Source: Lysobacter luteus (GTDB lineage: Bacteria; Pseudomonadota; Gammaproteobacteria; Xanthomonadales; Xanthomonadaceae). Taken from it: DNA of 64,000 bases. The first letter of the stretch is position 1. Each line of letters begins with the position of its first letter. The stretch is from positions 1,044,001 to 1,108,000 of the forward strand of contig NZ_OU015430.1 of the NCBI RefSeq assembly GCF_907164845.1. The letters run 5' to 3'. Both the position numbers and the translations under genes were made by a program. Shown here in pieces: positions 1 through 64,000 of this stretch. A model generated the notes under the pieces. The model worked only from the letters and a program-made list of their open reading frames with translations, did no database searches and was not told the origin of the DNA.

Positions 1-960
1 ACCGCATTCGCCGACGCGCCCCTGGGCGGGCTCGAGAAGGGCGACAGCATCGTGGTCGAGCGCGGCGACTCGCTGCCGGTGGTGCTGGCCAAGTTGCGCG
101 AGGCGGGTGTGCGCGAGGGCGAGGCGACCGAATGGCGGTTGCTGGCGCGCCAGCTCGGTGCGGCGTCCAGCCTGCACGTGGGCGAGTACGCGCTCGACCC
201 AGGCACCACCCCGCGCGAGTTGCTGCTGGCGATGCGACGAGGCGACACCATCCAGCATCGCTTCACCATCGTCGAAGGCTGGAACATCCGTGAGCTGCGC
301 GCCGCGCTGGCTGCCGCTGAGCCGCTGGAGCACGAAACGGGCGAACTCGACGACGCCGCGCTGATGGAAGCCCTGGGCCATGCCGGTGAGCATCCCGAGG
401 GACGCTTCCTGCCGGAAACCTACCTCTACACCCGCGGTGACTCCGACCTCGACCTGCTGCGCCGGGCCTACGACGCCTCGGCGCACGCGCTGGCCGCTGC
501 GTGGGAGAAGCGCGATCCGGACACGCAGCTGAAGACCCCTTACGAGATGCTGATCCTGGCTTCCATCGTCGAGAAGGAAACCGGCATCGCTTCCGAGCGG
601 CCGCAGATCGCCGGATTGTTCGAGCGGCGGCTGAAGATCGGCATGCGCCTGCAGACCGACCCGACCGTGATCTACGGCATCGGCAAGGACTACGACGGCA
701 ACATCCGGCGCAGCCATCTGACCACCGACACGCCCTACAACACCTACACCCGCGCCGGCCTGCCGCCGACCCCGATCGCGATGCCCGGCGTGGATGCGCT
801 CGAGGCGGTCGCCAACCCGGCGGACGGCACCGCGCTGTATTTCGTCGCGGTCGGTGACGGCAGTGGTCGCCACCTGTTCGCCGACACGTTGGCCGAGCAC
901 CAGGCCAACGTGCGCAAGTACCTGCGTAACTACCGCCAGAACGCCCGGGACGCGCAGTGA
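1..960 (+). CDS. mltG: endolytic murein transglycosylase MltG (5' end outside window)
   Basis: MltG is an inner-membrane lytic transglycosylase that cuts nascent peptidoglycan glycan strands in the periplasm and so limits their length. The reading frame is open from base 1, so the N-terminal membrane anchor and start codon lie upstream. A GTG at 52 is internal. The family motif [11 protein letters not shown], carrying the catalytic Glu, spans bases 553-585. It is followed by the strongly conserved [12 protein letters not shown] and AYNTYT-like ([15 protein letters not shown]) segments. The gene ends in TGA at 958-960, overlapping the GTG start of tmk by three bases of a GTGA. The mltG-tmk-holB-pilZ order is common in gammaproteobacteria and suggests translational coupling. 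Confidence 0.95.
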
Positions 961-1607
961 CCTTGCAGGTACGGCCAAGGCTGGTGACGCTGGAAGGCGG
1001 CGAGGGGGCGGGCAAGTCGACCGTCCTCGAAGCCCTGCGCGACGCGCTGGTGGCCGCCGGGGAGGAGGTGGTTTGCACCCGCGAACCCGGCGGCACGCCG
1101 CTGGCCGAACGCATCCGCGGACTCCTGCTTGAGCCTGCCGGTGCGGCGGGGCATGAGGCACCGGCGCCGGAGACCGAACTGCTGCTGATGTTCGCTGCGC
1201 GCGCCCAGCACGTACGCGGCACCATCGAGCCCGCGCTTGCCCGTGGCGCATGGGTGATCAGCGACCGTTTCACCGACGCCAGCTTCGCCTACCAGGGGGC
1301 CGCTCGCGGGGGTGACCCGCGCTTCATCGCCGAACTCGAGCGCAACGTCGTCGGCATCACCCCGGGGCTGACATTGCTGCTCGACGTGCCGGTGGCGGTG
1401 GGGCTCGAGCGCGCGCGCGGACGCGGCGGGGTGGACCGGATCGAATCGGAGGCGGACGAATTCTTCGAAAGCGTGCGCGAGGCCTACCTGGGGCGTGCTC
1501 AGGCCGAGCCCGACCGGATCCGCGTCGTCGATGCGCGCCAGCCCGCCGGAACGGTCGCCACGCAGGCCGTGGCGCTGCTGCGCGCCTACCGCGAGGCGTT
1601 GCGGTGA
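957..1607 (+). CDS. tmk: thymidylate kinase
   Basis: Phosphorylates dTMP to dTDP with ATP in the cytosol, feeding dTTP synthesis. The 216-residue protein has the family's normal length. It carries the P-loop GGEGAGKST at residues 14-22, the REPGGT segment that follows it in bacterial Tmk, an SDRF motif that positions substrate, and an Arg-rich LID segment ([12 protein letters not shown]). The start is GTG 957 inside a GTGA overlap with mltG. The stop TGA (1605-1607) overlaps the GTG of holB the same way, so the three genes are almost certainly one transcript with coupled translation. Confidence 0.97.
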
Positions 1608-2653
1608 ACACCGCTTTCGCGCCCTGGCAACAACGCATCTTCGCCCAGGTGTCGACGGCGCTGGACGCCGGCCGGCTGGGACACGCGTTGCTGTTTACCG
1701 GCCCGGCCGGGCTGGGCAAGCGGGCCGTGGTCGAGCGGCTGGCACAACAGGCGCTGTGCACCGGCCGCGCGCCGGGCGAGGCGCCGTGCGGCGAGTGCCG
1801 CGGCTGCCGTCTCTACCTGTCACGCTCGCAGCGTGACCCGCTGGAGGAGCGCCCGGACAAGTTGCTGGCCCATCCCAATGGCCATCCCGCACATCCCGAC
1901 GCGATCTTCGTGGGGTACGCCTGGCGCCAGACGCCGTCGCCCGCCCGGCAATTGACCCAGATCACCGTCGAACAGATCCGTGGGCTGTCGGAGCGGCTGG
2001 GCAAGACCCCCCAGTACGGCGGCGCGCAGGTGGCGGTCATCGAGCCGGTCGACGCGATGAACGAGGCCGCCGGCAACGCGCTGCTGAAAACGTTGGAGGA
2101 GCCGGTTGCCGGTCGGTACCTGTGGCTGGTGACCGCCCATCCGAACCGCTTGCCCGCCACCATCCGCAGTCGTTGCCAGACCTTCGAGTTCCGGCTCCCG
2201 CCGCGCGCCGAGTCGCTTGGCTGGCTGCAGCAGCAGGGCCACCCGGCCGGGTTGGCCGCCGAAGCGCTCGACGCAGCGCGCGGTCACCCCGGGCTCGCGC
2301 ACGCGTGGCTGTCGGGCGGCGAACTCGAGCTTCGCCGAGAGGTCGGCGCCGACCTCGCTGCCGTCGCGACCGGCAAGCTTGCCGTGGTCGCGACGGCGCA
2401 GCGCTGGGTTGCCGACGAACACGCCGACCTGCGGTTGCGTTTTGCCGCAGACCTTGCGGTCGAGGCCGCCGCCAATGGCTTGACCGACCCGTTGCGCGCG
2501 CGCAGTCTGGCGGCCTGGTTCGACCGCGCCAACCGCGCACGCGACCTGCTGCGCACGACGGCGCGCGCCGACCTGGTGGTCGTCGAACTGCTGCTGGCCT
2601 GGCGCGCGGCCGAACCGAAACACGCACCAACGAGGCAGGGGATCGACGCATGA
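1604..2653 (+). CDS. holB: DNA polymerase III delta' subunit
   Basis: Delta' is the stator of the clamp-loader complex that loads the beta clamp onto primed DNA. At 349 residues it has typical length. A degenerate P-loop (GPAGLGKRA, from residue 33) lies near the N-terminus. Four cysteines at 52, 62, 65 and 68 form the zinc-binding module of the family. The conserved LLKTLEEP and IRSRCQ (SRC motif) segments are present. Translation starts at GTG 1604 overlapping the tmk stop. The gene ends in an ATGA overlap with pilZ. The linkage with tmk and pilZ is conserved in Pseudomonas and Xanthomonas. Confidence 0.95.
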
Positions 2654-3003
2654 ACGCAGGTGGCGCCCGCCAGGGCATCCTGTCGCTGGCAGTGAAGGAC
2701 AAGGCGTCGCTGTACAACGCCTACATGCCGTATATCAAGCACGGCGGCATCTTCGTGCCGACGCCCAAGCGCTACTTCCTCGGCGACGAGGTGTTCCTGC
2801 TGCTGACCCTGCCCGAGTCCAGCGAGCGCCTGCCGGTGGCGGGCAAGGTGGTCTGGGTGACGCCGGCGGGCGCGCAGGGCAACCGGCCGGCCGGCATCGG
2901 CGTGCAGTTCGGCGATGGCGCCGAGGGCGAGTCGGTCAAGGGAAAGATCGAGGCGCTGCTGGCCGGCCTGCTCAATTCAGAGCGGCCGACCCACACGATG
3001 TGA
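2650..3003 (+). CDS. pilZ: PilZ-domain type IV pilus protein
   Basis: A 117-residue single PilZ-domain protein required in relatives for type IV pilus assembly; in Xanthomonas PilZ contacts the PilB ATPase and the EAL protein FimX. The sequence lacks the N-terminal RxxxR loop that c-di-GMP-binding PilZ domains use: the N-terminus runs [17 protein letters not shown]. This agrees with the known non-binding PilZ class. The start is ATG 2650 in an ATGA overlap with holB. The gene is last in the plus-strand operon and faces the fadB-like gene across a 53-base gap filled with two hairpins. Confidence 0.92.
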   Translation: MNAGGARQGILSLAVKDKASLYNAYMPYIKHGGIFVPTPKRYFLGDEVFLLLTLPESSERLPVAGKVVWVTPAGAQGNRPAGIGVQFGDGAEGESVKGKIEALLAGLLNSERPTHTM

Positions 3004-3007
3004 TGGC

Positions 3008-3047
3008 GTCATCCCGCGGATGACGACCGACGGCGCGGGCGCCGTCG
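3008..3047. terminator. two adjacent perfect hairpins between convergent genes
   Basis: Between pilZ and the fadB-like gene lie two perfect inverted repeats. The first has 7-bp arms, GTCATCC (3008-3014) and GGATGAC (3018-3024), with a 3-base loop. The second has 8-bp arms, CGACGGCG (3028-3035) and CGCCGTCG (3040-3047), with a CGGG loop. Neither is followed by a T run on either strand, so they are not textbook intrinsic terminators. Their placement suggests a bidirectional transcription barrier or 3'-end protection. Confidence 0.5.
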
Positions 3048-3056
3048 CCAGCAGGC

Positions 3057-5126
3057 TCAGCGCAGCTTCGGCGAATCCCAGCCCGGGCGCGGTGCGAAGC
3101 GGTCGCCGTGACGGGCCTGCAGCTGCTTGAGGCGCTCGAGCAGCGCATCGGCGCCGGTCTCGCGGATGTACTGGATCGGGCCGCCGCGGAACGGTGCGAA
3201 TCCGGTGCCGAAGATCACGCCGGCATCCAACAGGTCGGCATCGGCCACCACGCCGTCGTGCAGGCAGGCGACCGCCTCGTTGAGCAGCGGTAGCACCAGC
3301 CGGTCCTGCAGGTCGTCGGGCGCCTTGTAGTTTTCCGGCAGTTCGGGCTTGACCGCCTTGCCGTCTTCCCACTTGTAAAGACCCTGGCCGTCCTTCTTGC
3401 CGCGCTTGCCGGGCTCGGCGCCGCCAGCCAGCGCCGCAGGTACCGGCAGTCCGAGGAAGGGCGACAGTTCGGCGCCCACGCCGGCGGCGACATCCAGGCC
3501 GACGGTGTCGACCAGTTCGATCGGGCCCATCGGCATGCCGAACTTCACCGCTGCCTGGTCGATCGCCTTGCCGGGGACGCCCTCGGAATGGGCGGTCACC
3601 GCTTCGAGCATGTACGGGAACAGCACCCGGTTGACCAGGAACCCCGGGGTGCCGGCGACCGGCACCGGCAACTTGCCGATCGCCTTGCAGAACGCCGCCA
3701 GTCGCGCCTCGGTGTCGGCGCTCATGGCGTCGTGGCGGACGATTTCCACCAGCGGCATCAGCGCCACCGGGTTGAAGTAGTGCAGGCCGGCAAACTGGCC
3801 AGGACGCTGCACGCCTTCGCGCAGCTCGGTCAGTGGGATCGACGAGGTGTTGCTCGTCAGCAGCGCATCGGGCTTCATCCGCGGCTCGACGCTCGCGTAC
3901 AGGTCGCGCTTGGCGTCGGCGCGCTCGATGATCGCCTCGATCACCAGGTCCGCGCTCGCCGCGCCTTCGCCGGCCAGGTCGCTCTTCAGCCGCGCCGCGA
4001 CCGCCGGGCGCTTGCCCTCGTCCTTCACCTTCTTCGCGAACAACTCACCGGCGCGGTTCATCGCGGTGTCAATGAAGCGCTGCTCACGGTCGTTGAGCGT
4101 TACTTCGAAGCCCTTGTAGGCCGACCACGCGGCGATGTCACCGCCCATCACACCCGCACCGATGACATGCACGCGGCTGATGCCGTGGTCACGCCCGGCA
4201 GTGTCCTTGAGGCGCTCCTGCAGGAAGAAAACCCGGATCAGGTTGCGCGCGGTCGGGGTCGACGCCAGCCTGGCAACCGACTTGCGTTCGGCGGCCAGCT
4301 TGCGTGCGGTGCCACCGCCGGTGTTCTTCCACGTGTTGATGAGCGCGTATGGCGCCGGGTAGTGCTCCTTGCGGGCCTTGCGCGACACCTGCTTGAGCGT
4401 CATCGGCGCGATCACCTGCCGCGCCAGCCAGGTGTTGGTCGCCCAACCCATGAAGCGCTGCTTGAACGGGCGCTGCCGCCCCTTGAGCGCGAGCGCCGCT
4501 GCGCTGTCGACCAGCACCGCCTTGTCGACCACTTTGTCGACCAGCCCGTTTGCACGCGCGGCATTCGCCGACAGCGTGCGGCCGGTCAGCATCATGTCGA
4601 GCGCCGCGGGGGCGCCGACCAGGCGCGGCAGGCGGACGCTGCCGCCCCAACCCGGATAGATGCCCAGCTTCACTTCCGGCAGGCCGATACGGGTCGAGCC
4701 GTCCTTGCTGGCGACGCGATAGTCGCAGGCCAGCGCCAGCTCGGTGCCGCCGCCCATGCAGAACCCGTGGATCGCGGCGACCGTGGGGCAGGGCAGCTCG
4801 GCCAGGCGCTGGAACACCTGCTGCCCCCGCTGCAGCGCGCCACCGACATTGCCGGTGGCGTCGAAGCCCTGGAATTCCTTGATGTCTGCCCCGGCGATGA
4901 AGCCGCTGTCCTTCGCCGAGCAGAACACGACGCCCTTGGGCGGGTCGATCGCCAGGCGCTCGAGCACGCTGTCGAGTTCGATCAGCACGTCCTGCGACAG
5001 TGCGTTGACGGATTCGCCCGCGCGGTCCAGTGCGACCACCATGACGCCGTCGGGACGGGCCTGGGCGCGCCAGTGGGTCAATCGAAGGCCGTCGAGGGTC
5101 GGCAGGGCGGTGTCGGGGGAGGCCAT
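3057..5126 (-). CDS. FadB/FadJ-like enoyl-CoA hydratase/3-hydroxyacyl-CoA dehydrogenase
   Basis: A 689-residue multifunctional beta-oxidation enzyme. The N-terminal crotonase domain (about residues 15-300) has the catalytic glutamates in GGGTEL (Glu129) and LPEVKLG (Glu151). The C-terminal half (about 315-689) is 3-hydroxyacyl-CoA dehydrogenase, with the NAD-binding GAGVMGG at 323-329 and the catalytic-His motif HYFNP. It is slightly shorter than E. coli FadB (729) or FadJ (714). No thiolase (fadA/fadI) lies beside it: the neighbours are convergent pilZ and divergent rpoE. FadB and FadJ cannot be told apart with confidence here. A perfect 7-bp inverted repeat (5184-5204) just upstream could be an operator. 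Confidence 0.93.
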   Translation of the reverse strand: MASPDTALPTLDGLRLTHWRAQARPDGVMVVALDRAGESVNALSQDVLIELDSVLERLAIDPPKGVVFCSAKDSGFIAGADIKEFQGFDATGNVGGALQRGQQVFQRLAELPCPTVAAIHGFCMGGGTELALACDYRVASKDGSTRIGLPEVKLGIYPGWGGSVRLPRLVGAPAALDMMLTGRTLSANAARANGLVDKVVDKAVLVDSAAALALKGRQRPFKQRFMGWATNTWLARQVIAPMTLKQVSRKARKEHYPAPYALINTWKNTGGGTARKLAAERKSVARLASTPTARNLIRVFFLQERLKDTAGRDHGISRVHVIGAGVMGGDIAAWSAYKGFEVTLNDREQRFIDTAMNRAGELFAKKVKDEGKRPAVAARLKSDLAGEGAASADLVIEAIIERADAKRDLYASVEPRMKPDALLTSNTSSIPLTELREGVQRPGQFAGLHYFNPVALMPLVEIVRHDAMSADTEARLAAFCKAIGKLPVPVAGTPGFLVNRVLFPYMLEAVTAHSEGVPGKAIDQAAVKFGMPMGPIELVDTVGLDVAAGVGAELSPFLGLPVPAALAGGAEPGKRGKKDGQGLYKWEDGKAVKPELPENYKAPDDLQDRLVLPLLNEAVACLHDGVVADADLLDAGVIFGTGFAPFRGGPIQYIRETGADALLERLKQLQARHGDRFAPRPGWDSPKLR

Positions 5127-5183
5127 GCGGCACCATCCGTTCAGGTATGGGTCAAGCCGCTATCATCCCGAGGTTGTTAGACA

Positions 5184-5204
5184 GGCGTCAAATGGCGTGA
5201 CGCC
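5184..5204. promoter_or_regulatory. inverted-repeat operator candidate
   Basis: GGCGTCA (5184-5190) and TGACGCC (5198-5204) are perfect 7-bp inverted arms with a 7-base spacer. They lie in the 225-base divergent gap between the fadB-like gene (start 5126) and rpoE. Size and symmetry fit a dimeric repressor such as a TetR or FadR-type protein, but no regulator gene is adjacent. Confidence 0.4.
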
Positions 5205-5281
5205 AACGCCTTCCACGCCCCCGCGGCGGCGTGACCCCTGGCGGTTGCGGGCAGTGGCCGGCGCCCCAATCCTTGCAGCGT

Positions 5282-5308
5282 GAACTTTTCCCCGACAGGG
5301 TTGTCCCA
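5282..5308 (+). promoter_or_regulatory. sigma-E-type autoregulatory promoter of rpoE
   Basis: GAACTT at 5282-5287 matches the -35 of sigma-E-class promoters exactly. Sixteen bases later comes TCCCA (5304-5308), a partial match to the -10 (TCTRA). Known rpoE genes are autoregulated from such promoters. It also argues against an upstream GTG start at 5280, which would precede the promoter. Confidence 0.6.
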
Positions 5309-5351
5309 TTGTTCGGCCGTGGCCGAGCTGACAGGAGTGCCGGCGCGCGAA

Positions 5352-5972
5352 ATGGCCGATAACAGGTTGGACCAGGAGTTGGACGAAGCACTGGTCAGGC
5401 GTGCGCAGCGAGGCGACAGCACCGCGTTCGATGCACTGGTACGCAAGTACCAGCACCGCATCATCGGGTTGATCGGTCGCTACGTGGCTGACTGGAGCGA
5501 ATGCCAGGACGTGGCCCAGGACACCTTCGTGCGCGCCTACCGGGCGCTGCCGAACTTCCGCGGCGACGCCCAGTTCTATACGTGGCTGCACCGGATCGCC
5601 GTGAACACCGCCAAGAACCATCTTGTTGCGCAGAACCGCCGCCCGCCGACCGACGACATCGAAGTCGGCGACGCCGAACAGTTCGACACGGCCACGCGGC
5701 TGCGAGACAACGACACCCCCGAGCGGGAACTCATGCGCCACCAGGTGGAACAAACGGTGATGCGCGTGGTCGAAGGGCTGCCCGAGGAGCTGCGCGAGGC
5801 GATCACCATGCGCGAAGCCGAGGGGCTGAGCTACGAGGAGATCGCGCAACGGATGGCCTGCCCGATCGGCACCGTGCGCTCCCGGATCTTCCGGGCACGC
5901 GAGGCCATCGACAACGAATTGCGTCCCCTGCTGGAAGGCGAAGCCAACCAGCCCGGGGACAACACCCGGTAA
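5352..5972 (+). CDS. rpoE: ECF RNA polymerase sigma factor RpoE (sigma-E)
   Basis: Extracytoplasmic-function sigma factor that directs transcription of envelope-stress genes and is held inactive by RseA. The 206-residue protein has region 2 (around FDALVRKYQ and CQDVAQDTFVRAY) and region 4 (LSYEEIAQRMACPIGTVRSR, the -35-binding helix-turn-helix). I chose ATG 5352 because the frame's earlier GTG codons sit at 5280 (upstream of the promoter), 5319 and 5337. GTG 5337 cannot be ruled out. The next genes are rseA (12 bases on) and mucD, the canonical sigma-E operon. Confidence 0.95.
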   Translation: MADNRLDQELDEALVRRAQRGDSTAFDALVRKYQHRIIGLIGRYVADWSECQDVAQDTFVRAYRALPNFRGDAQFYTWLHRIAVNTAKNHLVAQNRRPPTDDIEVGDAEQFDTATRLRDNDTPERELMRHQVEQTVMRVVEGLPEELREAITMREAEGLSYEEIAQRMACPIGTVRSRIFRAREAIDNELRPLLEGEANQPGDNTR

Positions 5973-5983
5973 CGGAGCCCTTG

Positions 5984-6907
5984 ATGTCCAACCATCCGCA
6001 TCACGACAACGGCCGCGAATCGCTCAGTGCGCTGTTCGACGGTGAGCTGCGTGACGATGCCGCGCGGTTCGCGTTGAAGCGCCTGGAGCACGACCACGAG
6101 TGGCGCGAGGCCTGTGGTCGCTGGCAGCTCGCTGGCGACGTGTTGCGCGGCCGGGCCGACGCGATGGCGCCGGCCGGTTTCGCCGACCGGGTCGCGGGTG
6201 CGCTGCAGGTATCCCCGGTGGGGGCCGTGGCGGGTGGCAGGAGCGCCCAGGCCGGGTACCGGCGCCGGTGGATCGGCGGCGCGGCGCTGGCGGCTTCCGT
6301 CGCGCTGGCCGCGCTGCTTGTGCCTCGTCCGTCGACCGTGCCGTCGCCCGATGCCGGTGTCGCGACAGTCACGCCGGCGGCAGTCGACAACGCAGCCGCC
6401 ATCGGGACGCAGGATTCCGCTGCTTCCCCGATGCTTGCGTCCGGCAATGACGCAGCGGAGCAGGGCACGGAGCGGGGATTGCCGACCCGTCCGTCCACGC
6501 CATCGGTTCCCGCCTCGATTGCACTGGCCGGCGCCGCGGTGGCGGCGGCCGAGACGCCACGCCGCGCCGCCGCCGAGCGGCGGGTACGCTCCAGCGCCGC
6601 CGCCGCAGCGGTCGCCTCACAGTCCCGGTCCGATATGCCGGGCACGGTCGATGCGCCGCTGACCGTCGCGTCGATGGAGCCAGTCGAGTCCACGACCGAC
6701 GCACTCCGGCCGTTCCTGCCGCAGGGCGAAATCCAGACCCGGCCGTGGCCGCGGGCGGCGCTGCCCGATTACCCCCGCGGTGGCGCCTTCACCGCCAGTT
6801 TCGGTGATGACGACGCACCGTCGCCCTCGTTCTATCCGTTCGAACCCGAGCGGCTCGACCCTGGCCTGGTGGCCGGCGACGCCGCCACCGACTGGCCGCG
6901 CAACTGA
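5984..6907 (+). CDS. rseA: anti-sigma-E factor RseA
   Basis: Membrane-bound anti-sigma factor for RpoE. The 307-residue protein starts at ATG 5984, preceded by GGAG about six bases upstream. The N-terminal RseA domain (ESLSALFDGEL, residues 12-22, through about 60) binds sigma-E in the cytosol. A single membrane helix spans about 97-113. The periplasmic part is long, Ala/Pro/Ser-rich and of low complexity. It is longer than E. coli RseA (216 residues), mostly in the periplasmic tail, which is where regulated proteolysis begins in the known pathway. No rseB follows: the next gene is mucD. Confidence 0.9.
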   Translation: MSNHPHHDNGRESLSALFDGELRDDAARFALKRLEHDHEWREACGRWQLAGDVLRGRADAMAPAGFADRVAGALQVSPVGAVAGGRSAQAGYRRRWIGGAALAASVALAALLVPRPSTVPSPDAGVATVTPAAVDNAAAIGTQDSAASPMLASGNDAAEQGTERGLPTRPSTPSVPASIALAGAAVAAAETPRRAAAERRVRSSAAAAAVASQSRSDMPGTVDAPLTVASMEPVESTTDALRPFLPQGEIQTRPWPRAALPDYPRGGAFTASFGDDDAPSPSFYPFEPERLDPGLVAGDAATDWPRN

Positions 6908-6992
6908 CCCCGCCCGGGTCGACGATCCGCTCGCTGGCGCCGTCCTTCCGGCGCAGGCATGAAGTTCACTAGCCATCAATGAGGCCGATTCC

Positions 6993-8492
6993 ATGAACCG
7001 ACCGATCCGCTCCATTGCCCTGCTGGGCGTCCTCGCCGCCGCGCTGCCGGCCGCCTGCACGGCGCAGCAGTCACCGACCGTCGCCGCGGCAGCCTCGCAG
7101 GCGGTGACCCCGCCGACCGCGGCCCCGATCGTGACCGGGCTGCCGGACTTCACCCGCCTGGTCGAGCGCGTCGGCCCGGCGGTGGTCAACATCAGCGCCG
7201 AGATAGCACCCGCCCAGCGCAATCCGCGCTCGCAGATGCCACCCGGCTTCGAGGAGTTCTTCCGGCAGTTCGGCATGCCGATGCCGGGCATGCCCGACGG
7301 CCCGGGTGGCGGTGGTACGTCGCTGGGCAGCGGGTTCATCATTTCCGACGACGGCTACGTCCTGACCAACCACCACGTCATCAGCGGTGCGGACAAGGTC
7401 ACGGTGACGACGTCTGACCGTCGCGAGTTCAGCGCCGAGGTCGTGGGCAGCGACGAGCAGTACGACGTCGCGCTGCTGAAGATCGACGCCGACAACCTGC
7501 GCTGGCTGCGCGCCGGCCAGTCCAGCGGCCTCCAGCCCGGCCAGTGGGTGGTGGCGATCGGCTCGCCGTTCGGGCTGGACCACTCGGTGACCGCCGGCAT
7601 CGTCAGCGCGGTCGGCCGCTCCAACCCGTATGCCGGGCAGCAGTACGTCCCCTTCATCCAGACCGACGTCGCGATCAACCGCGGCAACTCCGGCGGGCCG
7701 CTGCTCAACACCTCCGGCGAGGTGGTCGGCATCAATTCGCAGATCTTCAGCAATTCCGGCGGCTACATGGGCGTCAGCTTCGCGATCCCGATCGACCTGG
7801 CGATGAACGCGGTCGAGCAGATCAAGGAGACCGGCGAGGTGCGCCGGGGCATGCTCGGCGTCAACATCCAGCCGGTCAGCCCGGACATGGCGCGTGCGAT
7901 GGGGCTGTCGGACAGCCGTGGTGCGATCGTCTCCAACGTGCAGCCCGGCAGCGCCGCCGAGAAGGCCGGCATCCGCCGCATGGACGTGATCCGCGCGTTC
8001 AACGGCACCCGCATCAACGACGCCAGCGACCTGCCGCCGATCGTCGGCGCGGTGGCGCCCGGCAGCAAGGCGACCGTGCAAGTCCTGCGGGACGGCAAGG
8101 AGGTGTCGTTGGACTTGGTGGTGGGTGCCGAGAGTGCACAGGGCGGCACGGCGGCACGCGGCGCCCAGGGCGGCAGCGGCGGTGCTGCGACCGCGCCCGC
8201 GGGTACCAACGCGCTTGGCATCACCGCGCGCGACCTGGATACCGCGACCCGCCAGCGGCTCGGCATCGAGGCGCGCGAAGGCGTGCTGCTGGAGCAGGTC
8301 GATCCGCGGGTGACGCGCGAGAGCGGCCTACGCCCCGGCGACGTGGTGCTGCAGGTCGGTCGCGACAGCGTCGCCAGTGCCGCCGACTTCAACCGGGCGC
8401 TGGCCGGGGTGAAGGACGGGGAAACGGTGATGCTGCTGGTATCGCGCGGCGGCACCACCCAGTTCGTGGCGGTGACCGCACCGGCGGGCTGA
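6993..8492 (+). CDS. mucD: periplasmic serine protease MucD/DegP family
   Basis: HtrA-type protease and chaperone that degrades misfolded envelope proteins. The protein has 499 residues. Residues 1-22 look like an export signal (ALPAACTAQQ); the Pro before AAC makes a lipobox doubtful. The catalytic triad is visible as His128 (TNHHV), Asp158 (QYDVALLKI) and Ser233 (RGNSGGP). Two PDZ domains follow, about residues 280-370 and 400-495. Its position behind rpoE-rseA matches Pseudomonas and Xanthomonas, where MucD dampens the sigma-E response. A Gly/Ala-rich linker separates the PDZ domains. Confidence 0.95.
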   Translation: MNRPIRSIALLGVLAAALPAACTAQQSPTVAAAASQAVTPPTAAPIVTGLPDFTRLVERVGPAVVNISAEIAPAQRNPRSQMPPGFEEFFRQFGMPMPGMPDGPGGGGTSLGSGFIISDDGYVLTNHHVISGADKVTVTTSDRREFSAEVVGSDEQYDVALLKIDADNLRWLRAGQSSGLQPGQWVVAIGSPFGLDHSVTAGIVSAVGRSNPYAGQQYVPFIQTDVAINRGNSGGPLLNTSGEVVGINSQIFSNSGGYMGVSFAIPIDLAMNAVEQIKETGEVRRGMLGVNIQPVSPDMARAMGLSDSRGAIVSNVQPGSAAEKAGIRRMDVIRAFNGTRINDASDLPPIVGAVAPGSKATVQVLRDGKEVSLDLVVGAESAQGGTAARGAQGGSGGAATAPAGTNALGITARDLDTATRQRLGIEAREGVLLEQVDPRVTRESGLRPGDVVLQVGRDSVASAADFNRALAGVKDGETVMLLVSRGGTTQFVAVTAPAG

Positions 8493-8553
8493 ACGGCGCC
8501 GGCGAGGTCTCGACGGCCGGTGCCGCACGCCCGGGACCGGTGCGCCGGTATGC

Positions 8554-8559
8554 GATAAT
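8554..8559 (+). promoter_or_regulatory. -10-like hexamer upstream of lepA
   Basis: GATAAT within TGCGATAATC lies 40 bases before the lepA ATG and predicts a leader of about 34 bases. No convincing -35 is seen at 16-18 bases upstream. Such weak -35 elements are common in this GC-rich sequence. Confidence 0.4.
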
Positions 8560-8599
8560 CGCGCGTTAACTTTCCCGGCCCGAGCCCGCCGTAGCCCGC

Positions 8600-10393
8600 A
8601 TGCAGCAGATCCGCAATTTCTCCATCATCGCCCACGTCGACCACGGCAAGTCGACCCTGGCTGACCGCATCATCCATTTGTGCGGTGGCCTGACGACGCG
8701 CGAGATGGAAGCCCAGGTGCTCGACTCCAACCCGATCGAGCGCGAGCGCGGCATCACCATCAAGTCGCAGTCCGTCTCGGTGCCCTACACCGCGCGCGAC
8801 GGGAAGACGTACTTCCTCAACTTCATCGATACCCCCGGCCACGTCGACTTCAGTTACGAGGTGAGCCGTTCGCTGGCCGCCTGCGAAGGCGCGCTGCTGG
8901 TGGTCGACGCCGCCCAGGGCGTGGAGGCGCAGTCGGTCGCCAACTGCTACACCGCGGTGGAGCAGGGGCTGGAAGTGGTACCGGTGCTCAACAAGATCGA
9001 CCTGCCAACCGCCGACATCGAGCGGGCCAAGGCCGAGATCGAAGCCGTGATCGGCATCGACGCGAGCGACGCGGTGGCCGTCAGCGCCAAGACCGGCCTG
9101 AACATCGAAGAGGTGCTGGAGGCCATCGTCACCCGCATCCCGCCGCCGCAGCCGCGTGACACCGACAAGCTGCAGGCGCTGATCATCGACTCCTGGTTCG
9201 ACAACTACCTGGGCGTGGTCAGCCTGGTGCGCGTCATGCAGGGCGAGATCAAGCCCGGCGACAAGATCCTGGTGATGTCCACCGGCCGCACCCACCAGGT
9301 CGACAACGTCGGTGTGTTCACCCCCAAGCGCAAGGAGCTGGCCAAGCTCGGCGCGGGCGAGGTGGGCTGGATCAACGCCAGCATCAAGGATGTCCACGGC
9401 GCGCCGGTCGGCGACACGCTGACCCTTGCCGGCGACCCGGCGGCCAAGCCGCTGCCCGGCTTCCAGGAGATGCAGCCGCGCGTGTTCGCCGGCCTCTTCC
9501 CGGTCGATGCCGAGGACTACCCCGACCTGCGCGAAGCGCTGGAGAAGCTGCGCCTCAACGATGCCGCGTTGCGGTTCGAGCCGGAAAGCTCGGAGGCGAT
9601 GGGCTTCGGTTTCCGCTGCGGCTTCCTGGGCATGCTCCACATGGAGATCGTGCAGGAGCGGCTGGAGCGTGAGTACGACCTCAACCTGATCAGCACCGCG
9701 CCGACCGTGGTGTACGAGGTCCTGAAGACCGACGGCAGCGTGGTGGCGCTGGACAACCCCGCCAAGCTGCCGCAGAGCAACCTGATCGAGGAGATCCGCG
9801 AGCCGATCATCCGCGCCAACATCCTCACGCCGCCCGATTACGTGGGCAACGTGATCACCCTCTGCGAGGAGAAGCGCGGCAACCAGATCGGCATCACGTA
9901 CATGGGCCAGCAGGTGCAGATCAGCTACGAGCTGCCGATGGCCGAGGTGGTAATGGACTTCTTCGACCGGCTCAAGTCGGTCAGCCGCGGCTACGCCTCG
10001 CTCGACTACCAGTTCCTGCGCTTCCAGGAAGGGCCGTTCGTGCGGGTGGACACCTTGATCAACGGCGACAAGGTGGATGCGCTCAGCATGATCACCCACC
10101 GCGCGCACGCCGACCGGCGTGGCCGCGAGATCGCCGAGAAGATGCGCGAGCTGATCCCGCGGCAGATGTTCGACGTCGCCATCCAGGCCGCGATCGGCTC
10201 GCAGATCATCGCCCGCTCCACGGTCAAGGCGATGCGCAAGAACGTGTTGGCCAAGTGCTACGGTGGCGACATTTCGCGCAAGAAGAAGCTGCTCGAAAAG
10301 CAGAAGGCCGGCAAGAAGCGGATGAAGCAGGTCGGAAGCGTCGAGATCCCGCAGGAAGCCTTCCTCGCGGTCCTGCAGGTCGACAACAAGTAA
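8600..10393 (+). CDS. lepA: elongation factor 4 (back-translocating GTPase LepA)
   Basis: Ribosome-associated translational GTPase affecting initiation and back-translocation, peripheral to the membrane. At 597 residues it has normal length. G1 is [10 protein letters not shown]3 is DTPGHVDF and G4 is NKID. The C-terminal, LepA-specific domain ends in a Lys-rich tail ([16 protein letters not shown]). The start ATG 8600 is supported by alignment with the family N-terminus ([14 protein letters not shown]). lepB follows after ten bases carrying a purine-rich AAAGGAAG, so lepA-lepB are co-transcribed. Confidence 0.98.
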
Positions 10394-10403
10394 AGGAAGC
10401 CGC

Positions 10404-11189
10404 ATGCGCTGGTTTGAAATCGCCCTGGTGGTGCTCACCCTCGTCACCGGGGTGGTCTGGCTGCTCGACAGGCTGGTGCTGGCCAAGCGCCGCACCGCCA
10501 GCCAGGGGCTGCTCGATGATGACGGCGAACCGTGGTACGTCGACTATTCCAAGGCGTTCTTCCCCGTCCTGCTGGTAGTGCTGGTCCTGCGCAGCTTCAT
10601 CGCCGAACCGTTCCGCATTCCGTCCAATTCGATGATGCCGACCCTGCTGACCGGCGACTTCATCCTGGTCAACAAGTTCGCCTACGGCCTGCGCATGCCG
10701 ATCACCAACGACAAGTTCGTCGACATCGGCGCGCCCGCGCGCGGCGACGTCGTCGTCTTCCGTCCGCCGCACCATCCCGACCAGGACTGGATCAAGCGCG
10801 TGATCGGCCTGCCCGGCGACCGGGTCGCCTATTTTGACAACCAGGTTCACGTCAACGGCGTGCCGGTGGGGTACGAGTCGCTCGGGACCTACCAGGGGAT
10901 CGACAGCGGCATCGAGATGACCGGTGCCGAAGAACTGGTCGAGCAGCTGCCCGGCCGCCCGCACCGCGTGCTCGAGCGCAGCTCGCTGCCGTTCCTCGAC
11001 CCGGGGCAGGGCGAGTGGGTCGTCCCGGCCGGTCACTATTTCGTGATGGGTGACAACCGCGACAACAGCGAGGACAGCCGATACTGGGGCTTCCTGCCGG
11101 AGCAGAACCTGCGCGGCAAGGCGTTCCTGATCTGGATGCATCTCGACGGTGGGGTCGATTTCTCCCGGATCGGCGAGAGCATCCAGTAA
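10404..11189 (+). CDS. lepB: signal peptidase I
   Basis: Inner-membrane serine protease that removes signal peptides from exported proteins. The 261-residue protein has two N-terminal membrane helices (about residues 4-22 and 52-66). Catalytic Ser76 lies in SNSMMPTLL and the general base Lys131 in IKRVIGLPGD. The C-terminal box GDNRDNSEDSR is intact. It sits in the conserved lepA-lepB-DUF4845-rnc-era-recO cluster with a good ribosome-binding site before ATG 10404. Confidence 0.97.
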   Translation: MRWFEIALVVLTLVTGVVWLLDRLVLAKRRTASQGLLDDDGEPWYVDYSKAFFPVLLVVLVLRSFIAEPFRIPSNSMMPTLLTGDFILVNKFAYGLRMPITNDKFVDIGAPARGDVVVFRPPHHPDQDWIKRVIGLPGDRVAYFDNQVHVNGVPVGYESLGTYQGIDSGIEMTGAEELVEQLPGRPHRVLERSSLPFLDPGQGEWVVPAGHYFVMGDNRDNSEDSRYWGFLPEQNLRGKAFLIWMHLDGGVDFSRIGESIQ

Positions 11190-11242
11190 CACCCCGTTTG
11201 CGGCATCATCCGCAGCGGGAATCGAACTCAGGGGAAGACCGG

Positions 11243-11617
11243 ATGAAGCGTACCCAAGGTGGCATGACCCTTATCGGGTTCATCATCGTGCTGGCGGTGG
11301 CCGGCGTGTTCATCTACACCGGGATGAAGGTCATCCCGATGTATTCGGAGTACTACGCGGTCAAGCAGGCGCTTGCGGGGCTGTCGGAGGAGCCGGAAAT
11401 CACCCAGAAGTCCCCGGCCCAGATCCAGGACCTGTTCTTCCGCCGCCTGTACATCAGCTACGCCGAGAACGTGAAGCCCGCGAACGTGAAGATCGCCCGC
11501 AAGGACGCCGGCTACCTGATGACGGTGGACTACGAAGTGCGCAAGCCGCTGATCGCCAACCTGGACGTGGTCGGCAAGTTCAACACCGAGCAGGAGTTGC
11601 GCCGCGGCGCTAGGTGA
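11243..11617 (+). CDS. DUF4845 membrane protein
   Basis: A 124-residue protein of unknown function, conserved between lepB and rnc in many beta- and gammaproteobacteria. The start is ATG 11243, with GGGGAAG at 11231-11237; a longer in-frame reading to 11198 lacks a ribosome-binding site. The N-terminus (MKRTQGGMTLIGF) has a short basic leader ending in Gly-Gly, then a hydrophobic helix (about residues 8-26). This resembles a prepilin leader but has Gly instead of Glu at position +5. The remainder is a soluble, presumably periplasmic domain with no catalytic motif I recognise. Confidence 0.85.
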   Translation: MKRTQGGMTLIGFIIVLAVAGVFIYTGMKVIPMYSEYYAVKQALAGLSEEPEITQKSPAQIQDLFFRRLYISYAENVKPANVKIARKDAGYLMTVDYEVRKPLIANLDVVGKFNTEQELRRGAR

Positions 11618-11620
11618 CCG

Positions 11621-12280
11621 GTGACGCTGCGGATCTCCCACCCCTTCGTCAGGCCCGAGCTGCTGGCGCAGGCGCTGACACACCGGAGCGCGGGGGCACC
11701 GCACAACGAGCGGCTGGAATTCCTCGGTGACGCACTGGTCAACCTGTTCGTCGCCGAGGCGCTGTACGCGCGCTGGCCCCGGGCCGACGAAGGAGCCCTG
11801 ACCCGCGCGCGCGCCGAGCTGGTGCGCGAGTCGGCACTGGCGCCGATCGCCCGCCAGCTTGACCTCGGGGCGTTGCTGACGCTCGGTCCCGGGGAAATGA
11901 AGTCCGGTGGCCATCGGCGTGACTCGATCCTGGCCGACGCGCTCGAAGCGGTGGTGGCCGCGGTCTACCTCGACGCGGGTTTCGAGGCCTGCCGGACCGT
12001 TGTGATGCCGTGGTTCGAGGCGGCGATGGACGCCCTGCCGCCGCCGCACAAGGTCGGCAAGGACGCCAAGACCCGCCTGCAGGAATGGCTGCAGGGTCGC
12101 CAGAAGCCGCTGCCGGTGTACCAGCTGGTGGCCGAGTCGGGCGAGGACCACGCCAAGACCTTCCGGGTCAGCTGCACCCTGGTCCAGCCGGCACTGGTGA
12201 CCGAAGGCGAGGGTGGTTCCCGCCGGGGCGCCGAACAGGCCGCCGCCGAAGCTGCGCTGTCCGCACTCGAAGCGGCCTGA
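11621..12280 (+). CDS. rnc: ribonuclease III
   Basis: Double-strand-specific endoribonuclease for rRNA processing and RNA turnover. The 219-residue protein carries the signature [10 protein letters not shown] (residues 29-38) with the metal-binding acidic residues, a second acidic cluster ([13 protein letters not shown]) and a C-terminal dsRNA-binding domain (from about 150, ending [15 protein letters not shown]). The start is GTG 11621, three bases after the DUF4845 stop. The conserved rnc-era-recO order follows, but era seems to have its own promoter at the rnc 3' end. Confidence 0.96.
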
Positions 12281-12288
12281 CCGGGCAT

Positions 12289-12294
12289 TACAAT
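12289..12294 (+). promoter_or_regulatory. -10 element for a predicted leaderless era mRNA
   Basis: TACAAT at 12289-12294 ends six bases before ATG 12301. With a usual -10 to start-site distance, transcription would begin at the A of the ATG. It lies in the 20-base rnc-era gap. No ribosome-binding site is present before the ATG, which agrees with leaderless translation. Confidence 0.5.
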
Positions 12295-12300
12295 CCCCCG

Positions 12301-13206
12301 ATGGATACCCCCCACCGCAGCGGCCACGTCGCCGTCATCGGCCGGCCCAACGTCGGCAAGTCCACCCTGACCAACGCGCTGGTCGGCGCCAAGGTCAGCA
12401 TCGTCTCGCCACGGCCGCAGACCACCCGCCATCGCCTGCTGGGCATCGCGACCTTCGAGCAGGGCCAGATCCTGCTGGTCGACACCCCCGGGCTGCATCG
12501 CGACCAGGGCAAGTCGACCGCGACCGCCATGCATCGCTGGATGAACCGTGCCGCCCGTGGCGCGCTGGAGGGCGTCGACGTGGCCTTGCTGGTCGTGCGC
12601 GCCGGCCAGTGGGACGAGGCCGACGCCTTTGCCTACCAGGCCCTGCACCAGGCCAAGGTGCCGGTGGTGCTGGTGGTCAACCAGGTCGACCGGCTCAAGG
12701 ACAAGACCGCGCTGCTGCCGTACCTCGCGCAGATCAGTGAAGGCCGCGAGTTCGCTGCCGTGCATCCGATCTCCGCGCTCAAGCGCAAGGGGCTCGAGCC
12801 GCTGGTCAAGGACGTGCTCGCGATGTTGCCCGAGCAGCCACCGCTCTACGCGGAGGACGAGATCACCGACAAGAGCCAGCGGTTCCTGGCCGGTGAGCTG
12901 GTGCGCGAGCAACTGATGCGGCAGCTCGGCGAAGAGCTGCCGTACGCCACCACGGTCGAGATCGAGCGCTTCGTGGTGGACGGCGCGCTGCTGCGCATCG
13001 GCGCGGTGATCTGGGTCGAGCGTGACGGCCAGAAGGCGATCGTCATCGGCAAGGGCGGCGAGCGCTTGCGTGAGATCGGCGCGCGGGCGCGCCAGCAGAT
13101 GGAACAGTTGTTTGGCGCCAAGGTGTTCCTTGAAACCTGGGTGCGCGTACGCGAAGGCTGGTCGGACGACGAGGCCGCGCTGCGGGCGTTCGGCTACCAC
13201 GACTGA
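12301..13206 (+). CDS. era: GTPase Era
   Basis: Essential GTPase that binds the 3' end of 16S rRNA and aids 30S maturation. The 301-residue protein has G1 [10 protein letters not shown]3 DTPG and G4 NQVD, then a C-terminal KH RNA-binding domain with the [14 protein letters not shown] loop. ATG 12301 gives the family's normal N-terminus. There is no purine-rich Shine-Dalgarno upstream (the six preceding bases are CCCCCG), in keeping with the leaderless promoter proposed. Confidence 0.97.
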
Positions 13207-13221
13207 CCCCGGCCGCAGGCG

Positions 13222-13971
13222 ATGCGCATCACCGCCGAGCCCGCCTTCGTACTGCATGCGCGGCCTTGGCGTGAGACCAGCCTGCTGGTGGAGGTCCTCA
13301 GCCTCAACCACGGGCGTCTCGGGCTCATCGCACGCGGGGTGAAAGGCCCGAAGCGGCACCCGCTGCGGGCAGCGTTGCAACCGTTGCAATCAATCCGACT
13401 GGATGCGGTGCAGACCGGTGAGCTGGCACAGTTGCGGTCGGCCGAAGCCACCGATGCGGCGCCGAGGCTGGTCGGCGACGCGATGCTGAGCGGGTTCTAC
13501 CTGAGCGAGCTCACGCTGCGCCTCACCCCGCGCGGTGAAGCACAGCCGCAGCTGTTCGGCGCCTATGCGATGACCCGGGAGCGCCTGCGTTCCGGCGAAC
13601 CGCTGGGCTGGACGCTGCGCCGGTTCGAGCGCGACCTGCTCGACGCCCTGGGTTTCGGCTTCGACTGGACCCGCGACGGTGATGGCGAGCCGCTCGACCC
13701 TGCGGCGCGTTACCGGGTCGATCCCGAACACGGCCCGCGCCGGTTGCTCAGCGATCGCGGCCAGGCCGATCGCAGTGGCGCGGCCACCGGCCGCGGACTG
13801 CTGGACCTGGCGGCCGACCGGATCCCGGCCAATGACGACCTGCCCGGCCTCCGGCGGGTGATGCGGGGCGTGCTCGCCCACCATCTCGGCCCGCGTGGCC
13901 TGAAATCGTGGGAGATGCTGGGTGGGTTGCCGGCCGGGGGGCGGGCCAAGCCATTTGATACACCGGACTAG
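13222..13971 (+). CDS. recO: DNA repair protein RecO
   Basis: Loads RecA onto SSB-coated single-stranded DNA in the RecFOR pathway. The 249-residue protein has the N-terminal OB-fold ([18 protein letters not shown], the family hallmark) and the helical C-terminal part ([24 protein letters not shown]). The zinc-binding cysteines of some RecO proteins are absent, as is usual in gammaproteobacteria. It lies 15 bases after era and ends four bases from the stop of the convergent receiver-Hpt gene. Confidence 0.93.
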
Positions 13972-13975
13972 TAGG

Positions 13976-14695
13976 TCACCGGGACGCCGGGGTTCTCCAC
14001 GCGAACGCCGCGGCGGTCTCGTCGGCGATTCGCTCGAACGCTGCAAGCTGTTCGGCGTCGCCCGGCGCCCGCCGCAGCGCGGCGGCCGCGTCGCCGAGCC
14101 GCACTGCGCCGACGAACCCGCAGCTGGCCAGCAACTTGTGCAGTTCGCTTTCGATCCCGGGGTGGTCCTCGCGCGCGGCAGCGTTCCGTACCCGCTCGCG
14201 CAACTGCTTCAGGTCATCCGCGAAAAGAGTGCGCAGCGCCTGCACGTGGGCGGTGTTGCCGTTCAATGCGGTGGCCGCAGTGGCGTCGTCCCAGAGCGGG
14301 CGTTTGGGCACGTCTCCGGGTCGCACCTCAAGGCGAGCGCGGACGGCGGATTGCAGCGTCGTCGCTGACAACGGCTTGACCAGTACGTCCGCAAACCCCG
14401 CGGCGCGCAACGACGCCGCCACGTCGGGTTGGGATGACGCGGTGTGCGCAAGTGCAACCGTATCCGGGTGGAGACCACGAAGTGCGCGCAACACCGCATG
14501 CCCGGTGCCGTCGGGAAGGTGGGCGTCGACCAGCCAGAGGTCGTGACGGGTCGCGGTGGCGCGGGCGACCGCCGCGGCCACGTTGTCGACCTCGTCGACA
14601 CGGGCGGGGAGTGCCTTGATCGCGGCGGCCAGGAAGGCGCGGGAGGTCGGGTCGTCCTCGACCAGCAGGACGCGGGGCATGGCGGCGTCGTTCAC
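13976..14695 (-). CDS. response regulator receiver-Hpt fusion protein
   Basis: A 239-residue signalling protein with two phosphorelay modules and no DNA-binding or enzymatic output. The receiver domain (about 6-120) has the acidic pair Asp14/Asp15, the phospho-acceptor Asp57 (LWLVDAHLPDGTG) and Lys107 (VLVKPLS). The C-terminal histidine phosphotransfer domain (about 145-235) has His186 in SELHKLLASCG. Such proteins pass phosphoryl groups between hybrid kinases and other regulators; no kinase gene lies nearby. The start could be ATG 14695 or the internal ATG at 14680. The partner is unknown. Confidence 0.85.
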   Translation of the reverse strand: MNDAAMPRVLLVEDDPTSRAFLAAAIKALPARVDEVDNVAAAVARATATRHDLWLVDAHLPDGTGHAVLRALRGLHPDTVALAHTASSQPDVAASLRAAGFADVLVKPLSATTLQSAVRARLEVRPGDVPKRPLWDDATAATALNGNTAHVQALRTLFADDLKQLRERVRNAAAREDHPGIESELHKLLASCGFVGAVRLGDAAAALRRAPGDAEQLAAFERIADETAAAFAWRTPASR

Positions 14696-14779
14696 GACGG
14701 TCCCTCGTGTGGCAACGGCGGTTTGGACAATGTGTCCGGCGGCGGCCGGCGCTTCATCGGCGGTGGTTGCGGCCCTCGG

Positions 14780-14785
14780 TATGCT
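14780..14785 (+). promoter_or_regulatory. -10 element for a predicted leaderless ydbH-like mRNA
   Basis: TATGCT at 14780-14785 ends six bases before ATG 14792. This is the same geometry as at era and ispG. The bases between (GCCGCG) contain no ribosome-binding site. A -35 is not evident. Confidence 0.4.
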
Positions 14786-14791
14786 GCCGCG

Positions 14792-16810
14792 ATGTTCCGG
14801 CCGATACTACCGCTGCTGATCGCATGCGCCTGCCTGGTGGGGCTGTCGTGGCCCGCCGCGGCGGCAGCGCGCTCGGCGACGGCGCACATCGAACGGGTCG
14901 ACTCCGCGGTGGCCACCATGCACGGCGTGCGGGTCGACCTTGCGTGGGCGAAGGGTGCGGATCACGGTCAGCTGCGTTTGCGCGCCGAACGCGTGCAGTC
15001 GCCGTCACTGGGTTACGACTTCCACCAACTTGACTGGCAATGCCCGTTGCAGCGCGACGGGAACGACTGGCGCTGCGACGGCCTCGTGCACGGTGGCGGG
15101 GCGCCGATGCGGCTGGCGGTGGCCTTCGAGGCGGGTGGGGTCGAAGCAGCGTTGTCGCGCGATCGTAGCCGGGTCGAGCTGCACCGGGACGCGGCAACGC
15201 CCGACCTCACCCGGATCAACCTCGTCGACATCCCACTGGCGTGGACAAAGGCACTGCTGGCCCAGGCATGGAGCAGCGGACGCATCACCGGTGGCCGCGC
15301 GGACGCGGCGCTGGCGGTGTCCGCGCCGACAGGCGAGCCCCTGCGCATCTCCGGCCCGGTGGCGATCCGTGCGGCCGGCTTCGACACGCCCGACGGGCGC
15401 ATCGCCGGCGAGAACCTCGGTGCGCGGCTCGCGATCGACGCTGCCCTGGACGAGCGGGACCGGTTCACCGTGGACGGCCAGCTGCTGGGCGGCGAATTGC
15501 TGCTGGGCACCACCTACGTGTCGCTGCAGGAGCGGTCGGTGGACGTGAGGATCGAGGCGGTCCAAGGCCAACAGGGCTGGCAGTTGCCGGCCATCGCGTG
15601 GCATGACCCCGGGATCCTGAAGGCGGAAGGAAGCGCGGCGCTCGGCGTGGACGCGACACTGCGCGCGCTTGACGTGCGTCTGCACAGCCCGGCACTCGCC
15701 GCGCTCGCCGACGGCTACCTCAGCGGCTGGCTGGGTGTCGCCGGGCTTGCCGACCTTGCACTGCAGGGCGCGGCCGATGCGCACGTGCAACTGGCCGGCG
15801 GCGCGCTGCAGCAGGCGCACCTGGCACTGCACCAGTCCAGCTTCGAGGACGCGCGCGGACGGTTCGCCTTCCGCGGCGTGGATGGTGATGTCCGGTTCTC
15901 CGCCACCTCGCCGGTCGACAGCGTCCTGCGATGGGACGGTGGCGCGATGCACGGCCTGGCGTTCGGGGCGGCGCACCTGCCGTTCCGCAGCGCGCAGGGC
16001 AGGCTGGCGCTGGCTTCACCGGTCGAGGTCCACTTGCTGGGTGGCACGCTGCGCATCAGCCATATGGACCTGCGTCCGCCGTCAGGGACGCAGGCGACCG
16101 ACCTGCGGTTCGGCCTCGCGCTCGACGGCCTGGATGTGGCCGAACTGTCCGCCGCGCTCGGTTGGCCAGCCTTCACCGGCGAACTCAGCGGCACCATTCC
16201 CGAGGCGCGCTATGCGGACGAGCGGGTCGAGTTCGATGGTGGCCTGTCGATGCAGCTGTTCGGAGGGGAGGTCTCGGTCGGCCAGCTGTCGATGGAGCGG
16301 CCATTCGGCGTACTGCCCACGCTGTCGGCGGACGTCGGTTTCGAGGACATCGACCTGATGGCGCTTACCGGCGCGTTCGATTTCGGCAGCATCAGCGGCA
16401 AGCTCGACGGGCGGATCGCCGACCTGCGCCTGGTGGACTGGCGACCGGTGGCGTTCAACGCCCGGCTGCGCACCGATCGCCATCCCGGCGTACGCCAGCG
16501 CATCAGCCAGCGCGCCGTGCAGGACCTGACCAGCGTCGGCAACAGCTCGTTCGTCGGCAGCCTGCAGGCGCAGCTGATCGGGTTCTTCGACGATTTCGGG
16601 TACTCGCGCATCGGCATCGGCTGCACCCTGGTCGACGAGGTGTGCACGATGGACGGACTGGGTTCAGTGGGCGAGGGCTTTATTATCGTCCAGGGCTCGG
16701 GCCTGCCACGGCTGACCGTGGTCGGCTACAACCGCCGGGTCGACTGGCCGACGCTGGTCGAGCGGCTTGCGGCGGTCGGCACCGGCGACGTCAAGCCGGT
16801 GGTCGAGTGA
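14792..16810 (+). CDS. ydbH: YdbH-like AsmA/TamB-class intermembrane lipid transport protein
   Basis: A 672-residue exported or anchored protein (hydrophobic N-terminus, residues 1-25). Long alternating beta-strand sequence is typical of the bridge-like proteins that move phospholipids between inner and outer membrane. The last 130 residues match the YdbH C-terminal domain by its characteristic segments: VRQRISQRAVQDLTSVG, FFDDFGYSRIGIGCTL, and the terminal GYNRRVDWPTLVERL. It is shorter than E. coli YdbH (about 880). A DUF1318 (YdbL-like) lipoprotein follows after 32 bases, as in the E. coli ydbH-ynbE-ydbL operon, except that ynbE is missing. The family call rests on motifs recalled, not on a search. 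Confidence 0.75.
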   Translation: MFRPILPLLIACACLVGLSWPAAAAARSATAHIERVDSAVATMHGVRVDLAWAKGADHGQLRLRAERVQSPSLGYDFHQLDWQCPLQRDGNDWRCDGLVHGGGAPMRLAVAFEAGGVEAALSRDRSRVELHRDAATPDLTRINLVDIPLAWTKALLAQAWSSGRITGGRADAALAVSAPTGEPLRISGPVAIRAAGFDTPDGRIAGENLGARLAIDAALDERDRFTVDGQLLGGELLLGTTYVSLQERSVDVRIEAVQGQQGWQLPAIAWHDPGILKAEGSAALGVDATLRALDVRLHSPALAALADGYLSGWLGVAGLADLALQGAADAHVQLAGGALQQAHLALHQSSFEDARGRFAFRGVDGDVRFSATSPVDSVLRWDGGAMHGLAFGAAHLPFRSAQGRLALASPVEVHLLGGTLRISHMDLRPPSGTQATDLRFGLALDGLDVAELSAALGWPAFTGELSGTIPEARYADERVEFDGGLSMQLFGGEVSVGQLSMERPFGVLPTLSADVGFEDIDLMALTGAFDFGSISGKLDGRIADLRLVDWRPVAFNARLRTDRHPGVRQRISQRAVQDLTSVGNSSFVGSLQAQLIGFFDDFGYSRIGIGCTLVDEVCTMDGLGSVGEGFIIVQGSGLPRLTVVGYNRRVDWPTLVERLAAVGTGDVKPVVE

Positions 16811-16842
16811 CGGCACCTTCAGAATCGCAACAGGAGAATCGC

Positions 16843-17460
16843 ATGCGCCGTTGGATGGGTATTCCGGTCGCCGCCGTGATGGTCACGGCCTGCGTCACGA
16901 TCAACGTCTATTTCCCGGCGGCGGAGGCGAAGGAAGCCGCGCGGCAGTTCGTCGAGAAGGTCATCGGCGAGGAGCCGCAACCGTCCACGCCGGTCGAGGA
17001 TGACAACGGCGGGCCGAGTGCCTTCCTCGAGCCGGTGTCACTGCGGCAGTTGGCCTCCCGCGTCGACGTATACGCGCTGATGGGCATCGGCAGCGCGCAC
17101 GCGCAGTCGCCCGACATCAGCATCCGCACCCCGGCGATCCAGGCGATCCAGTCGCGGATGGCCGCCCGGTTCGATTCGACCCTGCGCGCGGGCTTCGACG
17201 CCGGCGCGCTCGGCTTTGCCGGCGACGGCACGATCGTCGTGCGCGACGCGTCCAAGTTGCCGCTCAAGGACCGGGTGAAGATCCAGCAGGCCGTGGCCGA
17301 CGACAACCGCGACCGCAAGGCGGTCTACCGCGAAGTCGCCGTCGCCAACGGCCATCCGGAGTGGGAAGGCCAGATCCGCGAGGTCTTCGCTCGGCAGTGG
17401 GTGGCCAGTGCCCGCAGCGGCTGGTGGTACCAGAGCGGCGGCAGCTGGAAGCAGAAGTAG
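16843..17460 (+). CDS. ydbL: YdbL-like DUF1318 lipoprotein
   Basis: A 205-residue protein with a lipoprotein signal: basic start, hydrophobic stretch and lipobox VTAC with Cys17 as the lipidation site. The C-terminal DUF1318 domain is recognisable by LKDRVKIQQAVADDNRDRKA and the closing region. YdbL in E. coli is a periplasmic helper of the YdbH-YnbE lipid bridge and is not lipidated. Here the N-terminus (CVTINVYFPA) is lipidated and could stand in for the missing YnbE lipoprotein; that is inference. A strong CAGGAGA precedes ATG 16843. A 10-bp hairpin follows the stop. Confidence 0.75.
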   Translation: MRRWMGIPVAAVMVTACVTINVYFPAAEAKEAARQFVEKVIGEEPQPSTPVEDDNGGPSAFLEPVSLRQLASRVDVYALMGIGSAHAQSPDISIRTPAIQAIQSRMAARFDSTLRAGFDAGALGFAGDGTIVVRDASKLPLKDRVKIQQAVADDNRDRKAVYREVAVANGHPEWEGQIREVFARQWVASARSGWWYQSGGSWKQK

Positions 17461-17470
17461 CACGCGACAT

Positions 17471-17495
17471 GGTCGCCGGACCCGTTCCGGCGACC
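17471..17495 (+). terminator. hairpin after ydbL-like gene
   Basis: GGTCGCCGGA (17471-17480) and TCCGGCGACC (17486-17495) form a perfect 10-bp stem with a 5-base loop, ten bases after the ydbL-like stop. No T run follows, so an intrinsic terminator is uncertain. A GACAAT -10-like element for rlmD lies downstream at 17514-17519. Confidence 0.4.
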
Positions 17496-17541
17496 CGCGG
17501 CAGCGGGCTCTGCGACAATACGCGCCCCCCGCAACCCAGCA

Positions 17542-18897
17542 GTGCCCGTGGCCCGCATCGACAAGACCCCGTTTGAAGCCGAAGTCACCGACCTGACCCA
17601 CGACGGGCGGGGCGTGGCCCGCCGTCCCTCGACGGTCCCGGGGGAGGCCGGCAAGGCCGTCTTCGTCGCCGGCGCGTTGCCCGGCGAGCGGGTGATGGCG
17701 GTGCAGACCGCACGCCACCGCAGCTACGACGAGGCCCGCACGGTCGAGGTGCTGCACGCCGCGCCCGAGCGCGTCGACCCGCGTTGCGGGCACTTCGGTA
17801 CCTGCGGTGGCTGCGCCCTCCAGCATTACGACGAAGGCCAGCAGATCCTGGCCAAGCAGCGCGTGCTGCTGGAGAACCTCGAGCGCATCGGCCACGTCAA
17901 ACCCGGCACGGTGCTGCCGCCGCTGGTCGACGCGGCCTGGGGCTACCGGCGCAAGGGCCGGTTCTCGGTCCGCCGGGTCGAGAAGAAGGACAAGACCCTG
18001 GTCGGGTTCCGCGAGTCCGACCCGCGGTTCGTCGCCGACATCGCGGTCTGCCACACCGTCATCCCGCAGATCGGCACCAAGGTCGAGGCGCTTGGCCGGC
18101 TGGTCGACGGCTTGCAGGCGCGGCGCGAGATCCCGCAGATCGAGTTCATCGCCGGCGACCCCGACGCGCAGTTCAGCGGTGTGGCCCTGACCATCCGGCA
18201 CCTGGCGCCGCTGTCGGACGACGACCGCTCCGCGCTGGTCGCGTTCGGGCAGGAGCACGGGTTTGCGATCTTCCTGCAGCCCGGCGGGGTCGACAGTGTC
18301 CATCCGCTGTGGCCGGAGGCGCCGCGCCTGGCCTTCACCCTGCCGGACTGGGGCATCGAGTTCCTGTTCAAGCCGCTGGACTTCATCCAGGTCAACGCCG
18401 GCCTCAACGGGCGGATGATCCGACTCGCGCTCGACCTGCTCGATGCCGCCCCGGACGACCGCGTGCTCGACCTGTTCTGCGGCCTGGGCAACTTCACGCT
18501 GCCGCTGGCGCGCTCGGTGCGCGAGGTGGTGGGCGTGGAGGGCGAAGCGGGGCTGGTGGCGCGCGCCCGCGCGAACTCCGCCCACAACGGCATCGGCAAC
18601 GTGCAGTTCCATGCGGCCGACCTCGGCAAGGACCTCAGCGACCAGCCGTGGATGCGCGAGGGGTTCGACCGCCTGCTGCTCGATCCGCCGCGTTCGGGCG
18701 CCGATTTCGTGTTGACGCAGCTGCCGCTCAAGCAGTTCACGCGCATCGTCTACGTGAGCTGCCACCCGGCATCGCTGGCGCGCGACGCCGGCTACCTGGT
18801 CAACGAGAAGGGCTGGAAGCTCAAGGCCGCCGGCGTGATGGACATGTTCCCGCACACCGCGCACGTGGAATCGATCGCGATGTTCGAGCCGCGCTGA
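17542..18897 (+). CDS. rlmD: 23S rRNA (uracil-1939-C5)-methyltransferase RlmD
   Basis: Methylates U1939 of 23S rRNA with SAM. At 451 residues it has normal length. An N-terminal TRAM domain (about 1-70) precedes the iron-sulfur cluster cysteines Cys82, Cys88, Cys91 and Cys170. The SAM site is LDLFCGLGNFTLPLA. Catalytic Cys407 lies in YVSCHPASLARD and the base Glu443 in HVES. The start is GTG 17542 or GTG 17548, two codons later; no Shine-Dalgarno separates them. It ends one base before the CYTH gene's ATG. Confidence 0.96.
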   Translation: MPVARIDKTPFEAEVTDLTHDGRGVARRPSTVPGEAGKAVFVAGALPGERVMAVQTARHRSYDEARTVEVLHAAPERVDPRCGHFGTCGGCALQHYDEGQQILAKQRVLLENLERIGHVKPGTVLPPLVDAAWGYRRKGRFSVRRVEKKDKTLVGFRESDPRFVADIAVCHTVIPQIGTKVEALGRLVDGLQARREIPQIEFIAGDPDAQFSGVALTIRHLAPLSDDDRSALVAFGQEHGFAIFLQPGGVDSVHPLWPEAPRLAFTLPDWGIEFLFKPLDFIQVNAGLNGRMIRLALDLLDAAPDDRVLDLFCGLGNFTLPLARSVREVVGVEGEAGLVARARANSAHNGIGNVQFHAADLGKDLSDQPWMREGFDRLLLDPPRSGADFVLTQLPLKQFTRIVYVSCHPASLARDAGYLVNEKGWKLKAAGVMDMFPHTAHVESIAMFEPR

Positions 18898-18898
18898 C

Positions 18899-19420
18899 AT
18901 GGCCATCGAGATCGAACGCAAGTTCCTGGTCGTCGGTGACGCGTGGCGCGCCGCCGCGCACAAGGTGGTGCCGATGGCGCAGGGCTACCTCAACGATCTG
19001 GCCGCGTTGAACCTGCCGGACGGCAGTGCGGGGGCGATGAAGGCCTCGGTGCGGGTACGGATCGCCGGGGATGCCGCCTTCCTCAACCTCAAGTCACGCG
19101 AGCTCGGCCACACCCGGCAGGAGTTCGACTACGCGATCCCGGTCGACGACGCCCGCGCGCTGCTGGCCCTGTCCGTGGGTGGACTGGTGGACAAGCGACG
19201 GCACTACGTGCACCACGACGGCCACCTGTGGGAGGTGGACGAGTTCCTCGGCGACAACGCGGGGCTGGTGGTCGCCGAGATCGAACTCTGCCGGGCCGAC
19301 GAGCCGTTCTCGCGACCGGCCTGGTTGGGCCGGGAGGTCACGGACGAGCCGCGCTACTACAACCTCGCGCTGGCGACCCGGCCCTACGCCCGGTGGACGG
19401 CGGCCGAGCAGCACCGCTAG
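18899..19420 (+). CDS. CYTH domain triphosphatase
   Basis: A 173-residue single CYTH (triphosphate tunnel) domain. The hallmark ExExK appears as EIERK at residues 4-8, followed by alternating basic and acidic strands (ASVRVRI, LNLKSR, VAEIEL) expected to line the tunnel. Bacterial members of this size are usually inorganic tripolyphosphatases or thiamine-triphosphatase-like enzymes. The substrate cannot be decided here. ATG 18899 is one base after the rlmD stop, so the two genes are translationally linked. Confidence 0.85.
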   Translation: MAIEIERKFLVVGDAWRAAAHKVVPMAQGYLNDLAALNLPDGSAGAMKASVRVRIAGDAAFLNLKSRELGHTRQEFDYAIPVDDARALLALSVGGLVDKRRHYVHHDGHLWEVDEFLGDNAGLVVAEIELCRADEPFSRPAWLGREVTDEPRYYNLALATRPYARWTAAEQHR

Positions 19421-19505
19421 CCGGTACCCGCCGACCACAACACCCGAGCACCATCTGCGCGACAATGCCCGTCCGTTTTCGCGCGTCCACACCCGGGAGT
19501 CCCCC

Positions 19506-20501
19506 ATGCTCGTGATCGGCGTCGCCGGCACCGAACTCACCGCGCAGGAGCGCGACTGGCTGCAGCACGACGCCTGCGCCGGCGTGATCCTGTTCACCCG
19601 AAATTTCGCCTCGAAGGCACAGGTCGCCGAGTTGTCGCAGGCGATACGGGAAGCCGCGCCGCGACCGCAACTGGTCTGCGTCGACCAGGAGGGCGGCCGT
19701 GTCCAGCGCTTCCGCGAGGGGTACAGCGCGCTCCCGCCACTGGAGGGTTTCGGGCGGCATTACGCACAGGACCCCGCGAAGGCGCTCGAGCTCGGCGAAC
19801 AGCACGCCTGGCTGATGGCCAGCGAGATCCGCGCCAGCGGCGTCGACCTGAGCTTCGCGCCGGTAGTCGACCTGGGCCGCGGCAACCGTGCGATCGGCGA
19901 CCGCGCGTTCTCGGAGGACCCGCAGGTGGTGGCCGAGTTCACCCGCGCCTACGTCCGCGGCATGCACGCGGCCGGCATGGCCGCGACGCTCAAGCACTTC
20001 CCGGGCCACGGCTCGGTGCTCGAGGACACTCATTTCGACGACGCGGTCGACCCGCGCCCGCTGGATGAGATCCGCGCGCTCGACCTGGTCCCGTTCGTCG
20101 CCGGCATCGAGGCGAACGCCGACGCGGTGATGATGGCGCACGTGGTGTATCCCGAAGTCGCCCCCGAACCGGCCGGCTACTCGAAGCGCTGGATCGAGGA
20201 CATCCTGCGCGCCGAAATGGGCTTCCGCGGCGTGGTCTTCAGCGACGACATCGGCATGGCCGCGGCGTTCTCCGCCGGCGGCATCAAGCAGCGCGTCGAC
20301 CTGCACCTGGACGCCGGCTGCGACGTGGTGCTCGTCTGCCACCCGGAGCTGGTCGAGGAATCGCTCAAGGCCGTGCAGGACCGTCCGCTCAACACGATGG
20401 CGCTGGCCGGCCTGATCGGGCGCGGGCCGATGGGCTGGGACGGGCTGCTGGCCGACGCCCGCTACGGCGACACCCGTGGCCGGCTGGAGGGTCTCGCCTG
20501 A
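19506..20501 (+). CDS. nagZ: beta-N-acetylglucosaminidase NagZ
   Basis: Cytosolic glycoside hydrolase family 3 enzyme that removes GlcNAc from imported GlcNAc-anhydroMurNAc-peptides during murein recycling. The 331-residue protein has the KHFPGHG motif and the catalytic Asp nucleophile in FSDDIGM. The start ATG 19506 follows GGGAG at 19496-19500. A GACAAT hexamer at 19461-19466 may be its -10. The stop shares one base with the hpt start (TGATG). It is relevant to the peptidoglycan-peptide locus at 45-57 kb, though not linked to it. Confidence 0.95.
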   Translation: MLVIGVAGTELTAQERDWLQHDACAGVILFTRNFASKAQVAELSQAIREAAPRPQLVCVDQEGGRVQRFREGYSALPPLEGFGRHYAQDPAKALELGEQHAWLMASEIRASGVDLSFAPVVDLGRGNRAIGDRAFSEDPQVVAEFTRAYVRGMHAAGMAATLKHFPGHGSVLEDTHFDDAVDPRPLDEIRALDLVPFVAGIEANADAVMMAHVVYPEVAPEPAGYSKRWIEDILRAEMGFRGVVFSDDIGMAAAFSAGGIKQRVDLHLDAGCDVVLVCHPELVEESLKAVQDRPLNTMALAGLIGRGPMGWDGLLADARYGDTRGRLEGLA

Positions 20502-21046
20502 TGGCCGACCTGCAGGCCGCCCTGGCCAATTCGGAAGTGATCCACGACCGCGCGACACTGGAGGCCGCGATCGGCCGCATGGCCGAGAGGATCAGCGGCG
20601 ACTACGCCGGCGAGGTGCCCGTCTACCTGACGGTCATGCACGGCGGCATGCCGTTCGCGGCGCAACTGGGGTTTGCGCTGGGCGAGCGCGGGCTGGACCT
20701 GGAGTTCGACTACCTGCACGCGACCCGCTACCGCGGCGAAACCTCCGGTGGCGAGCTGGTCTGGAAGCACCGGCCGGCCACGCCGCTGCAGGGCCGGCGG
20801 GTGCTGCTGGTGGACGACATCCTCGACGAAGGCCACACGATGGCCGGCATCGTTGCCTGGTGCCGGGAGCAGGGCGCCACCGACGTGCGCATCGCGGCCC
20901 TGGCGGTGAAGCTGCACGACCGCTGCGTCCCCGGCATGTGCGCCGACTACGCCGGCGTCGAGGTGCCGGACCGCTACGTGTTCGGCTACGGCATGGACTA
21001 CCACGAGCAGGGTCGCAACCTGCCGGCGATCTACGCGCTGAAATGA
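20501..21046 (+). CDS. hpt: hypoxanthine-guanine phosphoribosyltransferase
   Basis: Purine salvage enzyme converting hypoxanthine or guanine and PRPP to IMP or GMP. The 181-residue protein has the PRPP-binding motif VLLVDDILDEGHT and a C-terminal PDRYVFGYGMDYHEQGRNLP, typical of the xanthomonad form. It starts at ATG 20501, sharing one base with the nagZ stop, and precedes the 5'-methylthioinosine phosphorylase-like gene. The two together could recycle the methylthio-nucleoside purine: MTIP would release hypoxanthine, the substrate of Hpt. Confidence 0.94.
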   Translation: MADLQAALANSEVIHDRATLEAAIGRMAERISGDYAGEVPVYLTVMHGGMPFAAQLGFALGERGLDLEFDYLHATRYRGETSGGELVWKHRPATPLQGRRVLLVDDILDEGHTMAGIVAWCREQGATDVRIAALAVKLHDRCVPGMCADYAGVEVPDRYVFGYGMDYHEQGRNLPAIYALK

Positions 21047-21062
21047 CGGAGCGGCACCCGCA

Positions 21063-21839
21063 ATGACCAACGACACCGGCGCCATCGAACTGGCCGTCAT
21101 TGGCGGCACCGGCCTGTACCAGCTGGCCGACCTTCGGGATGTCGAATCCCACCAGCCGGTCACGCGCTACGGCGCGCCGTCCGGCCCGGTCCGGGTAGGC
21201 CTGCTCGACGGCCACCGGGTTGCCTTCCTGGCGCGCCATGGCGAGGGCCACTCGCTGCCGCCACACCAGATCAACTACCGGGCCAACCTGGCGGCGCTGC
21301 ACGCGCTGGGCGCCAAGCGCGTCCTCGCGCTCAATACCGTGGGTGGCATCACCGCCGACTTTGGCCCCCGAGTGCTTGGCTGCCCGGACCAGCTGATCGA
21401 CTACACCTGGGGTCGCATCTCCACCATCTGCGAGGAGCCCGGCACCGAGGTCGTCCACGTCGATTTCGGCGAGCCCTACACGCGCTCGCTCCGGAATGAC
21501 GTCATTGCCGCGGCGGCGGCGGCTGGCGTCGCGCTGGTCGATGGCGGCTGCTACGGCGCCACCCAGGGACCGCGTCTGGAGACCCGAGCGGAGATCGCGC
21601 GGATGCGCCGTGACGGCTGCGACCTGGTCGGCATGACCGGCATGCCTGAAGCCGGCCTCGCCCGCGAGATGGGACTCGACTACGCCTGCCTGGCCATCGT
21701 TGCCAACTGGGCCGCTGGTGCCGGCCCGGACCCCGACGAGGTCATCACCCTGCAGGACGTGCTCGACAACGTCGCTGCCGCGTCCTCGGGCCTGCCCGGG
21801 CTGATCGCGTTGCTGCTGGCTCGCCAAACTGCGGAATGA
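21063..21839 (+). CDS. mtnP: S-methyl-5'-thioinosine phosphorylase (MTIP-type)
   Basis: A 258-residue member of the PNP/MTAP phosphorylase family. Motifs are IGGTGLYQL (phosphate site), ARHGEGHSLPPHQINYRAN, TQGPRLET and GMTGMPEAGLARE. The last is typical of Pseudomonas MTIP. The purine-site residue in LAIVANWAAG is Asn, as in enzymes acting on 6-oxopurines, whereas MTA phosphorylases have Asp. I therefore favour cleavage of methylthioinosine to hypoxanthine over MTA. It lies 16 bases after hpt, whose substrate is hypoxanthine. Confidence 0.85.
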   Translation: MTNDTGAIELAVIGGTGLYQLADLRDVESHQPVTRYGAPSGPVRVGLLDGHRVAFLARHGEGHSLPPHQINYRANLAALHALGAKRVLALNTVGGITADFGPRVLGCPDQLIDYTWGRISTICEEPGTEVVHVDFGEPYTRSLRNDVIAAAAAAGVALVDGGCYGATQGPRLETRAEIARMRRDGCDLVGMTGMPEAGLAREMGLDYACLAIVANWAAGAGPDPDEVITLQDVLDNVAAASSGLPGLIALLLARQTAE

Positions 21840-21853
21840 TCCCGCGCTTGAGA

Positions 21854-21882
21854 TTGTCAAGCCGTCGTTCAGTTTGCATACT
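21854..21882 (+). promoter_or_regulatory. sigma-70 promoter of the cold-shock gene
   Basis: TTGTCA (21854-21859, five of six to consensus) and CATACT (21877-21882, four of six) are separated by 17 bases. They predict a start near 21889 and a leader of about 59 bases before the csp ATG. This is the best-formed sigma-70 promoter in the window. Confidence 0.65.
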
Positions 21883-21947
21883 CGGCCACGCGCCCGGAGG
21901 TCCCCCGCGCCGGAGCGCACCGCACCCAGCATGAGGTCATCAAGGAT

Positions 21948-22154
21948 ATGCAGTACGGCACTGTGAAGTGGTTCAACGACGCCAAGGGCTTCGGATTCAT
22001 CTCGCCCGAGGACGGCAGCGCGGACGTGTTCGCGCATTTCTCGGCTATCAACGCCAAGGGCTTCCGCAGTCTGCAGGAAGGCCAGCGCGTCAGCTACGAG
22101 CTGACCCAGGGACCGAAGGGCGCGCAGGCGTCCGACATCACGCCGGCCGAGTAA
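21948..22154 (+). CDS. cold-shock protein, CspA family
   Basis: A 68-residue nucleic-acid chaperone, a single OB-fold. RNP1 is KGFGFI and RNP2 is VFAHF. Both are complete, and the start [11 protein letters not shown] is canonical. The ribosome-binding site AAGGA lies just before ATG 21948. The gene is monocistronic: it has its own promoter at 21854-21882 and a strong intrinsic terminator at 22175-22203. Whether it is cold-induced cannot be told; the leader is shorter than that of E. coli cspA. Confidence 0.95.
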
Positions 22155-22174
22155 GCCGACGCGATGTGCCCCGG

Positions 22175-22203
22175 AAAACCCCGCTTCGGCGGGGTTTTCT
22201 TTT
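22175..22203 (+). terminator. rho-independent terminator of the cold-shock gene
   Basis: AAAACCCCGC (22175-22184) pairs with GCGGGGTTTT (22189-22198) around a TTCG tetraloop and is followed by CTTTT. It lies 21 bases after the stop. The A tract upstream makes it potentially bidirectional. Confidence 0.9.
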
Positions 22204-22261
22204 GCGTGCGACACGCGCGGCTGCGATAGATTCGGGCCACCCCTTGCAACCGGAGCGGGCC

Positions 22262-23920
22262 ATGGTGACGCTGCCACCGTTCGAGACCCACCACGTCGAC
22301 AACCAGCCGCCGCCGTTCGCGCCGCTGGACCTGTGGTCGGTGGACACGGGGTTGCGCGAGGCGGTCCAACGCGAGGGGGGCGGCGACTTCGCCGACACGC
22401 TTGCCCGCTATGGCGCGCTCGCGGGCAGCGCGCTGTACCAGCTCTCCTTCGATGCCCACCGCGACCGTCCCCGGCTGGTCAGCCACGACCGCTACGGCCA
22501 TCGCGTCGACCGGGTCGAGTTCCACCCGGCCTACCACGCGTTGATGCAGGCCGCGGTCGAGCACGGCGTCGCCGGGCTGTCCTGGCGCGACCCGCGTCCC
22601 GGTGCGCACGTCGCCCGCGCCGCGCTGAGCTACCTGCACCACCAGGTCGAACCCGGTACCAGCTGTCCGCTGACGATGACCCACGCGGCGGTGCCGGTGC
22701 TCGCGCGCGAGCCGGCGCTGGCCGAATGGGCCAGCAAGGCGGCCGAGCCAGATTACGACCCGCGCGAGGTGCCGATCGCCGGAAAGGCGGGCATCACCCT
22801 CGGCATGGGCATGACCGAGAAGCAGGGTGGCAGCGACGTGCGGGCCAACACCACCACGGCCATGCCGGACGCGGGCGACGGCTATCGGCTGGTCGGGCAC
22901 AAGTGGTTCATGTCGGCGCCGATGAGCGACGGGTTCCTGGTGCTCGCGCAGGCACCGGGCGGTCTGACCTGCTTCCTGATGCCGCGGTGCATGCAGGACG
23001 GCAGTCGCAACGCATTTCGGATCATCCGGCTCAAGGACAAGCTGGGCGACTGGTCCAACGCCTCGTCGGAGGTCGAATTGTGCGGTGCATGGGCCCACCG
23101 CGTCGGCGGGGAAGGCCGAGGCGTGGCGACCATCATCGAGATGGTGATGCTGACCCGGCTGGATTGCATGCTGGGCGCCGCCGCGCAGATGCGCATGGCG
23201 CTGGCGCAGGCGCTGCACCACTGCGCCCACCGGCGCGCTTTCGGCCGGCGGCTGGTCGAACAGCCGCTGATGCGCAACGTGCTGGCGGACCTGGCAATCG
23301 AGGCAGAGGCCGCGCTGGTGCTGGCGATGCGGGTCGCGCGCGCTGTCGATGCCGCGCCGGTTGAGCCGGCCGAAGCCGCGTTTGCGCGGATCGCCACCGC
23401 CGTGGGCAAGTACTGGCTGTGCCGGCGCGCGCCGGCCTTCGTCAACGAGGCGCAGGAGTGCCTGGGTGGCAACGGCTACGTGGAGGAGTCGCTGATGCCG
23501 CGGCTGTACCGGCAGGCGCCGCTCAACTCGATCTGGGAAGGCAGCGGCAACATCCAGTGCCTCGACGTGCTGCGCGCGCTCGACAAGGAACCCGCCACCG
23601 GCGCCGCGGTCTGGACCGAACTGCAGCGCGCCGGCGATGGCGACGCGGCGTACCGCGATGCGATGCAGCGCCTGCGTGAGCCGTTGCAGGGTGGGCGGAT
23701 TGATCCGGCCGGCGCGCGGCGGTTTGTCGAGGACCTCGCCCTGGCGCTCCAGGCCGGCCTGCTGCTGCAATGCCGGAGCCCGGTGGCCGATGCATTCGGC
23801 CGCAGCCGGCTAGGACGAGACCACGGACTTGCGATGGGGACCTTGCCGGTTGATGCCGGCTTCGACGCGATCATCGCGCGCGCCGGTGCCGGGATCCTGC
23901 CGGCGGACAGCGTCGGCTAG
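22262..23920 (+). CDS. aidB: AidB-like acyl-CoA dehydrogenase
   Basis: A 552-residue flavoprotein of the AidB branch of acyl-CoA dehydrogenases. AidB is induced by alkylating agents in E. coli and binds DNA, with weak isovaleryl-CoA dehydrogenase activity. Matches to AidB run throughout: VNQP-like NNQPPPFAPLDL start, ITLGMGMTEKQGGSDV, YRLVGHKWFMS, RLKDKLG and NSIWEGSGNIQCLDVLR. The start is ATG 22262 with GGAGCGG upstream. No ada or alkB lies nearby. The stop TAG is part of a CTAG palindrome that also gives the stop of the convergent ABC gene. Confidence 0.88.
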   Translation: MVTLPPFETHHVDNQPPPFAPLDLWSVDTGLREAVQREGGGDFADTLARYGALAGSALYQLSFDAHRDRPRLVSHDRYGHRVDRVEFHPAYHALMQAAVEHGVAGLSWRDPRPGAHVARAALSYLHHQVEPGTSCPLTMTHAAVPVLAREPALAEWASKAAEPDYDPREVPIAGKAGITLGMGMTEKQGGSDVRANTTTAMPDAGDGYRLVGHKWFMSAPMSDGFLVLAQAPGGLTCFLMPRCMQDGSRNAFRIIRLKDKLGDWSNASSEVELCGAWAHRVGGEGRGVATIIEMVMLTRLDCMLGAAAQMRMALAQALHHCAHRRAFGRRLVEQPLMRNVLADLAIEAEAALVLAMRVARAVDAAPVEPAEAAFARIATAVGKYWLCRRAPAFVNEAQECLGGNGYVEESLMPRLYRQAPLNSIWEGSGNIQCLDVLRALDKEPATGAAVWTELQRAGDGDAAYRDAMQRLREPLQGGRIDPAGARRFVEDLALALQAGLLLQCRSPVADAFGRSRLGRDHGLAMGTLPVDAGFDAIIARAGAGILPADSVG

Positions 23921-25731
23921 TCGAGGAACTGCAGCTTCGCCAACTCCGCGTACAGCCCGCCCTCGGCCAGCAGTTGCTCGTGCGTGCCCTCGGCGACGAT
24001 GCGACCGCGGTCCATCACCACGATGCGGTCGGCCTTCAGCACGGTCGCCAACCGGTGCGCGATGACCAGCGTGGTTCGACCATGCATGAGTGTCTCCAGC
24101 GCCTGCTGCACGGCGCGCTCGCTCTGCGCGTCGAGCGCGCTGGTGGCCTCGTCCAGCAGCAGGATCGGGGCGTCCTTGAGCAATGCGCGCGCGATCGCAA
24201 TGCGCTGTTGCTGGCCGCCCGACAGGCGTGCACCGCGCTCGCCCAGTTCGGTGTCCAGGCCCTGCGGCAGCGCATCGATGAAGTCGGTCGCATGGGCCGC
24301 GCGCACGGCGGCGTCGACCTCGGCATCGGTGGCTTCCAGGCGTCCGTAACGGATGTTGTCGCGTGCGCTGGTGGCGAAGATCGCGGCCTGCTGCGGCACC
24401 AGCGCGATGGACTCGCGCAGCGCCGCCGGGTCGAGCCCGCGGATGTCGTGCCCGTCCACCCGCAGTGTGCCGCTGTCAGGGTCGTGGAAGCGCAGCAGCA
24501 GCGAGAAGACGGTGCTCTTTCCGGCCCCGGACGGGCCCACCAGCGCGACCGTCTCCCCCCGGCGCACGCGCAGGTCGAAGTCCTCCAGCGCGGGCAGGTC
24601 GGGGCGCATCGGGTAGTGGAAGGTCACGCGCTCGAACGACAGCTCGCCGCGGACCGGCAGCGACAGTGCCTGCGGCGCGGCGGGCGCAGTGATGCCCGGT
24701 TGCTCGACCAGCAGCTCGGTGATGCGGCCCATGCCGCCGGCGGCTCGCTGCAGCTCGTTCCAGACCTCCGCCAGCGCGCCGACCGAACCGCCGGCGATCA
24801 GCGCGTACAGCACGAACTGGGCGAGCGTGCCCGCGCTCATCCGGCCCTCGGCCACGTCGTGGGCGCCAGACCACAGCACGAGCGTGATTGCGCCGAATAC
24901 CAGCACGATCGCGATCGCGGTGACCCACGCCTGTGCCTGGATGCGCCGGCGGGCGGTCGCCACGGCGATCTTCAGGGCTTCGACGAAGCGCCCCAACTCG
25001 TAGGGCTCGCGGGCGTGTGCCTGCACCGTGCGCACCGCCCCGAGGGTCTCGTTGGCAAGCGCATTGGCATCGGCAACGCGATCCTGGCTGGCGCGCGAGA
25101 TCTTCTGCAGCCGGCGCCCGCCGATGACGATCGGCAGTACCGCCAGCGGGATGCCGAGCAGGGCGTAAGCGGCCAGCGCCGGTGCGGTCACGAACAGCAT
25201 CACCAGCCCACCGAGGAAAGTCACCGTGCTGCGCAGGGCCACCGACATGCTGGTGGCGATGACGCCGCGCAGCAGCTCGGCATCGGCGGTGAGTCGCGAC
25301 ACCAGCTCGCCGCTGCGGTTGCGGTCGAAGAAGTCGGCATCGAGCGAGATCAGGTGCGCGTACAACTGCCGGCGCAGGTCGGCGACCACCCGCTCGCCCA
25401 GCAGCGAGACGAAGAAGAAGCGCGCCGCCGTCGCCAGTGCCAGCGCCACCGCGACCACGAACAGCAAGGCGAACGCGCGGTCGATCGCGCCGCCGGCGCC
25501 CTGGGCGAACCCCTGGTCGATCATGATGCGGAACGCGTGGGGCAGGCTCAGGGTCGCCGTCGAGGAGCAGGCCAGCGCCAACAGCCAAGCGATGAACAGC
25601 CCGCGGTGCCGGCTGACGAACGGCCAGAGGGTGCGCAGGCTGCCGATCGGGGCCTTTTCGGCTTTGGCGCCTGCTCCGGCATTCACGGTTGGCGCGGTGG
25701 AAGCGTCATTCATCCCGCCATTGTCCGCCAT
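23917..25731 (-). CDS. ABC exporter, fused membrane and ATPase domains
   Basis: A 604-residue half-transporter. Residues about 35-330 form a six-helix type-1 exporter membrane domain. The ATPase domain has Walker A GPSGAGKST (399-407), signature LSGGQQQR (503-510), Walker B ILLLDE (523-528) and the H-loop in IAHR. It resembles the MsbA/MdlB-like group (multidrug or lipid export); the substrate is not predictable. A hydrophilic N-terminal extension of about 30 residues is unusual and Ala-rich. The start ATG 25731 shares one base with the yigZ stop (TAATG); ATG 25713 is an alternative. It is last in a four-gene operon led by an ECF sigma factor. Confidence 0.9.
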   Translation of the reverse strand: MADNGGMNDASTAPTVNAGAGAKAEKAPIGSLRTLWPFVSRHRGLFIAWLLALACSSTATLSLPHAFRIMIDQGFAQGAGGAIDRAFALLFVVAVALALATAARFFFVSLLGERVVADLRRQLYAHLISLDADFFDRNRSGELVSRLTADAELLRGVIATSMSVALRSTVTFLGGLVMLFVTAPALAAYALLGIPLAVLPIVIGGRRLQKISRASQDRVADANALANETLGAVRTVQAHAREPYELGRFVEALKIAVATARRRIQAQAWVTAIAIVLVFGAITLVLWSGAHDVAEGRMSAGTLAQFVLYALIAGGSVGALAEVWNELQRAAGGMGRITELLVEQPGITAPAAPQALSLPVRGELSFERVTFHYPMRPDLPALEDFDLRVRRGETVALVGPSGAGKSTVFSLLLRFHDPDSGTLRVDGHDIRGLDPAALRESIALVPQQAAIFATSARDNIRYGRLEATDAEVDAAVRAAHATDFIDALPQGLDTELGERGARLSGGQQQRIAIARALLKDAPILLLDEATSALDAQSERAVQQALETLMHGRTTLVIAHRLATVLKADRIVVMDRGRIVAEGTHEQLLAEGGLYAELAKLQFLD

Positions 25732-26321
25732 TACGGGGCGTCGTCGACGCTTACCTGGTCACGGGTGGCATCGCGCAGGTGGACGCGCAGCGCATCGACG
25801 CGGCCGCTTGGCAAGCGCAGCGTCAGGGTCGCGCCGCTGGAATCGAAGGTCTCGTCGAGCTTTTCGGCCTCGTGCGCGGCCAGCGCGGCGTGGACGACAC
25901 CGGTGTGTTCGAACGGGTAGCTCAGGCGCAATTCGCGGGTTTCGACCAATGGTTCCCGCGGCGCGGTGCGCAGGCATTCGGCGGCACAGCCGCCGTAGGC
26001 ACGTACCAGGCCGCCGGCGCCGAGCTTGATGCCGCCGTACCAGCGCGTCACCACCACCGCGACCTGGTCGAAGCCCTGGCCATCGATGGCGGCGAGGATC
26101 GGCCGGCCCGCGGTACCCGCCGGTTCGCCATCGTCGCTGGAGCGGTACAACCCGCCGATCCGGTAGGCCCAGCAGTTGTGCGTGGCGTCGGCCGTCCCGA
26201 CCGTCGCGATGAAGGCCAGCGCGGCCTCGGGCGTCGTGGCGGGACCGGCGATGGCGAGGAAGCGGCTGTGCTTGACCTCGATTTCGTGTCGGACCGCGTG
26301 CGGCAGGGTGTCCAGGCTCAT
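25731..26321 (-). CDS. yigZ: YigZ/IMPACT family protein
   Basis: A 196-residue UPF0029 protein. The N-terminal IMPACT domain (HSRFLA, ATHNCWAYRIG, DDGEPAGTAGRPIL, VVVTRWYGGIKLGAGGLVRAY) is complete. The C-terminal DUF1949 domain follows. The biochemical role is unknown; family members are RNA or ribosome-associated by fold comparison with EF-G domains. It overlaps the preceding anti-sigma candidate by ATGA and the following ABC gene by one base, so it is firmly within the operon. Confidence 0.93.
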   Translation of the reverse strand: MSLDTLPHAVRHEIEVKHSRFLAIAGPATTPEAALAFIATVGTADATHNCWAYRIGGLYRSSDDGEPAGTAGRPILAAIDGQGFDQVAVVVTRWYGGIKLGAGGLVRAYGGCAAECLRTAPREPLVETRELRLSYPFEHTGVVHAALAAHEAEKLDETFDSSGATLTLRLPSGRVDALRVHLRDATRDQVSVDDAP

Positions 26322-27286
26322 CGCGCCGTCGGGGCCGTGCCGTCGTCAAGCGCGTGGAGGTCCTCTGGCAGGGAAAACTCCGGGTGTGATTCGCGCAGCA
26401 GCCGGAGGCTCGCCCGCGCACCTTCCAGGTCGCCGGCATCGCGGCGCTGGCGGATGCGCTCGATCCAGACGTCCGCGGCCAGGTCCGCGTCGTCGGCTGG
26501 CGGCAGGTCGACCACCGTCACGCTGGTGCGGGCCGCGGCGTCTTCCGCCCCGACCCGGGGTGCGGGCGGGGGTGCAGCGCTGGCTCGCCGCTCCATCCTC
26601 GAAGCCTGTTCAACCGCCTTGCGCTGCGCGGCCTCCTGTCGAGCCGCGTCGTGTGCGGCAGCCGCGGTCGACGGGGCGGATGCGCCAGTGGGGACCGGCG
26701 GGGCGGGCGGCGCGGGTGGTGGTGCCGGTGGCGCGGGCGAAGGCACCGGCACGGACAACGGGGCGACGGGGGCGGGCAGGGCCACGGCGGGCGACTCGCG
26801 GGCTGGCGGCTCGATCGCAGGCGGTTGACCGGTAGGCAGCACGAAGACACGCCGTGAGTTGTCGGCGCGAGGCGGCTCGGCCGGCGGCGGCGCGAACCCG
26901 GGCGGCGGTTCGGACACGGGTTGCGCCGGCCCCGGCTCGCGGCGGCTCGCGGCCGGCTCGTCCGGCTCGATCATTGCCACCGTCGGAGCCGGCGCCTGGG
27001 TCGCCGCCTCCCCACCGGCGTGCTCTTCCTGCACATCGGGAGCTTCGGACAGCGGTCGTAACTGCCACGCGATCCCGATGGCGAGCACCAGCGTGGCGGC
27101 GATGCCGGCCACCGCGGGCCAGCGGGGTCGACGCGACGTCGCCCGTGGTCGGCTGGCCGCGTGCGCCGCGTGCAGGATCGCCGCATCGACCGCCGGGGGT
27201 GGCAGGCGCCCGGGGGCGCTGCGGGCCAGCTGGTCGGCCAGCGCGCGCTCCTCGGCGCTCAGCGGATCATTGGGAAGGATGGTCAT
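26318..27286 (-). CDS. Pro-rich single-pass membrane protein, candidate anti-sigma factor
   Basis: A 322-residue protein directly after an ECF sigma gene with an ATGA overlap. The cytosolic N-terminus (about 1-55) is followed by one membrane helix (IAATLVLAIGIAW, about 60-76). A long Pro/Ala/Glu-rich low-complexity region comes next, about residues 80-230. The C-terminal 60 residues are helical and TPR-like (VWIERIRQRRDAGDLEGARASLRLL, shown partly). It has no zinc-anti-sigma motif (HxxxCxxC) and no similarity to RseA that I can see. The anti-sigma role is inferred from topology and position only. Confidence 0.65.
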   Translation of the reverse strand: MTILPNDPLSAEERALADQLARSAPGRLPPPAVDAAILHAAHAASRPRATSRRPRWPAVAGIAATLVLAIGIAWQLRPLSEAPDVQEEHAGGEAATQAPAPTVAMIEPDEPAASRREPGPAQPVSEPPPGFAPPPAEPPRADNSRRVFVLPTGQPPAIEPPARESPAVALPAPVAPLSVPVPSPAPPAPPPAPPAPPVPTGASAPSTAAAAHDAARQEAAQRKAVEQASRMERRASAAPPPAPRVGAEDAAARTSVTVVDLPPADDADLAADVWIERIRQRRDAGDLEGARASLRLLRESHPEFSLPEDLHALDDGTAPTAR

Positions 27287-27837
27287 GGATTGAGCTCCGC
27301 GCGCAGCTTGTCCATCGCGTAGCGCAGCCGCGACTTCACCGTCTCACGCCCCGCGCCGGTCACCGCGCCGATCTCGTCCAGGCTCAGTTCCTGTTCCAGC
27401 CGCAGCAGGACCACGGTGCGCTGCTCGTCGGGCAGCTGCTCGATCGCCCGCTGCAGCCGGCGGCGCTGTTCGAACTCCGACAGCGCCCGCTCGGGTGTCG
27501 ACGGGTCGGGCTGGCGGGCCGCCCGCTCATCGCCGTCGTCCGGTGCCGGCGGGCGGTGCCGGGCGGCGCGCCAGTGGTCGGCCAGCCGGTTGTGCGCGAT
27601 CCGGAACAGCCAGGTCCTGAACAGCGCCTCGGGCGTCCAGTCCGCGCGCGCGCCGATCACCCGCTGCCAGATGTCCTGGAACAGCTCGTCGGCCAGCGCC
27701 GGGTCATGCACCTGGCGCATGAGGAACCGGTACAGCGGCCCACGGTGCCGGGCGTAGAGCAGCTCGAACGACGCGACGTCGCCACCGGCCCAGGCCAGCA
27801 TCAGCATGTCGTCGCCCGGATCGGCCGCCCCGTTCAT
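27283..27837 (-). CDS. ECF RNA polymerase sigma factor
   Basis: A 184-residue sigma-70 family protein with region 2 (FELLYARHRGPLYRF, ADELFQDIWQRV) and region 4 (LSLDEIGAVTGAGRETVKSR). The start ATG 27837 gives a normal ECF N-terminus; the frame stays open upstream but encodes unlikely sequence. It is first of four overlapping genes (sigma, membrane protein, yigZ, ABC exporter). Upstream on the same strand a weak TTGCCA-16-TACCCT would start transcription almost at the ATG. The target regulon is unknown. Confidence 0.9.
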   Translation of the reverse strand: MNGAADPGDDMLMLAWAGGDVASFELLYARHRGPLYRFLMRQVHDPALADELFQDIWQRVIGARADWTPEALFRTWLFRIAHNRLADHWRAARHRPPAPDDGDERAARQPDPSTPERALSEFEQRRRLQRAIEQLPDEQRTVVLLRLEQELSLDEIGAVTGAGRETVKSRLRYAMDKLRAELNP

Positions 27838-28066
27838 CGCATGAAGGGTACGGCCTGTCGTTGCCGTGGCAAAGCGGCTGCGGCATGGTGCTGGGCAGGG
27901 CGCGGTCGTCGCGCCGAGGACGGCTTGCATGGTCGGTTCAACGTTCGACGCTGCGCAACGGGGTTTCCGGGCCGGTATCGTCGGCAACGCGGGATCGTGG
28001 TTCCGACGGCGCGCGCAAGGCCCGATGCGGACGGCTATCCTGCGGTGGACCAGGGGGCGGTAGACG

Positions 28067-30718
28067 GTGCAGGAAACAGGCGGGCGAGAGGCCGGGGCGG
28101 ACGATGCGGGCATGCACGGGGAGGCCCCGGGCGTCGACGCGCTGACGGAGGCGTTGCGCGCCGCGCGTGCGCGCGTCGATTCGCTGGAGAAGTCCGAGCG
28201 CCTGCAGCAGGCGCTGTACGAGATTGCAGACCTGGCTGGTTCGGACCTGGAGATGGCCGACATGCTCGGCCGCATCCATGAGGTCGTCGGCGGCCTGATG
28301 TACGCCGAGAACTTCTACATCGTGCTGTTCGACGATGCGCGCGACAGCTTCCGGTTCCTTTACTTCGCCGACCGCATCGACCCGTTCGAGGCCGACCCGG
28401 CCCACGAGATCCTCGGCTCGGAGATGCCCAACAGCCTGACGCGCGCGCTGTTGCACCACGGCGAGCCGGTGCGCGGGTCATCCGACGAGGTGCGGCTGCG
28501 CCTCGGTGTCGGCCGCGACGATTCGCACGGACCCGACAGCCAGGACTGGCTGGGCGTGCCGATGCGTCGCGACGACCGCGTCTGTGGCGCGATCGTGGTG
28601 CAGAGCTACGACCGGCCCAACAGCTACGGCGACGAGGAGCGGGCGCTGCTCGCGTTCGTTGCCCAGCACATCCTGACCGCGCTCGACCGGCACCAGGCGC
28701 GCGAAGAGCTCGAGCGCCGGGTCGAGGAGCGCACTTACGCGCTGCAGCTCAGCAACCGCGACCTGCAGGCGGAGATCGTCGAACGCCAGCGGGCCGAGCG
28801 GCTGCAACGCGCGCTGTTCCGGATCGCCGAACTGTCGATCACCTCGGAGACACTGGAGCGCTTCTACGCGCAGGTGCACGACGTCGTCGGCGAGCTGCTG
28901 TACGCGCGCAACTTCTACATCGCGCTGCTGTCCGACGACGGCGAGCGGCTCGAGTTCCCGTACTCCATCGACGAGCGCGACGTCGCCCGCGTCAGCCGCC
29001 GGCTTGGCGCCGGCATGACCGAGTACGTGATCGCCAGCGGCCGCGCGTTGCTGGCCGACCGCCACCGGATCGCCCAGCTGGAGGCCGAGGGCCAGCTGCG
29101 CAGCCACGGCTCGCTGTCGCAATGCTGGCTCGGCGTGCCGCTGTACCGCGACGAGGCCGTGGTCGGAGTGATCGCGGTGCAGAGCTACTCCGCGGCGATC
29201 ATCTTCACCACGCGCGACCAGGACCTGCTGACCTTCGTCGCCCACCACATCAGCATCGGACTGGCGCGCAAGCAGGGGCAGGACCGCCTTGTCGCCGCCC
29301 ATGCCGAACTGGAGCAGCGCGTGGAGTCGCGCACGCGCGAACTGGCGATGGCCAACGCCGAGTTGCTGGAGCAGATCGGCGAGCGCGTGCGTGCCGAGCA
29401 GCAACTGACCCACCAGGCGCGCCACGACGCATTGACCGACCTGCCCAACCGGCACCAGCTGCTCGACCGGCTGGCTTCGGCCATCACCCGCGCGCGCAGC
29501 GACTGGCGCCACCGCGAGCTGGGCGAGCCGGCGCGGACCTTCGCGGTGCTGTTCCTCGACCTGGACCGGTTCAAGCTGATCAACGACAGCGTGGGCCATT
29601 CCGCCGGCGACGACCTGCTGGTCGAGGCGGGGCGCCGGATCGTCGCCACGGCACGCGCGACGGATACGGTGGCGCGGCTGGGTGGCGACGAGTTCGCCAT
29701 CCTGGTCGAGGGCATCGACGGCCCCCACGTGGCCGAGGAACTGGCGCAGCGGCTGCTGCAGGCGCTGGGACAGCCCTGTTGGATCGCCGGACGCGAGGTG
29801 TTCCCGTCGGCGAGCCTCGGAATCGCGTTGTGGCACCCGCGTTACGACAGTGGCGCCGAGCTGCTGCGCGACGCCGATGCGGCGATGTACCGCGCCAAGG
29901 CCGCCGGTCGCGACCGCTGGGCCGTGTTCGACGAGGAGATGCGCGAGCAGGCCATGCGCATCCTCGACCTCGAGGCCGACCTGCGCCGCGCGATCAACGG
30001 TGACAACTTCGTCGCCCACTACCAGCCGATCGTGCGGCTGCGCGACCGTGCCGTGATCGGCCACGAGGCGTTGCTGCGCTGGCGCCACCCGACCCGCGGG
30101 TTGCTGCTGCCCGGCGACTTCATCGGCCTGGGCGAGGACAACGGCCTGATCGAAGAGGTCGACTGGCTGATGTATGGGCAGGTGATCGCCCGGCTGGCGC
30201 AGGGTGGCGAAGGCTACATCTCCATCAACGTCTCGCCCCGCCACTTCCGCACCGTCGATTTCGCTGACCGCCTGCTGCGGATGATCGACACCGCGGGCGC
30301 CGATCCGCGCCGGCTGCGCATCGAGATCACCGAGGTCGCGTTGCTGGACGACGTGTCACGCGCGCTGCGCACCCTGCGCACGCTGCGCGACCACGGCGTG
30401 CTGGCCCAGCTGGACGATTTCGGCACCGGCTATTCGGCGCTGTCCTACCTGCACCGTTTCCCGATCGAGTGCCTGAAGATCGACCGCAGTTTCGTGGCCG
30501 GGCTGTCGGACCGCACCGAGAACGAGAGTGTCGCCGTGGTGCGGGCGATCCAGGCGCTGGCCGGGACGCTCGGCATCCACACGATCGGCGAAGGCATCGA
30601 GAACGAGCAACAGGCCGCGGTGCTCTGCGACCTGGGCTGCGAACATGGCCAAGGCTATCTGCTCGGCCGACCGGCCGAGCAGATGTCGGGTCAGTCGCCC
30701 GCGACAACGCCCGGCTGA
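28067..30718 (+). CDS. tandem-GAF GGDEF-EAL cyclic-di-GMP enzyme
   Basis: An 883-residue cytosolic c-di-GMP protein. Two GAF domains (about 60-205 and 250-400) are each followed by a coiled coil; their starts are so alike (RLQQALYEIADL, RLQRALFRIAEL) that internal duplication is clear. The GGDEF active site is at 539-543 with the inhibitory RxxD (530-533) intact. The EAL domain has EAL at 667-669, NVSPRHF, EITE, DDFGTGYSAL, KIDRSF and QGYLLGRP. Both synthesis and hydrolysis are therefore possible. The start is GTG 28067 behind a G-rich site; ATG 28112 is an alternative. There are no membrane helices, so the signal is likely cytosolic. The 3' end overlaps the convergent VWA gene by 28 bases. 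Confidence 0.93.
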   Translation: MQETGGREAGADDAGMHGEAPGVDALTEALRAARARVDSLEKSERLQQALYEIADLAGSDLEMADMLGRIHEVVGGLMYAENFYIVLFDDARDSFRFLYFADRIDPFEADPAHEILGSEMPNSLTRALLHHGEPVRGSSDEVRLRLGVGRDDSHGPDSQDWLGVPMRRDDRVCGAIVVQSYDRPNSYGDEERALLAFVAQHILTALDRHQAREELERRVEERTYALQLSNRDLQAEIVERQRAERLQRALFRIAELSITSETLERFYAQVHDVVGELLYARNFYIALLSDDGERLEFPYSIDERDVARVSRRLGAGMTEYVIASGRALLADRHRIAQLEAEGQLRSHGSLSQCWLGVPLYRDEAVVGVIAVQSYSAAIIFTTRDQDLLTFVAHHISIGLARKQGQDRLVAAHAELEQRVESRTRELAMANAELLEQIGERVRAEQQLTHQARHDALTDLPNRHQLLDRLASAITRARSDWRHRELGEPARTFAVLFLDLDRFKLINDSVGHSAGDDLLVEAGRRIVATARATDTVARLGGDEFAILVEGIDGPHVAEELAQRLLQALGQPCWIAGREVFPSASLGIALWHPRYDSGAELLRDADAAMYRAKAAGRDRWAVFDEEMREQAMRILDLEADLRRAINGDNFVAHYQPIVRLRDRAVIGHEALLRWRHPTRGLLLPGDFIGLGEDNGLIEEVDWLMYGQVIARLAQGGEGYISINVSPRHFRTVDFADRLLRMIDTAGADPRRLRIEITEVALLDDVSRALRTLRTLRDHGVLAQLDDFGTGYSALSYLHRFPIECLKIDRSFVAGLSDRTENESVAVVRAIQALAGTLGIHTIGEGIENEQQAAVLCDLGCEHGQGYLLGRPAEQMSGQSPATTPG

Positions 30719-32418
30719 GAAGGGCGCGCGTCACTGGCGTCCAGGCCGCCGCTTGCGACCGGTCGCGGCTCGACCAGTGGCCGTGCCAGCTCCACCAGTT
30801 CCACGAACTCCGCACGCATGCCCTGGCCCGGACCGCCCTGGGCGCTGCGCGCGGTGGCCAGCACGCCATCCCAACCCCAGCCATCGGTACGCGCGCCGCC
30901 CCGCAGCAGGTCGGCAAAGCCGGCGACCGCTGCGGCGAAGCGCATGCTTTCGCCGGGTTGCGCGCGCAGCCGGTCGCGCAGCACCGGGGTTTCCACCAGC
31001 CGGCTGGTATCGGTGCCAGGCTGCTTGTAGCGCAGCCGGACGTGGGCGACCTCGCGGCTGTCGCTTGCGGTGGTCTGACTGGTATCGCCGTAGCGCAACC
31101 CGGGCAAGCGGACCGCCGGCGAACCGGCGAGGGTGAGTTCGTACAGGGCGGTCACCGAATGCCCCGCACCGATGTCGCCGGCGTCGACCTTGTCGTTGGC
31201 GAAGTCCTCGTTGCGCAGCACCCGGTTCTCGTAGCCGACCAGGCGGTACTCGGCGACCACCGCGGGGTTGAACTCGACCTGCACCTTCACGTCGCTGGCG
31301 ATGGTCGCCAGGGTCGAGCCCATGGCCTCGACCAGCACCCGCCGCGCTTCCAACGCGCTGTCGATATAGGCGTGGTTGCCATTGCCGAGGTCGGCCAGCC
31401 GTTCTGCCAGCGCATCGTTGTAGTTGCCCTGGCCGAAGCCGAGCGTGGTCAAGGCGATGCCGCTGGCGCGCTGGTCGGCGACCAGTGTCTCCAGCGCGCC
31501 CTGGTCGACGGTGCCGACATTGAAGTCACCGTCGGTGGCCAGCAGCACGCGGTTGGTTCCGCCCTCGATGAAGCCCTGCCGGGCCATGTCGTAGGCGAGC
31601 CGGATCCCGTCGCCGCCATTGGTGCTGCCACCCGCCTCCAGCTTCGAGAGCGCGGCGAGGATCTCGCCCTGGCGGTTGCCCGGTGTCGGCGGCAGCACCA
31701 GTCCGGCCGAGCCGGCATACACCACGATAGAGACCGTGTCCTGCGGACGCAGCTGGCGCACCAGCATGCCCATGGCGCGCTTGAGCAGCGGCAGCTTGTC
31801 GGGCGAGTTCATCGAGCCCGAGGTATCGATGAGCAGGACCAGGTTGGACGGCGGCAGGTCAGCCCGGCGGATGTCGTAGCCCTTGATGCCGATCATCAAC
31901 AGGCGGCGCTCGGCGTTCCACGGCGCCGGCGCCAGCTCGGTGGTGATCCCGAACGGCACGTCGGTCCCGGAAGGCGCGGGGTGGCCGTAGTCGAAGTAGT
32001 TGATGAACTCCTCGGCGCGGACCGCATCCGCGGGCGGGCGCACACCGTCGAGCAGCATCCGACGCACATTGCTGTAGCTGCCGGTGTCGACGTCGACCGA
32101 GAAGGTCGACACCGGCTGGTCGGACACGCGGTGGACCGGGTTGTCGTCGAGGCCGGCGTAGTGCTCGGTGTTGGCCGGCGGCGGCGCGAAGGCCGGCATG
32201 CCGGCGGGGGCCACCATGTGGAGGGACGCCGGGGCAGGGGGAGCGGGGGTCCTGCGCGCGGCCTGCGCGTCCTGCGCCTGGCTGGCACGCTCGCCCTGGG
32301 CGACCCGGCCGGTTTCATCGGCCACCGGCGACTCATGGGTCGTGCTGCAGGCGGCCACGGCGATGGCGGCGAGCAGGGCGGTGGCGAGCGTGGTCGTGCG
32401 GGCGTGCGGGCGGTGCAT
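30691..32418 (-). CDS. YfbK-like von Willebrand factor A lipoprotein
   Basis: A 575-residue lipoprotein: lipobox VAAC with Cys24. After a Pro/Ala-rich linker comes the conserved N-terminal part (STFSVDVDTGSYSNVRRML), then a VWA domain with the MIDAS motif DTSGSM and the LLATDGDFNVG segment, and a C-terminal DUF3520-like region. The family is widespread, lies in the envelope and has no proven function; metal-dependent protein binding is expected from the VWA fold. It shares 28 bases of coding sequence, tail to tail, with the GGDEF-EAL gene. Confidence 0.88.
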   Translation of the reverse strand: MHRPHARTTTLATALLAAIAVAACSTTHESPVADETGRVAQGERASQAQDAQAARRTPAPPAPASLHMVAPAGMPAFAPPPANTEHYAGLDDNPVHRVSDQPVSTFSVDVDTGSYSNVRRMLLDGVRPPADAVRAEEFINYFDYGHPAPSGTDVPFGITTELAPAPWNAERRLLMIGIKGYDIRRADLPPSNLVLLIDTSGSMNSPDKLPLLKRAMGMLVRQLRPQDTVSIVVYAGSAGLVLPPTPGNRQGEILAALSKLEAGGSTNGGDGIRLAYDMARQGFIEGGTNRVLLATDGDFNVGTVDQGALETLVADQRASGIALTTLGFGQGNYNDALAERLADLGNGNHAYIDSALEARRVLVEAMGSTLATIASDVKVQVEFNPAVVAEYRLVGYENRVLRNEDFANDKVDAGDIGAGHSVTALYELTLAGSPAVRLPGLRYGDTSQTTASDSREVAHVRLRYKQPGTDTSRLVETPVLRDRLRAQPGESMRFAAAVAGFADLLRGGARTDGWGWDGVLATARSAQGGPGQGMRAEFVELVELARPLVEPRPVASGGLDASDARPSQPGVVAGD

Positions 32419-32493
32419 GGGCGGTCTCCGTGGTCCGTTGCAGGGGGTTAACGCACTGCAGGCGGAAACGGGGTTGGCGCGCCTACGCGGGGC

Positions 32494-33930
32494 TCAAGCT
32501 TCCCGGATCACCAGCAGCCGCGGCTCGGTCATGTCGGCGATGGCGTAACGCACGCCCTCGCGGCCCAGCCCCGAACCCTTGACCCCGCCGTAGGGCATGT
32601 TGTCGACGCGGAAGCTGGGGATGTCGCCGACCACCACCCCGCCGACCTCGAGCCGGTCCCAGGCGCGCATCGCGTGGTCGAGGCGCCCGGTGAACACCCC
32701 GGCCTGCAGGCCGTACTCGCTGTCATTGACCGCCGCCAGCGCCGCGTCGAAATCGTCGAACGGTTCCATCAGCGCGACCGGGCCGAAGGCTTCATTGCGG
32801 TAGAGCTCGGCGTCACGCGGCACGCCTTCCAGCAACCACGCCGGCAACATGTTGCCCTTGCGTGGACCGCCGGCGAGCTTCTTCGCGCCTGCCTTGCGCG
32901 CCGCGGCAATCCAGTCCTCGACGCGTCGGGCGGCGTCCTCGTCGATCATCGGGCCGATGAAGGTGGCGGCGTCGCGGGGATCGCCCATCGGCAACTTCGC
33001 GACCGCCGCGCGCAGCTTCCGGCGCAGGACAGGGTAGACGTCGGCATGGGCGAGGATGCGCTGCACCGCGATGCAACTCTGGCCGGACTGGTAGTACGCG
33101 CCGGATACCAGCCGCTCGACCACTTCGTCCATGTCGCGCCCGGGGTCGGCATCGACGATGCAGGCCGCATTGCCGCCGAGTTCCAGCACCACCTTCTTGC
33201 GACCGGCGCGCGACTTGAGCTCCCAGCCGATGGGGCCCCCGGTAAAGCTCAGCAACGCGATGCGGTCGTCCTCGACCAGCGCCGTTGCGTCCTCGTTGGA
33301 GCACGGCAGGATCGAAAACGCGCCCTTCGGCAGCGCGGTACCTGCCAGCACTTCGCCGATGATCAGCGCCCCAACGGGGGTCTTGCCGGCCGGCTTCAGT
33401 ACGAACGGGCAGCCCGCAGCGATCGCCGGCGCTACCTTGTGCGCGACCAGGTTGAGGGGGAAGTTGAACGGCGTGATGAAGCTGCAGACACCGACCGGGA
33501 CGCGCCGCGTCATGCCGCGGTAGCCACGGGTGCGCTCGGAGATGCGCAGCTCGACCACCTCCCCATCGATGCGGGTCGCCTCGCCAGCCGCGATGCGGAA
33601 GGTATCGATCAGCCGGGTCACCTCGCCGCGTGCGTCACCGATCGGCTTGCCGGCCTCGATGCACAGCGCATGCGCGAGCTCCTCGCGCCGCGCCTCGAAC
33701 TGCCCGACGCAGTGGAGCAGCACGTCGCGGCGCGCGTCGGGCGGGAAGTCGGCCATCGCCGGCCGGGCTGCCACTGCCGCCGCGATCGCCTTTTCGACGG
33801 TACGCGCATTGGCCATCGCGACGCGCGTGGCGCGCTTGCCGGTGTACTTGTCGCGCACCTCGAGGTCGGTGTTGGCGGCGACCGCGCGGCCGGCGAGGTA
33901 GTAGGGGTAGCTGGGCTTCAACCTGGGCAT
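32494..33930 (-). CDS. NAD(P)-dependent aldehyde dehydrogenase
   Basis: A 478-residue aldehyde dehydrogenase superfamily enzyme. The cofactor-site segment ITPFNFPLN, the Glu motif LELGGN and the catalytic Cys in SGQSC are intact, so it should be active. It resembles the lactaldehyde/phosphonoacetaldehyde dehydrogenase-like branch (N-terminal [20 protein letters not shown]). The substrate is not predictable. It lies 75 bases upstream of the VWA gene and 87 bases after xseA on the same strand; no shared pathway is evident. Confidence 0.88.
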
Positions 33931-34017
33931 GGCGGGCTCCGGGGCGATGCGGGTGACGCAGCAGGGAATGCGCGGACAGTGGCACGCCGGATGTTGCCCC
34001 GCCGTCAGGCGCTGGTG

Positions 34018-35349
34018 TCACTCCACCCGGATACGCAATTGGCCATCCGCCAGGCGCGCGTCGAGCGCATCGCCGGGCGCCGCATCCAGGACGCTGCGGA
34101 CCACGCGGCCATCGCCGTGTTGCAGGATCGCGTAGCCGCGCGCGACGGTGGCCAGCGGGCTGACCGCCTCCAGCGACCGCGCAAGTCCCCGCAGGCGGAG
34201 TGCGTCGTTGCCCAGCCGGCGCCCGATCGCCGCGCGCGGCCTGGGCGATACCGCGGCCAGCCGCTCGCGCAGGCGGGCGATGCGCCGCTGCGGGTGCGCC
34301 GCGCGCAGCACGGCGTCGGCGTGGCGCACGCGGGCGCGCTCGCGCTCGAGCCGCTTCTGCCACGCCGCGGCCAGTCGCCTGAGCCCCTCGGCCTGGCGGC
34401 GGCAAAGCAGTTCCAGTCTCGCCTGCGGGCGCACGGCGTTGAGACGCAACGCCGCGCGGTCGGCACGCTGCATCCATTGCCGCAGGTGCTGCGCCTGCAA
34501 TTGCCGCATCCGGCCGTCGAGCGCACGCAGGCGGCGCTCGATGTCGTCACGGGCGGGCACCAGCAGTTCCGCGGCGACCGACGGCGTCGGCGCCCGCAGG
34601 TCGGCGGCGAAATCGGCCAGGCTGAAATCGGTCTCGTGCCCGACGGCCGACACGACCGGCACCGGGCAGGTGGCGATCGCGCGGGCAAGCGCCTCGTCGT
34701 TGAATGCCCACAGGTCTTCAAGCGAGCCACCGCCACGCGCGAGCACCAGCACGTCGTATCGCCCGGAGGTTGCGGCGCGCTCCAGCATCCGGGTGATCTG
34801 CGCCGCGGCGGAAGCGCCCTGCACCTGCACCGGCAACACGTCGGCCTGGATCAGCGCGAAGCGCCGTCCCAGCACGCTGAGCACGTCGCGCACGGCAGCG
34901 CCTGTGGGCGAGGTGATCACGCCGATGCGCGTGGCGAACGCCGGCAGCGGCCGCTTTCGGTCCGCGTCGAACAGGCCTTCGGCGGCCAGTTTGGCCTTGA
35001 GCTCCTCGAATGCGCGCCGCAGTGCGCCTTCGCCAGCCTCTTCCATGTGGTCGAGCACCATCTGGTACTCGCCGCGGGCTTCGTACAGCGTCAGGCGGCC
35101 ACGCGCCAGCACGCGCATCCCTTCGCGCGGCACGAACTTGAGCCAGCTGCTCTTGGGCTTGAACATCGCCGCCCGGACCTGGGCGCGGGCGTCCTTCAGG
35201 GTCAGGTACAGGTGCCCGGACGCCGGTCGGGCGACATTGCCCAATTCGGCCTCGATCCATACCAGTGGGAACGCGCCCTCCAGCATGTCCCGCGCCAGCG
35301 TGTTCAGCTGGCTCGGGGTCAGGACGTGGTTGGGGTCGTCGAGGGACAT
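34018..35349 (-). CDS. xseA: exodeoxyribonuclease VII large subunit
   Basis: Large subunit of the single-strand-specific nuclease ExoVII. The 443-residue protein has an N-terminal OB-fold ([14 protein letters not shown]), the catalytic domain ([36 protein letters not shown]) and an Arg-rich coiled-coil region before the terminal beta segment (ARGYAIL). The start ATG 35349 gives the usual LTPSQLN beginning. The frame stays open far upstream, antisense to ispG, but that part is not coding. It is divergent from ispG; xseB is not in the window. Confidence 0.95.
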
Positions 35350-35427
35350 CGTGGAAGGGGCCGGGTGGCGGGCTACCGTAGCGCAGTGGCGGGTGCGGGT
35401 CACGCCGGGACGACCACTGCGCGGCGG

Positions 35428-35433
35428 TACAAT
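35428..35433 (+). promoter_or_regulatory. -10 element for a predicted leaderless ispG mRNA
   Basis: TACAAT at 35428-35433 ends six bases before ATG 35440, the same hexamer and spacing as at era. The intervening GCGCGG is not a ribosome-binding site. No clear -35 is seen. Confidence 0.5.
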
Positions 35434-35439
35434 GCGCGG

Positions 35440-36708
35440 ATGAATTCCGATGCCCATCGCCCCTGCGCTGCTCCGCTTTTCGGGCCGCAACCTCGCCGCC
35501 ATACCCGCGCCGTGACCATTGGCGGCGTCCAGGTGGGTGGACGGGCGCCGGTGGTGGTGCAGTCGATGACCAACACCGACACCGCCGACGTCGCGTCCAC
35601 CGCCAAGCAGGTCGCCGAGCTGTGGCGCGCCGGCTCGGAGCTGGTGCGCATCACCGTCAACACGCCCGAGGCCGCCGCGGCCGTGCCGCGCATCCGCGAC
35701 CGGCTGGCGATGATGGGGGCGGAGGTGCCGCTGATCGGCGATTTCCACTACAACGGCCACCAGTTGCTGACCGCCGAACCGGCCGCTGCCGAGGCGCTGG
35801 CCAAGTACCGCATCAACCCCGGCAACGTCGGCTTCGGCAAGAAAAAGGACAGCCAGTTCGCGACCTTGATCGAGCTGGCGATCAAACACGGCAAGCCGGT
35901 CCGGATCGGCGCCAACTGGGGTTCGCTCGACCAGGCGCTGGCACGGCAGTTGATGGACGAGAACGCTCTGCGCGACGAACCATGGGACGCCGGCCGGGTG
36001 CTGCGCGAGGCGCTGATCCGCTCGGCGCTGGACTCGGCCGACCGCGCGGTCGAGATCGGTCTTCCGGCTGACCGCATCGTGCTCAGCGCCAAGGTATCGG
36101 GCGTGCAGGAGCTGGTGGCGGTGTACCGCGAGCTGGCCACGCGCGGCGATTACGCGCTGCACCTGGGCTTGACCGAGGCCGGCATCGGCAGCAAGGGCAT
36201 CGTGGCTTCGAGCGCCGCGCTTGGCATCCTGCTGCAGGAAGGCATTGGCGACACGATCCGGATCTCGCTGACGCCCGAGCCTGGCCAGTCGCGCACCAAC
36301 GAAGTGATCGTCGCCCAGGAGCTGTTGCAGACGATGGGTTTGCGCGCGTTCACCCCGATGGTCACCGCGTGCCCGGGCTGTGGACGCACGACCAGCACGT
36401 TCTTCCAGGAGCTCGCGCAGAAGGTGCAGGAGCACGTACGCGCCAGGATGCCGGAGTGGAAAGTGACCCATCCCGGCGCGGAGAACCTGACCCTGGCGGT
36501 GATGGGCTGCGTGGTCAATGGCCCGGGCGAGTCCCGCCACGCCAACATCGGCATCTCGCTGCCGGGCACCGGCGAGGCCCCGTCGGCCCCGGTGTTCGAG
36601 GACGGGGAGAAGACCGTCACCCTGCGCGGCGAGCACATCGCCGATGAGTTCGTCGGCCTGATCGACGCCTACGTCGACCGCCACTATGGCGCCGCCGGCG
36701 CCGCCTGA
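35440..36708 (+). CDS. ispG: 4-hydroxy-3-methylbut-2-enyl diphosphate synthase (IspG/GcpE)
   Basis: Iron-sulfur enzyme of the MEP isoprenoid pathway, converting MEcPP to HMBPP. The 422-residue protein has the N-terminal [12 protein letters not shown], the radical-site region, and the three cluster cysteines in [10 protein letters not shown] and [10 protein letters not shown]. The start ATG 35440 has no Shine-Dalgarno and is preceded by a TACAAT. A slightly extended N-terminus ([15 protein letters not shown]) is typical of xanthomonad IspG. The 3' end overlaps the PAP2 gene by 23 bases. Confidence 0.97.
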
Positions 36709-37417
36709 TCCCGCCCGGCGTCGCCTGCCGCTCGCCTCGGCGCTGCGGCTGGAAAGGACGCTGCTCCGCAGCCTGCTGCACCGCCACGGTTGGCGACTGC
36801 TGCTGGTGTTCGTCGGACTGCTGCTGCCGATGTGGGGTTTTGCCGAGCTGGTGGACGAAGTGCGCGAGCGCGAGCCGATCGCGTTCGACGAGCCGATGTT
36901 GGCTCTCGCCCGCGACGCTGCCTCGCCGGCGCTGGACCGGTTCTTCGTGATCGTCACCGACCTGGGCTACCTGCACGGGGTGGTCCCGTTCGACGTGTTG
37001 CTGGTGCTGACCCTGATGGGCCTGCGGCGGCCGCGGGAGGCAACCTTTGCCGGCATCGCGCTGGCCGGGTCGGGCCTGCTCAACGTCGGTACCAAGTTGC
37101 TCTTTGCACGTGACCGGCCGACCTTGTGGGAATCGATCACCCCCGAGTCGAGTTACAGCTTTCCCAGCGGCCACGCGATGGGGTCGGCGACGCTGGCGTG
37201 GGTGGTGGTCCTGCTCGCCTGGCGCACCCGCTGGCGCTGGCCGGTGCTGCTGCTGGCGGTGCCGTTCGTGCTGTTGGTCGGTGGTTCGCGGGTCTACCTC
37301 GGGGTGCACTTTCCCTCCGACATCCTCGCCGGCTGGGCGGCGGCCAGCATCTGGGCGGCGATCGTCTACCTGGCCGTTTTCCGCTGGCGCATGCACCCCT
37401 GGCGCACCGGCCGCTGA
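36686..37417 (+). CDS. PAP2-family membrane phosphatase
   Basis: A 243-residue integral membrane protein, about five to six helices. It carries all three PAP2 motifs: [19 protein letters not shown] and [12 protein letters not shown]. Family members dephosphorylate phosphatidate, phosphatidylglycerol phosphate or undecaprenyl pyrophosphate. Because it overlaps ispG (isoprenoid precursor synthesis), an undecaprenyl-pyrophosphate phosphatase role is attractive but unproven. ATG 36686 lies inside ispG, implying coupled translation. Confidence 0.88.
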
Positions 37418-39980
<2,563 letters not shown>

Positions 39981-40015
39981 GTTGAGCCGGCACACTGCCG
40001 GTAGAGTGCGACACG

Positions 40016-40045
40016 GACCCCGGCCATGCGCCGGGGTCTTCTTTT
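40016..40045 (+). terminator. rho-independent terminator of the M4 protease gene
   Basis: GACCCCGGC (40016-40024) pairs perfectly with GCCGGGGTC (40030-40038), loop CATGC, followed by TTCTTTT. It sits 36 bases after the stop and six bases before the stop of the convergent EamA gene. Confidence 0.9.
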
Positions 40046-40051
40046 GGCGGG

Positions 40052-40957
40052 CTACTCGCCGGGCTTGGCGCCGGTCGAGGGTGCCGAGGTGGCCGCACGC
40101 CGCGCCAGGGTCGCCTCCCGGTGCGCGATGTAGGCATTGGCGCCGAAGATGATCGAGGCGCCCAGCACCGTCCAGCGGTCCACGCCTTCGCCGAAGAGCA
40201 CGAATGCGAGCAGCGCGACGATCGGCAACTGCATGAAGCTGATCGGGGTCAGTGCGGACACCTCGCCGAGCTTCAGTGCGCGGGTCCAGAGCATGTGGCC
40301 GGCCGTACCCAGCGCGCCCGCCGCGATGACCCACAACCAGGCGATGCCTTCGGGCCATTCCCAGACCGTCAGTGCCGGCACCAGCGACATCGGCACCCAC
40401 AGGATGGTGGTCCACACCACGATCCGGTCGGCCGGTTCCAGCGCTGACAGCTGCTTGATCTGGATCGAGACGATGCCGCTGAGCACGGCCGCCGACAGCG
40501 CGACCAGGGTGCCCGCGCTGAATCCGTCCGTGCCCGGGCGGACGATCACCAGCACGCCGATGAAACCCAGCACGACGGCGGTCCAGCGGCGCGCGCGCAC
40601 CTGCTCGCCCAGCCACAGCACGGCGGCGATGGTGACGAACAGCGGGGTCGAGTACGACAGCGACACCGCCTGCGCCAGCGGCAGGTTGCCGATGGCCCAG
40701 AAGCCGCACAGCATCGACAGGGTGCCGATCAGGCAGCGCACCACGTAGCGCGGCAGCTGCCGCGTGCGCAGCAGGCCCGGGCCGTGCCGGTAAACCAGCG
40801 GCGCGGTGGCGAGCATCCCGAAGAAGCAGCGGAAGAACGCGACCTGGAAGGTGTGCAGCGTTTCCGACGCCAGCCGGATCGTGATGACCATGAACGCGAA
40901 GAACACCGTGCTCCCCAGCATCAGGGCGGCGGCACGGGCGTGCGTGGATCCGCTCAC
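40052..40957 (-). CDS. EamA/DMT-family transporter
   Basis: A 301-residue protein with ten predicted membrane helices in two EamA repeats; the second begins about residue 150. Family members export amino acids, metabolites or drugs; the substrate cannot be predicted. The start ATG 40957 overlaps the murB stop by ATGA, so it is the last gene of the pyrD-murB-eamA unit. A cytosolic Arg/Ala-rich tail ends the protein. Confidence 0.88.
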   Translation of the reverse strand: MSGSTHARAAALMLGSTVFFAFMVITIRLASETLHTFQVAFFRCFFGMLATAPLVYRHGPGLLRTRQLPRYVVRCLIGTLSMLCGFWAIGNLPLAQAVSLSYSTPLFVTIAAVLWLGEQVRARRWTAVVLGFIGVLVIVRPGTDGFSAGTLVALSAAVLSGIVSIQIKQLSALEPADRIVVWTTILWVPMSLVPALTVWEWPEGIAWLWVIAAGALGTAGHMLWTRALKLGEVSALTPISFMQLPIVALLAFVLFGEGVDRWTVLGASIIFGANAYIAHREATLARRAATSAPSTGAKPGE

Positions 40958-41991
40958 CAGCGTGCGCCCACCACGCGAGGCTCCGGTTCCAGCGCGATGT
41001 CGAAGCGTTCGTGTACCGAGCCGGCGATGCGCCGGGCGAGGTCGAACAGCTGGCGCCCGCTGGCCGCCCCGTGGTTGACCAGCACCAGGGCATGCGACGC
41101 CGCCACGCCGGCGTCACCGTCGCGGTGGCCTTTCCAGCCGCAGGCATCGATCAACCATGCGGCCGAGAGCTTGCGGGTGGCATCGTCGCCGCCGCCGAAG
41201 ACCGGCAGGCGGGGATGTGCGTCAGCCAGTGCCAGGGCCTGCCCGGCCGGCACGATCGGATTCTTGAAGAAGCTGCCGGCGTTGCCGAGCACGGCCGGGT
41301 CGGGCAGCTTGCGGCGACGGATCGCGATGACCGCGTCGGCAACCTGCCGTGACGTGGGGGCGGTGATCCCGCTCGCGGCGATCTCGTCGCCCAGGCCGGC
41401 GTAGTCGAGCCGCGGCGCGCGCTGGCGCGGCAGGGCGAACTCGACGGCGGTGACAACGAAGCGGTCCGGGTCCTGCTTGAACAGGCTGTCGCGGTAGCCG
41501 AACGCGCAGGCGTCGGCGTCCAGCCGCAGCCAGCGGCTTGTCGCCGGCTCGAACGCTTCGACCGCGTGGACGAACTCGCGCACTTCCACGCCGTAGGCGC
41601 CAATGTTCTGGATCGGCGCGGCACCCACCGTGCCCGGGATCAGGGCGAGGTTCTCGAGCCCACACAGGCCGCGGTCGAGTGTGTCCAGCACGAAGGCGTG
41701 CCACTGGACGCCGGCATCGGCACGAACGATGGCGAGGTCGCCGTCGTCGACCACGCGGATGTTACGTCCGGTCAGCGCCAGCAGCGGCTGGACCGGGTCG
41801 GCGACGAACAGCAGGTTGCTGCCACCGCCCAGGACCAGCGGCGACCGGCCCGCGAACTCGGGGCCGGACAACAGGCCGGGCAGGGCACTGGCGTCCTGGA
41901 CCTCGGCCAGCAGCGGCGCGCTCGCGGCAACGCCGAACGTGTTGCGCGCCTGCAGGGGAGCGTTGCGGAAGAGGCGGAGCGGTTCGCTCAT
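40954..41991 (-). CDS. murB: UDP-N-acetylenolpyruvoylglucosamine reductase
   Basis: FAD- and NADPH-dependent enzyme of the second step in UDP-MurNAc synthesis. The 345-residue protein is type I MurB (E. coli-like, with the Tyr-loop insertion). Motifs are [31 protein letters not shown] and the proton-donor Ser in [10 protein letters not shown]. The start ATG 41991 overlaps the pyrD stop (ATGA); the longer reading to 42099 runs over pyrD and is rejected. Confidence 0.96.
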
Positions 41992-43046
41992 GCGACCGGC
42001 GGAACCGGGCCACGGCTGGGCGCGAACTTGCGGCGGCGGATCGCCTCCACGCACTCGCGCACGAGCCCCGGGCCGCGGTAGACCAGGCCCGAGTAGCACT
42101 GCACCAGGCTCGCGCCGGCGGCCATCTTGGTGACCGCGTCGGCGCCCGACAGGATCCCGCCGACCCCGATCAGCGGGATCGACTCCGGCAGGCGCGTGCG
42201 CATCATCCGCAGCACCGTGGTTGACTGGCCCATCAGCGGTCGGCCGGACAAGCCGCCGGTTTCATCCGCGTGCGGCGCGCCCTCGATGGCCACGCGCGAC
42301 ACGGTGGTGTTGGTCGCGATGACGCCGTCGACCTCCAGCTCGGTCAGCACCCGCGCGCACGCCTCGATGTCGGCTTCCGACAGGTCGGGCGCGATCTTGA
42401 CCAGCATCGGGATGCGTCGACCGTGCTTGGCACCCAGCCGCTCCTGCTCCTCGCGCAGGGTGCCGACCAGGCGCCGCAGCAGTTGCTCTTCCTGCAGCTC
42501 GCGCAGGCCGGCGGTATTGGGCGAGGAGATGTTGACCGTCACGTAGTCCGCCAGCGGGTACACCCGCGACAGGCAGTACATGTAGTCGCCCTCGGCGATC
42601 TCGTTGGGCGTTTCCCTGTTCTTGCCGATGTTGATGCCCAGCAGGGCACCGCGTCGTTCGGCTTTCTCCACGTTGCGCACCAGCGCGTCGACCCCGGCAT
42701 TGTTGAAGCCCAGCCGGTTGATGACGCCTTCCTGGGCGGGAAGCCGGAACATCCGCGGCTTCGGGTTGCCCGCCTGCGGGCGCGGGGTGACCGTGCCGAT
42801 CTCGACGAAGCCGAAGCCGAGCGCCATCAGCGAATCGATGTGCGCGCCGTCCTTGTCGAGCCCGGCAGCCAGGCCGACCGGGTTCGGAAAATCGAGCCCG
42901 AACACGCGCGTCGGGAGCGGCTCGGGGCGTCGCGCCAGCAGCGCGCCAAGGCCGCTTGCATGGGCCTTGTCGAGCATCTTCAGGCTGAGGTCGTGCGCCT
43001 GTTCGGCGTCGAGCCGGAACAGCCAGGGCCGGGCGAGTGCGTACAT
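41988..43046 (-). CDS. pyrD: dihydroorotate dehydrogenase (quinone), class 2
   Basis: FMN enzyme of pyrimidine synthesis coupled to the respiratory quinone pool at the inner membrane. The 352-residue protein has the class-2 N-terminal membrane-association helices ([16 protein letters not shown]), [10 protein letters not shown], the catalytic Ser in VNISSPNT, and the FMN-phosphate site IGVGGI. It starts two bases after the DUF4190 stop on the minus strand and overlaps murB. Confidence 0.97.
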
Positions 43047-43048
43047 GC

Positions 43049-43387
43049 TCAGCCCACGGCCGAGGCGACGGCCAACAGTGCCACCAGCCCGCCGAAGAAC
43101 AGCACCGCGGCCAGCACGCCGATGATCGCCAGCGCCATCATCGAGTAGCCGAGCACCAACCCGGCGATGGCCAGGCCATCACCGTCGACGGCACCGGCTG
43201 TGCGCCTGACCTCGGCGCGGGCGAGGTGTCCGGTGATCACCGCCACCAGGCTTCCGACCAGCGGCAGCAGGGTCCACCCCAGCAGGCCGAAGACCAGGCT
43301 GACGATGGCCAGCACGCTGGTCTGCCGGCCAACCGCCGGCGCGGCCGGCGGCGGTGGGGGCAATGGCGGAGGGGTGGGATCGCTCAT
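43049..43387 (-). CDS. DUF4190 small membrane protein
   Basis: A 112-residue protein. The cytosolic N-terminus is Pro-rich ([15 protein letters not shown]). Two hydrophobic helices ([15 protein letters not shown] and [18 protein letters not shown]) flank a short loop with the DUF4190 pattern [10 protein letters not shown] and [11 protein letters not shown]. Function is unknown. The start ATG 43387 lies 13 bases after the AmaB-like stop, with GGAGAA between, and the stop is two bases before pyrD. It is thus embedded in one transcriptional unit. Confidence 0.82.
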
Positions 43388-43400
43388 CGCCCGGTTCTCC

Positions 43401-44933
43401 TTACAGGTCGAACTTGATGCCCTGGGCCAGCGGCAGTTCGTCGGAGTAGTTGATGGTGTTGGTCTGGCGGCGCATGTACGCACGCCATGCATCCGAGCCC
43501 GACTCGCGGCCGCCGCCGGTCTCCTTCTCGCCGCCGAACGCGCCGCCGATCTCTGCGCCGGAGGTGCCGATGTTGACGTTGGCGATGCCGCAGTCCGAAC
43601 CGCGCACCGACAGGAACTGCTCGGCCGCCTTCAGGTTCTGGGTGAAGATCGCCGACGACAGGCCCTGCGGCACGTCGTTCTGCATGTCGATGGCTTCGTC
43701 CAGGTCGCTGAACTTCATCACGTACAGGATCGGCGCGAAGGTCTCGGTCTGGACGACTTCGGAATCGTTGGCCAGGCCGGTGATGATCGTCGGCAGCACG
43801 AAGTTGCCCTTGCGATCCACCGCTGCGCCGCCGGTCTCGACCTTGCCACCGGCCGCCTTGGCCTTCTCGATCGCGGTCAGGTACGCCTGCACGCCATCCT
43901 TGCTGTTGAGGGGGCCCATCAGGTTGGCCGGGTCCATCGGGTCGCCGGTCTTGCCTTCGACCTGCTTGTACGCCGTGACCAGCTTGGCCAGCACGTCGTC
44001 GTAGATCGACTCGTGGATGAAGGCGCGGCGGGTGGTGGTGCAGCGCTGGCCGGCGGTGCCGACCGCGCCGAACACGATCGCCGGGATCGCCAGCTTCAGG
44101 TCGGCGGTGGCGTCGACGATCATCGCGTTGTTGCCGCCCAGCTCCAGCAGCGAGCGGCCCATGCGCTTGGCGACGCGCTCGCCGACGTGGCGGCCGACCT
44201 TGGTCGAGCCGGTGAAGCTGACAAGGGCGATGCGCTTGTCGTCGACGAAGGTCTGGGCCAAGTCGGTGCCGGCGTCGTTGAACAGGAAGAAGATGTCCGG
44301 GAAGCCGCCCTTCTTCAGCGCCTCGTTGCAGATCCGGACCGACGCGATGGCCGACAGCGGGGTCTTGGGCGAGGGCTTCCAGATGCAGATGTCGCCGCAG
44401 GCGGCCGCGACCAGCGCGTTCCACGCCCACACCGCGACCGGGAAGTTGAAGGCCGAGATGATCCCGACGATGCCCAACGGGTGCCACTGCTCGTACATCC
44501 GGTGGCCGGGGCGCTCGGAATGCATGGTGAGGCCGTAGAGCTGGCGCGACAGGCCGACGGCAAACTCGCCGATGTCGATCATCTCCTGGACTTCACCGTC
44601 GCCCTCGGGCTTGGACTTGCCCATTTCCAGCGCGACCAGCGAACCCAGCGCGTCCTTGTGTTCGCGCAGCGCGTCGGCGCACAGGCGCACGGCCTCGCCG
44701 CGGCGCGGGGCCGGGGTATTGCGCCAGACCTTGAAGGCGGCCTGGGCGCGCTCGACGATCTTCTCGTAGTCGGCCTGCGAGGACGCCTGGACCCGCGCCA
44801 GCACCTCGCCATCGGTCGGGTTGATCGGCTCGAGGATGCCGGCGTCGGCGGTCGTGGCCCATTCGCCATTGCCGAGGTAGGTGCCGGATTCGGTGCCGCT
44901 CAGGCCGAGTGCGGTGAGGACGGGGTGGGTCAT
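43401..44933 (-). CDS. amaB: L-aminoadipate-semialdehyde dehydrogenase (ALDH7 family, AmaB-like)
   Basis: A 510-residue aldehyde dehydrogenase of the ALDH7/antiquitin group, which oxidises 2-aminoadipate 6-semialdehyde in lysine breakdown and acts on other aldehydes. Diagnostic are the catalytic-Cys context [12 protein letters not shown], the Glu motif LELGGNNA and the N-terminal [11 protein letters not shown]. The start is ATG 44933 with AAGGAG upstream. The gene lies 27 bases downstream of tRNA-Arg on the same strand with no room for a promoter. No other lysine-pathway gene is adjacent. Confidence 0.9.
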
Positions 44934-44960
44934 CAAAAAACTCCTTGCGAAACGAATGAA

Positions 44961-45037
44961 TGGCGACCCCGACACGATTCGAACGTGTGACCTTCCCCTT
45001 AGGAGGGGGACGCTCTATCCAGCTGAGCTACGGGGCC
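44961..45037 (-). tRNA. tRNA-Arg (anticodon CCT)
   Basis: A complete cloverleaf on the minus strand: acceptor GGCCCCG/CGGGGTC, D arm GCTC...GAGC, anticodon stem TCCCC/GGGGA with loop CTCCTAA, T arm ACACG-TTCGAAT-CGTGT, and an encoded CCA. The anticodon CCT reads the rare Arg codon AGG. Ten bases upstream lies GATAAT on the same strand. Confidence 0.97.
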
Positions 45038-45046
45038 ATCCGCACG

Positions 45047-45052
45047 ATTATC
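45047..45052 (-). promoter_or_regulatory. -10 element of tRNA-Arg (and probably amaB)
   Basis: On the minus strand GATAAT ends nine bases before the tRNA 5' end and predicts a start near 45040. Because no promoter fits between the tRNA and amaB, it may serve the downstream genes as well. Confidence 0.5.
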
Positions 45053-45125
45053 GCAGAGACAGGCCCTGAAGACCTCCCCGCAATGGCCCCGTCGGCGCCC
45101 GGACGGCGCTTCCGGCGGGACCCCG

Positions 45126-45974
45126 TCAGCCTTCGAGCATCGGCTGGATGCGCTCCATGGTGGCCTGCAGCCGCGCCATGTGGCCCGATTCGCACAGCCG
45201 CACGAACATCCGGTCCAGCAGGTGCTGCAGGGCCGAGCGGTACAGCAGCGGTTCGATGTGGGCGCGGTCGTCATGGGCCGAGACCAGCAGCGAGAGGTCG
45301 GCGTGGGCGCGCAGGGGGTTTGAGTTATGGCGGGTGATGGTCACCACCGTCCCGCCACGCTCGCGGAACAGCCGTCCGATCTGGCACAGCGCCGGCTGTT
45401 TGCCGTGCTCGGAAAACACCAGCAGGACGTCGCCCGGGCCGGCGGCCGATACGCTGGCGGTCATGTGTGCGGTGTCGAAGTTGTGCACGGTGAGGATGCC
45501 CAGCAGTGACAGCCGCAGTGCGATCGCACGGGCGGGGATGTCGTCCTCGCCGAGGCCGATGATGAAGACCTTGCCCCCGGCCGACGCGCCCAGCAGGGCG
45601 GCGACCACCGCCTCGAGCAGCTCGGGCGGATTGATCGAGCGGGTTTCCTCCTCGGCCTGGCTTTTGCGCAGCCACAGCTCCATGCCGGCGTCCGGCGGCG
45701 GCGCGGGCGGAGCGCCTGTGTCGCGGGTGTCTTCGCCATTGTCGGCGCGTGCAATCGCCTCGCCGACCGAATATTTGAGGTCGGGATAGCCCTTGAAGCC
45801 CAACTTCTGGCAGAACTTGACGACGCTGGACTGGCTGATGCCCAGCGCGTTGGCCAATTGCTGCGACGAGTAGTCGCGCAGCAGCTGCGCGTTGTCGAGC
45901 ACGAAGTCGGCGATGCGGCGCTCGATCGCCGACATGCGGTCGCGCTCGGCGCGGATCTTCAGCAGTGCGGACAC
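45126..45974 (-). CDS. RpiR/MurR-family transcriptional regulator with altered SIS site
   Basis: A 282-residue regulator. The N-terminal RpiR helix-turn-helix (LANALGISQSSVVKFCQKLG) is intact. The C-terminal SIS domain (about 130-250) normally binds a sugar phosphate; here its signatures are changed. The first loop reads GLGEDDIPA in place of GxGxS. The second reads FSEHGKQ in place of SxSGxT. Loss of the phosphate-binding serines suggests another ligand. GTG 45974, one base after the epimerase stop, is chosen; ATG 45935 is an alternative. It is the last gene of the NlpC-epimerase-regulator operon and probably regulates it. Confidence 0.88.
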   Translation of the reverse strand: MSALLKIRAERDRMSAIERRIADFVLDNAQLLRDYSSQQLANALGISQSSVVKFCQKLGFKGYPDLKYSVGEAIARADNGEDTRDTGAPPAPPPDAGMELWLRKSQAEEETRSINPPELLEAVVAALLGASAGGKVFIIGLGEDDIPARAIALRLSLLGILTVHNFDTAHMTASVSAAGPGDVLLVFSEHGKQPALCQIGRLFRERGGTVVTITRHNSNPLRAHADLSLLVSAHDDRAHIEPLLYRSALQHLLDRMFVRLCESGHMARLQATMERIQPMLEG

Positions 45975-45975
45975 G

Positions 45976-47085
45976 TCAGGCGGCCGCGCTGCCCGGTATC
46001 GGCTCGAGCCCGCGGATCTCACGGATGCCCAGCCCAGGCGCCTCGCTGACCGAGATCTCCGACTCGTTGAACGTGACCCCGCCCTCGACCGGATCGAACT
46101 GGCACAGCGACGGGCCGTCCAGGTCGATCTTGGTGATCACGTCGGCCTTGGCCACCGCTACGTGTACCGCTGCGGCGACGCTGATGCTCGATTCGAGCAT
46201 GCAGCCGATCATGCACTCGACCTGGTGCAGCGCGGCGATGTCGGCGATCCGGATCGCGTTCGAAATACCGCCGGTCTTCATCAGCTTGATATTGATGATG
46301 TCGGCCGCGCGCAGGTTGATCAGCTCGATCACCTCCATCGGGCCGAACACGCTCTCGTCGGCCATGATCGGGGTGTGCACCCGCTCGGTGACGTAGCGCA
46401 TGCCCTCGAGGTCGCGGGCCTTGACCGGTTGCTCCACCAGCTCCAGCCGCACGCCGGCGTCCTCCAGGGTGGTGATCGCGTAGACCGCCTGCTTGGCGGT
46501 CCAGCCCTGGTTGGCGTCGAGGCGGAGCAGGGCGCGGCTCTCCACCGCGGCGTAGATCGCCTTGATGCGCTCGACGTCGACGCCGATGTCCTTGCCCACC
46601 TTGATCTTCAGCGAGTCGAAGCCGCGCTCCACCGCGCTGATGGAATCGGCCACCATCTTGTCGATGGTGTCCACGCTGATGGTGATATCGGTGGTGATGA
46701 CCGGGTCGCCGCCGCCGAGCATCTTGTACAGCGGCGCGTTGTAGAGCTGGCCCCACAGGTCGTACACCGCGATCTCCACCGCCGCCTTGGCGCTGGAGTT
46801 CTTCTCCATCGAGGTCTGGATCAGCCGGGTGATGCGGTTGAGGTCGGCGATGTCCTCGCCGATGAGCCGCGGCGAGATGTAGTGCCGGATCGCGTCGACG
46901 ATGGAGCCGTGGGTGTCGCCGGTGATCACGGCGGTGGCCGGTGCCTCGCCATAGCCGACCTGGCCTGAGTCGGTGTGCACCATGACCACGATGTCCTCGA
47001 CCCGCTCGACGGTACGCAGCGCGGTCTTGAACGGCGTCTTGAGCGGTACCCGCAGCATGCCGAATTGGATGTCGGTGATCTTCAT
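45976..47085 (-). CDS. L-Ala-D/L-Glu dipeptide epimerase (enolase superfamily)
   Basis: A 369-residue muconate-lactonizing-subgroup enolase enzyme. Catalytic Lys162 (SLKIKVGK) and Lys267 (NIKLMK) lie on either side of the metal ligands Asp190 (RLDANQG), Glu219 (VEQP) and Asp243 (MADES). The DxD motif Asp321/Asp323 (KIDLDGP) marks enzymes that epimerise dipeptides and binds the dipeptide amino group. The expected reaction converts L-Ala-D-Glu from murein to L-Ala-L-Glu for ordinary peptidases. It lies between a secreted NlpC/P60 peptidase and an RpiR regulator, a context that supports murein-peptide use. Confidence 0.92.
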   Translation of the reverse strand: MKITDIQFGMLRVPLKTPFKTALRTVERVEDIVVMVHTDSGQVGYGEAPATAVITGDTHGSIVDAIRHYISPRLIGEDIADLNRITRLIQTSMEKNSSAKAAVEIAVYDLWGQLYNAPLYKMLGGGDPVITTDITISVDTIDKMVADSISAVERGFDSLKIKVGKDIGVDVERIKAIYAAVESRALLRLDANQGWTAKQAVYAITTLEDAGVRLELVEQPVKARDLEGMRYVTERVHTPIMADESVFGPMEVIELINLRAADIINIKLMKTGGISNAIRIADIAALHQVECMIGCMLESSISVAAAVHVAVAKADVITKIDLDGPSLCQFDPVEGGVTFNESEISVSEAPGLGIREIRGLEPIPGSAAA

Positions 47086-47117
47086 GGGTCGTGTGTCGTG
47101 TCCTGTTGGCGACGCGA

Positions 47118-48533
47118 TCAGCGGGAAGACGCGGGCGGCACGTGCGGGCGCACGATGCTGGTCATGCGGTCCACGTAGCTTTCGGTCCGGTTGAACATCA
47201 TCGGCAGCAGCGGCGTGACCGAGACCCCGTTGAGCGCCATGCTGCGCAGGCCGCCGTCGGCGTCGAGCACGCTGCCACCGTTGGTGTCGTGGATGACATA
47301 CGGGGCACCGTCGACGCGGCCGATGACCATCATCACGTGGCCGGGGATGTAGACCAGGTCGCCGACCTGCAGCTGGTCGACCGCCGCCATCCGGGTGGCA
47401 CGGTCGTCGGCGTCGAACGTCACGTGTTCGAGCGCGGGGCTGACAGCCTGCGCACTGGTGTTGCGCGGCAGCTGGACGCCCATGCTGCGGTAGATCTCGG
47501 AGACGAACCCGCTGCAGTCGCGCGCGTTGTACGCATGGCCCCAGCCGTAGCGTTCACCGAGGAACTTGAACGACTGCGCGACCAGGTTGGCACGGGTCAG
47601 TGGCAGGTAGTCGGCGCTGCTGTCGGCGATGCGCGGCAACAGCGCCGGCGCGAAGCCGAGGCTGCCGTCCGCCTCGCGCACCGGCAAGCGGAGGACGTGC
47701 GCCGTGTAGGGGTGCTGGCCGTTGACCGGCTGGTCGGGCAGGGTGTCAGCCAGCGGCACGCGCACGCCCATGTCGAGTTGCAGCTGCGAGACGCGCGGCT
47801 CCTCGCGGGTAAAAACAGTGTGTTCGGTGGCGCCGGTAATGACGCGGTAGGGCGACGCGTCGACGTGGCCGAACACTGCCTCGGCGCTGCCTTCGGCCAC
47901 GTGTCGTTTCTCGATCCATGCGGCGTAGCGCGGGCTGACGACGAACAGCCAGTCGCCGTCGGCGCTTTCGTGCGCGATCACCACCGGGGTGCCGGGGAAC
48001 AGCGCGCTTTCCTGCAGCCGGTCGATATCGGTCTCGCCCGCGCGGCTGAACATGCGCTGCGCGGTCGGGAAAGTGCGCAGTGCGGCGCGGTGCACCACGA
48101 GGCCGTGGCGCGTCGGCTGGCTCGCGGGGATGGCGTCGAGCGCGAGGTTGTCGACCATCGCATCCAGCACCGTGTCCGGCACCGGCCGGCCTTCGACGTC
48201 CCACCGTCCGCTGCTGGGACGCTCGGACAGGTCCTCGATCAAGGCGCGCACGGTGCCGGCATCCAACGTCCCGGGCAGTGCACGCAGGTCGTGCATCGAG
48301 CCGTCCAACGCCCATAGGCGGGTGTTCTGGGCCTGGATCGCGTTGCGGTCCATCAGCACGGCATCGGGCGTTTCCAGCCGCTCCAGCCAGAACGCCGGGG
48401 TCAGGTGCGCCGGCTGGATGCCGACCACGCCGTGTGCCGGGATGGCGGTGACCGGCTCCCTGGCGGCGAGCGGCTGGGCAACCAGCAACGCAAGCGCGAG
48501 GGCCGCGAGGAACGGGTGCAGGCGATTCTTCAT
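47118..48533 (-). CDS. secreted NlpC/P60 peptidase with SH3-like domains
   Basis: A 471-residue protein with a signal peptide (cleavage near PLAA, residue 24). Residues about 130-300 hold SH3-like segments (VVHRAALRTFPTAQR, WLFVVSPRYAAWIEKRHVA). The C-terminal NlpC/P60 domain (about 315-450) has Cys340 (NARDCSGFV), His399 (GHVMMVIG) and His414 as catalytic residues. Architecture and size match YkfC-type gamma-D-glutamyl peptidases, which release L-Ala-D-Glu from murein peptides. That product is the substrate of the epimerase encoded 32 bases downstream. ATG 48533 is chosen because it starts a proper signal peptide. Confidence 0.9.
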   Translation of the reverse strand: MKNRLHPFLAALALALLVAQPLAAREPVTAIPAHGVVGIQPAHLTPAFWLERLETPDAVLMDRNAIQAQNTRLWALDGSMHDLRALPGTLDAGTVRALIEDLSERPSSGRWDVEGRPVPDTVLDAMVDNLALDAIPASQPTRHGLVVHRAALRTFPTAQRMFSRAGETDIDRLQESALFPGTPVVIAHESADGDWLFVVSPRYAAWIEKRHVAEGSAEAVFGHVDASPYRVITGATEHTVFTREEPRVSQLQLDMGVRVPLADTLPDQPVNGQHPYTAHVLRLPVREADGSLGFAPALLPRIADSSADYLPLTRANLVAQSFKFLGERYGWGHAYNARDCSGFVSEIYRSMGVQLPRNTSAQAVSPALEHVTFDADDRATRMAAVDQLQVGDLVYIPGHVMMVIGRVDGAPYVIHDTNGGSVLDADGGLRSMALNGVSVTPLLPMMFNRTESYVDRMTSIVRPHVPPASSR

Positions 48534-48695
48534 GGAATGTCGGCGGCGCGCGCCGCCCAGGTGCGAAGGGCTGCCAACAGGATACGGGGCTGCCTCGCCG
48601 GTGAAGGCGAGGGCCCGGTCGCGCGGGTGGGTGGGTCCGGTCCCCAAGACGTCTTCCCCCATGTCGGTCGTTTGTGCGCTGCGGAATACGCGATT

Positions 48696-48701
48696 CTTAT
48701 A
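48696..48701 (-). promoter_or_regulatory. extended -10 promoter for the NlpC/P60 operon
   Basis: On the minus strand the sequence TGATATAAG contains an extended -10 (TGn) and TATAAG, five of six to consensus. It lies in a short AT-rich patch unlike the surrounding DNA. It would give a leader of about 156 bases to ATG 48533. Confidence 0.5.
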
Positions 48702-48724
48702 TCACAGCAAACAGGAATAATTTA

Positions 48725-48753
48725 TTGACCCGATCCAAGTCGCGTGCTACACA
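48725..48753 (+). promoter_or_regulatory. sigma-70 promoter for the transglutaminase-like gene
   Basis: TTGACC (48725-48730, five of six) and TACACA (48748-48753, three of six) are 17 bases apart and predict a start near 48760, 30 bases before GTG 48790. It lies back-to-back with the minus-strand extended -10, within 30 bases. Confidence 0.5.
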
Positions 48754-48789
48754 CCGTTCACGAATGGTTATCCGTAGGGGAAGCAACGG

Positions 48790-50334
48790 GTGGACTGGGT
48801 TCGGGACGTCACCGCCGCAAAACACATCAGACCCCGCGCGGGACGCGGGCTGATCGCCTGCGCCGCGTTCGTGGCAGCGGTGCTGGCGTTCGGATCGGTC
48901 GCGGCCGAACCGGACACTCCCGCTGGGAACCAGCGGCTGGATTCCGTCGTGTCGATGGTGGATAGCGACAGGTTCAAGGCGGCCGAAACCGCGATCGACG
49001 CCGCACTTGCCGACCCGGCACTCACTGTCGCTGACCGCGATGCGCTGCTGTTCCAACGCGAGCGCATGCGTCGCATCCTGATCGACTTCCGGCTCGACGA
49101 GGCCGAAGTGCTCTCCCGGCTGCGCAAGGCGATCCCCGACCTGGGCGACGCGGAGTTCGCCCGCTGGAAGGCGGCCAACCTGATTGAACACCGGGTGATC
49201 GACGGGCGCACGCTGTATTTCGCGCGCGCGGTGCCCAACCTGTTCCGCCTCAGCCCTGAAGCGGCCGCGCGCCGCGCCGATCCGGCACCCTTCAGCGAAG
49301 GGCCGATGGAGTCTCCCAATGCCCACCACGCGGCTGTCGTCGAGGCCGCCCGCGAGACGGGGCAGGCCAGCGTGCTGCCGCGGCGGGTGCAGGTCACCCA
49401 GTCGATCACGGTCGACGCGGACGCGGTGCCCGCCGGCGAGACGGTCCGGGCGTGGATCCCGTTTCCGCGCGACATCCCCGGCCAGCAGCAGGACATCCGC
49501 CTGCTTGGAAGCATCCCGGCAGAAGCCACCGTCGCACCTGAGCCGACCGCGCAACGTACCGTTTACATGGAACAGGTGGCTCGCGCGGGCGAGCCGACCG
49601 AGTTCTCCATCGACTACGAACTGACGCTGTTGGCCCAGCGCCACGCCATCGACCCGGACAAGGTGGTCCCGGCCCCGGCGACCGCCGAGCTGGCCGCGCA
49701 CCTGGGCGAGCGCCCGCCGCACATCGTGTTCACCCCGGCGCTGCGTGCGTTCTCCGAGAAGTTCGTTAACGGCGAGACCAACCCGTACCGGATCGCGCAG
49801 AAGCTGTTCGCCGCGGTCGACGACATTCCTTGGGCCGGTGCGCGCGAGTACTCGACGATCACCAACATCAGCGACTACGCGCTGCACGCCGGCCACGCCG
49901 ACTGCGGCCAGCAGACGCTGCTGCTGATGGCATTGCTGCGCCTCAACGGCATCCCGGCGCGCTGGCAGTCGGGCATGGTCTATTCCGAAGGCGACTACTG
50001 GAACCTGCACGACTGGGGCTGGATGTACCTGGCGCCGTACGGCTGGGTGCCGATGGACGTGACCACCGGCCGGTTCGAAGGCGCGACCGCCGACAGTGGT
50101 GCCGACCTGGAATGGTTCTACCTGGGTGGCCTGGATGCTTACCGGATCGCCTTCAACGATGACTACGGCACCGGGTTTGTCCCGGCCAAGCAGCATTTCC
50201 GTTCCGAGACCGTCGACTCCCAGCGGGGCGAGGTCGAGTGGGACGGCGGCAACCTGTACTTCGACCAGTGGGACTACGACTTCGAAGCACGGATCCTGCC
50301 CGACACCGCCAGGACGGCGCGCAGCAACGACTGA
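48790..50334 (+). CDS. exported transglutaminase-like protein
   Basis: A 514-residue protein. A long N-terminal region precedes the export segment (LIACAAFVAAVLAFGSVAA, residues 21-39). The C-terminal transglutaminase-like core has Cys372 (GHADCGQQ), His407 (WNLHDWGW) and Asp423 (PMDVT), the complete papain-like triad. Bacterial members are often peptidases or amidases and not cross-linkers. The start GTG 48790 follows AGGGGAAG; no ATG fits the signal segment. It precedes the Oar-type receptor by 72 bases on the same strand and could act on imported or wall-derived peptides. The substrate is unknown. Confidence 0.85.
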   Translation: MDWVRDVTAAKHIRPRAGRGLIACAAFVAAVLAFGSVAAEPDTPAGNQRLDSVVSMVDSDRFKAAETAIDAALADPALTVADRDALLFQRERMRRILIDFRLDEAEVLSRLRKAIPDLGDAEFARWKAANLIEHRVIDGRTLYFARAVPNLFRLSPEAAARRADPAPFSEGPMESPNAHHAAVVEAARETGQASVLPRRVQVTQSITVDADAVPAGETVRAWIPFPRDIPGQQQDIRLLGSIPAEATVAPEPTAQRTVYMEQVARAGEPTEFSIDYELTLLAQRHAIDPDKVVPAPATAELAAHLGERPPHIVFTPALRAFSEKFVNGETNPYRIAQKLFAAVDDIPWAGAREYSTITNISDYALHAGHADCGQQTLLLMALLRLNGIPARWQSGMVYSEGDYWNLHDWGWMYLAPYGWVPMDVTTGRFEGATADSGADLEWFYLGGLDAYRIAFNDDYGTGFVPAKQHFRSETVDSQRGEVEWDGGNLYFDQWDYDFEARILPDTARTARSND

Positions 50335-50406
50335 ATCACTTCGATCAATCCACGCGACGGCCCTGCCAAGCGCAGGCCGATCACCGACCAGAACGCCGGA
50401 GGGGGC

Positions 50407-53400
50407 ATGAAGAACAGGAACCTGCACAGAAGCGCGCTTTCGATCGCCATGGGGCTCTGCCTCGCGGCACTGACGCCGGTGGCGATGGCCCAGGACGGCG
50501 CGGTGGTGGGCGTGTCCGAGGCGGGCGCCCAGGTCACCGTGCGCAATCCCCAGACCGGCTTCAGCCGCACGGTCACCGCCGATGCCAGCGGCAACTACCG
50601 GTTCTCGTACCTGCCGGTGGGAACGTACGAGTTGCAGGCCAGCGCCAATGGCGAGCCCGTCGGCGAACCGGTGCAGGTGCGCGTCGGCCTCGGCAGTGCG
50701 ACCTACGTCGGCGCCAGCGACGACGTCACCAGCCTCGGCGCGGTGCAGGTGATCGGGTCGCGGGTCATCAATGCGGTCGACGTCAGTTCCACCGAATCGG
50801 CCACCAACGTCACCGCCGAACAGATCGAGCGGCTGCCGGTCGAGCGCAACGTCAGCTCGGTGGCACTGCTGGCGCCGGGCGTGGCCGGTGGCAGCGCCGG
50901 CTTCGGCGGCATCTCGTTCGGCGGCTCGTCCGTGGCGGAGAACGCGTTCTACGTCAACGGCCTCAACGTTACCGACTTCTATAACCGCATCGGCTTCTCC
51001 GAGGCGCCGTTCGACTTCTACGAGGAGTTCCAGGTCAAGACCGGCGGCTACTCGGTCGAGTTCGGCCGGACCACCGGCGGTGTCGTCAACGCGGTCGCCA
51101 AGTCGGGCACCAACGAGTTCCATTCCGGCGGCAAGGTCGTACTCGGCCCGCGCGAGTGGGAGTCTTCCCGGCGCGACAGCTACTTCGAGGGCGAGCGCTA
51201 CCTCACCCGCAGCCACGACACCACCGACTCGACCCGGATGAACATCTGGGCCTCTGGGCCGCTGGTGCAGGACCGCCTGTTCTTCTTCGCGATGTACGAA
51301 GGCCGCCAGGTCGAGCCCGAGAGCACCAACAACGTCGGCACCAGCTTCACCCGCGGGACCTCCGACGACGGGTTCTGGGGCGCGACCATGGACTGGCAGG
51401 TCACCGACAACAACCTGCTCAGCCTGATGGCGTTCTCCAACGAGAACCGCCTCGACAGCAGCACCTACGCCTACGACTTCGACACCGATGAGATCGGCGA
51501 CAAGATCAGCGACCGCTACACCGAGGCGGGCGGCACCAACTGGGCGCTGACCTGGACGTCCTACCTCACCGACAACCTGTCGATGAAGGTCCTGCACGGC
51601 CAGACCGAGCGCAAGGACATCGGCGCGTCGCCCAACGACGCCACCTGCAACTTCGTCTCCGCCGGCACCGGCGTGCCGGATCCCGGTGTGCCGCTGGGCT
51701 GCACCAGCAACCTCAGCATCTACGACCGGCTCGACGAGCGCGAGCAGACGCGCGTGGACTTCGAATGGTCGCTGGGCGACCACCGCCTCCGCTTCGGCCT
51801 GGACCGCGAGAGCAACACCTCCGACCTCAGCCAGGCCTATTCGGGCCCGGGCGGCATCCAGTACGGCGTCACCGCGACCACGCCCGGCGCGCAGATCCCC
51901 GACGCGGGCATCGTCCCGGACGGTTACTTCGCCTACGTCCGTGCGCGCCAGTACGAGATCTTCGGCAACTTCGAGTCGACCAACAACGCGTGGTACATCG
52001 AGGACAACTGGTCGGTCACCGACGACCTGGTGCTCAACATGGGCATCCGCAACGAGGCCTTCGACAACAAGGACGGCCTGGGCGCGACCTACATCGAGAT
52101 GGACGACATGTGGTCGCCGCGGCTTGGCTTCTCGTGGGACGTCCGTGGCGACGGCACCACCAAGCTGTTCGGCAACGTCGGCCGCTACTTCCTGCCGGTC
52201 GCCAACGTCATCAACATCAAGCAGGGTGGCGCGCTGCTCGACGCGCGGACGTTCTACGGCTTCGAGGGCTGGGAGATCCGCGAGCACAACGGGGTTGAGT
52301 ACGCGTTCCCGATCCTTGGCGAGCAGTTCGGCTTCGACAACAGCCAGGGTGACGGCACCGTCGGTGACCTGCGCGCCGAGGTCGACGCCGACATGGACCA
52401 GGTCTACCAGGACGAGCTGATCCTCGGCTTCCAGCAGCAGCTCAGCCAGGCGTGGTCGTGGGGCGTGCGCGGCATCTACCGCAAGCTCAACAACGCCATC
52501 GACGACATCAACATCACCGCCACGCATTGCGGGCGGGTCGGCAGCAGCTGGGTGATGGCCAACCCGGGCGAGGAGCTGACGATCTGGGGCGACACCGACT
52601 GCGACGGCGTCGATGACGGTTACCTCACCATCGACACCGCGCAGGCGGGGTACTGGACCGAGGCCGACAACTACGTCTACACCGACGGCGAATGGGAGTA
52701 CGTCGACTCCACGCCGACCGGCCAGCGCGGCTGGGTCAAGCCGCGGCGCACCTACAAGGCGCTGGAGTTCCAGGTCGACCGCGCGTGGGACGAGAAGTGG
52801 ATGTTCAATGGCTCGTACACGCTGTCGTGGAACGAGGGCAACGCCGAGGGGCCGGTCAACACCGATACCAACTTCGGCGATACCGGTCGCACCGAGAACT
52901 TCGACGACCCGTTCGTCAACCTCGACGGCTACGGCCCGCTGGCCAACGACCACCGCCACCAGATCAAGCTCCGCGGCACCTACGCGGTGACCGACAACTG
53001 GCGCGTGGGCGCCACGGTCGATGCCAAGTCCGGCGGCCCGATCACCGCGTTCGGTGTCGGCAACCCGTACAACTGGAAGAGCTACCACAGCTACTACCTG
53101 TGCGTTGAGAACTGCACCCGTCCGACCGATGCCGAGGAAGGCGATACCTGGAGCACCGCAGACCGCGTGTTCGAGCACTCGCCCCGCGGAGACGCCGGCC
53201 GGATGCCGTGGACCGTTGATATCGGCGCGAGCGTGACCTACCAGCGCTCGTTCGGCCTGGCCGACTTCCAGGCCAAGCTGGCGGTCTACAACCTGCTCAA
53301 CGACCAGAAGCCGATCTGGGTCTACCAGGAGCTTGAGCCCGGCGTCGGCAGCCGCGACCCGTACTTCGGCCAGGAGCGCTTCCTGCAGTCCCCGCGCTAT

Positions 53401-53430
53401 GCACAGCTGACGCTGTCCCTGTCGTACTGA
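50407..53430 (+). CDS. Oar-type TonB-dependent outer-membrane receptor
   Basis: A 1007-residue receptor. The signal peptide ends about residue 28 (TPVAMA). A carboxypeptidase-regulatory-like domain (about 30-105; VTVRNPQTGFSRTVTADASG) is followed by a plug domain (about 115-230) and a beta-barrel ending in aromatic residues (LTLSLSY). This is the Oar arrangement seen in Lysobacter, Xanthomonas and Myxococcus, which take up or transport large ligands including proteins and peptides. The Shine-Dalgarno GGAGGGGG lies just before ATG 50407. A strong terminator follows. Confidence 0.93.
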   Translation: MKNRNLHRSALSIAMGLCLAALTPVAMAQDGAVVGVSEAGAQVTVRNPQTGFSRTVTADASGNYRFSYLPVGTYELQASANGEPVGEPVQVRVGLGSATYVGASDDVTSLGAVQVIGSRVINAVDVSSTESATNVTAEQIERLPVERNVSSVALLAPGVAGGSAGFGGISFGGSSVAENAFYVNGLNVTDFYNRIGFSEAPFDFYEEFQVKTGGYSVEFGRTTGGVVNAVAKSGTNEFHSGGKVVLGPREWESSRRDSYFEGERYLTRSHDTTDSTRMNIWASGPLVQDRLFFFAMYEGRQVEPESTNNVGTSFTRGTSDDGFWGATMDWQVTDNNLLSLMAFSNENRLDSSTYAYDFDTDEIGDKISDRYTEAGGTNWALTWTSYLTDNLSMKVLHGQTERKDIGASPNDATCNFVSAGTGVPDPGVPLGCTSNLSIYDRLDEREQTRVDFEWSLGDHRLRFGLDRESNTSDLSQAYSGPGGIQYGVTATTPGAQIPDAGIVPDGYFAYVRARQYEIFGNFESTNNAWYIEDNWSVTDDLVLNMGIRNEAFDNKDGLGATYIEMDDMWSPRLGFSWDVRGDGTTKLFGNVGRYFLPVANVINIKQGGALLDARTFYGFEGWEIREHNGVEYAFPILGEQFGFDNSQGDGTVGDLRAEVDADMDQVYQDELILGFQQQLSQAWSWGVRGIYRKLNNAIDDINITATHCGRVGSSWVMANPGEELTIWGDTDCDGVDDGYLTIDTAQAGYWTEADNYVYTDGEWEYVDSTPTGQRGWVKPRRTYKALEFQVDRAWDEKWMFNGSYTLSWNEGNAEGPVNTDTNFGDTGRTENFDDPFVNLDGYGPLANDHRHQIKLRGTYAVTDNWRVGATVDAKSGGPITAFGVGNPYNWKSYHSYYLCVENCTRPTDAEEGDTWSTADRVFEHSPRGDAGRMPWTVDIGASVTYQRSFGLADFQAKLAVYNLLNDQKPIWVYQELEPGVGSRDPYFGQERFLQSPRYAQLTLSLSY

Positions 53431-53442
53431 GCCTCACCCCCT

Positions 53443-53476
53443 TGGCGGCCTGCAGCGGCGGGCCGCCATCTTTTTT
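53443..53476 (+). terminator. rho-independent terminator of the TonB receptor gene
   Basis: TGGCGGCC (53443-53450) pairs with GGCCGCCA (53461-53468) around a ten-base loop and is followed by TC and six T residues. It separates the receptor from the M19-S12 gene, which must have its own promoter or depend on read-through. Confidence 0.88.
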
Positions 53477-53486
53477 CGCGGGCAAC

Positions 53487-53498
53487 GGCCACGTGGCC
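53487..53498. promoter_or_regulatory. 12-bp palindrome before the M19-S12 gene
   Basis: GGCCACGTGGCC is a perfect palindrome, 27 bases upstream of ATG 53525 and just after the receptor's terminator. It could be an operator; no -35/-10 pair is convincing here. Chance occurrence in GC-rich DNA is possible. Confidence 0.3.
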
Positions 53499-53524
53499 GG
53501 TCCGCCCAGGAGGCCGAGCCTGCG

Positions 53525-56215
53525 ATGAGACCGTTCCTTCCGTTGTGCGCACTCGCGCTGGCGTTGTCATGCGATGCCCGGGCTGCCGACCCGTTGACCA
53601 TCGACACCCACGTCGACATCCCGGCCGACTACATGCGCGACGCGCGCTTCGACGTCGGCACCGACACCGCGCTGAAGGTGGACCTGGGCAAGATGGAGCG
53701 CGGCGGCCTCGATGCGGCCTTCTTCGTGATCTACGTCGAGCAGGGCCCGCGCACGCCGGAGGGTTACACCGAGGCGATCGCACAGGCGGAGCGCAAGTAC
53801 TCGGCCATTGAGACGATGCTCGAGCGCTACCCCGACCGGATCCGGCTGGCCACGACGCCGGCGCAGGTGCGCGCCAACCACGCGGCCGGCGTGCTGTCGG
53901 CCATGATCGGGATCGAGAACGGCTACTCGCTCGGCCTCGACATCGGCAATCTCGACGCCGCCTACCGTCGGGGCGCGCGTTATATCGGACTCACCCACAC
54001 CGGTCACAACGACCTGTGCACGAGTTCCGGTGCCCGACCGGAGTTCGGCGATGTTCCAGCGGGCGACGTTGGCCTGAGCCCATTCGGGCGCGAGGTGGTG
54101 CGGCGCGCGAACGCGTTGGGGATGATGGTCGACGTCTCGCATGCGTCGGATGCGTGCGTGCGCGACGTTCTGGCGTTGTCCGCGGCCCCCGTGATTGCAT
54201 CGCACTCCTCGGCGCGGGCACTGGCCGACCATCCGCGCAACCTCGATGACTCCCTGCTGCGCGCGATCGGCGCGCAGGGCGGGGTGGTGCAGGTGGTCGC
54301 CTACACCTACTTCCTGAAGCTCGACCCGGCCCGCGAAGCGGCCGAGGCGGCACTGCAGGCGCAGGTCGCGCGCGAAGCCGGGGCTGACGGGTTCGACAGC
54401 GAGCTGCACGAGCACCTGCCGGCATACGTTGCCGGCGTGGCGCGGATCGAACAGGAGCACCCGATCGCCACGCTGGAAGACTATCTGGACCACATCGAGC
54501 ACGTGGTGGATGTTGCGGGGATCGACCACGTCGGGATTGCGTCGGACTTCGACGGCGGAGGTGGCATCACCGGGTGGATGGATGCTACCGAGACCGCCAA
54601 CGTCACCGACGGCCTGCGTCGACGTGGTTTCGACGACACGCAGATCGCGCAGCTGTGGGGCGGCAACCTGCTGCGCGTCTGGCAGCAGGCCGCCGACCTC
54701 GGCCAGGCCCGCGGCGCGATGGGGTTCTATGACCGCGTGGTCGACGACGTGATGGCGCACTACGACCTGCCCGGGCTGGCGCTGGGCGTGATCGAGAACG
54801 GCGAAGTGGTCTACCGCGGCACCCGCGGCGAGACCGTCGCCGGTTCCGGCGAAGCGGTGGATGCGGACACACTGTTCAAGATCGCATCCAACACCAAGGC
54901 GATGACCGCCGCGGTGCTCGCGCGGCTGGTCAACGCCGGCAAGCTGGCGTGGGACGACCCGGTGGTCAAGCACCTGCCGCAGTTCCGCATGCACGACGCG
55001 TGGGTCACCCGCGAGATCCAGGTACGGGACCTGCTGATCCACAACGCCGGCCTGCGCGAAGGCGCCGGCGACCTGATGTTGTGGCCCGAGCCGAACCACT
55101 TCACCCGCGACGACATCCTCGCCGGCCTGGCGCACCTCCAGCCGCAGCAGAGTTTCCGTTCGGGTTACGCGTACGACAACCTGCTTTACGTGGTCGCCGG
55201 CGAAGTGGCCGCCGCGGCCGGCGGCGCTTCGTACGAGGAGCTGGTGCGACGCGAGGTGTTCGCGCCGCTGGGCCTGACGCGATGTCGCGTGGGTGCGTTC
55301 GACCGGGAAGCCACCGGCAACGTGGCCCAGCCGCATACCCGTGTCGATGCGGGCAACGTGGCCATGCGGCTCGACCCGCCCCAGGTCCCGGCCATCACGT
55401 CGGCGGCCGCCGGGGGCATCCGCTGCAGCCTCGACGACATGCTGGCGTGGGCCGGCAACTGGCTGGCGCCGACGCCTGCGCATCTGGCGTGGCTGCCGGC
55501 GGAGCAACGCCTGCCACTGTGGACGGCGCATACGCCGATGCCGGTCTCCCAGCGACGCCGCGATTGGGACGACACCCACTTTTACGCCTACGGCTATGGC
55601 TGGCGCCTGGCCGATGTCGACGGGGAGTGGAGCGTGTCGCACACCGGCACGCTGGGTGGCATGTATTCGCAGTTGCACCTGCTGCCTGACCTCGACAGCG
55701 GCTTCGTGTTCATGATCAACGGCGATGCCGACGAGGCGCGCACGGTGCTGAACCAGGTGCTGGTCGAACACCTGACGCCGGATGGGGAAGGGCGGGACCT
55801 CGGCGCGGTCGTTGCCGCGCTGCAGGCCCGGCAATCAGGCGCCGATGCCGCCGCCGTCGTGCCTGACACCTCGTCCCGCCAGCCGGCTTCGGCCGCCGGG
55901 ATGGCACCGTGGCTCGGCACCTGGCGCGACCCGTGGTTTGGCGACGTCACGATCTGCGCGGTCGACGACCGCGTGGCGTTCCGTTCGGCCAAGTCGCCGC
56001 GCCTGAGCGGCGACCTGATGCGCGTGGGCGACCGCTACCTGGTCGACTGGCACGCCGACCATGCCGAAGCCTGGGCCGATTTCAGCCAGGAGGCCGGCAT
56101 CCGCCGGCTGGGGATGGCCAAGGTCGATCCCGATGCGGACTTCAGTTACGACTACGAAGACCTCGCGTTCGTCCGTACCGGTGACTGTGCCGGGCCATCG
56201 GCGAGTGGAGGCTAG
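53525..56215 (+). CDS. exported M19 dipeptidase fused to S12 serine hydrolase
   Basis: An 896-residue protein with a signal peptide (about 1-21). Residues 25-395 are an M19 (renal dipeptidase) domain with metal ligands His29 and Asp31 (DTHVD), Glu131 (GIENG), His206 (DVSHAS) and His227 (ASHSSAR). Residues about 400-770 are an S12 beta-lactamase-like domain with Ser455-Lys458 (SNTK), Tyr550-Asn552 (YDN) and His706-Gly708 (HTG). A DUF3471-like tail follows (about 800-885). Each domain is full length and has complete active sites, so this is a true fusion and not a frameshift. M19 enzymes cleave dipeptides including those with D residues; S12 enzymes act on D-amino peptides. Confidence 0.92.
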   Translation: MRPFLPLCALALALSCDARAADPLTIDTHVDIPADYMRDARFDVGTDTALKVDLGKMERGGLDAAFFVIYVEQGPRTPEGYTEAIAQAERKYSAIETMLERYPDRIRLATTPAQVRANHAAGVLSAMIGIENGYSLGLDIGNLDAAYRRGARYIGLTHTGHNDLCTSSGARPEFGDVPAGDVGLSPFGREVVRRANALGMMVDVSHASDACVRDVLALSAAPVIASHSSARALADHPRNLDDSLLRAIGAQGGVVQVVAYTYFLKLDPAREAAEAALQAQVAREAGADGFDSELHEHLPAYVAGVARIEQEHPIATLEDYLDHIEHVVDVAGIDHVGIASDFDGGGGITGWMDATETANVTDGLRRRGFDDTQIAQLWGGNLLRVWQQAADLGQARGAMGFYDRVVDDVMAHYDLPGLALGVIENGEVVYRGTRGETVAGSGEAVDADTLFKIASNTKAMTAAVLARLVNAGKLAWDDPVVKHLPQFRMHDAWVTREIQVRDLLIHNAGLREGAGDLMLWPEPNHFTRDDILAGLAHLQPQQSFRSGYAYDNLLYVVAGEVAAAAGGASYEELVRREVFAPLGLTRCRVGAFDREATGNVAQPHTRVDAGNVAMRLDPPQVPAITSAAAGGIRCSLDDMLAWAGNWLAPTPAHLAWLPAEQRLPLWTAHTPMPVSQRRRDWDDTHFYAYGYGWRLADVDGEWSVSHTGTLGGMYSQLHLLPDLDSGFVFMINGDADEARTVLNQVLVEHLTPDGEGRDLGAVVAALQARQSGADAAAVVPDTSSRQPASAAGMAPWLGTWRDPWFGDVTICAVDDRVAFRSAKSPRLSGDLMRVGDRYLVDWHADHAEAWADFSQEAGIRRLGMAKVDPDADFSYDYEDLAFVRTGDCAGPSASGG

Positions 56216-56219
56216 GGCG

Positions 56220-57266
56220 ATGCGTGCATCCTTTACTCTGCTTGCGTCCGCCGCCCTGATGGCCGGTTGCACTACCTCCGCCGAGCGTATCGCCCATGTC
56301 GACGCGGTCATGGAGCGTTACGCCGGTACCGTGCCCGGCGCATCGGTGCTGGTGCTGCATGACGGCCAGCCCGCGATCCGCCGAGCCTGGGGCATGTCCG
56401 ACCTCGAGTCCGGCATGCAGGCGGCGCCGTCGACCAACTACCGGCTTGCATCGGTCAGCAAGCAGTTCACGGCCGCGGCGATCCTGCTGCTCGCCGAGGA
56501 CGGACGGCTGGAGATCGAGGATCCGGTCCGCACGTGGCTGCCGTCGCTACCCGAAGCCACCGCACCGGTCACGATCCACCACCTGTTGAGCCACACCTCC
56601 GGGCTGGTGGACTACGAGGACGTCATCCCGGAATCGATGACCTGGCAGTTGCGCGACGCCGACGTGCTAAGGCTGCTCGAGTCGCAGGACCGCACCTATT
56701 TCGCGCCCGGCAGCGACTACCGGTACAGCAACAGCGGCTATGCGCTGCTAGCACTGATCGTGGAGCGGGCGTCCGGGCAGGATTTCCCGACCTTCCTGCG
56801 CGAGCGGATCTTCCTGCCGCTGGGCATGGCCAACACCCTGGCGTACGTGCGCGAGGGACCCCCGGTGCCCAACCGCGCCTGGGGCTACAGCCTGGTCGAC
56901 GGCGCCTGGCAACGCACCGACCAGAGCCAGACCAGCGCGGTGCTGGGCGACGGCGGCATCTACTCCTCGATCGAGGACCTCGCCCGCTGGGACGCGGCCT
57001 TGTACGACGACCGCCTGCTTTCGCGCACCTCGCGCGCGCTGGCGTTCACCTCTGCCACGACGACCGACGACCCGACGGTTGAATACGGCTACGGGTGGCG
57101 CATTACCGGCCAGAGCCTGTGGCATTCGGGCGAGACCATGGGCTTCCGCAACGTGCTGGTGCGCTGGCCCGAGCAGCGGCTCACGGTGATCGTGCTGACC
57201 AACCGCAACGACCCCGAGCCCTACCGGATGGCGCTGGACATCGCCGAACCCTGGTTGCGCGACTGA
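56220..57266 (+). CDS. S12-family serine hydrolase lipoprotein
   Basis: A 348-residue beta-lactamase/D-Ala-D-Ala-peptidase-like enzyme. The lipobox MAGC gives lipidated Cys17. The active-site motifs are Ser78-Lys81 (SVSK), Tyr169-Asn171 (YSN) and a C-terminal HSGE in place of KTG. That form is common in esterase, aminopeptidase and D-peptidase members and not in true beta-lactamases. The start ATG 56220 is five bases after the fusion gene's stop, so the two are co-transcribed and a second copy of the S12 fold is made as a lipoprotein. Confidence 0.88.
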   Translation: MRASFTLLASAALMAGCTTSAERIAHVDAVMERYAGTVPGASVLVLHDGQPAIRRAWGMSDLESGMQAAPSTNYRLASVSKQFTAAAILLLAEDGRLEIEDPVRTWLPSLPEATAPVTIHHLLSHTSGLVDYEDVIPESMTWQLRDADVLRLLESQDRTYFAPGSDYRYSNSGYALLALIVERASGQDFPTFLRERIFLPLGMANTLAYVREGPPVPNRAWGYSLVDGAWQRTDQSQTSAVLGDGGIYSSIEDLARWDAALYDDRLLSRTSRALAFTSATTTDDPTVEYGYGWRITGQSLWHSGETMGFRNVLVRWPEQRLTVIVLTNRNDPEPYRMALDIAEPWLRD

Positions 57267-57371
57267 CGCAGGCGGCCCGCGTGACGGCGCGGGCCGGTGG
57301 TATCCTCGCGCCGCTGGCCTGTACGCGCCGGCATGGATGCAGGACCACCAAACGGATTTGGTTGAACCGCC

Positions 57372-59900
57372 ATGGACTGGACTTTCCCCGACGTGCCGCC
57401 GGCGCTCGCCCGCGCACTGCCCGTGCACGACACCCGCCTCATCGAACTCGACCTGCCCGCCGCTGGGCCGGGCGTTCGATTGATGGCCGAACGATTCACC
57501 GGTCATGAGGCGGTCTGCGCCGATTTCCGGTTCGAGATCGATTGCCTGTCCGGGTCGGCCGCGTTCGAACCGACCACGCTGATCGGCCAACCGCTGTCGC
57601 TGCGGTTGCAGGTGGCCGACGGCGGGCGCCGATACTGGCACGGCTACTGCACGCGGGTGGCCTCGCTGGGCAGCGATGGCGGGCTGGCGAGGCACCGGCT
57701 CACGATGGAGCCTTGGACCGCGCTGCTGCGGCTGCGGCGCAATGCGCTGGTTTTCCAGGACCTCGATGCGCTCGGCGTGGTGGAACGCATCCTCGATGAC
57801 TACCCGCATGCGGCGCTGAAGGTCGACGTGACCCGGTCGCTGCCGGTCCGCCCGATCACCACGCAGTACCGCGAGAGTGACCACGCCTTCGTGTTCCGTC
57901 TGCTGGCCGACGCCGGACTGGCGTGGCGCTTCGACCACGTGCAGGGCGAGGCCGGTGCGGGCGAAGCCAGCCACGCGCTGGTGGTGTTCGATCGCGATGC
58001 GGAGGCACCGGAGGCGACGCCTGCCGTGTTGCGTTTCCACCGCACCGACATCGCCGAGTCGGAGGACGCGATCAGCCATTTCACCGCGCAGCGGCAGATC
58101 ACCGCCAACGCGTTCACCACGGCGAGTTGGGACCCCGCCCAGGTCGAGGCGGTGTCGGCCGCAGTATCCGGTGACGCCGCAGGGCCACACGTCCCGACGC
58201 TGGAGGTCTACACGGTGCCGCGCAGTGGGCGATTCGCCACCCGCGACGACGCCGAGCGCGAAGCCGGCCTGCGGCTGGACGCGCTGCGCCTGCCACAGGT
58301 CCTGCACCACGGCTCGGGCAGCGGACGGGGCCTCGCCCCGGGCATGGCATTCACCCTGGACGGGCATCCGGGCCTGTCCGGCGAGCGGTTCGTGCCACTG
58401 GCGGTCGAGCACGTCGCGGCCAACAACCTGGGCAGTGGTATCGCCCCATTGCTGGGCCACGCCGAACTGGAGCGCGGCAGTTATCGCAATCGTTTCGTCG
58501 CCGTGCCGCTGGGGACGGCCATCGTGCCGGTGTCGCGTCCCCGGCCGACTGCCCCGGGCGCCCAGACCGCACGCGTCGTCGGGCTACCGGGCAGCAGCGT
58601 CACCAGCACCCGCGACCATCAGGTCCGTATCCAGTTTCCCTGGCAGCGCGGCATAGCACCCAACCGCGGGGGGCTGACGGATACCGGTTCCACCGCGAAT
58701 CCGGACGGTCACGCGCCCGGCGACGACACCGCCGGCACGTGGGTGCGGGTGGCCGAGTGGCAGGCCGGCCCCAATTGGGGCTCCCATCTGTTGCCGCGGG
58801 TCGGCAGCGAAGTCCTCGTCGAATTCATGCACGGCGACATCGATCAGCCCGTCATCACCGGCCAGCTCTACAACGGCGAGGTCGCCCCACCGTTCGCGCT
58901 CGCCGAGGGCAGCAACCACCGCGGTAGCCTGTCGGGACTGCACAGCCAGTCGCACGATGGCAGCGGCACCCAGCAATGGGTGATCGACGACGCCACCGGC
59001 CAGCTGCGCCAGCGCCTGCATACCAGCTTGACCGACAGCCGTCTGGAGCTCGGCTATCTGGTCGAGCACCGCAACGATTCGCGGGGCCGCTTCCGCGGCG
59101 AAGGTTTCGACCTGGCCACCCTGGGTTGGGCCAACTTGCGGGCGGGCGAGGGCATGCTGCTGTCGACGACGGCGCGACCGGCCGCGACCTCGACCCAGCT
59201 CGACATCGCCGAGGCCGTCAGCCAGCTGAAGGGTGCCGTTCGCACCGCGCAGCGACTGGGCGACGCCGCGGAAGCAGCCGGCATCGAGACGTCGGACACG
59301 AACGCGTGCCAGGCCGACCTGATCCGCCTCATCGACCCGCAGCAGGACGGTCGACACGCTGCCACCGTCAACGGCCAGCCTGCCACCAAGCCGGCGAACG
59401 GCCAGCGTGACGGCGGCGACCCCGTCGAGCGGTTCGCCGCGCCCGTCCTGATCGCCGAATCGCCCGACGCCGTCGCGCTTGCAACTCCGGCCAGTGCGGT
59501 TGCCTACGCCGGCGGCCATACCCACCTGACCGCCCAGCAGGACGCCCACCTCGCCGCCGGCCACACGATCGCCGGCGTCAGCGGCGGCAACGTCGCCCTC
59601 TTTGCACAGCGCGGCCCGATCAAGGCCATCGCGGGCAACGGCCCGTTGAGCCTCCAGGCCCACGACGGCCCCTTGGAGGTGCTCGCCGACAGCAGCGTCA
59701 CGCTGACCGCCAACGACGACCGGATCGATGTCCTCGCCAAGAGCCGCATCGTCCTCCAGGCGGGTCAGGCGGAAATCGTGCTCGACGGCGGCGACATCAC
59801 CTTCAAATGCCCAGGCACCTTCACCGTGAAGGCGGGGCAGGTGCCGATGAAGGGTGGAGCAGGGGCCACTGTCCAGTTGCCGGTATTGCCACGCCGGTGA
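57372..59900 (+). CDS. type VI secretion spike protein VgrG with DUF2345 tail
   Basis: An 842-residue VgrG, the trimeric tip of the type VI secretion needle. The gp27-like part occupies about residues 30-380. The gp5 OB-fold and spike follow (HQVRIQFPWQRG, WVRVAEWQAGPNWGSHLLPRVG, VEFMHGDIDQPVITGQLYN, shown in parts). A DUF2345 beta-helix extension ends the protein (about 560-830; VALFAQRGPIKA, ADSSVTLTAND). No effector, adaptor or other T6SS gene adjoins: the next plus-strand feature is a terminator. ATG 57372 has no good Shine-Dalgarno. It is an orphan copy. Confidence 0.93.
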   Translation: MDWTFPDVPPALARALPVHDTRLIELDLPAAGPGVRLMAERFTGHEAVCADFRFEIDCLSGSAAFEPTTLIGQPLSLRLQVADGGRRYWHGYCTRVASLGSDGGLARHRLTMEPWTALLRLRRNALVFQDLDALGVVERILDDYPHAALKVDVTRSLPVRPITTQYRESDHAFVFRLLADAGLAWRFDHVQGEAGAGEASHALVVFDRDAEAPEATPAVLRFHRTDIAESEDAISHFTAQRQITANAFTTASWDPAQVEAVSAAVSGDAAGPHVPTLEVYTVPRSGRFATRDDAEREAGLRLDALRLPQVLHHGSGSGRGLAPGMAFTLDGHPGLSGERFVPLAVEHVAANNLGSGIAPLLGHAELERGSYRNRFVAVPLGTAIVPVSRPRPTAPGAQTARVVGLPGSSVTSTRDHQVRIQFPWQRGIAPNRGGLTDTGSTANPDGHAPGDDTAGTWVRVAEWQAGPNWGSHLLPRVGSEVLVEFMHGDIDQPVITGQLYNGEVAPPFALAEGSNHRGSLSGLHSQSHDGSGTQQWVIDDATGQLRQRLHTSLTDSRLELGYLVEHRNDSRGRFRGEGFDLATLGWANLRAGEGMLLSTTARPAATSTQLDIAEAVSQLKGAVRTAQRLGDAAEAAGIETSDTNACQADLIRLIDPQQDGRHAATVNGQPATKPANGQRDGGDPVERFAAPVLIAESPDAVALATPASAVAYAGGHTHLTAQQDAHLAAGHTIAGVSGGNVALFAQRGPIKAIAGNGPLSLQAHDGPLEVLADSSVTLTANDDRIDVLAKSRIVLQAGQAEIVLDGGDITFKCPGTFTVKAGQVPMKGGAGATVQLPVLPRR

Positions 59901-59996
59901 TGGGGTCGGTTTCAACGCATCGCTGCTGCGCTCGTCCGCGAATATGCGTACGGGAGCGACTACGACTTGCGTCCGGACACCATTGTCGCTGCCCAC

Positions 59997-60027
59997 GAAA
60001 AAGCCCCGAACGAGGCGGGGCTTTTTC
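59997..60027. terminator. bidirectional terminator between vgrG and tRNA-Ala
   Basis: GAAAAAGCCCCG (59997-60008) pairs perfectly with CGGGGCTTTTTC (60016-60027) around AACGAGG. T runs arise on both strands, so it can end vgrG transcripts and tRNA-Ala transcripts. Confidence 0.92.
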
Positions 60028-60036
60028 AGGATGTCG

Positions 60037-60112
60037 TGGTGGAGCGGAGGGGGATCGAACCCCTGACCTTCGCGATGCGAACGCGACGCTCTCCCAGCTG
60101 AGCTACCGCCCC
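60037..60112 (-). tRNA. tRNA-Ala (anticodon CGC)
   Basis: A complete minus-strand cloverleaf: acceptor GGGGCGG/CCGCTCC, D arm GCTC...GAGC, anticodon stem TCGCG/CGCGA with loop TTCGCAT, T arm AGGGG-TTCGATC-CCCCT, and encoded ACCA. The anticodon reads GCG, a frequent Ala codon in this GC-rich genome. It lies directly downstream of rnd. Confidence 0.97.
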
Positions 60113-60123
60113 ACGAGGCGGCA

Positions 60124-60129
60124 ATTCTA
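60124..60129 (-). promoter_or_regulatory. -10 element of tRNA-Ala
   Basis: On the minus strand TAGAAT (five of six to consensus) ends 11 bases before the tRNA 5' end. It lies in the 56-base gap after rnd. Confidence 0.55.
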
Positions 60130-60168
60130 GCGGCCCGGACGCAGCCGCGCCAGCCCCCGGGCCGGCGG

Positions 60169-61290
60169 TCAATGGTCGAGCAAGGGTGCCAGCGTCGGCT
60201 CCAGCAACTCGCGGCGCCAGCCCGACAACGCATCGGGCCACTCACCGTGATCGAGCAGGGCTTCCAGGTAGCGGCGCGAGGCCAGCAGGCCATCGGGCAG
60301 GCCCAGCTCGGCGCTGCGTGCGGCGACGGCGCTCTGCAACTGGCGTACGCGCTCCTTGTCCCGCTTCTCGGCAATGCGGCTGTCGGGAGCGTGGGCTTCG
60401 TCGTCAAGGGGCGTGGTCAGCGCGCGCCAGATGGCATCCCCAAGCTTTCGCGGGGCCTTGGGGTGGGCATCGAGTTGCGACTGCAGCGTGGCCCGGTCGA
60501 CCGGGGCATTGCGTGCCAAGGCGATCGCCAGCTCGTTGTCGAGGATCCAGCTGCGCGGCCGGTCGCTGTCGCGGGCGTGGGCATCGCGCCAGCGCAGCAA
60601 CCGGATCAACCGGCGCTGGCCGTCGAGGTCGAGGAACTGGGCGGTACGCATCGACAGGTGCGGCCAACGCTCGGCGCTCTCGTTCTCCGCGTTCGCCACG
60701 GTGCGGGTCGCGTCGTCTTCCAGCCAGCCGCGCCGGTCCAGCTGGCCCAGCATGCCGTCGAGCACGTCGTGCATTTCGAACAGGTGCCGCACGTCGTCGG
60801 CGGCATATTCCAGCTGGGCGGGGGAGAGCGGTCGACGCAGCCAGTCGGAGCGGGTTTCGCCCTTGGCGAGGGCAACGCCGGTGAGTTGCTCGACCAGCTT
60901 CTGGTAGCCCAGACCGCCGCCGACGCCCGCGAGCGCGGCCGCGAGCTGGGTGTCGAAAAGCGGCTTCGGGACGACATTGCACGCGCGCTTGAAGGCGACC
61001 AGGTCCTCGCTCGGGCTGTGCATCACCTTGAGGATCGACGTGTCGGCCAGGATCGGTGCCAACGCATCGGTGATGCCCGGGGCGAGGGTATCGACCAGCA
61101 GGATTTCCAGCCCCGCGTCGCCTTCCAGGGCGATCTGCACCAGTGCCAATTGCGGCCAGTACGTCCGCTCCCGGATGAACTCGGTGTCCATCGCGATGCG
61201 GCGCGGGCGTGGGGAGAAGCGGGCGGCGAGAACGGCAGGGTCGGTGACCCACTCGGGCGTGGGGTGGGCGGTCGAATCTGGGTTTGGCAC
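60169..61290 (-). CDS. rnd: ribonuclease D
   Basis: A 3'-5' exoribonuclease that trims tRNA 3' ends. The 373-residue protein has the DEDD exonuclease residues (MDTEF with Asp35/Glu37, FDTQLAAAL, YAADDVRHL) and an HRDC region in the C-terminal half. I chose GTG 61290 because the first in-frame ATG lies at the catalytic motif and would remove it, while the longer reading runs over the divergent gene. tRNA-Ala is 56 bases downstream on the same strand. Confidence 0.93.
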   Translation of the reverse strand: MPNPDSTAHPTPEWVTDPAVLAARFSPRPRRIAMDTEFIRERTYWPQLALVQIALEGDAGLEILLVDTLAPGITDALAPILADTSILKVMHSPSEDLVAFKRACNVVPKPLFDTQLAAALAGVGGGLGYQKLVEQLTGVALAKGETRSDWLRRPLSPAQLEYAADDVRHLFEMHDVLDGMLGQLDRRGWLEDDATRTVANAENESAERWPHLSMRTAQFLDLDGQRRLIRLLRWRDAHARDSDRPRSWILDNELAIALARNAPVDRATLQSQLDAHPKAPRKLGDAIWRALTTPLDDEAHAPDSRIAEKRDKERVRQLQSAVAARSAELGLPDGLLASRRYLEALLDHGEWPDALSGWRRELLEPTLAPLLDH

Positions 61291-61331
61291 GTGGGTACGG
61301 GTCGGAAACGGACGAAGTTGCCCCGGCGGGC

Positions 61332-61337
61332 GACAAT
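61332..61337 (+). promoter_or_regulatory. -10-like hexamer for the FGE-like gene
   Basis: GACAAT within CGACAATAGC lies in the 98-base divergent gap with rnd, 52 bases before TTG 61389. The -35 is not evident. Confidence 0.35.
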
Positions 61338-61388
61338 AGCCTACTTTCGGCGGGCCCTTCAGGGTGCCGACCGCCAGCAGGAGGACGA

Positions 61389-63305
61389 TTGCGCGCACCA
61401 GCTCCAGCAAGGCGTTTCGCCGGACGAACGCGCCCGGGCGCAGGCCTGCGGTGCGCGCTGGTGGCTGCGTGGCTGGTCCTGCTGGTCGCATGCTCGGGGG
61501 ATCACGGCGACGACGCGGCAGAGCCGGACGTCGCCGCGCAAGCCGGTGGCGAGCGTGCCCCGATCGTTGCGGTGGGTCCCAGGCAGGAGGTCGCGCCGGT
61601 GCCCGAGTGGGAATCGCCGGCGGTCGAGGTTGACGATAGCGACGTCGAAGCAACGAAGGCCCGGGCCGCCGAGGCGCTGGAGGCCGGCGACCTGTTCGGC
61701 GATGCCGACGACGCGATCCCGTTGTACCTGGCATTGTCTCGCCACCTGCCGGACGACCCGGACGTGGCGACCGGGCTCGAACGCGCCCGTGGTGTCCTGA
61801 TCGAGCAGGGCAACGCCGCACTCGCGGCGATCGACGAGGACCGCGAGGCGCTGGGGCATGCCCGTCAGGTCGGCGCGGTCGCGCGCGAACTCGCGCCTTC
61901 CGATCCCGCGGTGGAAACCTACCTCGCCACGGTCGAGCAGGCGGTGCAGGCCGAACAGGCCAACCTGCGCGGCGAGCAAGCGCTCAACCAGCGCCGGTTC
62001 GGTATCGACGTTGATGGTGGCGGTGACAGCGATGGTGCGGTCGCGCAGTTCCGGGCCGCACTCGAGCTCAGGCCAGGGGACGCCCGTGCGCAGCAAGGGC
62101 TGGCAGCGACCGAAAGCGCGATCATCCGGCAGGCCGAATTGGCGGCCGAGCGGGATGACTACGACGCGGCGACCCGGTGGCTGGATCGCGCCGCACAGGT
62201 CCGGCCCGGGCTGGAGACCGTCGACCAGGCGCGCCTGCGTTTGGCCAGGCATCGCGGCGCCCGCGTGCGTGAGCTGCGTGACCTCGGCGTGGCGGCACTA
62301 GCCAACGGCGCCGACATCGGCACCGCGCGCGAACACCTGGCAGAACTGTTGCGCATCGCGCCACCGGGCGATTCGGCGGCGGTCGACCTGCGTGAGCGGA
62401 TCGAGATGGCCACGCACTACGGTCTGTTCCGGCCCGGCCAGGCATTCACCGAAGCGCTCGACCGGGCGGGTCGCGGACCGGAGATGGTGGTGATTCCCCA
62501 CGGCGCATTCCGCATGGGCGCCGCCGACGGCGAACGCGATGCCAGCGACGCCGAACAGCCGACCCGCACGATCCGGTTCGAGCGGGGCCTTGCGGTGTCG
62601 CGCAACGAGGTCACGGTGGGCGAGTTCCGCCAGTTCATCACCGCCACCGGCTACGAGCCGCGCGCGACCCGGCGCGGCTATTCGACCGCTTACGACGAGC
62701 GCAGCGGCAACCTGGTCCGGCGCAGCGGCGTGGACTGGCGCTCGGACTACGCCGGCAAGCCGGCCGCCGACCACCTGCCGGTGGTGCACGTCAGTGCTCA
62801 CGACGCCGACGCCTACGCGCGATGGCTTTCGGAACAGACCGGCCACACCTACCGGCTGCCGACCGAGGCCGAGTTCGAGTACATGCTCCGCGCCGGCAGC
62901 CAGGGCCGCTTTCCCTGGGGTGATGGCGCGCCGCCGGAGGGGGCTGGCAACTTCACTGGTGGCGGCGACACCTCGCCCAGTGGCCGGCAGTGGCGCAACG
63001 CGTTCAAGGGACTCGACGATGGCGCGTGGGGTCCTGCGCCGGTGCGCTCGTACCGGGCCAATGCATTCGGCCTTCACGATGTGCCGGGCAATGTCAGCGA
63101 GTGGGTGGCCGACTGCTGGCATGACAGCTACCGGCGCGCACCCGCCGACGGCAGGGCCTGGTTCAATCCGGGCTGCAGGACGCGGGTGGTGCGGGGTGGT
63201 TCGTGGGCCAGTTCGCCGGCGCAGACCCGCTCGGCATGGCGGCTGGGCAGCGATGCCAACACCACGAATGCGCGCGTCGGCTTCCGCGTCGTACGCGAAA
63301 TCTGA
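61389..63305 (+). CDS. lipoprotein with C-terminal FGE-like (SUMF1) domain lacking catalytic cysteines
   Basis: A 638-residue envelope lipoprotein. The start is TTG 61389, with AGGAGG four bases upstream. It yields an Arg-rich n-region, a hydrophobic core and lipobox LVAC with Cys35; other in-frame starts lack a ribosome-binding site. Residues about 90-370 are helical and TPR-like with acidic repeats. Residues about 390-638 form a formylglycine-generating-enzyme-like domain (MVVIPHGAFRMGA, RLPTEAEFEYM, GNVSEWVADCW, VVRGGSW). In the active-site segment after RGGSW the two catalytic cysteines of true FGE are Ser and Thr/Ala, so conversion of sulfatase cysteine is unlikely. A binding or structural role is more probable. 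A neighbouring M48 protease gene starts 46 bases on. Confidence 0.87.
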   Translation: MRAPAPARRFAGRTRPGAGLRCALVAAWLVLLVACSGDHGDDAAEPDVAAQAGGERAPIVAVGPRQEVAPVPEWESPAVEVDDSDVEATKARAAEALEAGDLFGDADDAIPLYLALSRHLPDDPDVATGLERARGVLIEQGNAALAAIDEDREALGHARQVGAVARELAPSDPAVETYLATVEQAVQAEQANLRGEQALNQRRFGIDVDGGGDSDGAVAQFRAALELRPGDARAQQGLAATESAIIRQAELAAERDDYDAATRWLDRAAQVRPGLETVDQARLRLARHRGARVRELRDLGVAALANGADIGTAREHLAELLRIAPPGDSAAVDLRERIEMATHYGLFRPGQAFTEALDRAGRGPEMVVIPHGAFRMGAADGERDASDAEQPTRTIRFERGLAVSRNEVTVGEFRQFITATGYEPRATRRGYSTAYDERSGNLVRRSGVDWRSDYAGKPAADHLPVVHVSAHDADAYARWLSEQTGHTYRLPTEAEFEYMLRAGSQGRFPWGDGAPPEGAGNFTGGGDTSPSGRQWRNAFKGLDDGAWGPAPVRSYRANAFGLHDVPGNVSEWVADCWHDSYRRAPADGRAWFNPGCRTRVVRGGSWASSPAQTRSAWRLGSDANTTNARVGFRVVREI

Positions 63306-63351
63306 AGGACAGTCGTCCGCCCGCACCGGGCTGGCATGGGAGGAGCGGTAG

Positions 63352-64000
63352 ATGGCGATCGGTTCCCTGGGCGGCCTGCGTCGCCGTCAACCTGCCACCG
63401 GCCGTCGGCGCGGTGGCGGCATCCGCTGGTGGATCCTGCTGCTGTTTGCCGGCTACGCCGCCTGGCAATGGTTCGGCAGCGCCAAGGTCGATCCGTACAC
63501 GGGCGAGACCGCGCACTACGGCGCCACCCCGGAGGAGGAGGTGCAACTGGGTGCGCAGGCGTTCCAGCAGGTGCTGGGCGATGCCCAGGCGCAGGGTGCG
63601 CTGATGTCGCCCGAGGCGCAGGTGAGCCAGCAGATCAGGGCCATCGCTCAACGCCTGATCACGAAAGTGCCACAGGTCACTGCAGACTTGGCCGCGATGC
63701 ACCAGCAGGAAGCGCCGACCATCCATCAGGACTTCCGATGGGACGTGGCGGTGATCCAGTCCGACCAGGCCAATGCGTTCGTCCTGCCCGGCGGCAAGAT
63801 AGCGGTCTATACCGGCCTGCTGCCGGTGGCGCAGACCGAGGATGCGATGGCGGTGGTGATGGGGCACGAGATCGCCCACGCACTGCTGCGCCACGGTTCG
63901 CAGCGAATTGCCCAGCAGGAGCTCGTGCAGATGGGGCAAATGGCGGCCGGCATGGCGATCGGCGGGATGGATCCCCAGCAGCAACAGGCGGTCATGGCCG
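63352..64000 (+). CDS. M48-family metalloprotease (3' end outside window)
   Basis: The frame is open from ATG 63352 (AGGAG at 63340-63344) to the window edge, giving 216 residues. The N-terminus is Arg-rich with one membrane or signal helix (WWILLLFAGYAAWQWF, about 26-41). The M48 core shows the NAFVLPGGKIAVYTGLL segment and the zinc motif HEIAH. The rest of the protease domain lies downstream. Periplasmic or membrane-anchored M48 proteases (BepA/LoiP/YcaL class) handle misfolded outer-membrane proteins; which subclass applies is not clear. Confidence 0.9.
   Translation, partial: MAIGSLGGLRRRQPATGRRRGGGIRWWILLLFAGYAAWQWFGSAKVDPYTGETAHYGATPEEEVQLGAQAFQQVLGDAQAQGALMSPEAQVSQQIRAIAQRLITKVPQVTADLAAMHQQEAPTIHQDFRWDVAVIQSDQANAFVLPGGKIAVYTGLLPVAQTEDAMAVVMGHEIAHALLRHGSQRIAQQELVQMGQMAAGMAIGGMDPQQQQAVMA

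Follow-up and report, generated by a model that had tools for sequence, protein, structure and literature searches.

A Divergent Locus of Lysobacter luteus with an RpiR-Family Regulator Is Predicted To Serve the Catabolism of Peptidoglycan Stem Peptides

Introduction

Peptidoglycan is an abundant source of nitrogen and carbon in soils, and dedicated Gram-negative systems that eat outside peptidoglycan peptides are, to our knowledge, poorly described. A seven-gene locus in the window, the 64,000-nucleotide stretch of the Lysobacter luteus genome analyzed here, raises the question of whether its two divergent strands together scavenge murein, as the original prediction proposed. No description of the locus was found in the literature searched by title and abstract start, a scope that lay largely outside subscription journals. 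If the proposed role is correct, then the locus would supply a set of genes with an operator and a receptor for the use of murein peptides, suggest a candidate function for DUF819, and serve as a marker of murein-feeding Lysobacterales.

Gene content of the locus

Profile searches confirmed all seven genes, with the families first assigned to them, at positions 45126 to 57266. The minus strand carries a MurR/RpiR-family regulator gene (RpiR, 45126 to 46022; HTH_6, PF01418, 2.1e-21, and SIS, PF01380, 2.2e-11), a YkfB-like gene of the L-Ala-D/L-Glu epimerase type (45976 to 47085; enolase superfamily, PF02746 and PF13378), and an NlpC/P60 peptidase gene (47118 to 48533). The plus strand encodes a predicted exported transglutaminase-fold protein (48790 to 50334; Transglut_core), a TonB-dependent outer-membrane receptor, presumably of the Oar type (50407 to 53430; CarboxypepD_reg, Plug, and OMP_b-brl_4), a predicted exported fusion of an M19 dipeptidase and an S12 serine peptidase (53525 to 56215), and an S12-family lipoprotein with a lipobox-like LMAGC (56220 to 57266). 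An inner-membrane permease is absent from the window's locus, in agreement with the original prediction. The flanking genes are an aldehyde dehydrogenase gene on the minus strand to the left (opposite the open reading frame 43167 to 44990) and a VgrG gene to the right (57372 to 59900).

The best solved relative of the epimerase is the Bacillus subtilis L-Ala-D/L-Glu epimerase 1jpm (347 bits, 8.4e-103, residues 1 to 354). The catalytic motifs KxK, DAN, EQ, ADES, and DxD are present, with RLDANQ in 61/61 sequences and DLD in the 60/61 shown; Arg24 and DxD of L-Ala-D/L-Glu epimerases have a role in substrate choice. The protein has no signal-like N-terminus and scores below the NCBIfam cutoffs (NF041118, 255.5 versus 500 bits; NF011708, 108.5 versus 343 bits). 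The regulator combines HTH_6 and SIS, as MurR does, and falls below the MurR equivalog cutoff (NF012026, 79.2 versus 408 bits).

The NlpC/P60 reading frame is open to 48662, and codon 44 (48533), which opens a signal-like peptide, is the more likely start. The protein, predicted to be exported, contains SH3_6 and NlpC/P60 domains; RYGWG, RDCSG, and PGH are conserved among the commonest forms, and in 37 aligned sequences the PRNT motif and Y, W, DCS, and PGH are invariant, so that the catalytic Cys-His and the Tyr-x-Trp motif are present. The enzyme had been expected to be of the type that releases free L-Ala-D-Glu. In Bacillus cereus YkfC, a γ-D-Glu–diamino acid endopeptidase with a predicted signal peptide, Asp256 reads the free N-terminus of L-Ala, and its importance is noted in PMC2954226. 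The window protein has Asn401 at this position, and PRNT occurs in 58/58 sequences. Its structure model (pLDDT 88.6) matched DvLysin (3m1u_A; TM 0.73/0.77, 458 columns, 22% identity) and PnpA (6sqx; TM 0.72/0.71, 15 to 16% identity), and matched BT_1314 (4r0k) with a TM of 0.45 to 0.46 by query length. The full-length architecture in these model comparisons, a clip, two SH3b domains, and NlpC/P60, is that of DvLysin and PnpA. On the strength of the Asn for Asp256 and this full-length fold, a YkfC-type enzyme was rejected, and the expected specificity is not supported.

According to PMC7860986, PnpA cuts γ-D-Glu–mDAP in MurNAc-linked (glycan-bound) muropeptides. The predicted enzyme type would leave L-Ala-D-Glu on MurNAc, and a free dipeptide for the epimerase would therefore need an amidase; the seven genes do not include one. 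Since the NlpC/P60 protein appears DvLysin/PnpA-like rather than YkfC-type, the locus is most likely a lysin-led catabolic one, for stem peptides.

In the transglutaminase-fold protein, C333, H368, and D384 (mature numbering), which we take to be a Cys-His-Asp triad, are invariant in 39 sequences. Its solved relatives are distant, the best being the putative cysteine protease 3isr, and in one genome it is fused to a YkuD domain. Weak matches of its model to pseudomurein endoisopeptidases (best E value, 0.0096) were left unused. For the receptor, no solved relative was found by sequence at an E value of 0.01. The M19 part (PF01244, 1.3e-95) shows the pattern HxD, E, H, H, and its residues H9, D11, E111, H186, and H207 (M19-piece numbering), presumably the metal ligands, are conserved in 52 sequences. 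M19 and S12 form one frame of 896 amino acids, in which DUF3471 is subthreshold (25.5 versus 29.3 bits). Novilysobacter arseniciresistens (L098), a close relative, has the fusion as well; in most of the other relatives compared, the S12 part comes with a signal-like N-terminus of its own. For the S12 lipoprotein, the more likely start is 56220, 4 nucleotides past the fusion's stop; its closest NCBIfam families, D-aminopeptidase and AmpH, both matched below cutoff.

Conservation of the two strands in relatives

Two overlapping sets of loci were compared, which have genomes in common. The named loci were the best 80 of 575 confirmed matches, a choice biased to close epimerases; they extended at most 10 kb per side, and some ended at contig ends, so that S12 and VanX were undercounted. 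The family sample comprised 119 genomes, 72 with the epimerase, and 60 family loci were drawn from the 71 other epimerase genomes, leaving out 11. The epimerase-like protein of genome G093 scored better as DgcA than as an L-Ala-D/L-Glu epimerase, and this protein and its counterpart in G019 were excluded from the murein epimerases. Open reading frames for clustering were chosen automatically, with some wrong-strand calls (e.g., cluster 13, opposite the epimerase).

The order RpiR-epimerase-NlpC//transglutaminase was found in 77/80 named loci (best 80 of 575) and 44/60 family loci. By gene, the best 80 of 575 contained RpiR in 80, NlpC in 79, transglutaminase in 77, and Oar in 69, and the 60 family loci contained them in 49, 57, 44, and 44, respectively. 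The transglutaminase gene was present in 55/119 family genomes, all of them among the 72 with the epimerase (hypergeometric 4e-19, phylogeny ignored). The flanking genes of the window, the left one being followed through its opposite frame 43167 to 44990, do not travel with the block. The genes of the two strands thus co-occur in relatives, and comparison lends strong support to their predicted joint role. What held of the proposed two-strand murein-scavenging locus was the co-occurrence, the order, and the common control region described below; what did not was the type of the NlpC/P60 enzyme.

An alternative is that the locus recycles or remodels the wall of the cell itself instead of scavenging outside murein; enzymes that act on the own wall are found in both the YkuD-like and the S12 families. 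YkfC-type enzymes recycle the own wall in Chlamydia (PMC9928106), and for Bacillus they are discussed in the context of wall recycling (PMC2954226). EcgA, treated as an orthologue of DvLysin/PnpA in PMC7860986, remodels the Salmonella wall. However, the locus travels with a TonB receptor and with several peptidases predicted to be exported, the epimerase is absent at an E value of 1e-20 from 47/119 family genomes, and no AmpG- or Mpl-type match was found among the cluster representatives scanned, which makes own-wall recycling or remodeling unlikely.

The shared control region

The two strands have a single control region in common, in which two inverted repeats lie 31 bp apart: box 1, a GAATA-n-ATTC repeat (GAATACGCGATTC, 48684 to 48696), and box 2, an AATAA-T-TTATT dyad (GAATAATTTATTGAC, 48715 to 48729). 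Among 122 control regions, including 13 duplicates from genomes common to the named and family sets, 109 were distinct; the GAATA of box 1 precedes box 2 by 31 bp in 102 of them, by 30 bp in 4, and by 18 bp in 2, with none in 1. At L054, whose second NlpC copy was used in the spacing count, the site is present with one mismatch. By our own promoter reading, box 2 overlaps a possible −35 element, TTGACC (48725 to 48730); a sigma-70 promoter scan of the control region gave nothing above threshold.

RpiR is a candidate repressor of both strands. Nine loci without RpiR lack the control-region site and the transglutaminase gene; all belong to one divergent group, so that the missing site is not in itself evidence that RpiR is the protein that binds it. 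In a search of the whole genome with AATAATTTATTGACC at no more than two mismatches, box 2 was the sole match, and by this measure, with box 2 alone, no wide RpiR regulon was seen.

The single box 2 copy also bears on a sensing or attack module, in which murein fragments would signal lysed prey or the lysin would be a weapon, nutrition being secondary. PnpA degrades the wall of competing Vibrio species (PMC7860986), and a VgrG gene abuts the window's locus. That gene does not travel with the locus, being found at 0/80 named loci (best 80 of 575) and 0/60 family loci, so the locus was rejected as a piece of a type VI secretion island; digestion and catabolic genes dominate the set, and a sensing or attack role is improbable.

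Accessory genes and the candidate importer

In relatives, the block adds genes for a DUF819 membrane protein, a second diaminopimelate decarboxylase (LysA2), a VanX-like peptidase, a YkuD-like protein, and a glutamate-type (SDF) symporter. LysA2 scored above the curated cutoff (479.7 versus 297.9 bits, one representative) and is distinct from a separate, distant LysA elsewhere in the genome. A partial LysA match (63%, 128 residues) was seen in G024, a genome without the epimerase. The VanX-like protein lies above the Pfam Peptidase_M15 cutoff (137.5 versus 27 bits) and below the NCBIfam VanX cutoff (180.7 versus 320 bits); its count of 42/60 family loci reflects loose matching (35% coverage), and clustering gives 23 members. 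The SDF symporter fell below the GltP cutoff (126.9 versus 638 bits), and the YkuD match of L041 was slightly below that of Pfam (22.3 versus 23.4).

The window's locus is a reduced copy without LysA2, SDF, DUF819, YkuD-like, or VanX genes. Its genome has no M15/VanX-family match and no NamZ match, NamZ being absent from 117/119 sampled family genomes. The SDF protein encoded elsewhere in this genome, with only 29% identity, and its DUF819 protein, of another subfamily, were rejected as orthologues of the locus proteins of relatives. In two more distant gammaproteobacteria outside the order (L213 and L215), the epimerase-NlpC pair lies beside NamZ, MurQ (457 versus 255 bits in L213, above cutoff), and a sodium-solute symporter, in clusters that also hold YkuD, transglutaminase, or VanX genes.

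These neighbors bear on the alternative that the locus scavenges peptides at large, with or without D-amino acids, and not murein in particular, which the breadth of the S12, M19, and transglutaminase-fold families and the distance of the transglutaminase-fold protein from its best solved relative would allow. Such general scavenging is highly unlikely, since LysA2, the VanX-like protein, the L-Ala-D/L-Glu-type epimerase, and the lysin-type NlpC all point to murein, as do the NamZ-MurQ neighbors.

DUF819 is a transporter-fold family for which the literature compared gives no substrate. Its locus clade adjoins the NlpC gene at 54/54 named loci having DUF819 (best 80 of 575) and at 14/15 family loci. 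A second clade lies beside DgcA/DUF1611 or an epimerase in 4/4 places, including L218, which was located through its epimerase. The name DgcA reflects an NCBIfam match below cutoff (351 versus 400 bits), and DUF1611 corresponds to DgcN of D-glutamate catabolism. Around a third, common kind, none of the reference genes searched was found within the fetched stretch (19/19 places). The clusters in relatives make DUF819 a candidate importer. A broader proposal is put forward tentatively: murein-peptide utilization may be lineage-wide, with certain DUF819 clades carrying L-Ala-γ-D-Glu/D-Glu compounds and the transglutaminase-fold protein acting as a new murein-peptide hydrolase.

Proposed function

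Gene order and co-occurrence, accessory genes of murein chemistry, NamZ/MurQ neighbors, and the common control region together indicate that this locus probably serves to catabolize the stem peptides of peptidoglycan under the control of RpiR. From the families, signal-like N-termini, intact catalytic residues, gene order, and control region read in the sequence, we infer the following steps. The exported NlpC/P60 lysin would cut γ-D-Glu–mDAP of wall material or muropeptides, and the M19, S12, and transglutaminase-fold enzymes, likewise exported, would trim the peptides, with VanX- and YkuD-like proteins in relatives. Dipeptides of the L-Xaa–D-Xaa kind, for example, mDAP-D-Ala or L-Ala-D-Glu, suit M19, and D-Ala-D-Ala suits VanX. 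Peptides could pass the outer membrane via the Oar receptor and, in relatives, the inner membrane via DUF819 and/or a glutamate-type (SDF) or APC carrier. The cytoplasmic epimerase would convert L-Ala-D-Glu to L-Ala-L-Glu for ordinary peptidases, and the second LysA of relatives would decarboxylate mDAP to lysine. RpiR, on both dyads between the divergent genes, may control both strands via some ligand.

Comparison with known systems

In the D-glutamate cluster DgcN-DgcA, a DUF819 relative lies beside an epimerase-superfamily racemase (L216, L217, and L232), although its DUF819 clade differs from that of the locus. MurNAc catabolism (NamZ, MurQ, and MurR) is encoded next to the peptide module of L213 and L215 and has the RpiR/MurR family in common with it, whereas the window genome lacks NamZ and its RpiR is below the MurR equivalog cutoff. 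DvLysin (3m1u) shares the catalytic Cys-His and the PRN motif with the window NlpC; PnpA (6sqx) shares the Cys-His but has PRS instead of PRN. No such locus is reported around either lysin in the parts of the sources compared, which excluded the section on the pnpA genomic region. E. coli MpaA-YcjG-PepD cut γ-D-Glu–mDAP, epimerize L-Ala-D-Glu, and hydrolyze the product (PMC2954226), the same chemical logic, except that the cutter there is the metallopeptidase MpaA and here a predicted exported NlpC/P60 enzyme. A similar arrangement is that of Bacillus ykfB-ykfC (BsYkfB, 1jpm; BcYkfC, 3h41), where epimerase and NlpC/P60 genes are adjacent, as here, a pair also noted in several other bacteria in PMC2954226. 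Unlike in Bacillus, the NlpC here is of the DvLysin/PnpA type with Asn for Asp256, the regulator is of the RpiR family, and in place of Dpp/Opp genes the locus has a TonB receptor, transglutaminase, M19, and S12 genes, joined in relatives by LysA2, VanX-like, and DUF819 genes.

The locus and its conservation in relatives

All seven genes at 45126-57266, with the families originally predicted for them, were confirmed in the window: those for the RpiR regulator, the epimerase, and the NlpC/P60 peptidase on the minus strand and those for the transglutaminase-fold protein, the Oar receptor, the M19-S12 fusion, and the S12 lipoprotein on the plus strand. The genome is complete (2.77 Mb), and its epimerase is 96% identical to that of N. 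arseniciresistens, the closest named relative among the best 80 of 575 epimerase matches, which suggests that the organism groups with Novilysobacter. Read by eye, N termini were signal-like on the NlpC/P60, transglutaminase-fold, and M19-S12 proteins, and the second S12 protein had a lipobox; the epimerase had neither. The M19-S12 fusion is shared with N. arseniciresistens (L098); M19 and S12 occupy two distinct open frames in L034, L043, and L065, and the S12 part in L130 has a signal-like N terminus of its own. The regulator (45126-46022) carries a SIS domain, a domain that binds phosphosugars in known members, yet sugar genes are absent from the seven.

The best solved relative of the epimerase was 1jpm, an L-Ala-D/L-Glu epimerase from B. 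subtilis, and conservation covers both the catalytic and the DxD motifs; because the protein falls below the NCBIfam cut-offs, activity on L-Ala-D/L-Glu stays a prediction. In the transglutaminase-fold protein, Cys-His-Asp was invariant across 39 sequences, and its model (pLDDT 91.0) had its best fold match in 3isr (E 1.4e-14), a putative Cytophaga cysteine protease.

Of the 119 family genomes sampled, 72 carried the epimerase at E 1e-20. The NlpC/P60 gene occurred in 78, including all 72 with the epimerase, and the transglutaminase gene in 55, every one among the 72. The family loci are stretches of up to 20 kb surrounding the epimerase, taken from 60 of the other 71 genomes that have it; named loci were the best 80 of 575 matches. 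The expectation that genes of the two strands occur together was borne out, as the order RpiR-epimerase-NlpC//transglutaminase was kept in 77/80 named (best 80 of 575) and 44/60 family loci, with Oar next in 68/80 and 43/60, respectively. Gene by gene, the best 80 of 575 contained RpiR (80/80), NlpC/P60 (79/80), transglutaminase (77/80), YkuD-like (72/80), Oar (69/80), SDF symporter (69/80), DUF819 (54/80), and LysA2 (53/80) genes, and no APC carrier (0/80); right-hand genes are undercounted because these loci stop 10 kb out (M19, 47/80; S12-DUF3471, 36/80; VanX-like, 18/80; S12, 15/80). The corresponding family counts were 57/60 for NlpC/P60, 49/60 for RpiR, 47/60 for YkuD-like, 44/60 each for transglutaminase, Oar, and S12-DUF3471, 32/60 for SDF, 16/60 for S12, 15/60 each for APC and DUF819, 14/60 for LysA2, and 7/60 for M19. 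Among the matches listed, named carriers include Lysobacter, Luteimonas, Pseudoxanthomonas, Dyella, Rhodanobacter, Luteibacter, Frateuria, Dokdonella, Tahibacter, and Steroidobacter, the last from a different order.

The window's flanking genes are not carried along with the locus: the left-flank gene was found at only 7/80 named (best 80 of 575) and 6/60 family loci, and the VgrG flank at 0/80 and 0/60. The VgrG-type T6SS spike gene lies immediately downstream (57372-59900), an adjacency that is not conserved, with a protein carrying an FGE-sulfatase domain on the same side (61284-63305). About 3 kb to the left, a MurB-like gene (MurB_C plus FAD-binding; 40954-42099) adjoins a dihydroorotate dehydrogenase-like gene.

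In 11 divergent family loci (L083 to L093), the epimerase was the only window gene found, plus NlpC at 9/11, and APC, YkuD-like, or VanX-like genes lay near some of them. At L083 and L084, proteins that carry X-Tfe (XVIPCD) and peptidoglycan-binding domains are encoded near the epimerase-NlpC pair. On contig C4 of one genome (G057; L064), two close copies of the epimerase are separated by about 22 kb, and the second adjoins DUF819 without NlpC; another locus (L054, G012) has an extra NlpC copy at its far end; and the match at G081:C7:105558-106660 is spread over two overlapping frames, reflecting either a broken copy or an error in sequencing.

A conserved site in the shared control region

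The 7-mers of one site were present in up to 117 of 122 intergenic regions between the divergent genes, where simple shuffles expect 1 to 2. The site is a dyad, GAATAAATTATTGAC, and a second box, GAATA-n-TTC, begins 31 bp upstream of it in 102 of 109 distinct regions. Across these 109 regions, the best site had 0 mismatches to the consensus in 41, 1 in 60, 2 in 4, and 3 in 4; in 595 random control stretches of 530 bp, the nearest match had 4 mismatches, reached in 4 stretches. At ≤2 mismatches, the site was found in 108 of 113 loci with RpiR (the other five comprise four with 3 mismatches and one artefact of copy choice) and in 0 of 9 loci without RpiR, the same nine also being without the transglutaminase gene. 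The window genome had no match at ≤2 mismatches besides the window site. We infer that RpiR is the binder.

Type of the NlpC/P60 peptidase

The core of the murein-peptide scavenging interpretation was upheld by the gene order kept in relatives and by the murein accessory genes; the proposed L-Ala-D-Glu-releasing peptidase type was not. By sequence, the best solved relatives were DvLysin (3m1u; 2.8e-28) and PnpA (6sqx; 4.9e-15), with a weaker match to BcYkfC (3h41; E 0.0035). The window protein has Asn401 in place of Asp256 of BcYkfC, and PRNT is kept in 58/58 sequences (37/37 aligned). A model built from window and named-locus sequences (pLDDT 88.6) gave full-length matches to 3m1u and 6sqx (TM 0.71 to 0.73 by query length); its matches to 4r0k, 3pvq, and 3npf from Bacteroides were poorer (TM 0.45 to 0.46). 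Lysin and recycling types are reportedly set apart by a few residues, according to a 2015 mBio paper. Given Asn401 and the DvLysin/PnpA fold, the exported peptidase probably begins digestion on wall material, freeing peptides that bear mDAP; an amidase would be required before L-Ala-D-Glu is set free.

Accessory genes and a candidate importer

The window's copy is a reduced version of the locus. In relatives, the block further holds an M15 peptidase resembling VanX, an SDF symporter resembling GltP, a YkuD-like protein whose His and Cys are conserved, and a membrane protein of the DUF819 family; the APC carrier sits left of RpiR. These identities are Pfam-level assignments, and the relatives' proteins do not reach the VanX and GltP equivalog cut-offs. 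In L037, the gene between Oar and S12 encodes a LysA-family protein that scores above the curated cut-off. Near full-length LysA2 copies at ≥60% identity occurred in 17 family genomes, by coordinates inside the locus in 15/17 and on a separate contig of a fragmented assembly in 2/17; a second, distant LysA was present elsewhere in 16/17. N termini read by eye were signal-like in 0/7 LysA2, 7/7 M19, and 6/7 VanX proteins, which would put digestion outside the cytoplasm and keep epimerisation and the decarboxylation of mDAP within it.

DUF819 proteins are described in a portion of PMC8396727 as having a CPA/AT transporter fold, and an excerpt of PMC12671195 describes an M15-DUF819 pair in Neisseria, there without assigned function. 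The locus clade adjoins NlpC at all 54 named loci having DUF819 (best 80 of 575). A second clade lay beside DgcA/DUF1611 or an epimerase in 4/4 places seen, one of them located via its epimerase. A third, common kind had no searched reference gene within the fetched stretch in 19/19 places. We propose that the first two clades may carry L-Ala-D-Glu or D-Glu compounds.

Occurrence outside the order

In the phylum sample, the epimerase was found in 11 of 349 genomes (E at most 1e-40). Outside the order, copies at 49 to 66% identity occurred in three genomes (G433, G461, and G241), with NlpC adjacent in 3/3. Two of these blocks extend to NamZ and MurQ, along with a sodium-solute symporter (SSF): L213, ordered DUF819-NlpC-epimerase-YkuD-SSF-MurQ-NamZ-MurR-like, and L215, with RpiR, a transglutaminase-YkuD fusion, epimerase, NlpC, an antiporter, VanX-like, NamZ, MurQ, and SSF. 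The fusion in L215 supports a murein role for the transglutaminase-fold protein. At the third locus (L214), the place of NamZ/MurQ/SSF is taken by genes for a YkuD-like protein and an S13 carboxypeptidase. L212 lacks the epimerase, and its RpiR-NamZ-MurQ-SSF-alanine racemase set has a DUF819 gene next to it. The NamZ/MurQ neighborhood ties the peptide module to wall-sugar catabolism. NamZ was found in 2/119 family genomes and had no match in the window's genome; within the family, the role of the locus would thus be confined to the peptide part. G461, which also hosts a NamZ-linked locus, has on contig C41 a second, divergent cluster (L218) with an amidohydrolase, S12, M19, S12, a 33%-identical epimerase, DUF819, and an aminotransferase.

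Comparison with known murein-peptide routes

Like ykfBC and MpaA-YcjG, the locus is predicted to be a system of murein-peptide catabolism. The pathway type is known from those systems; what would be new is the variant build, in which catabolism appears to be reassembled around an exported lysin, a TonB receptor, and a single control region.
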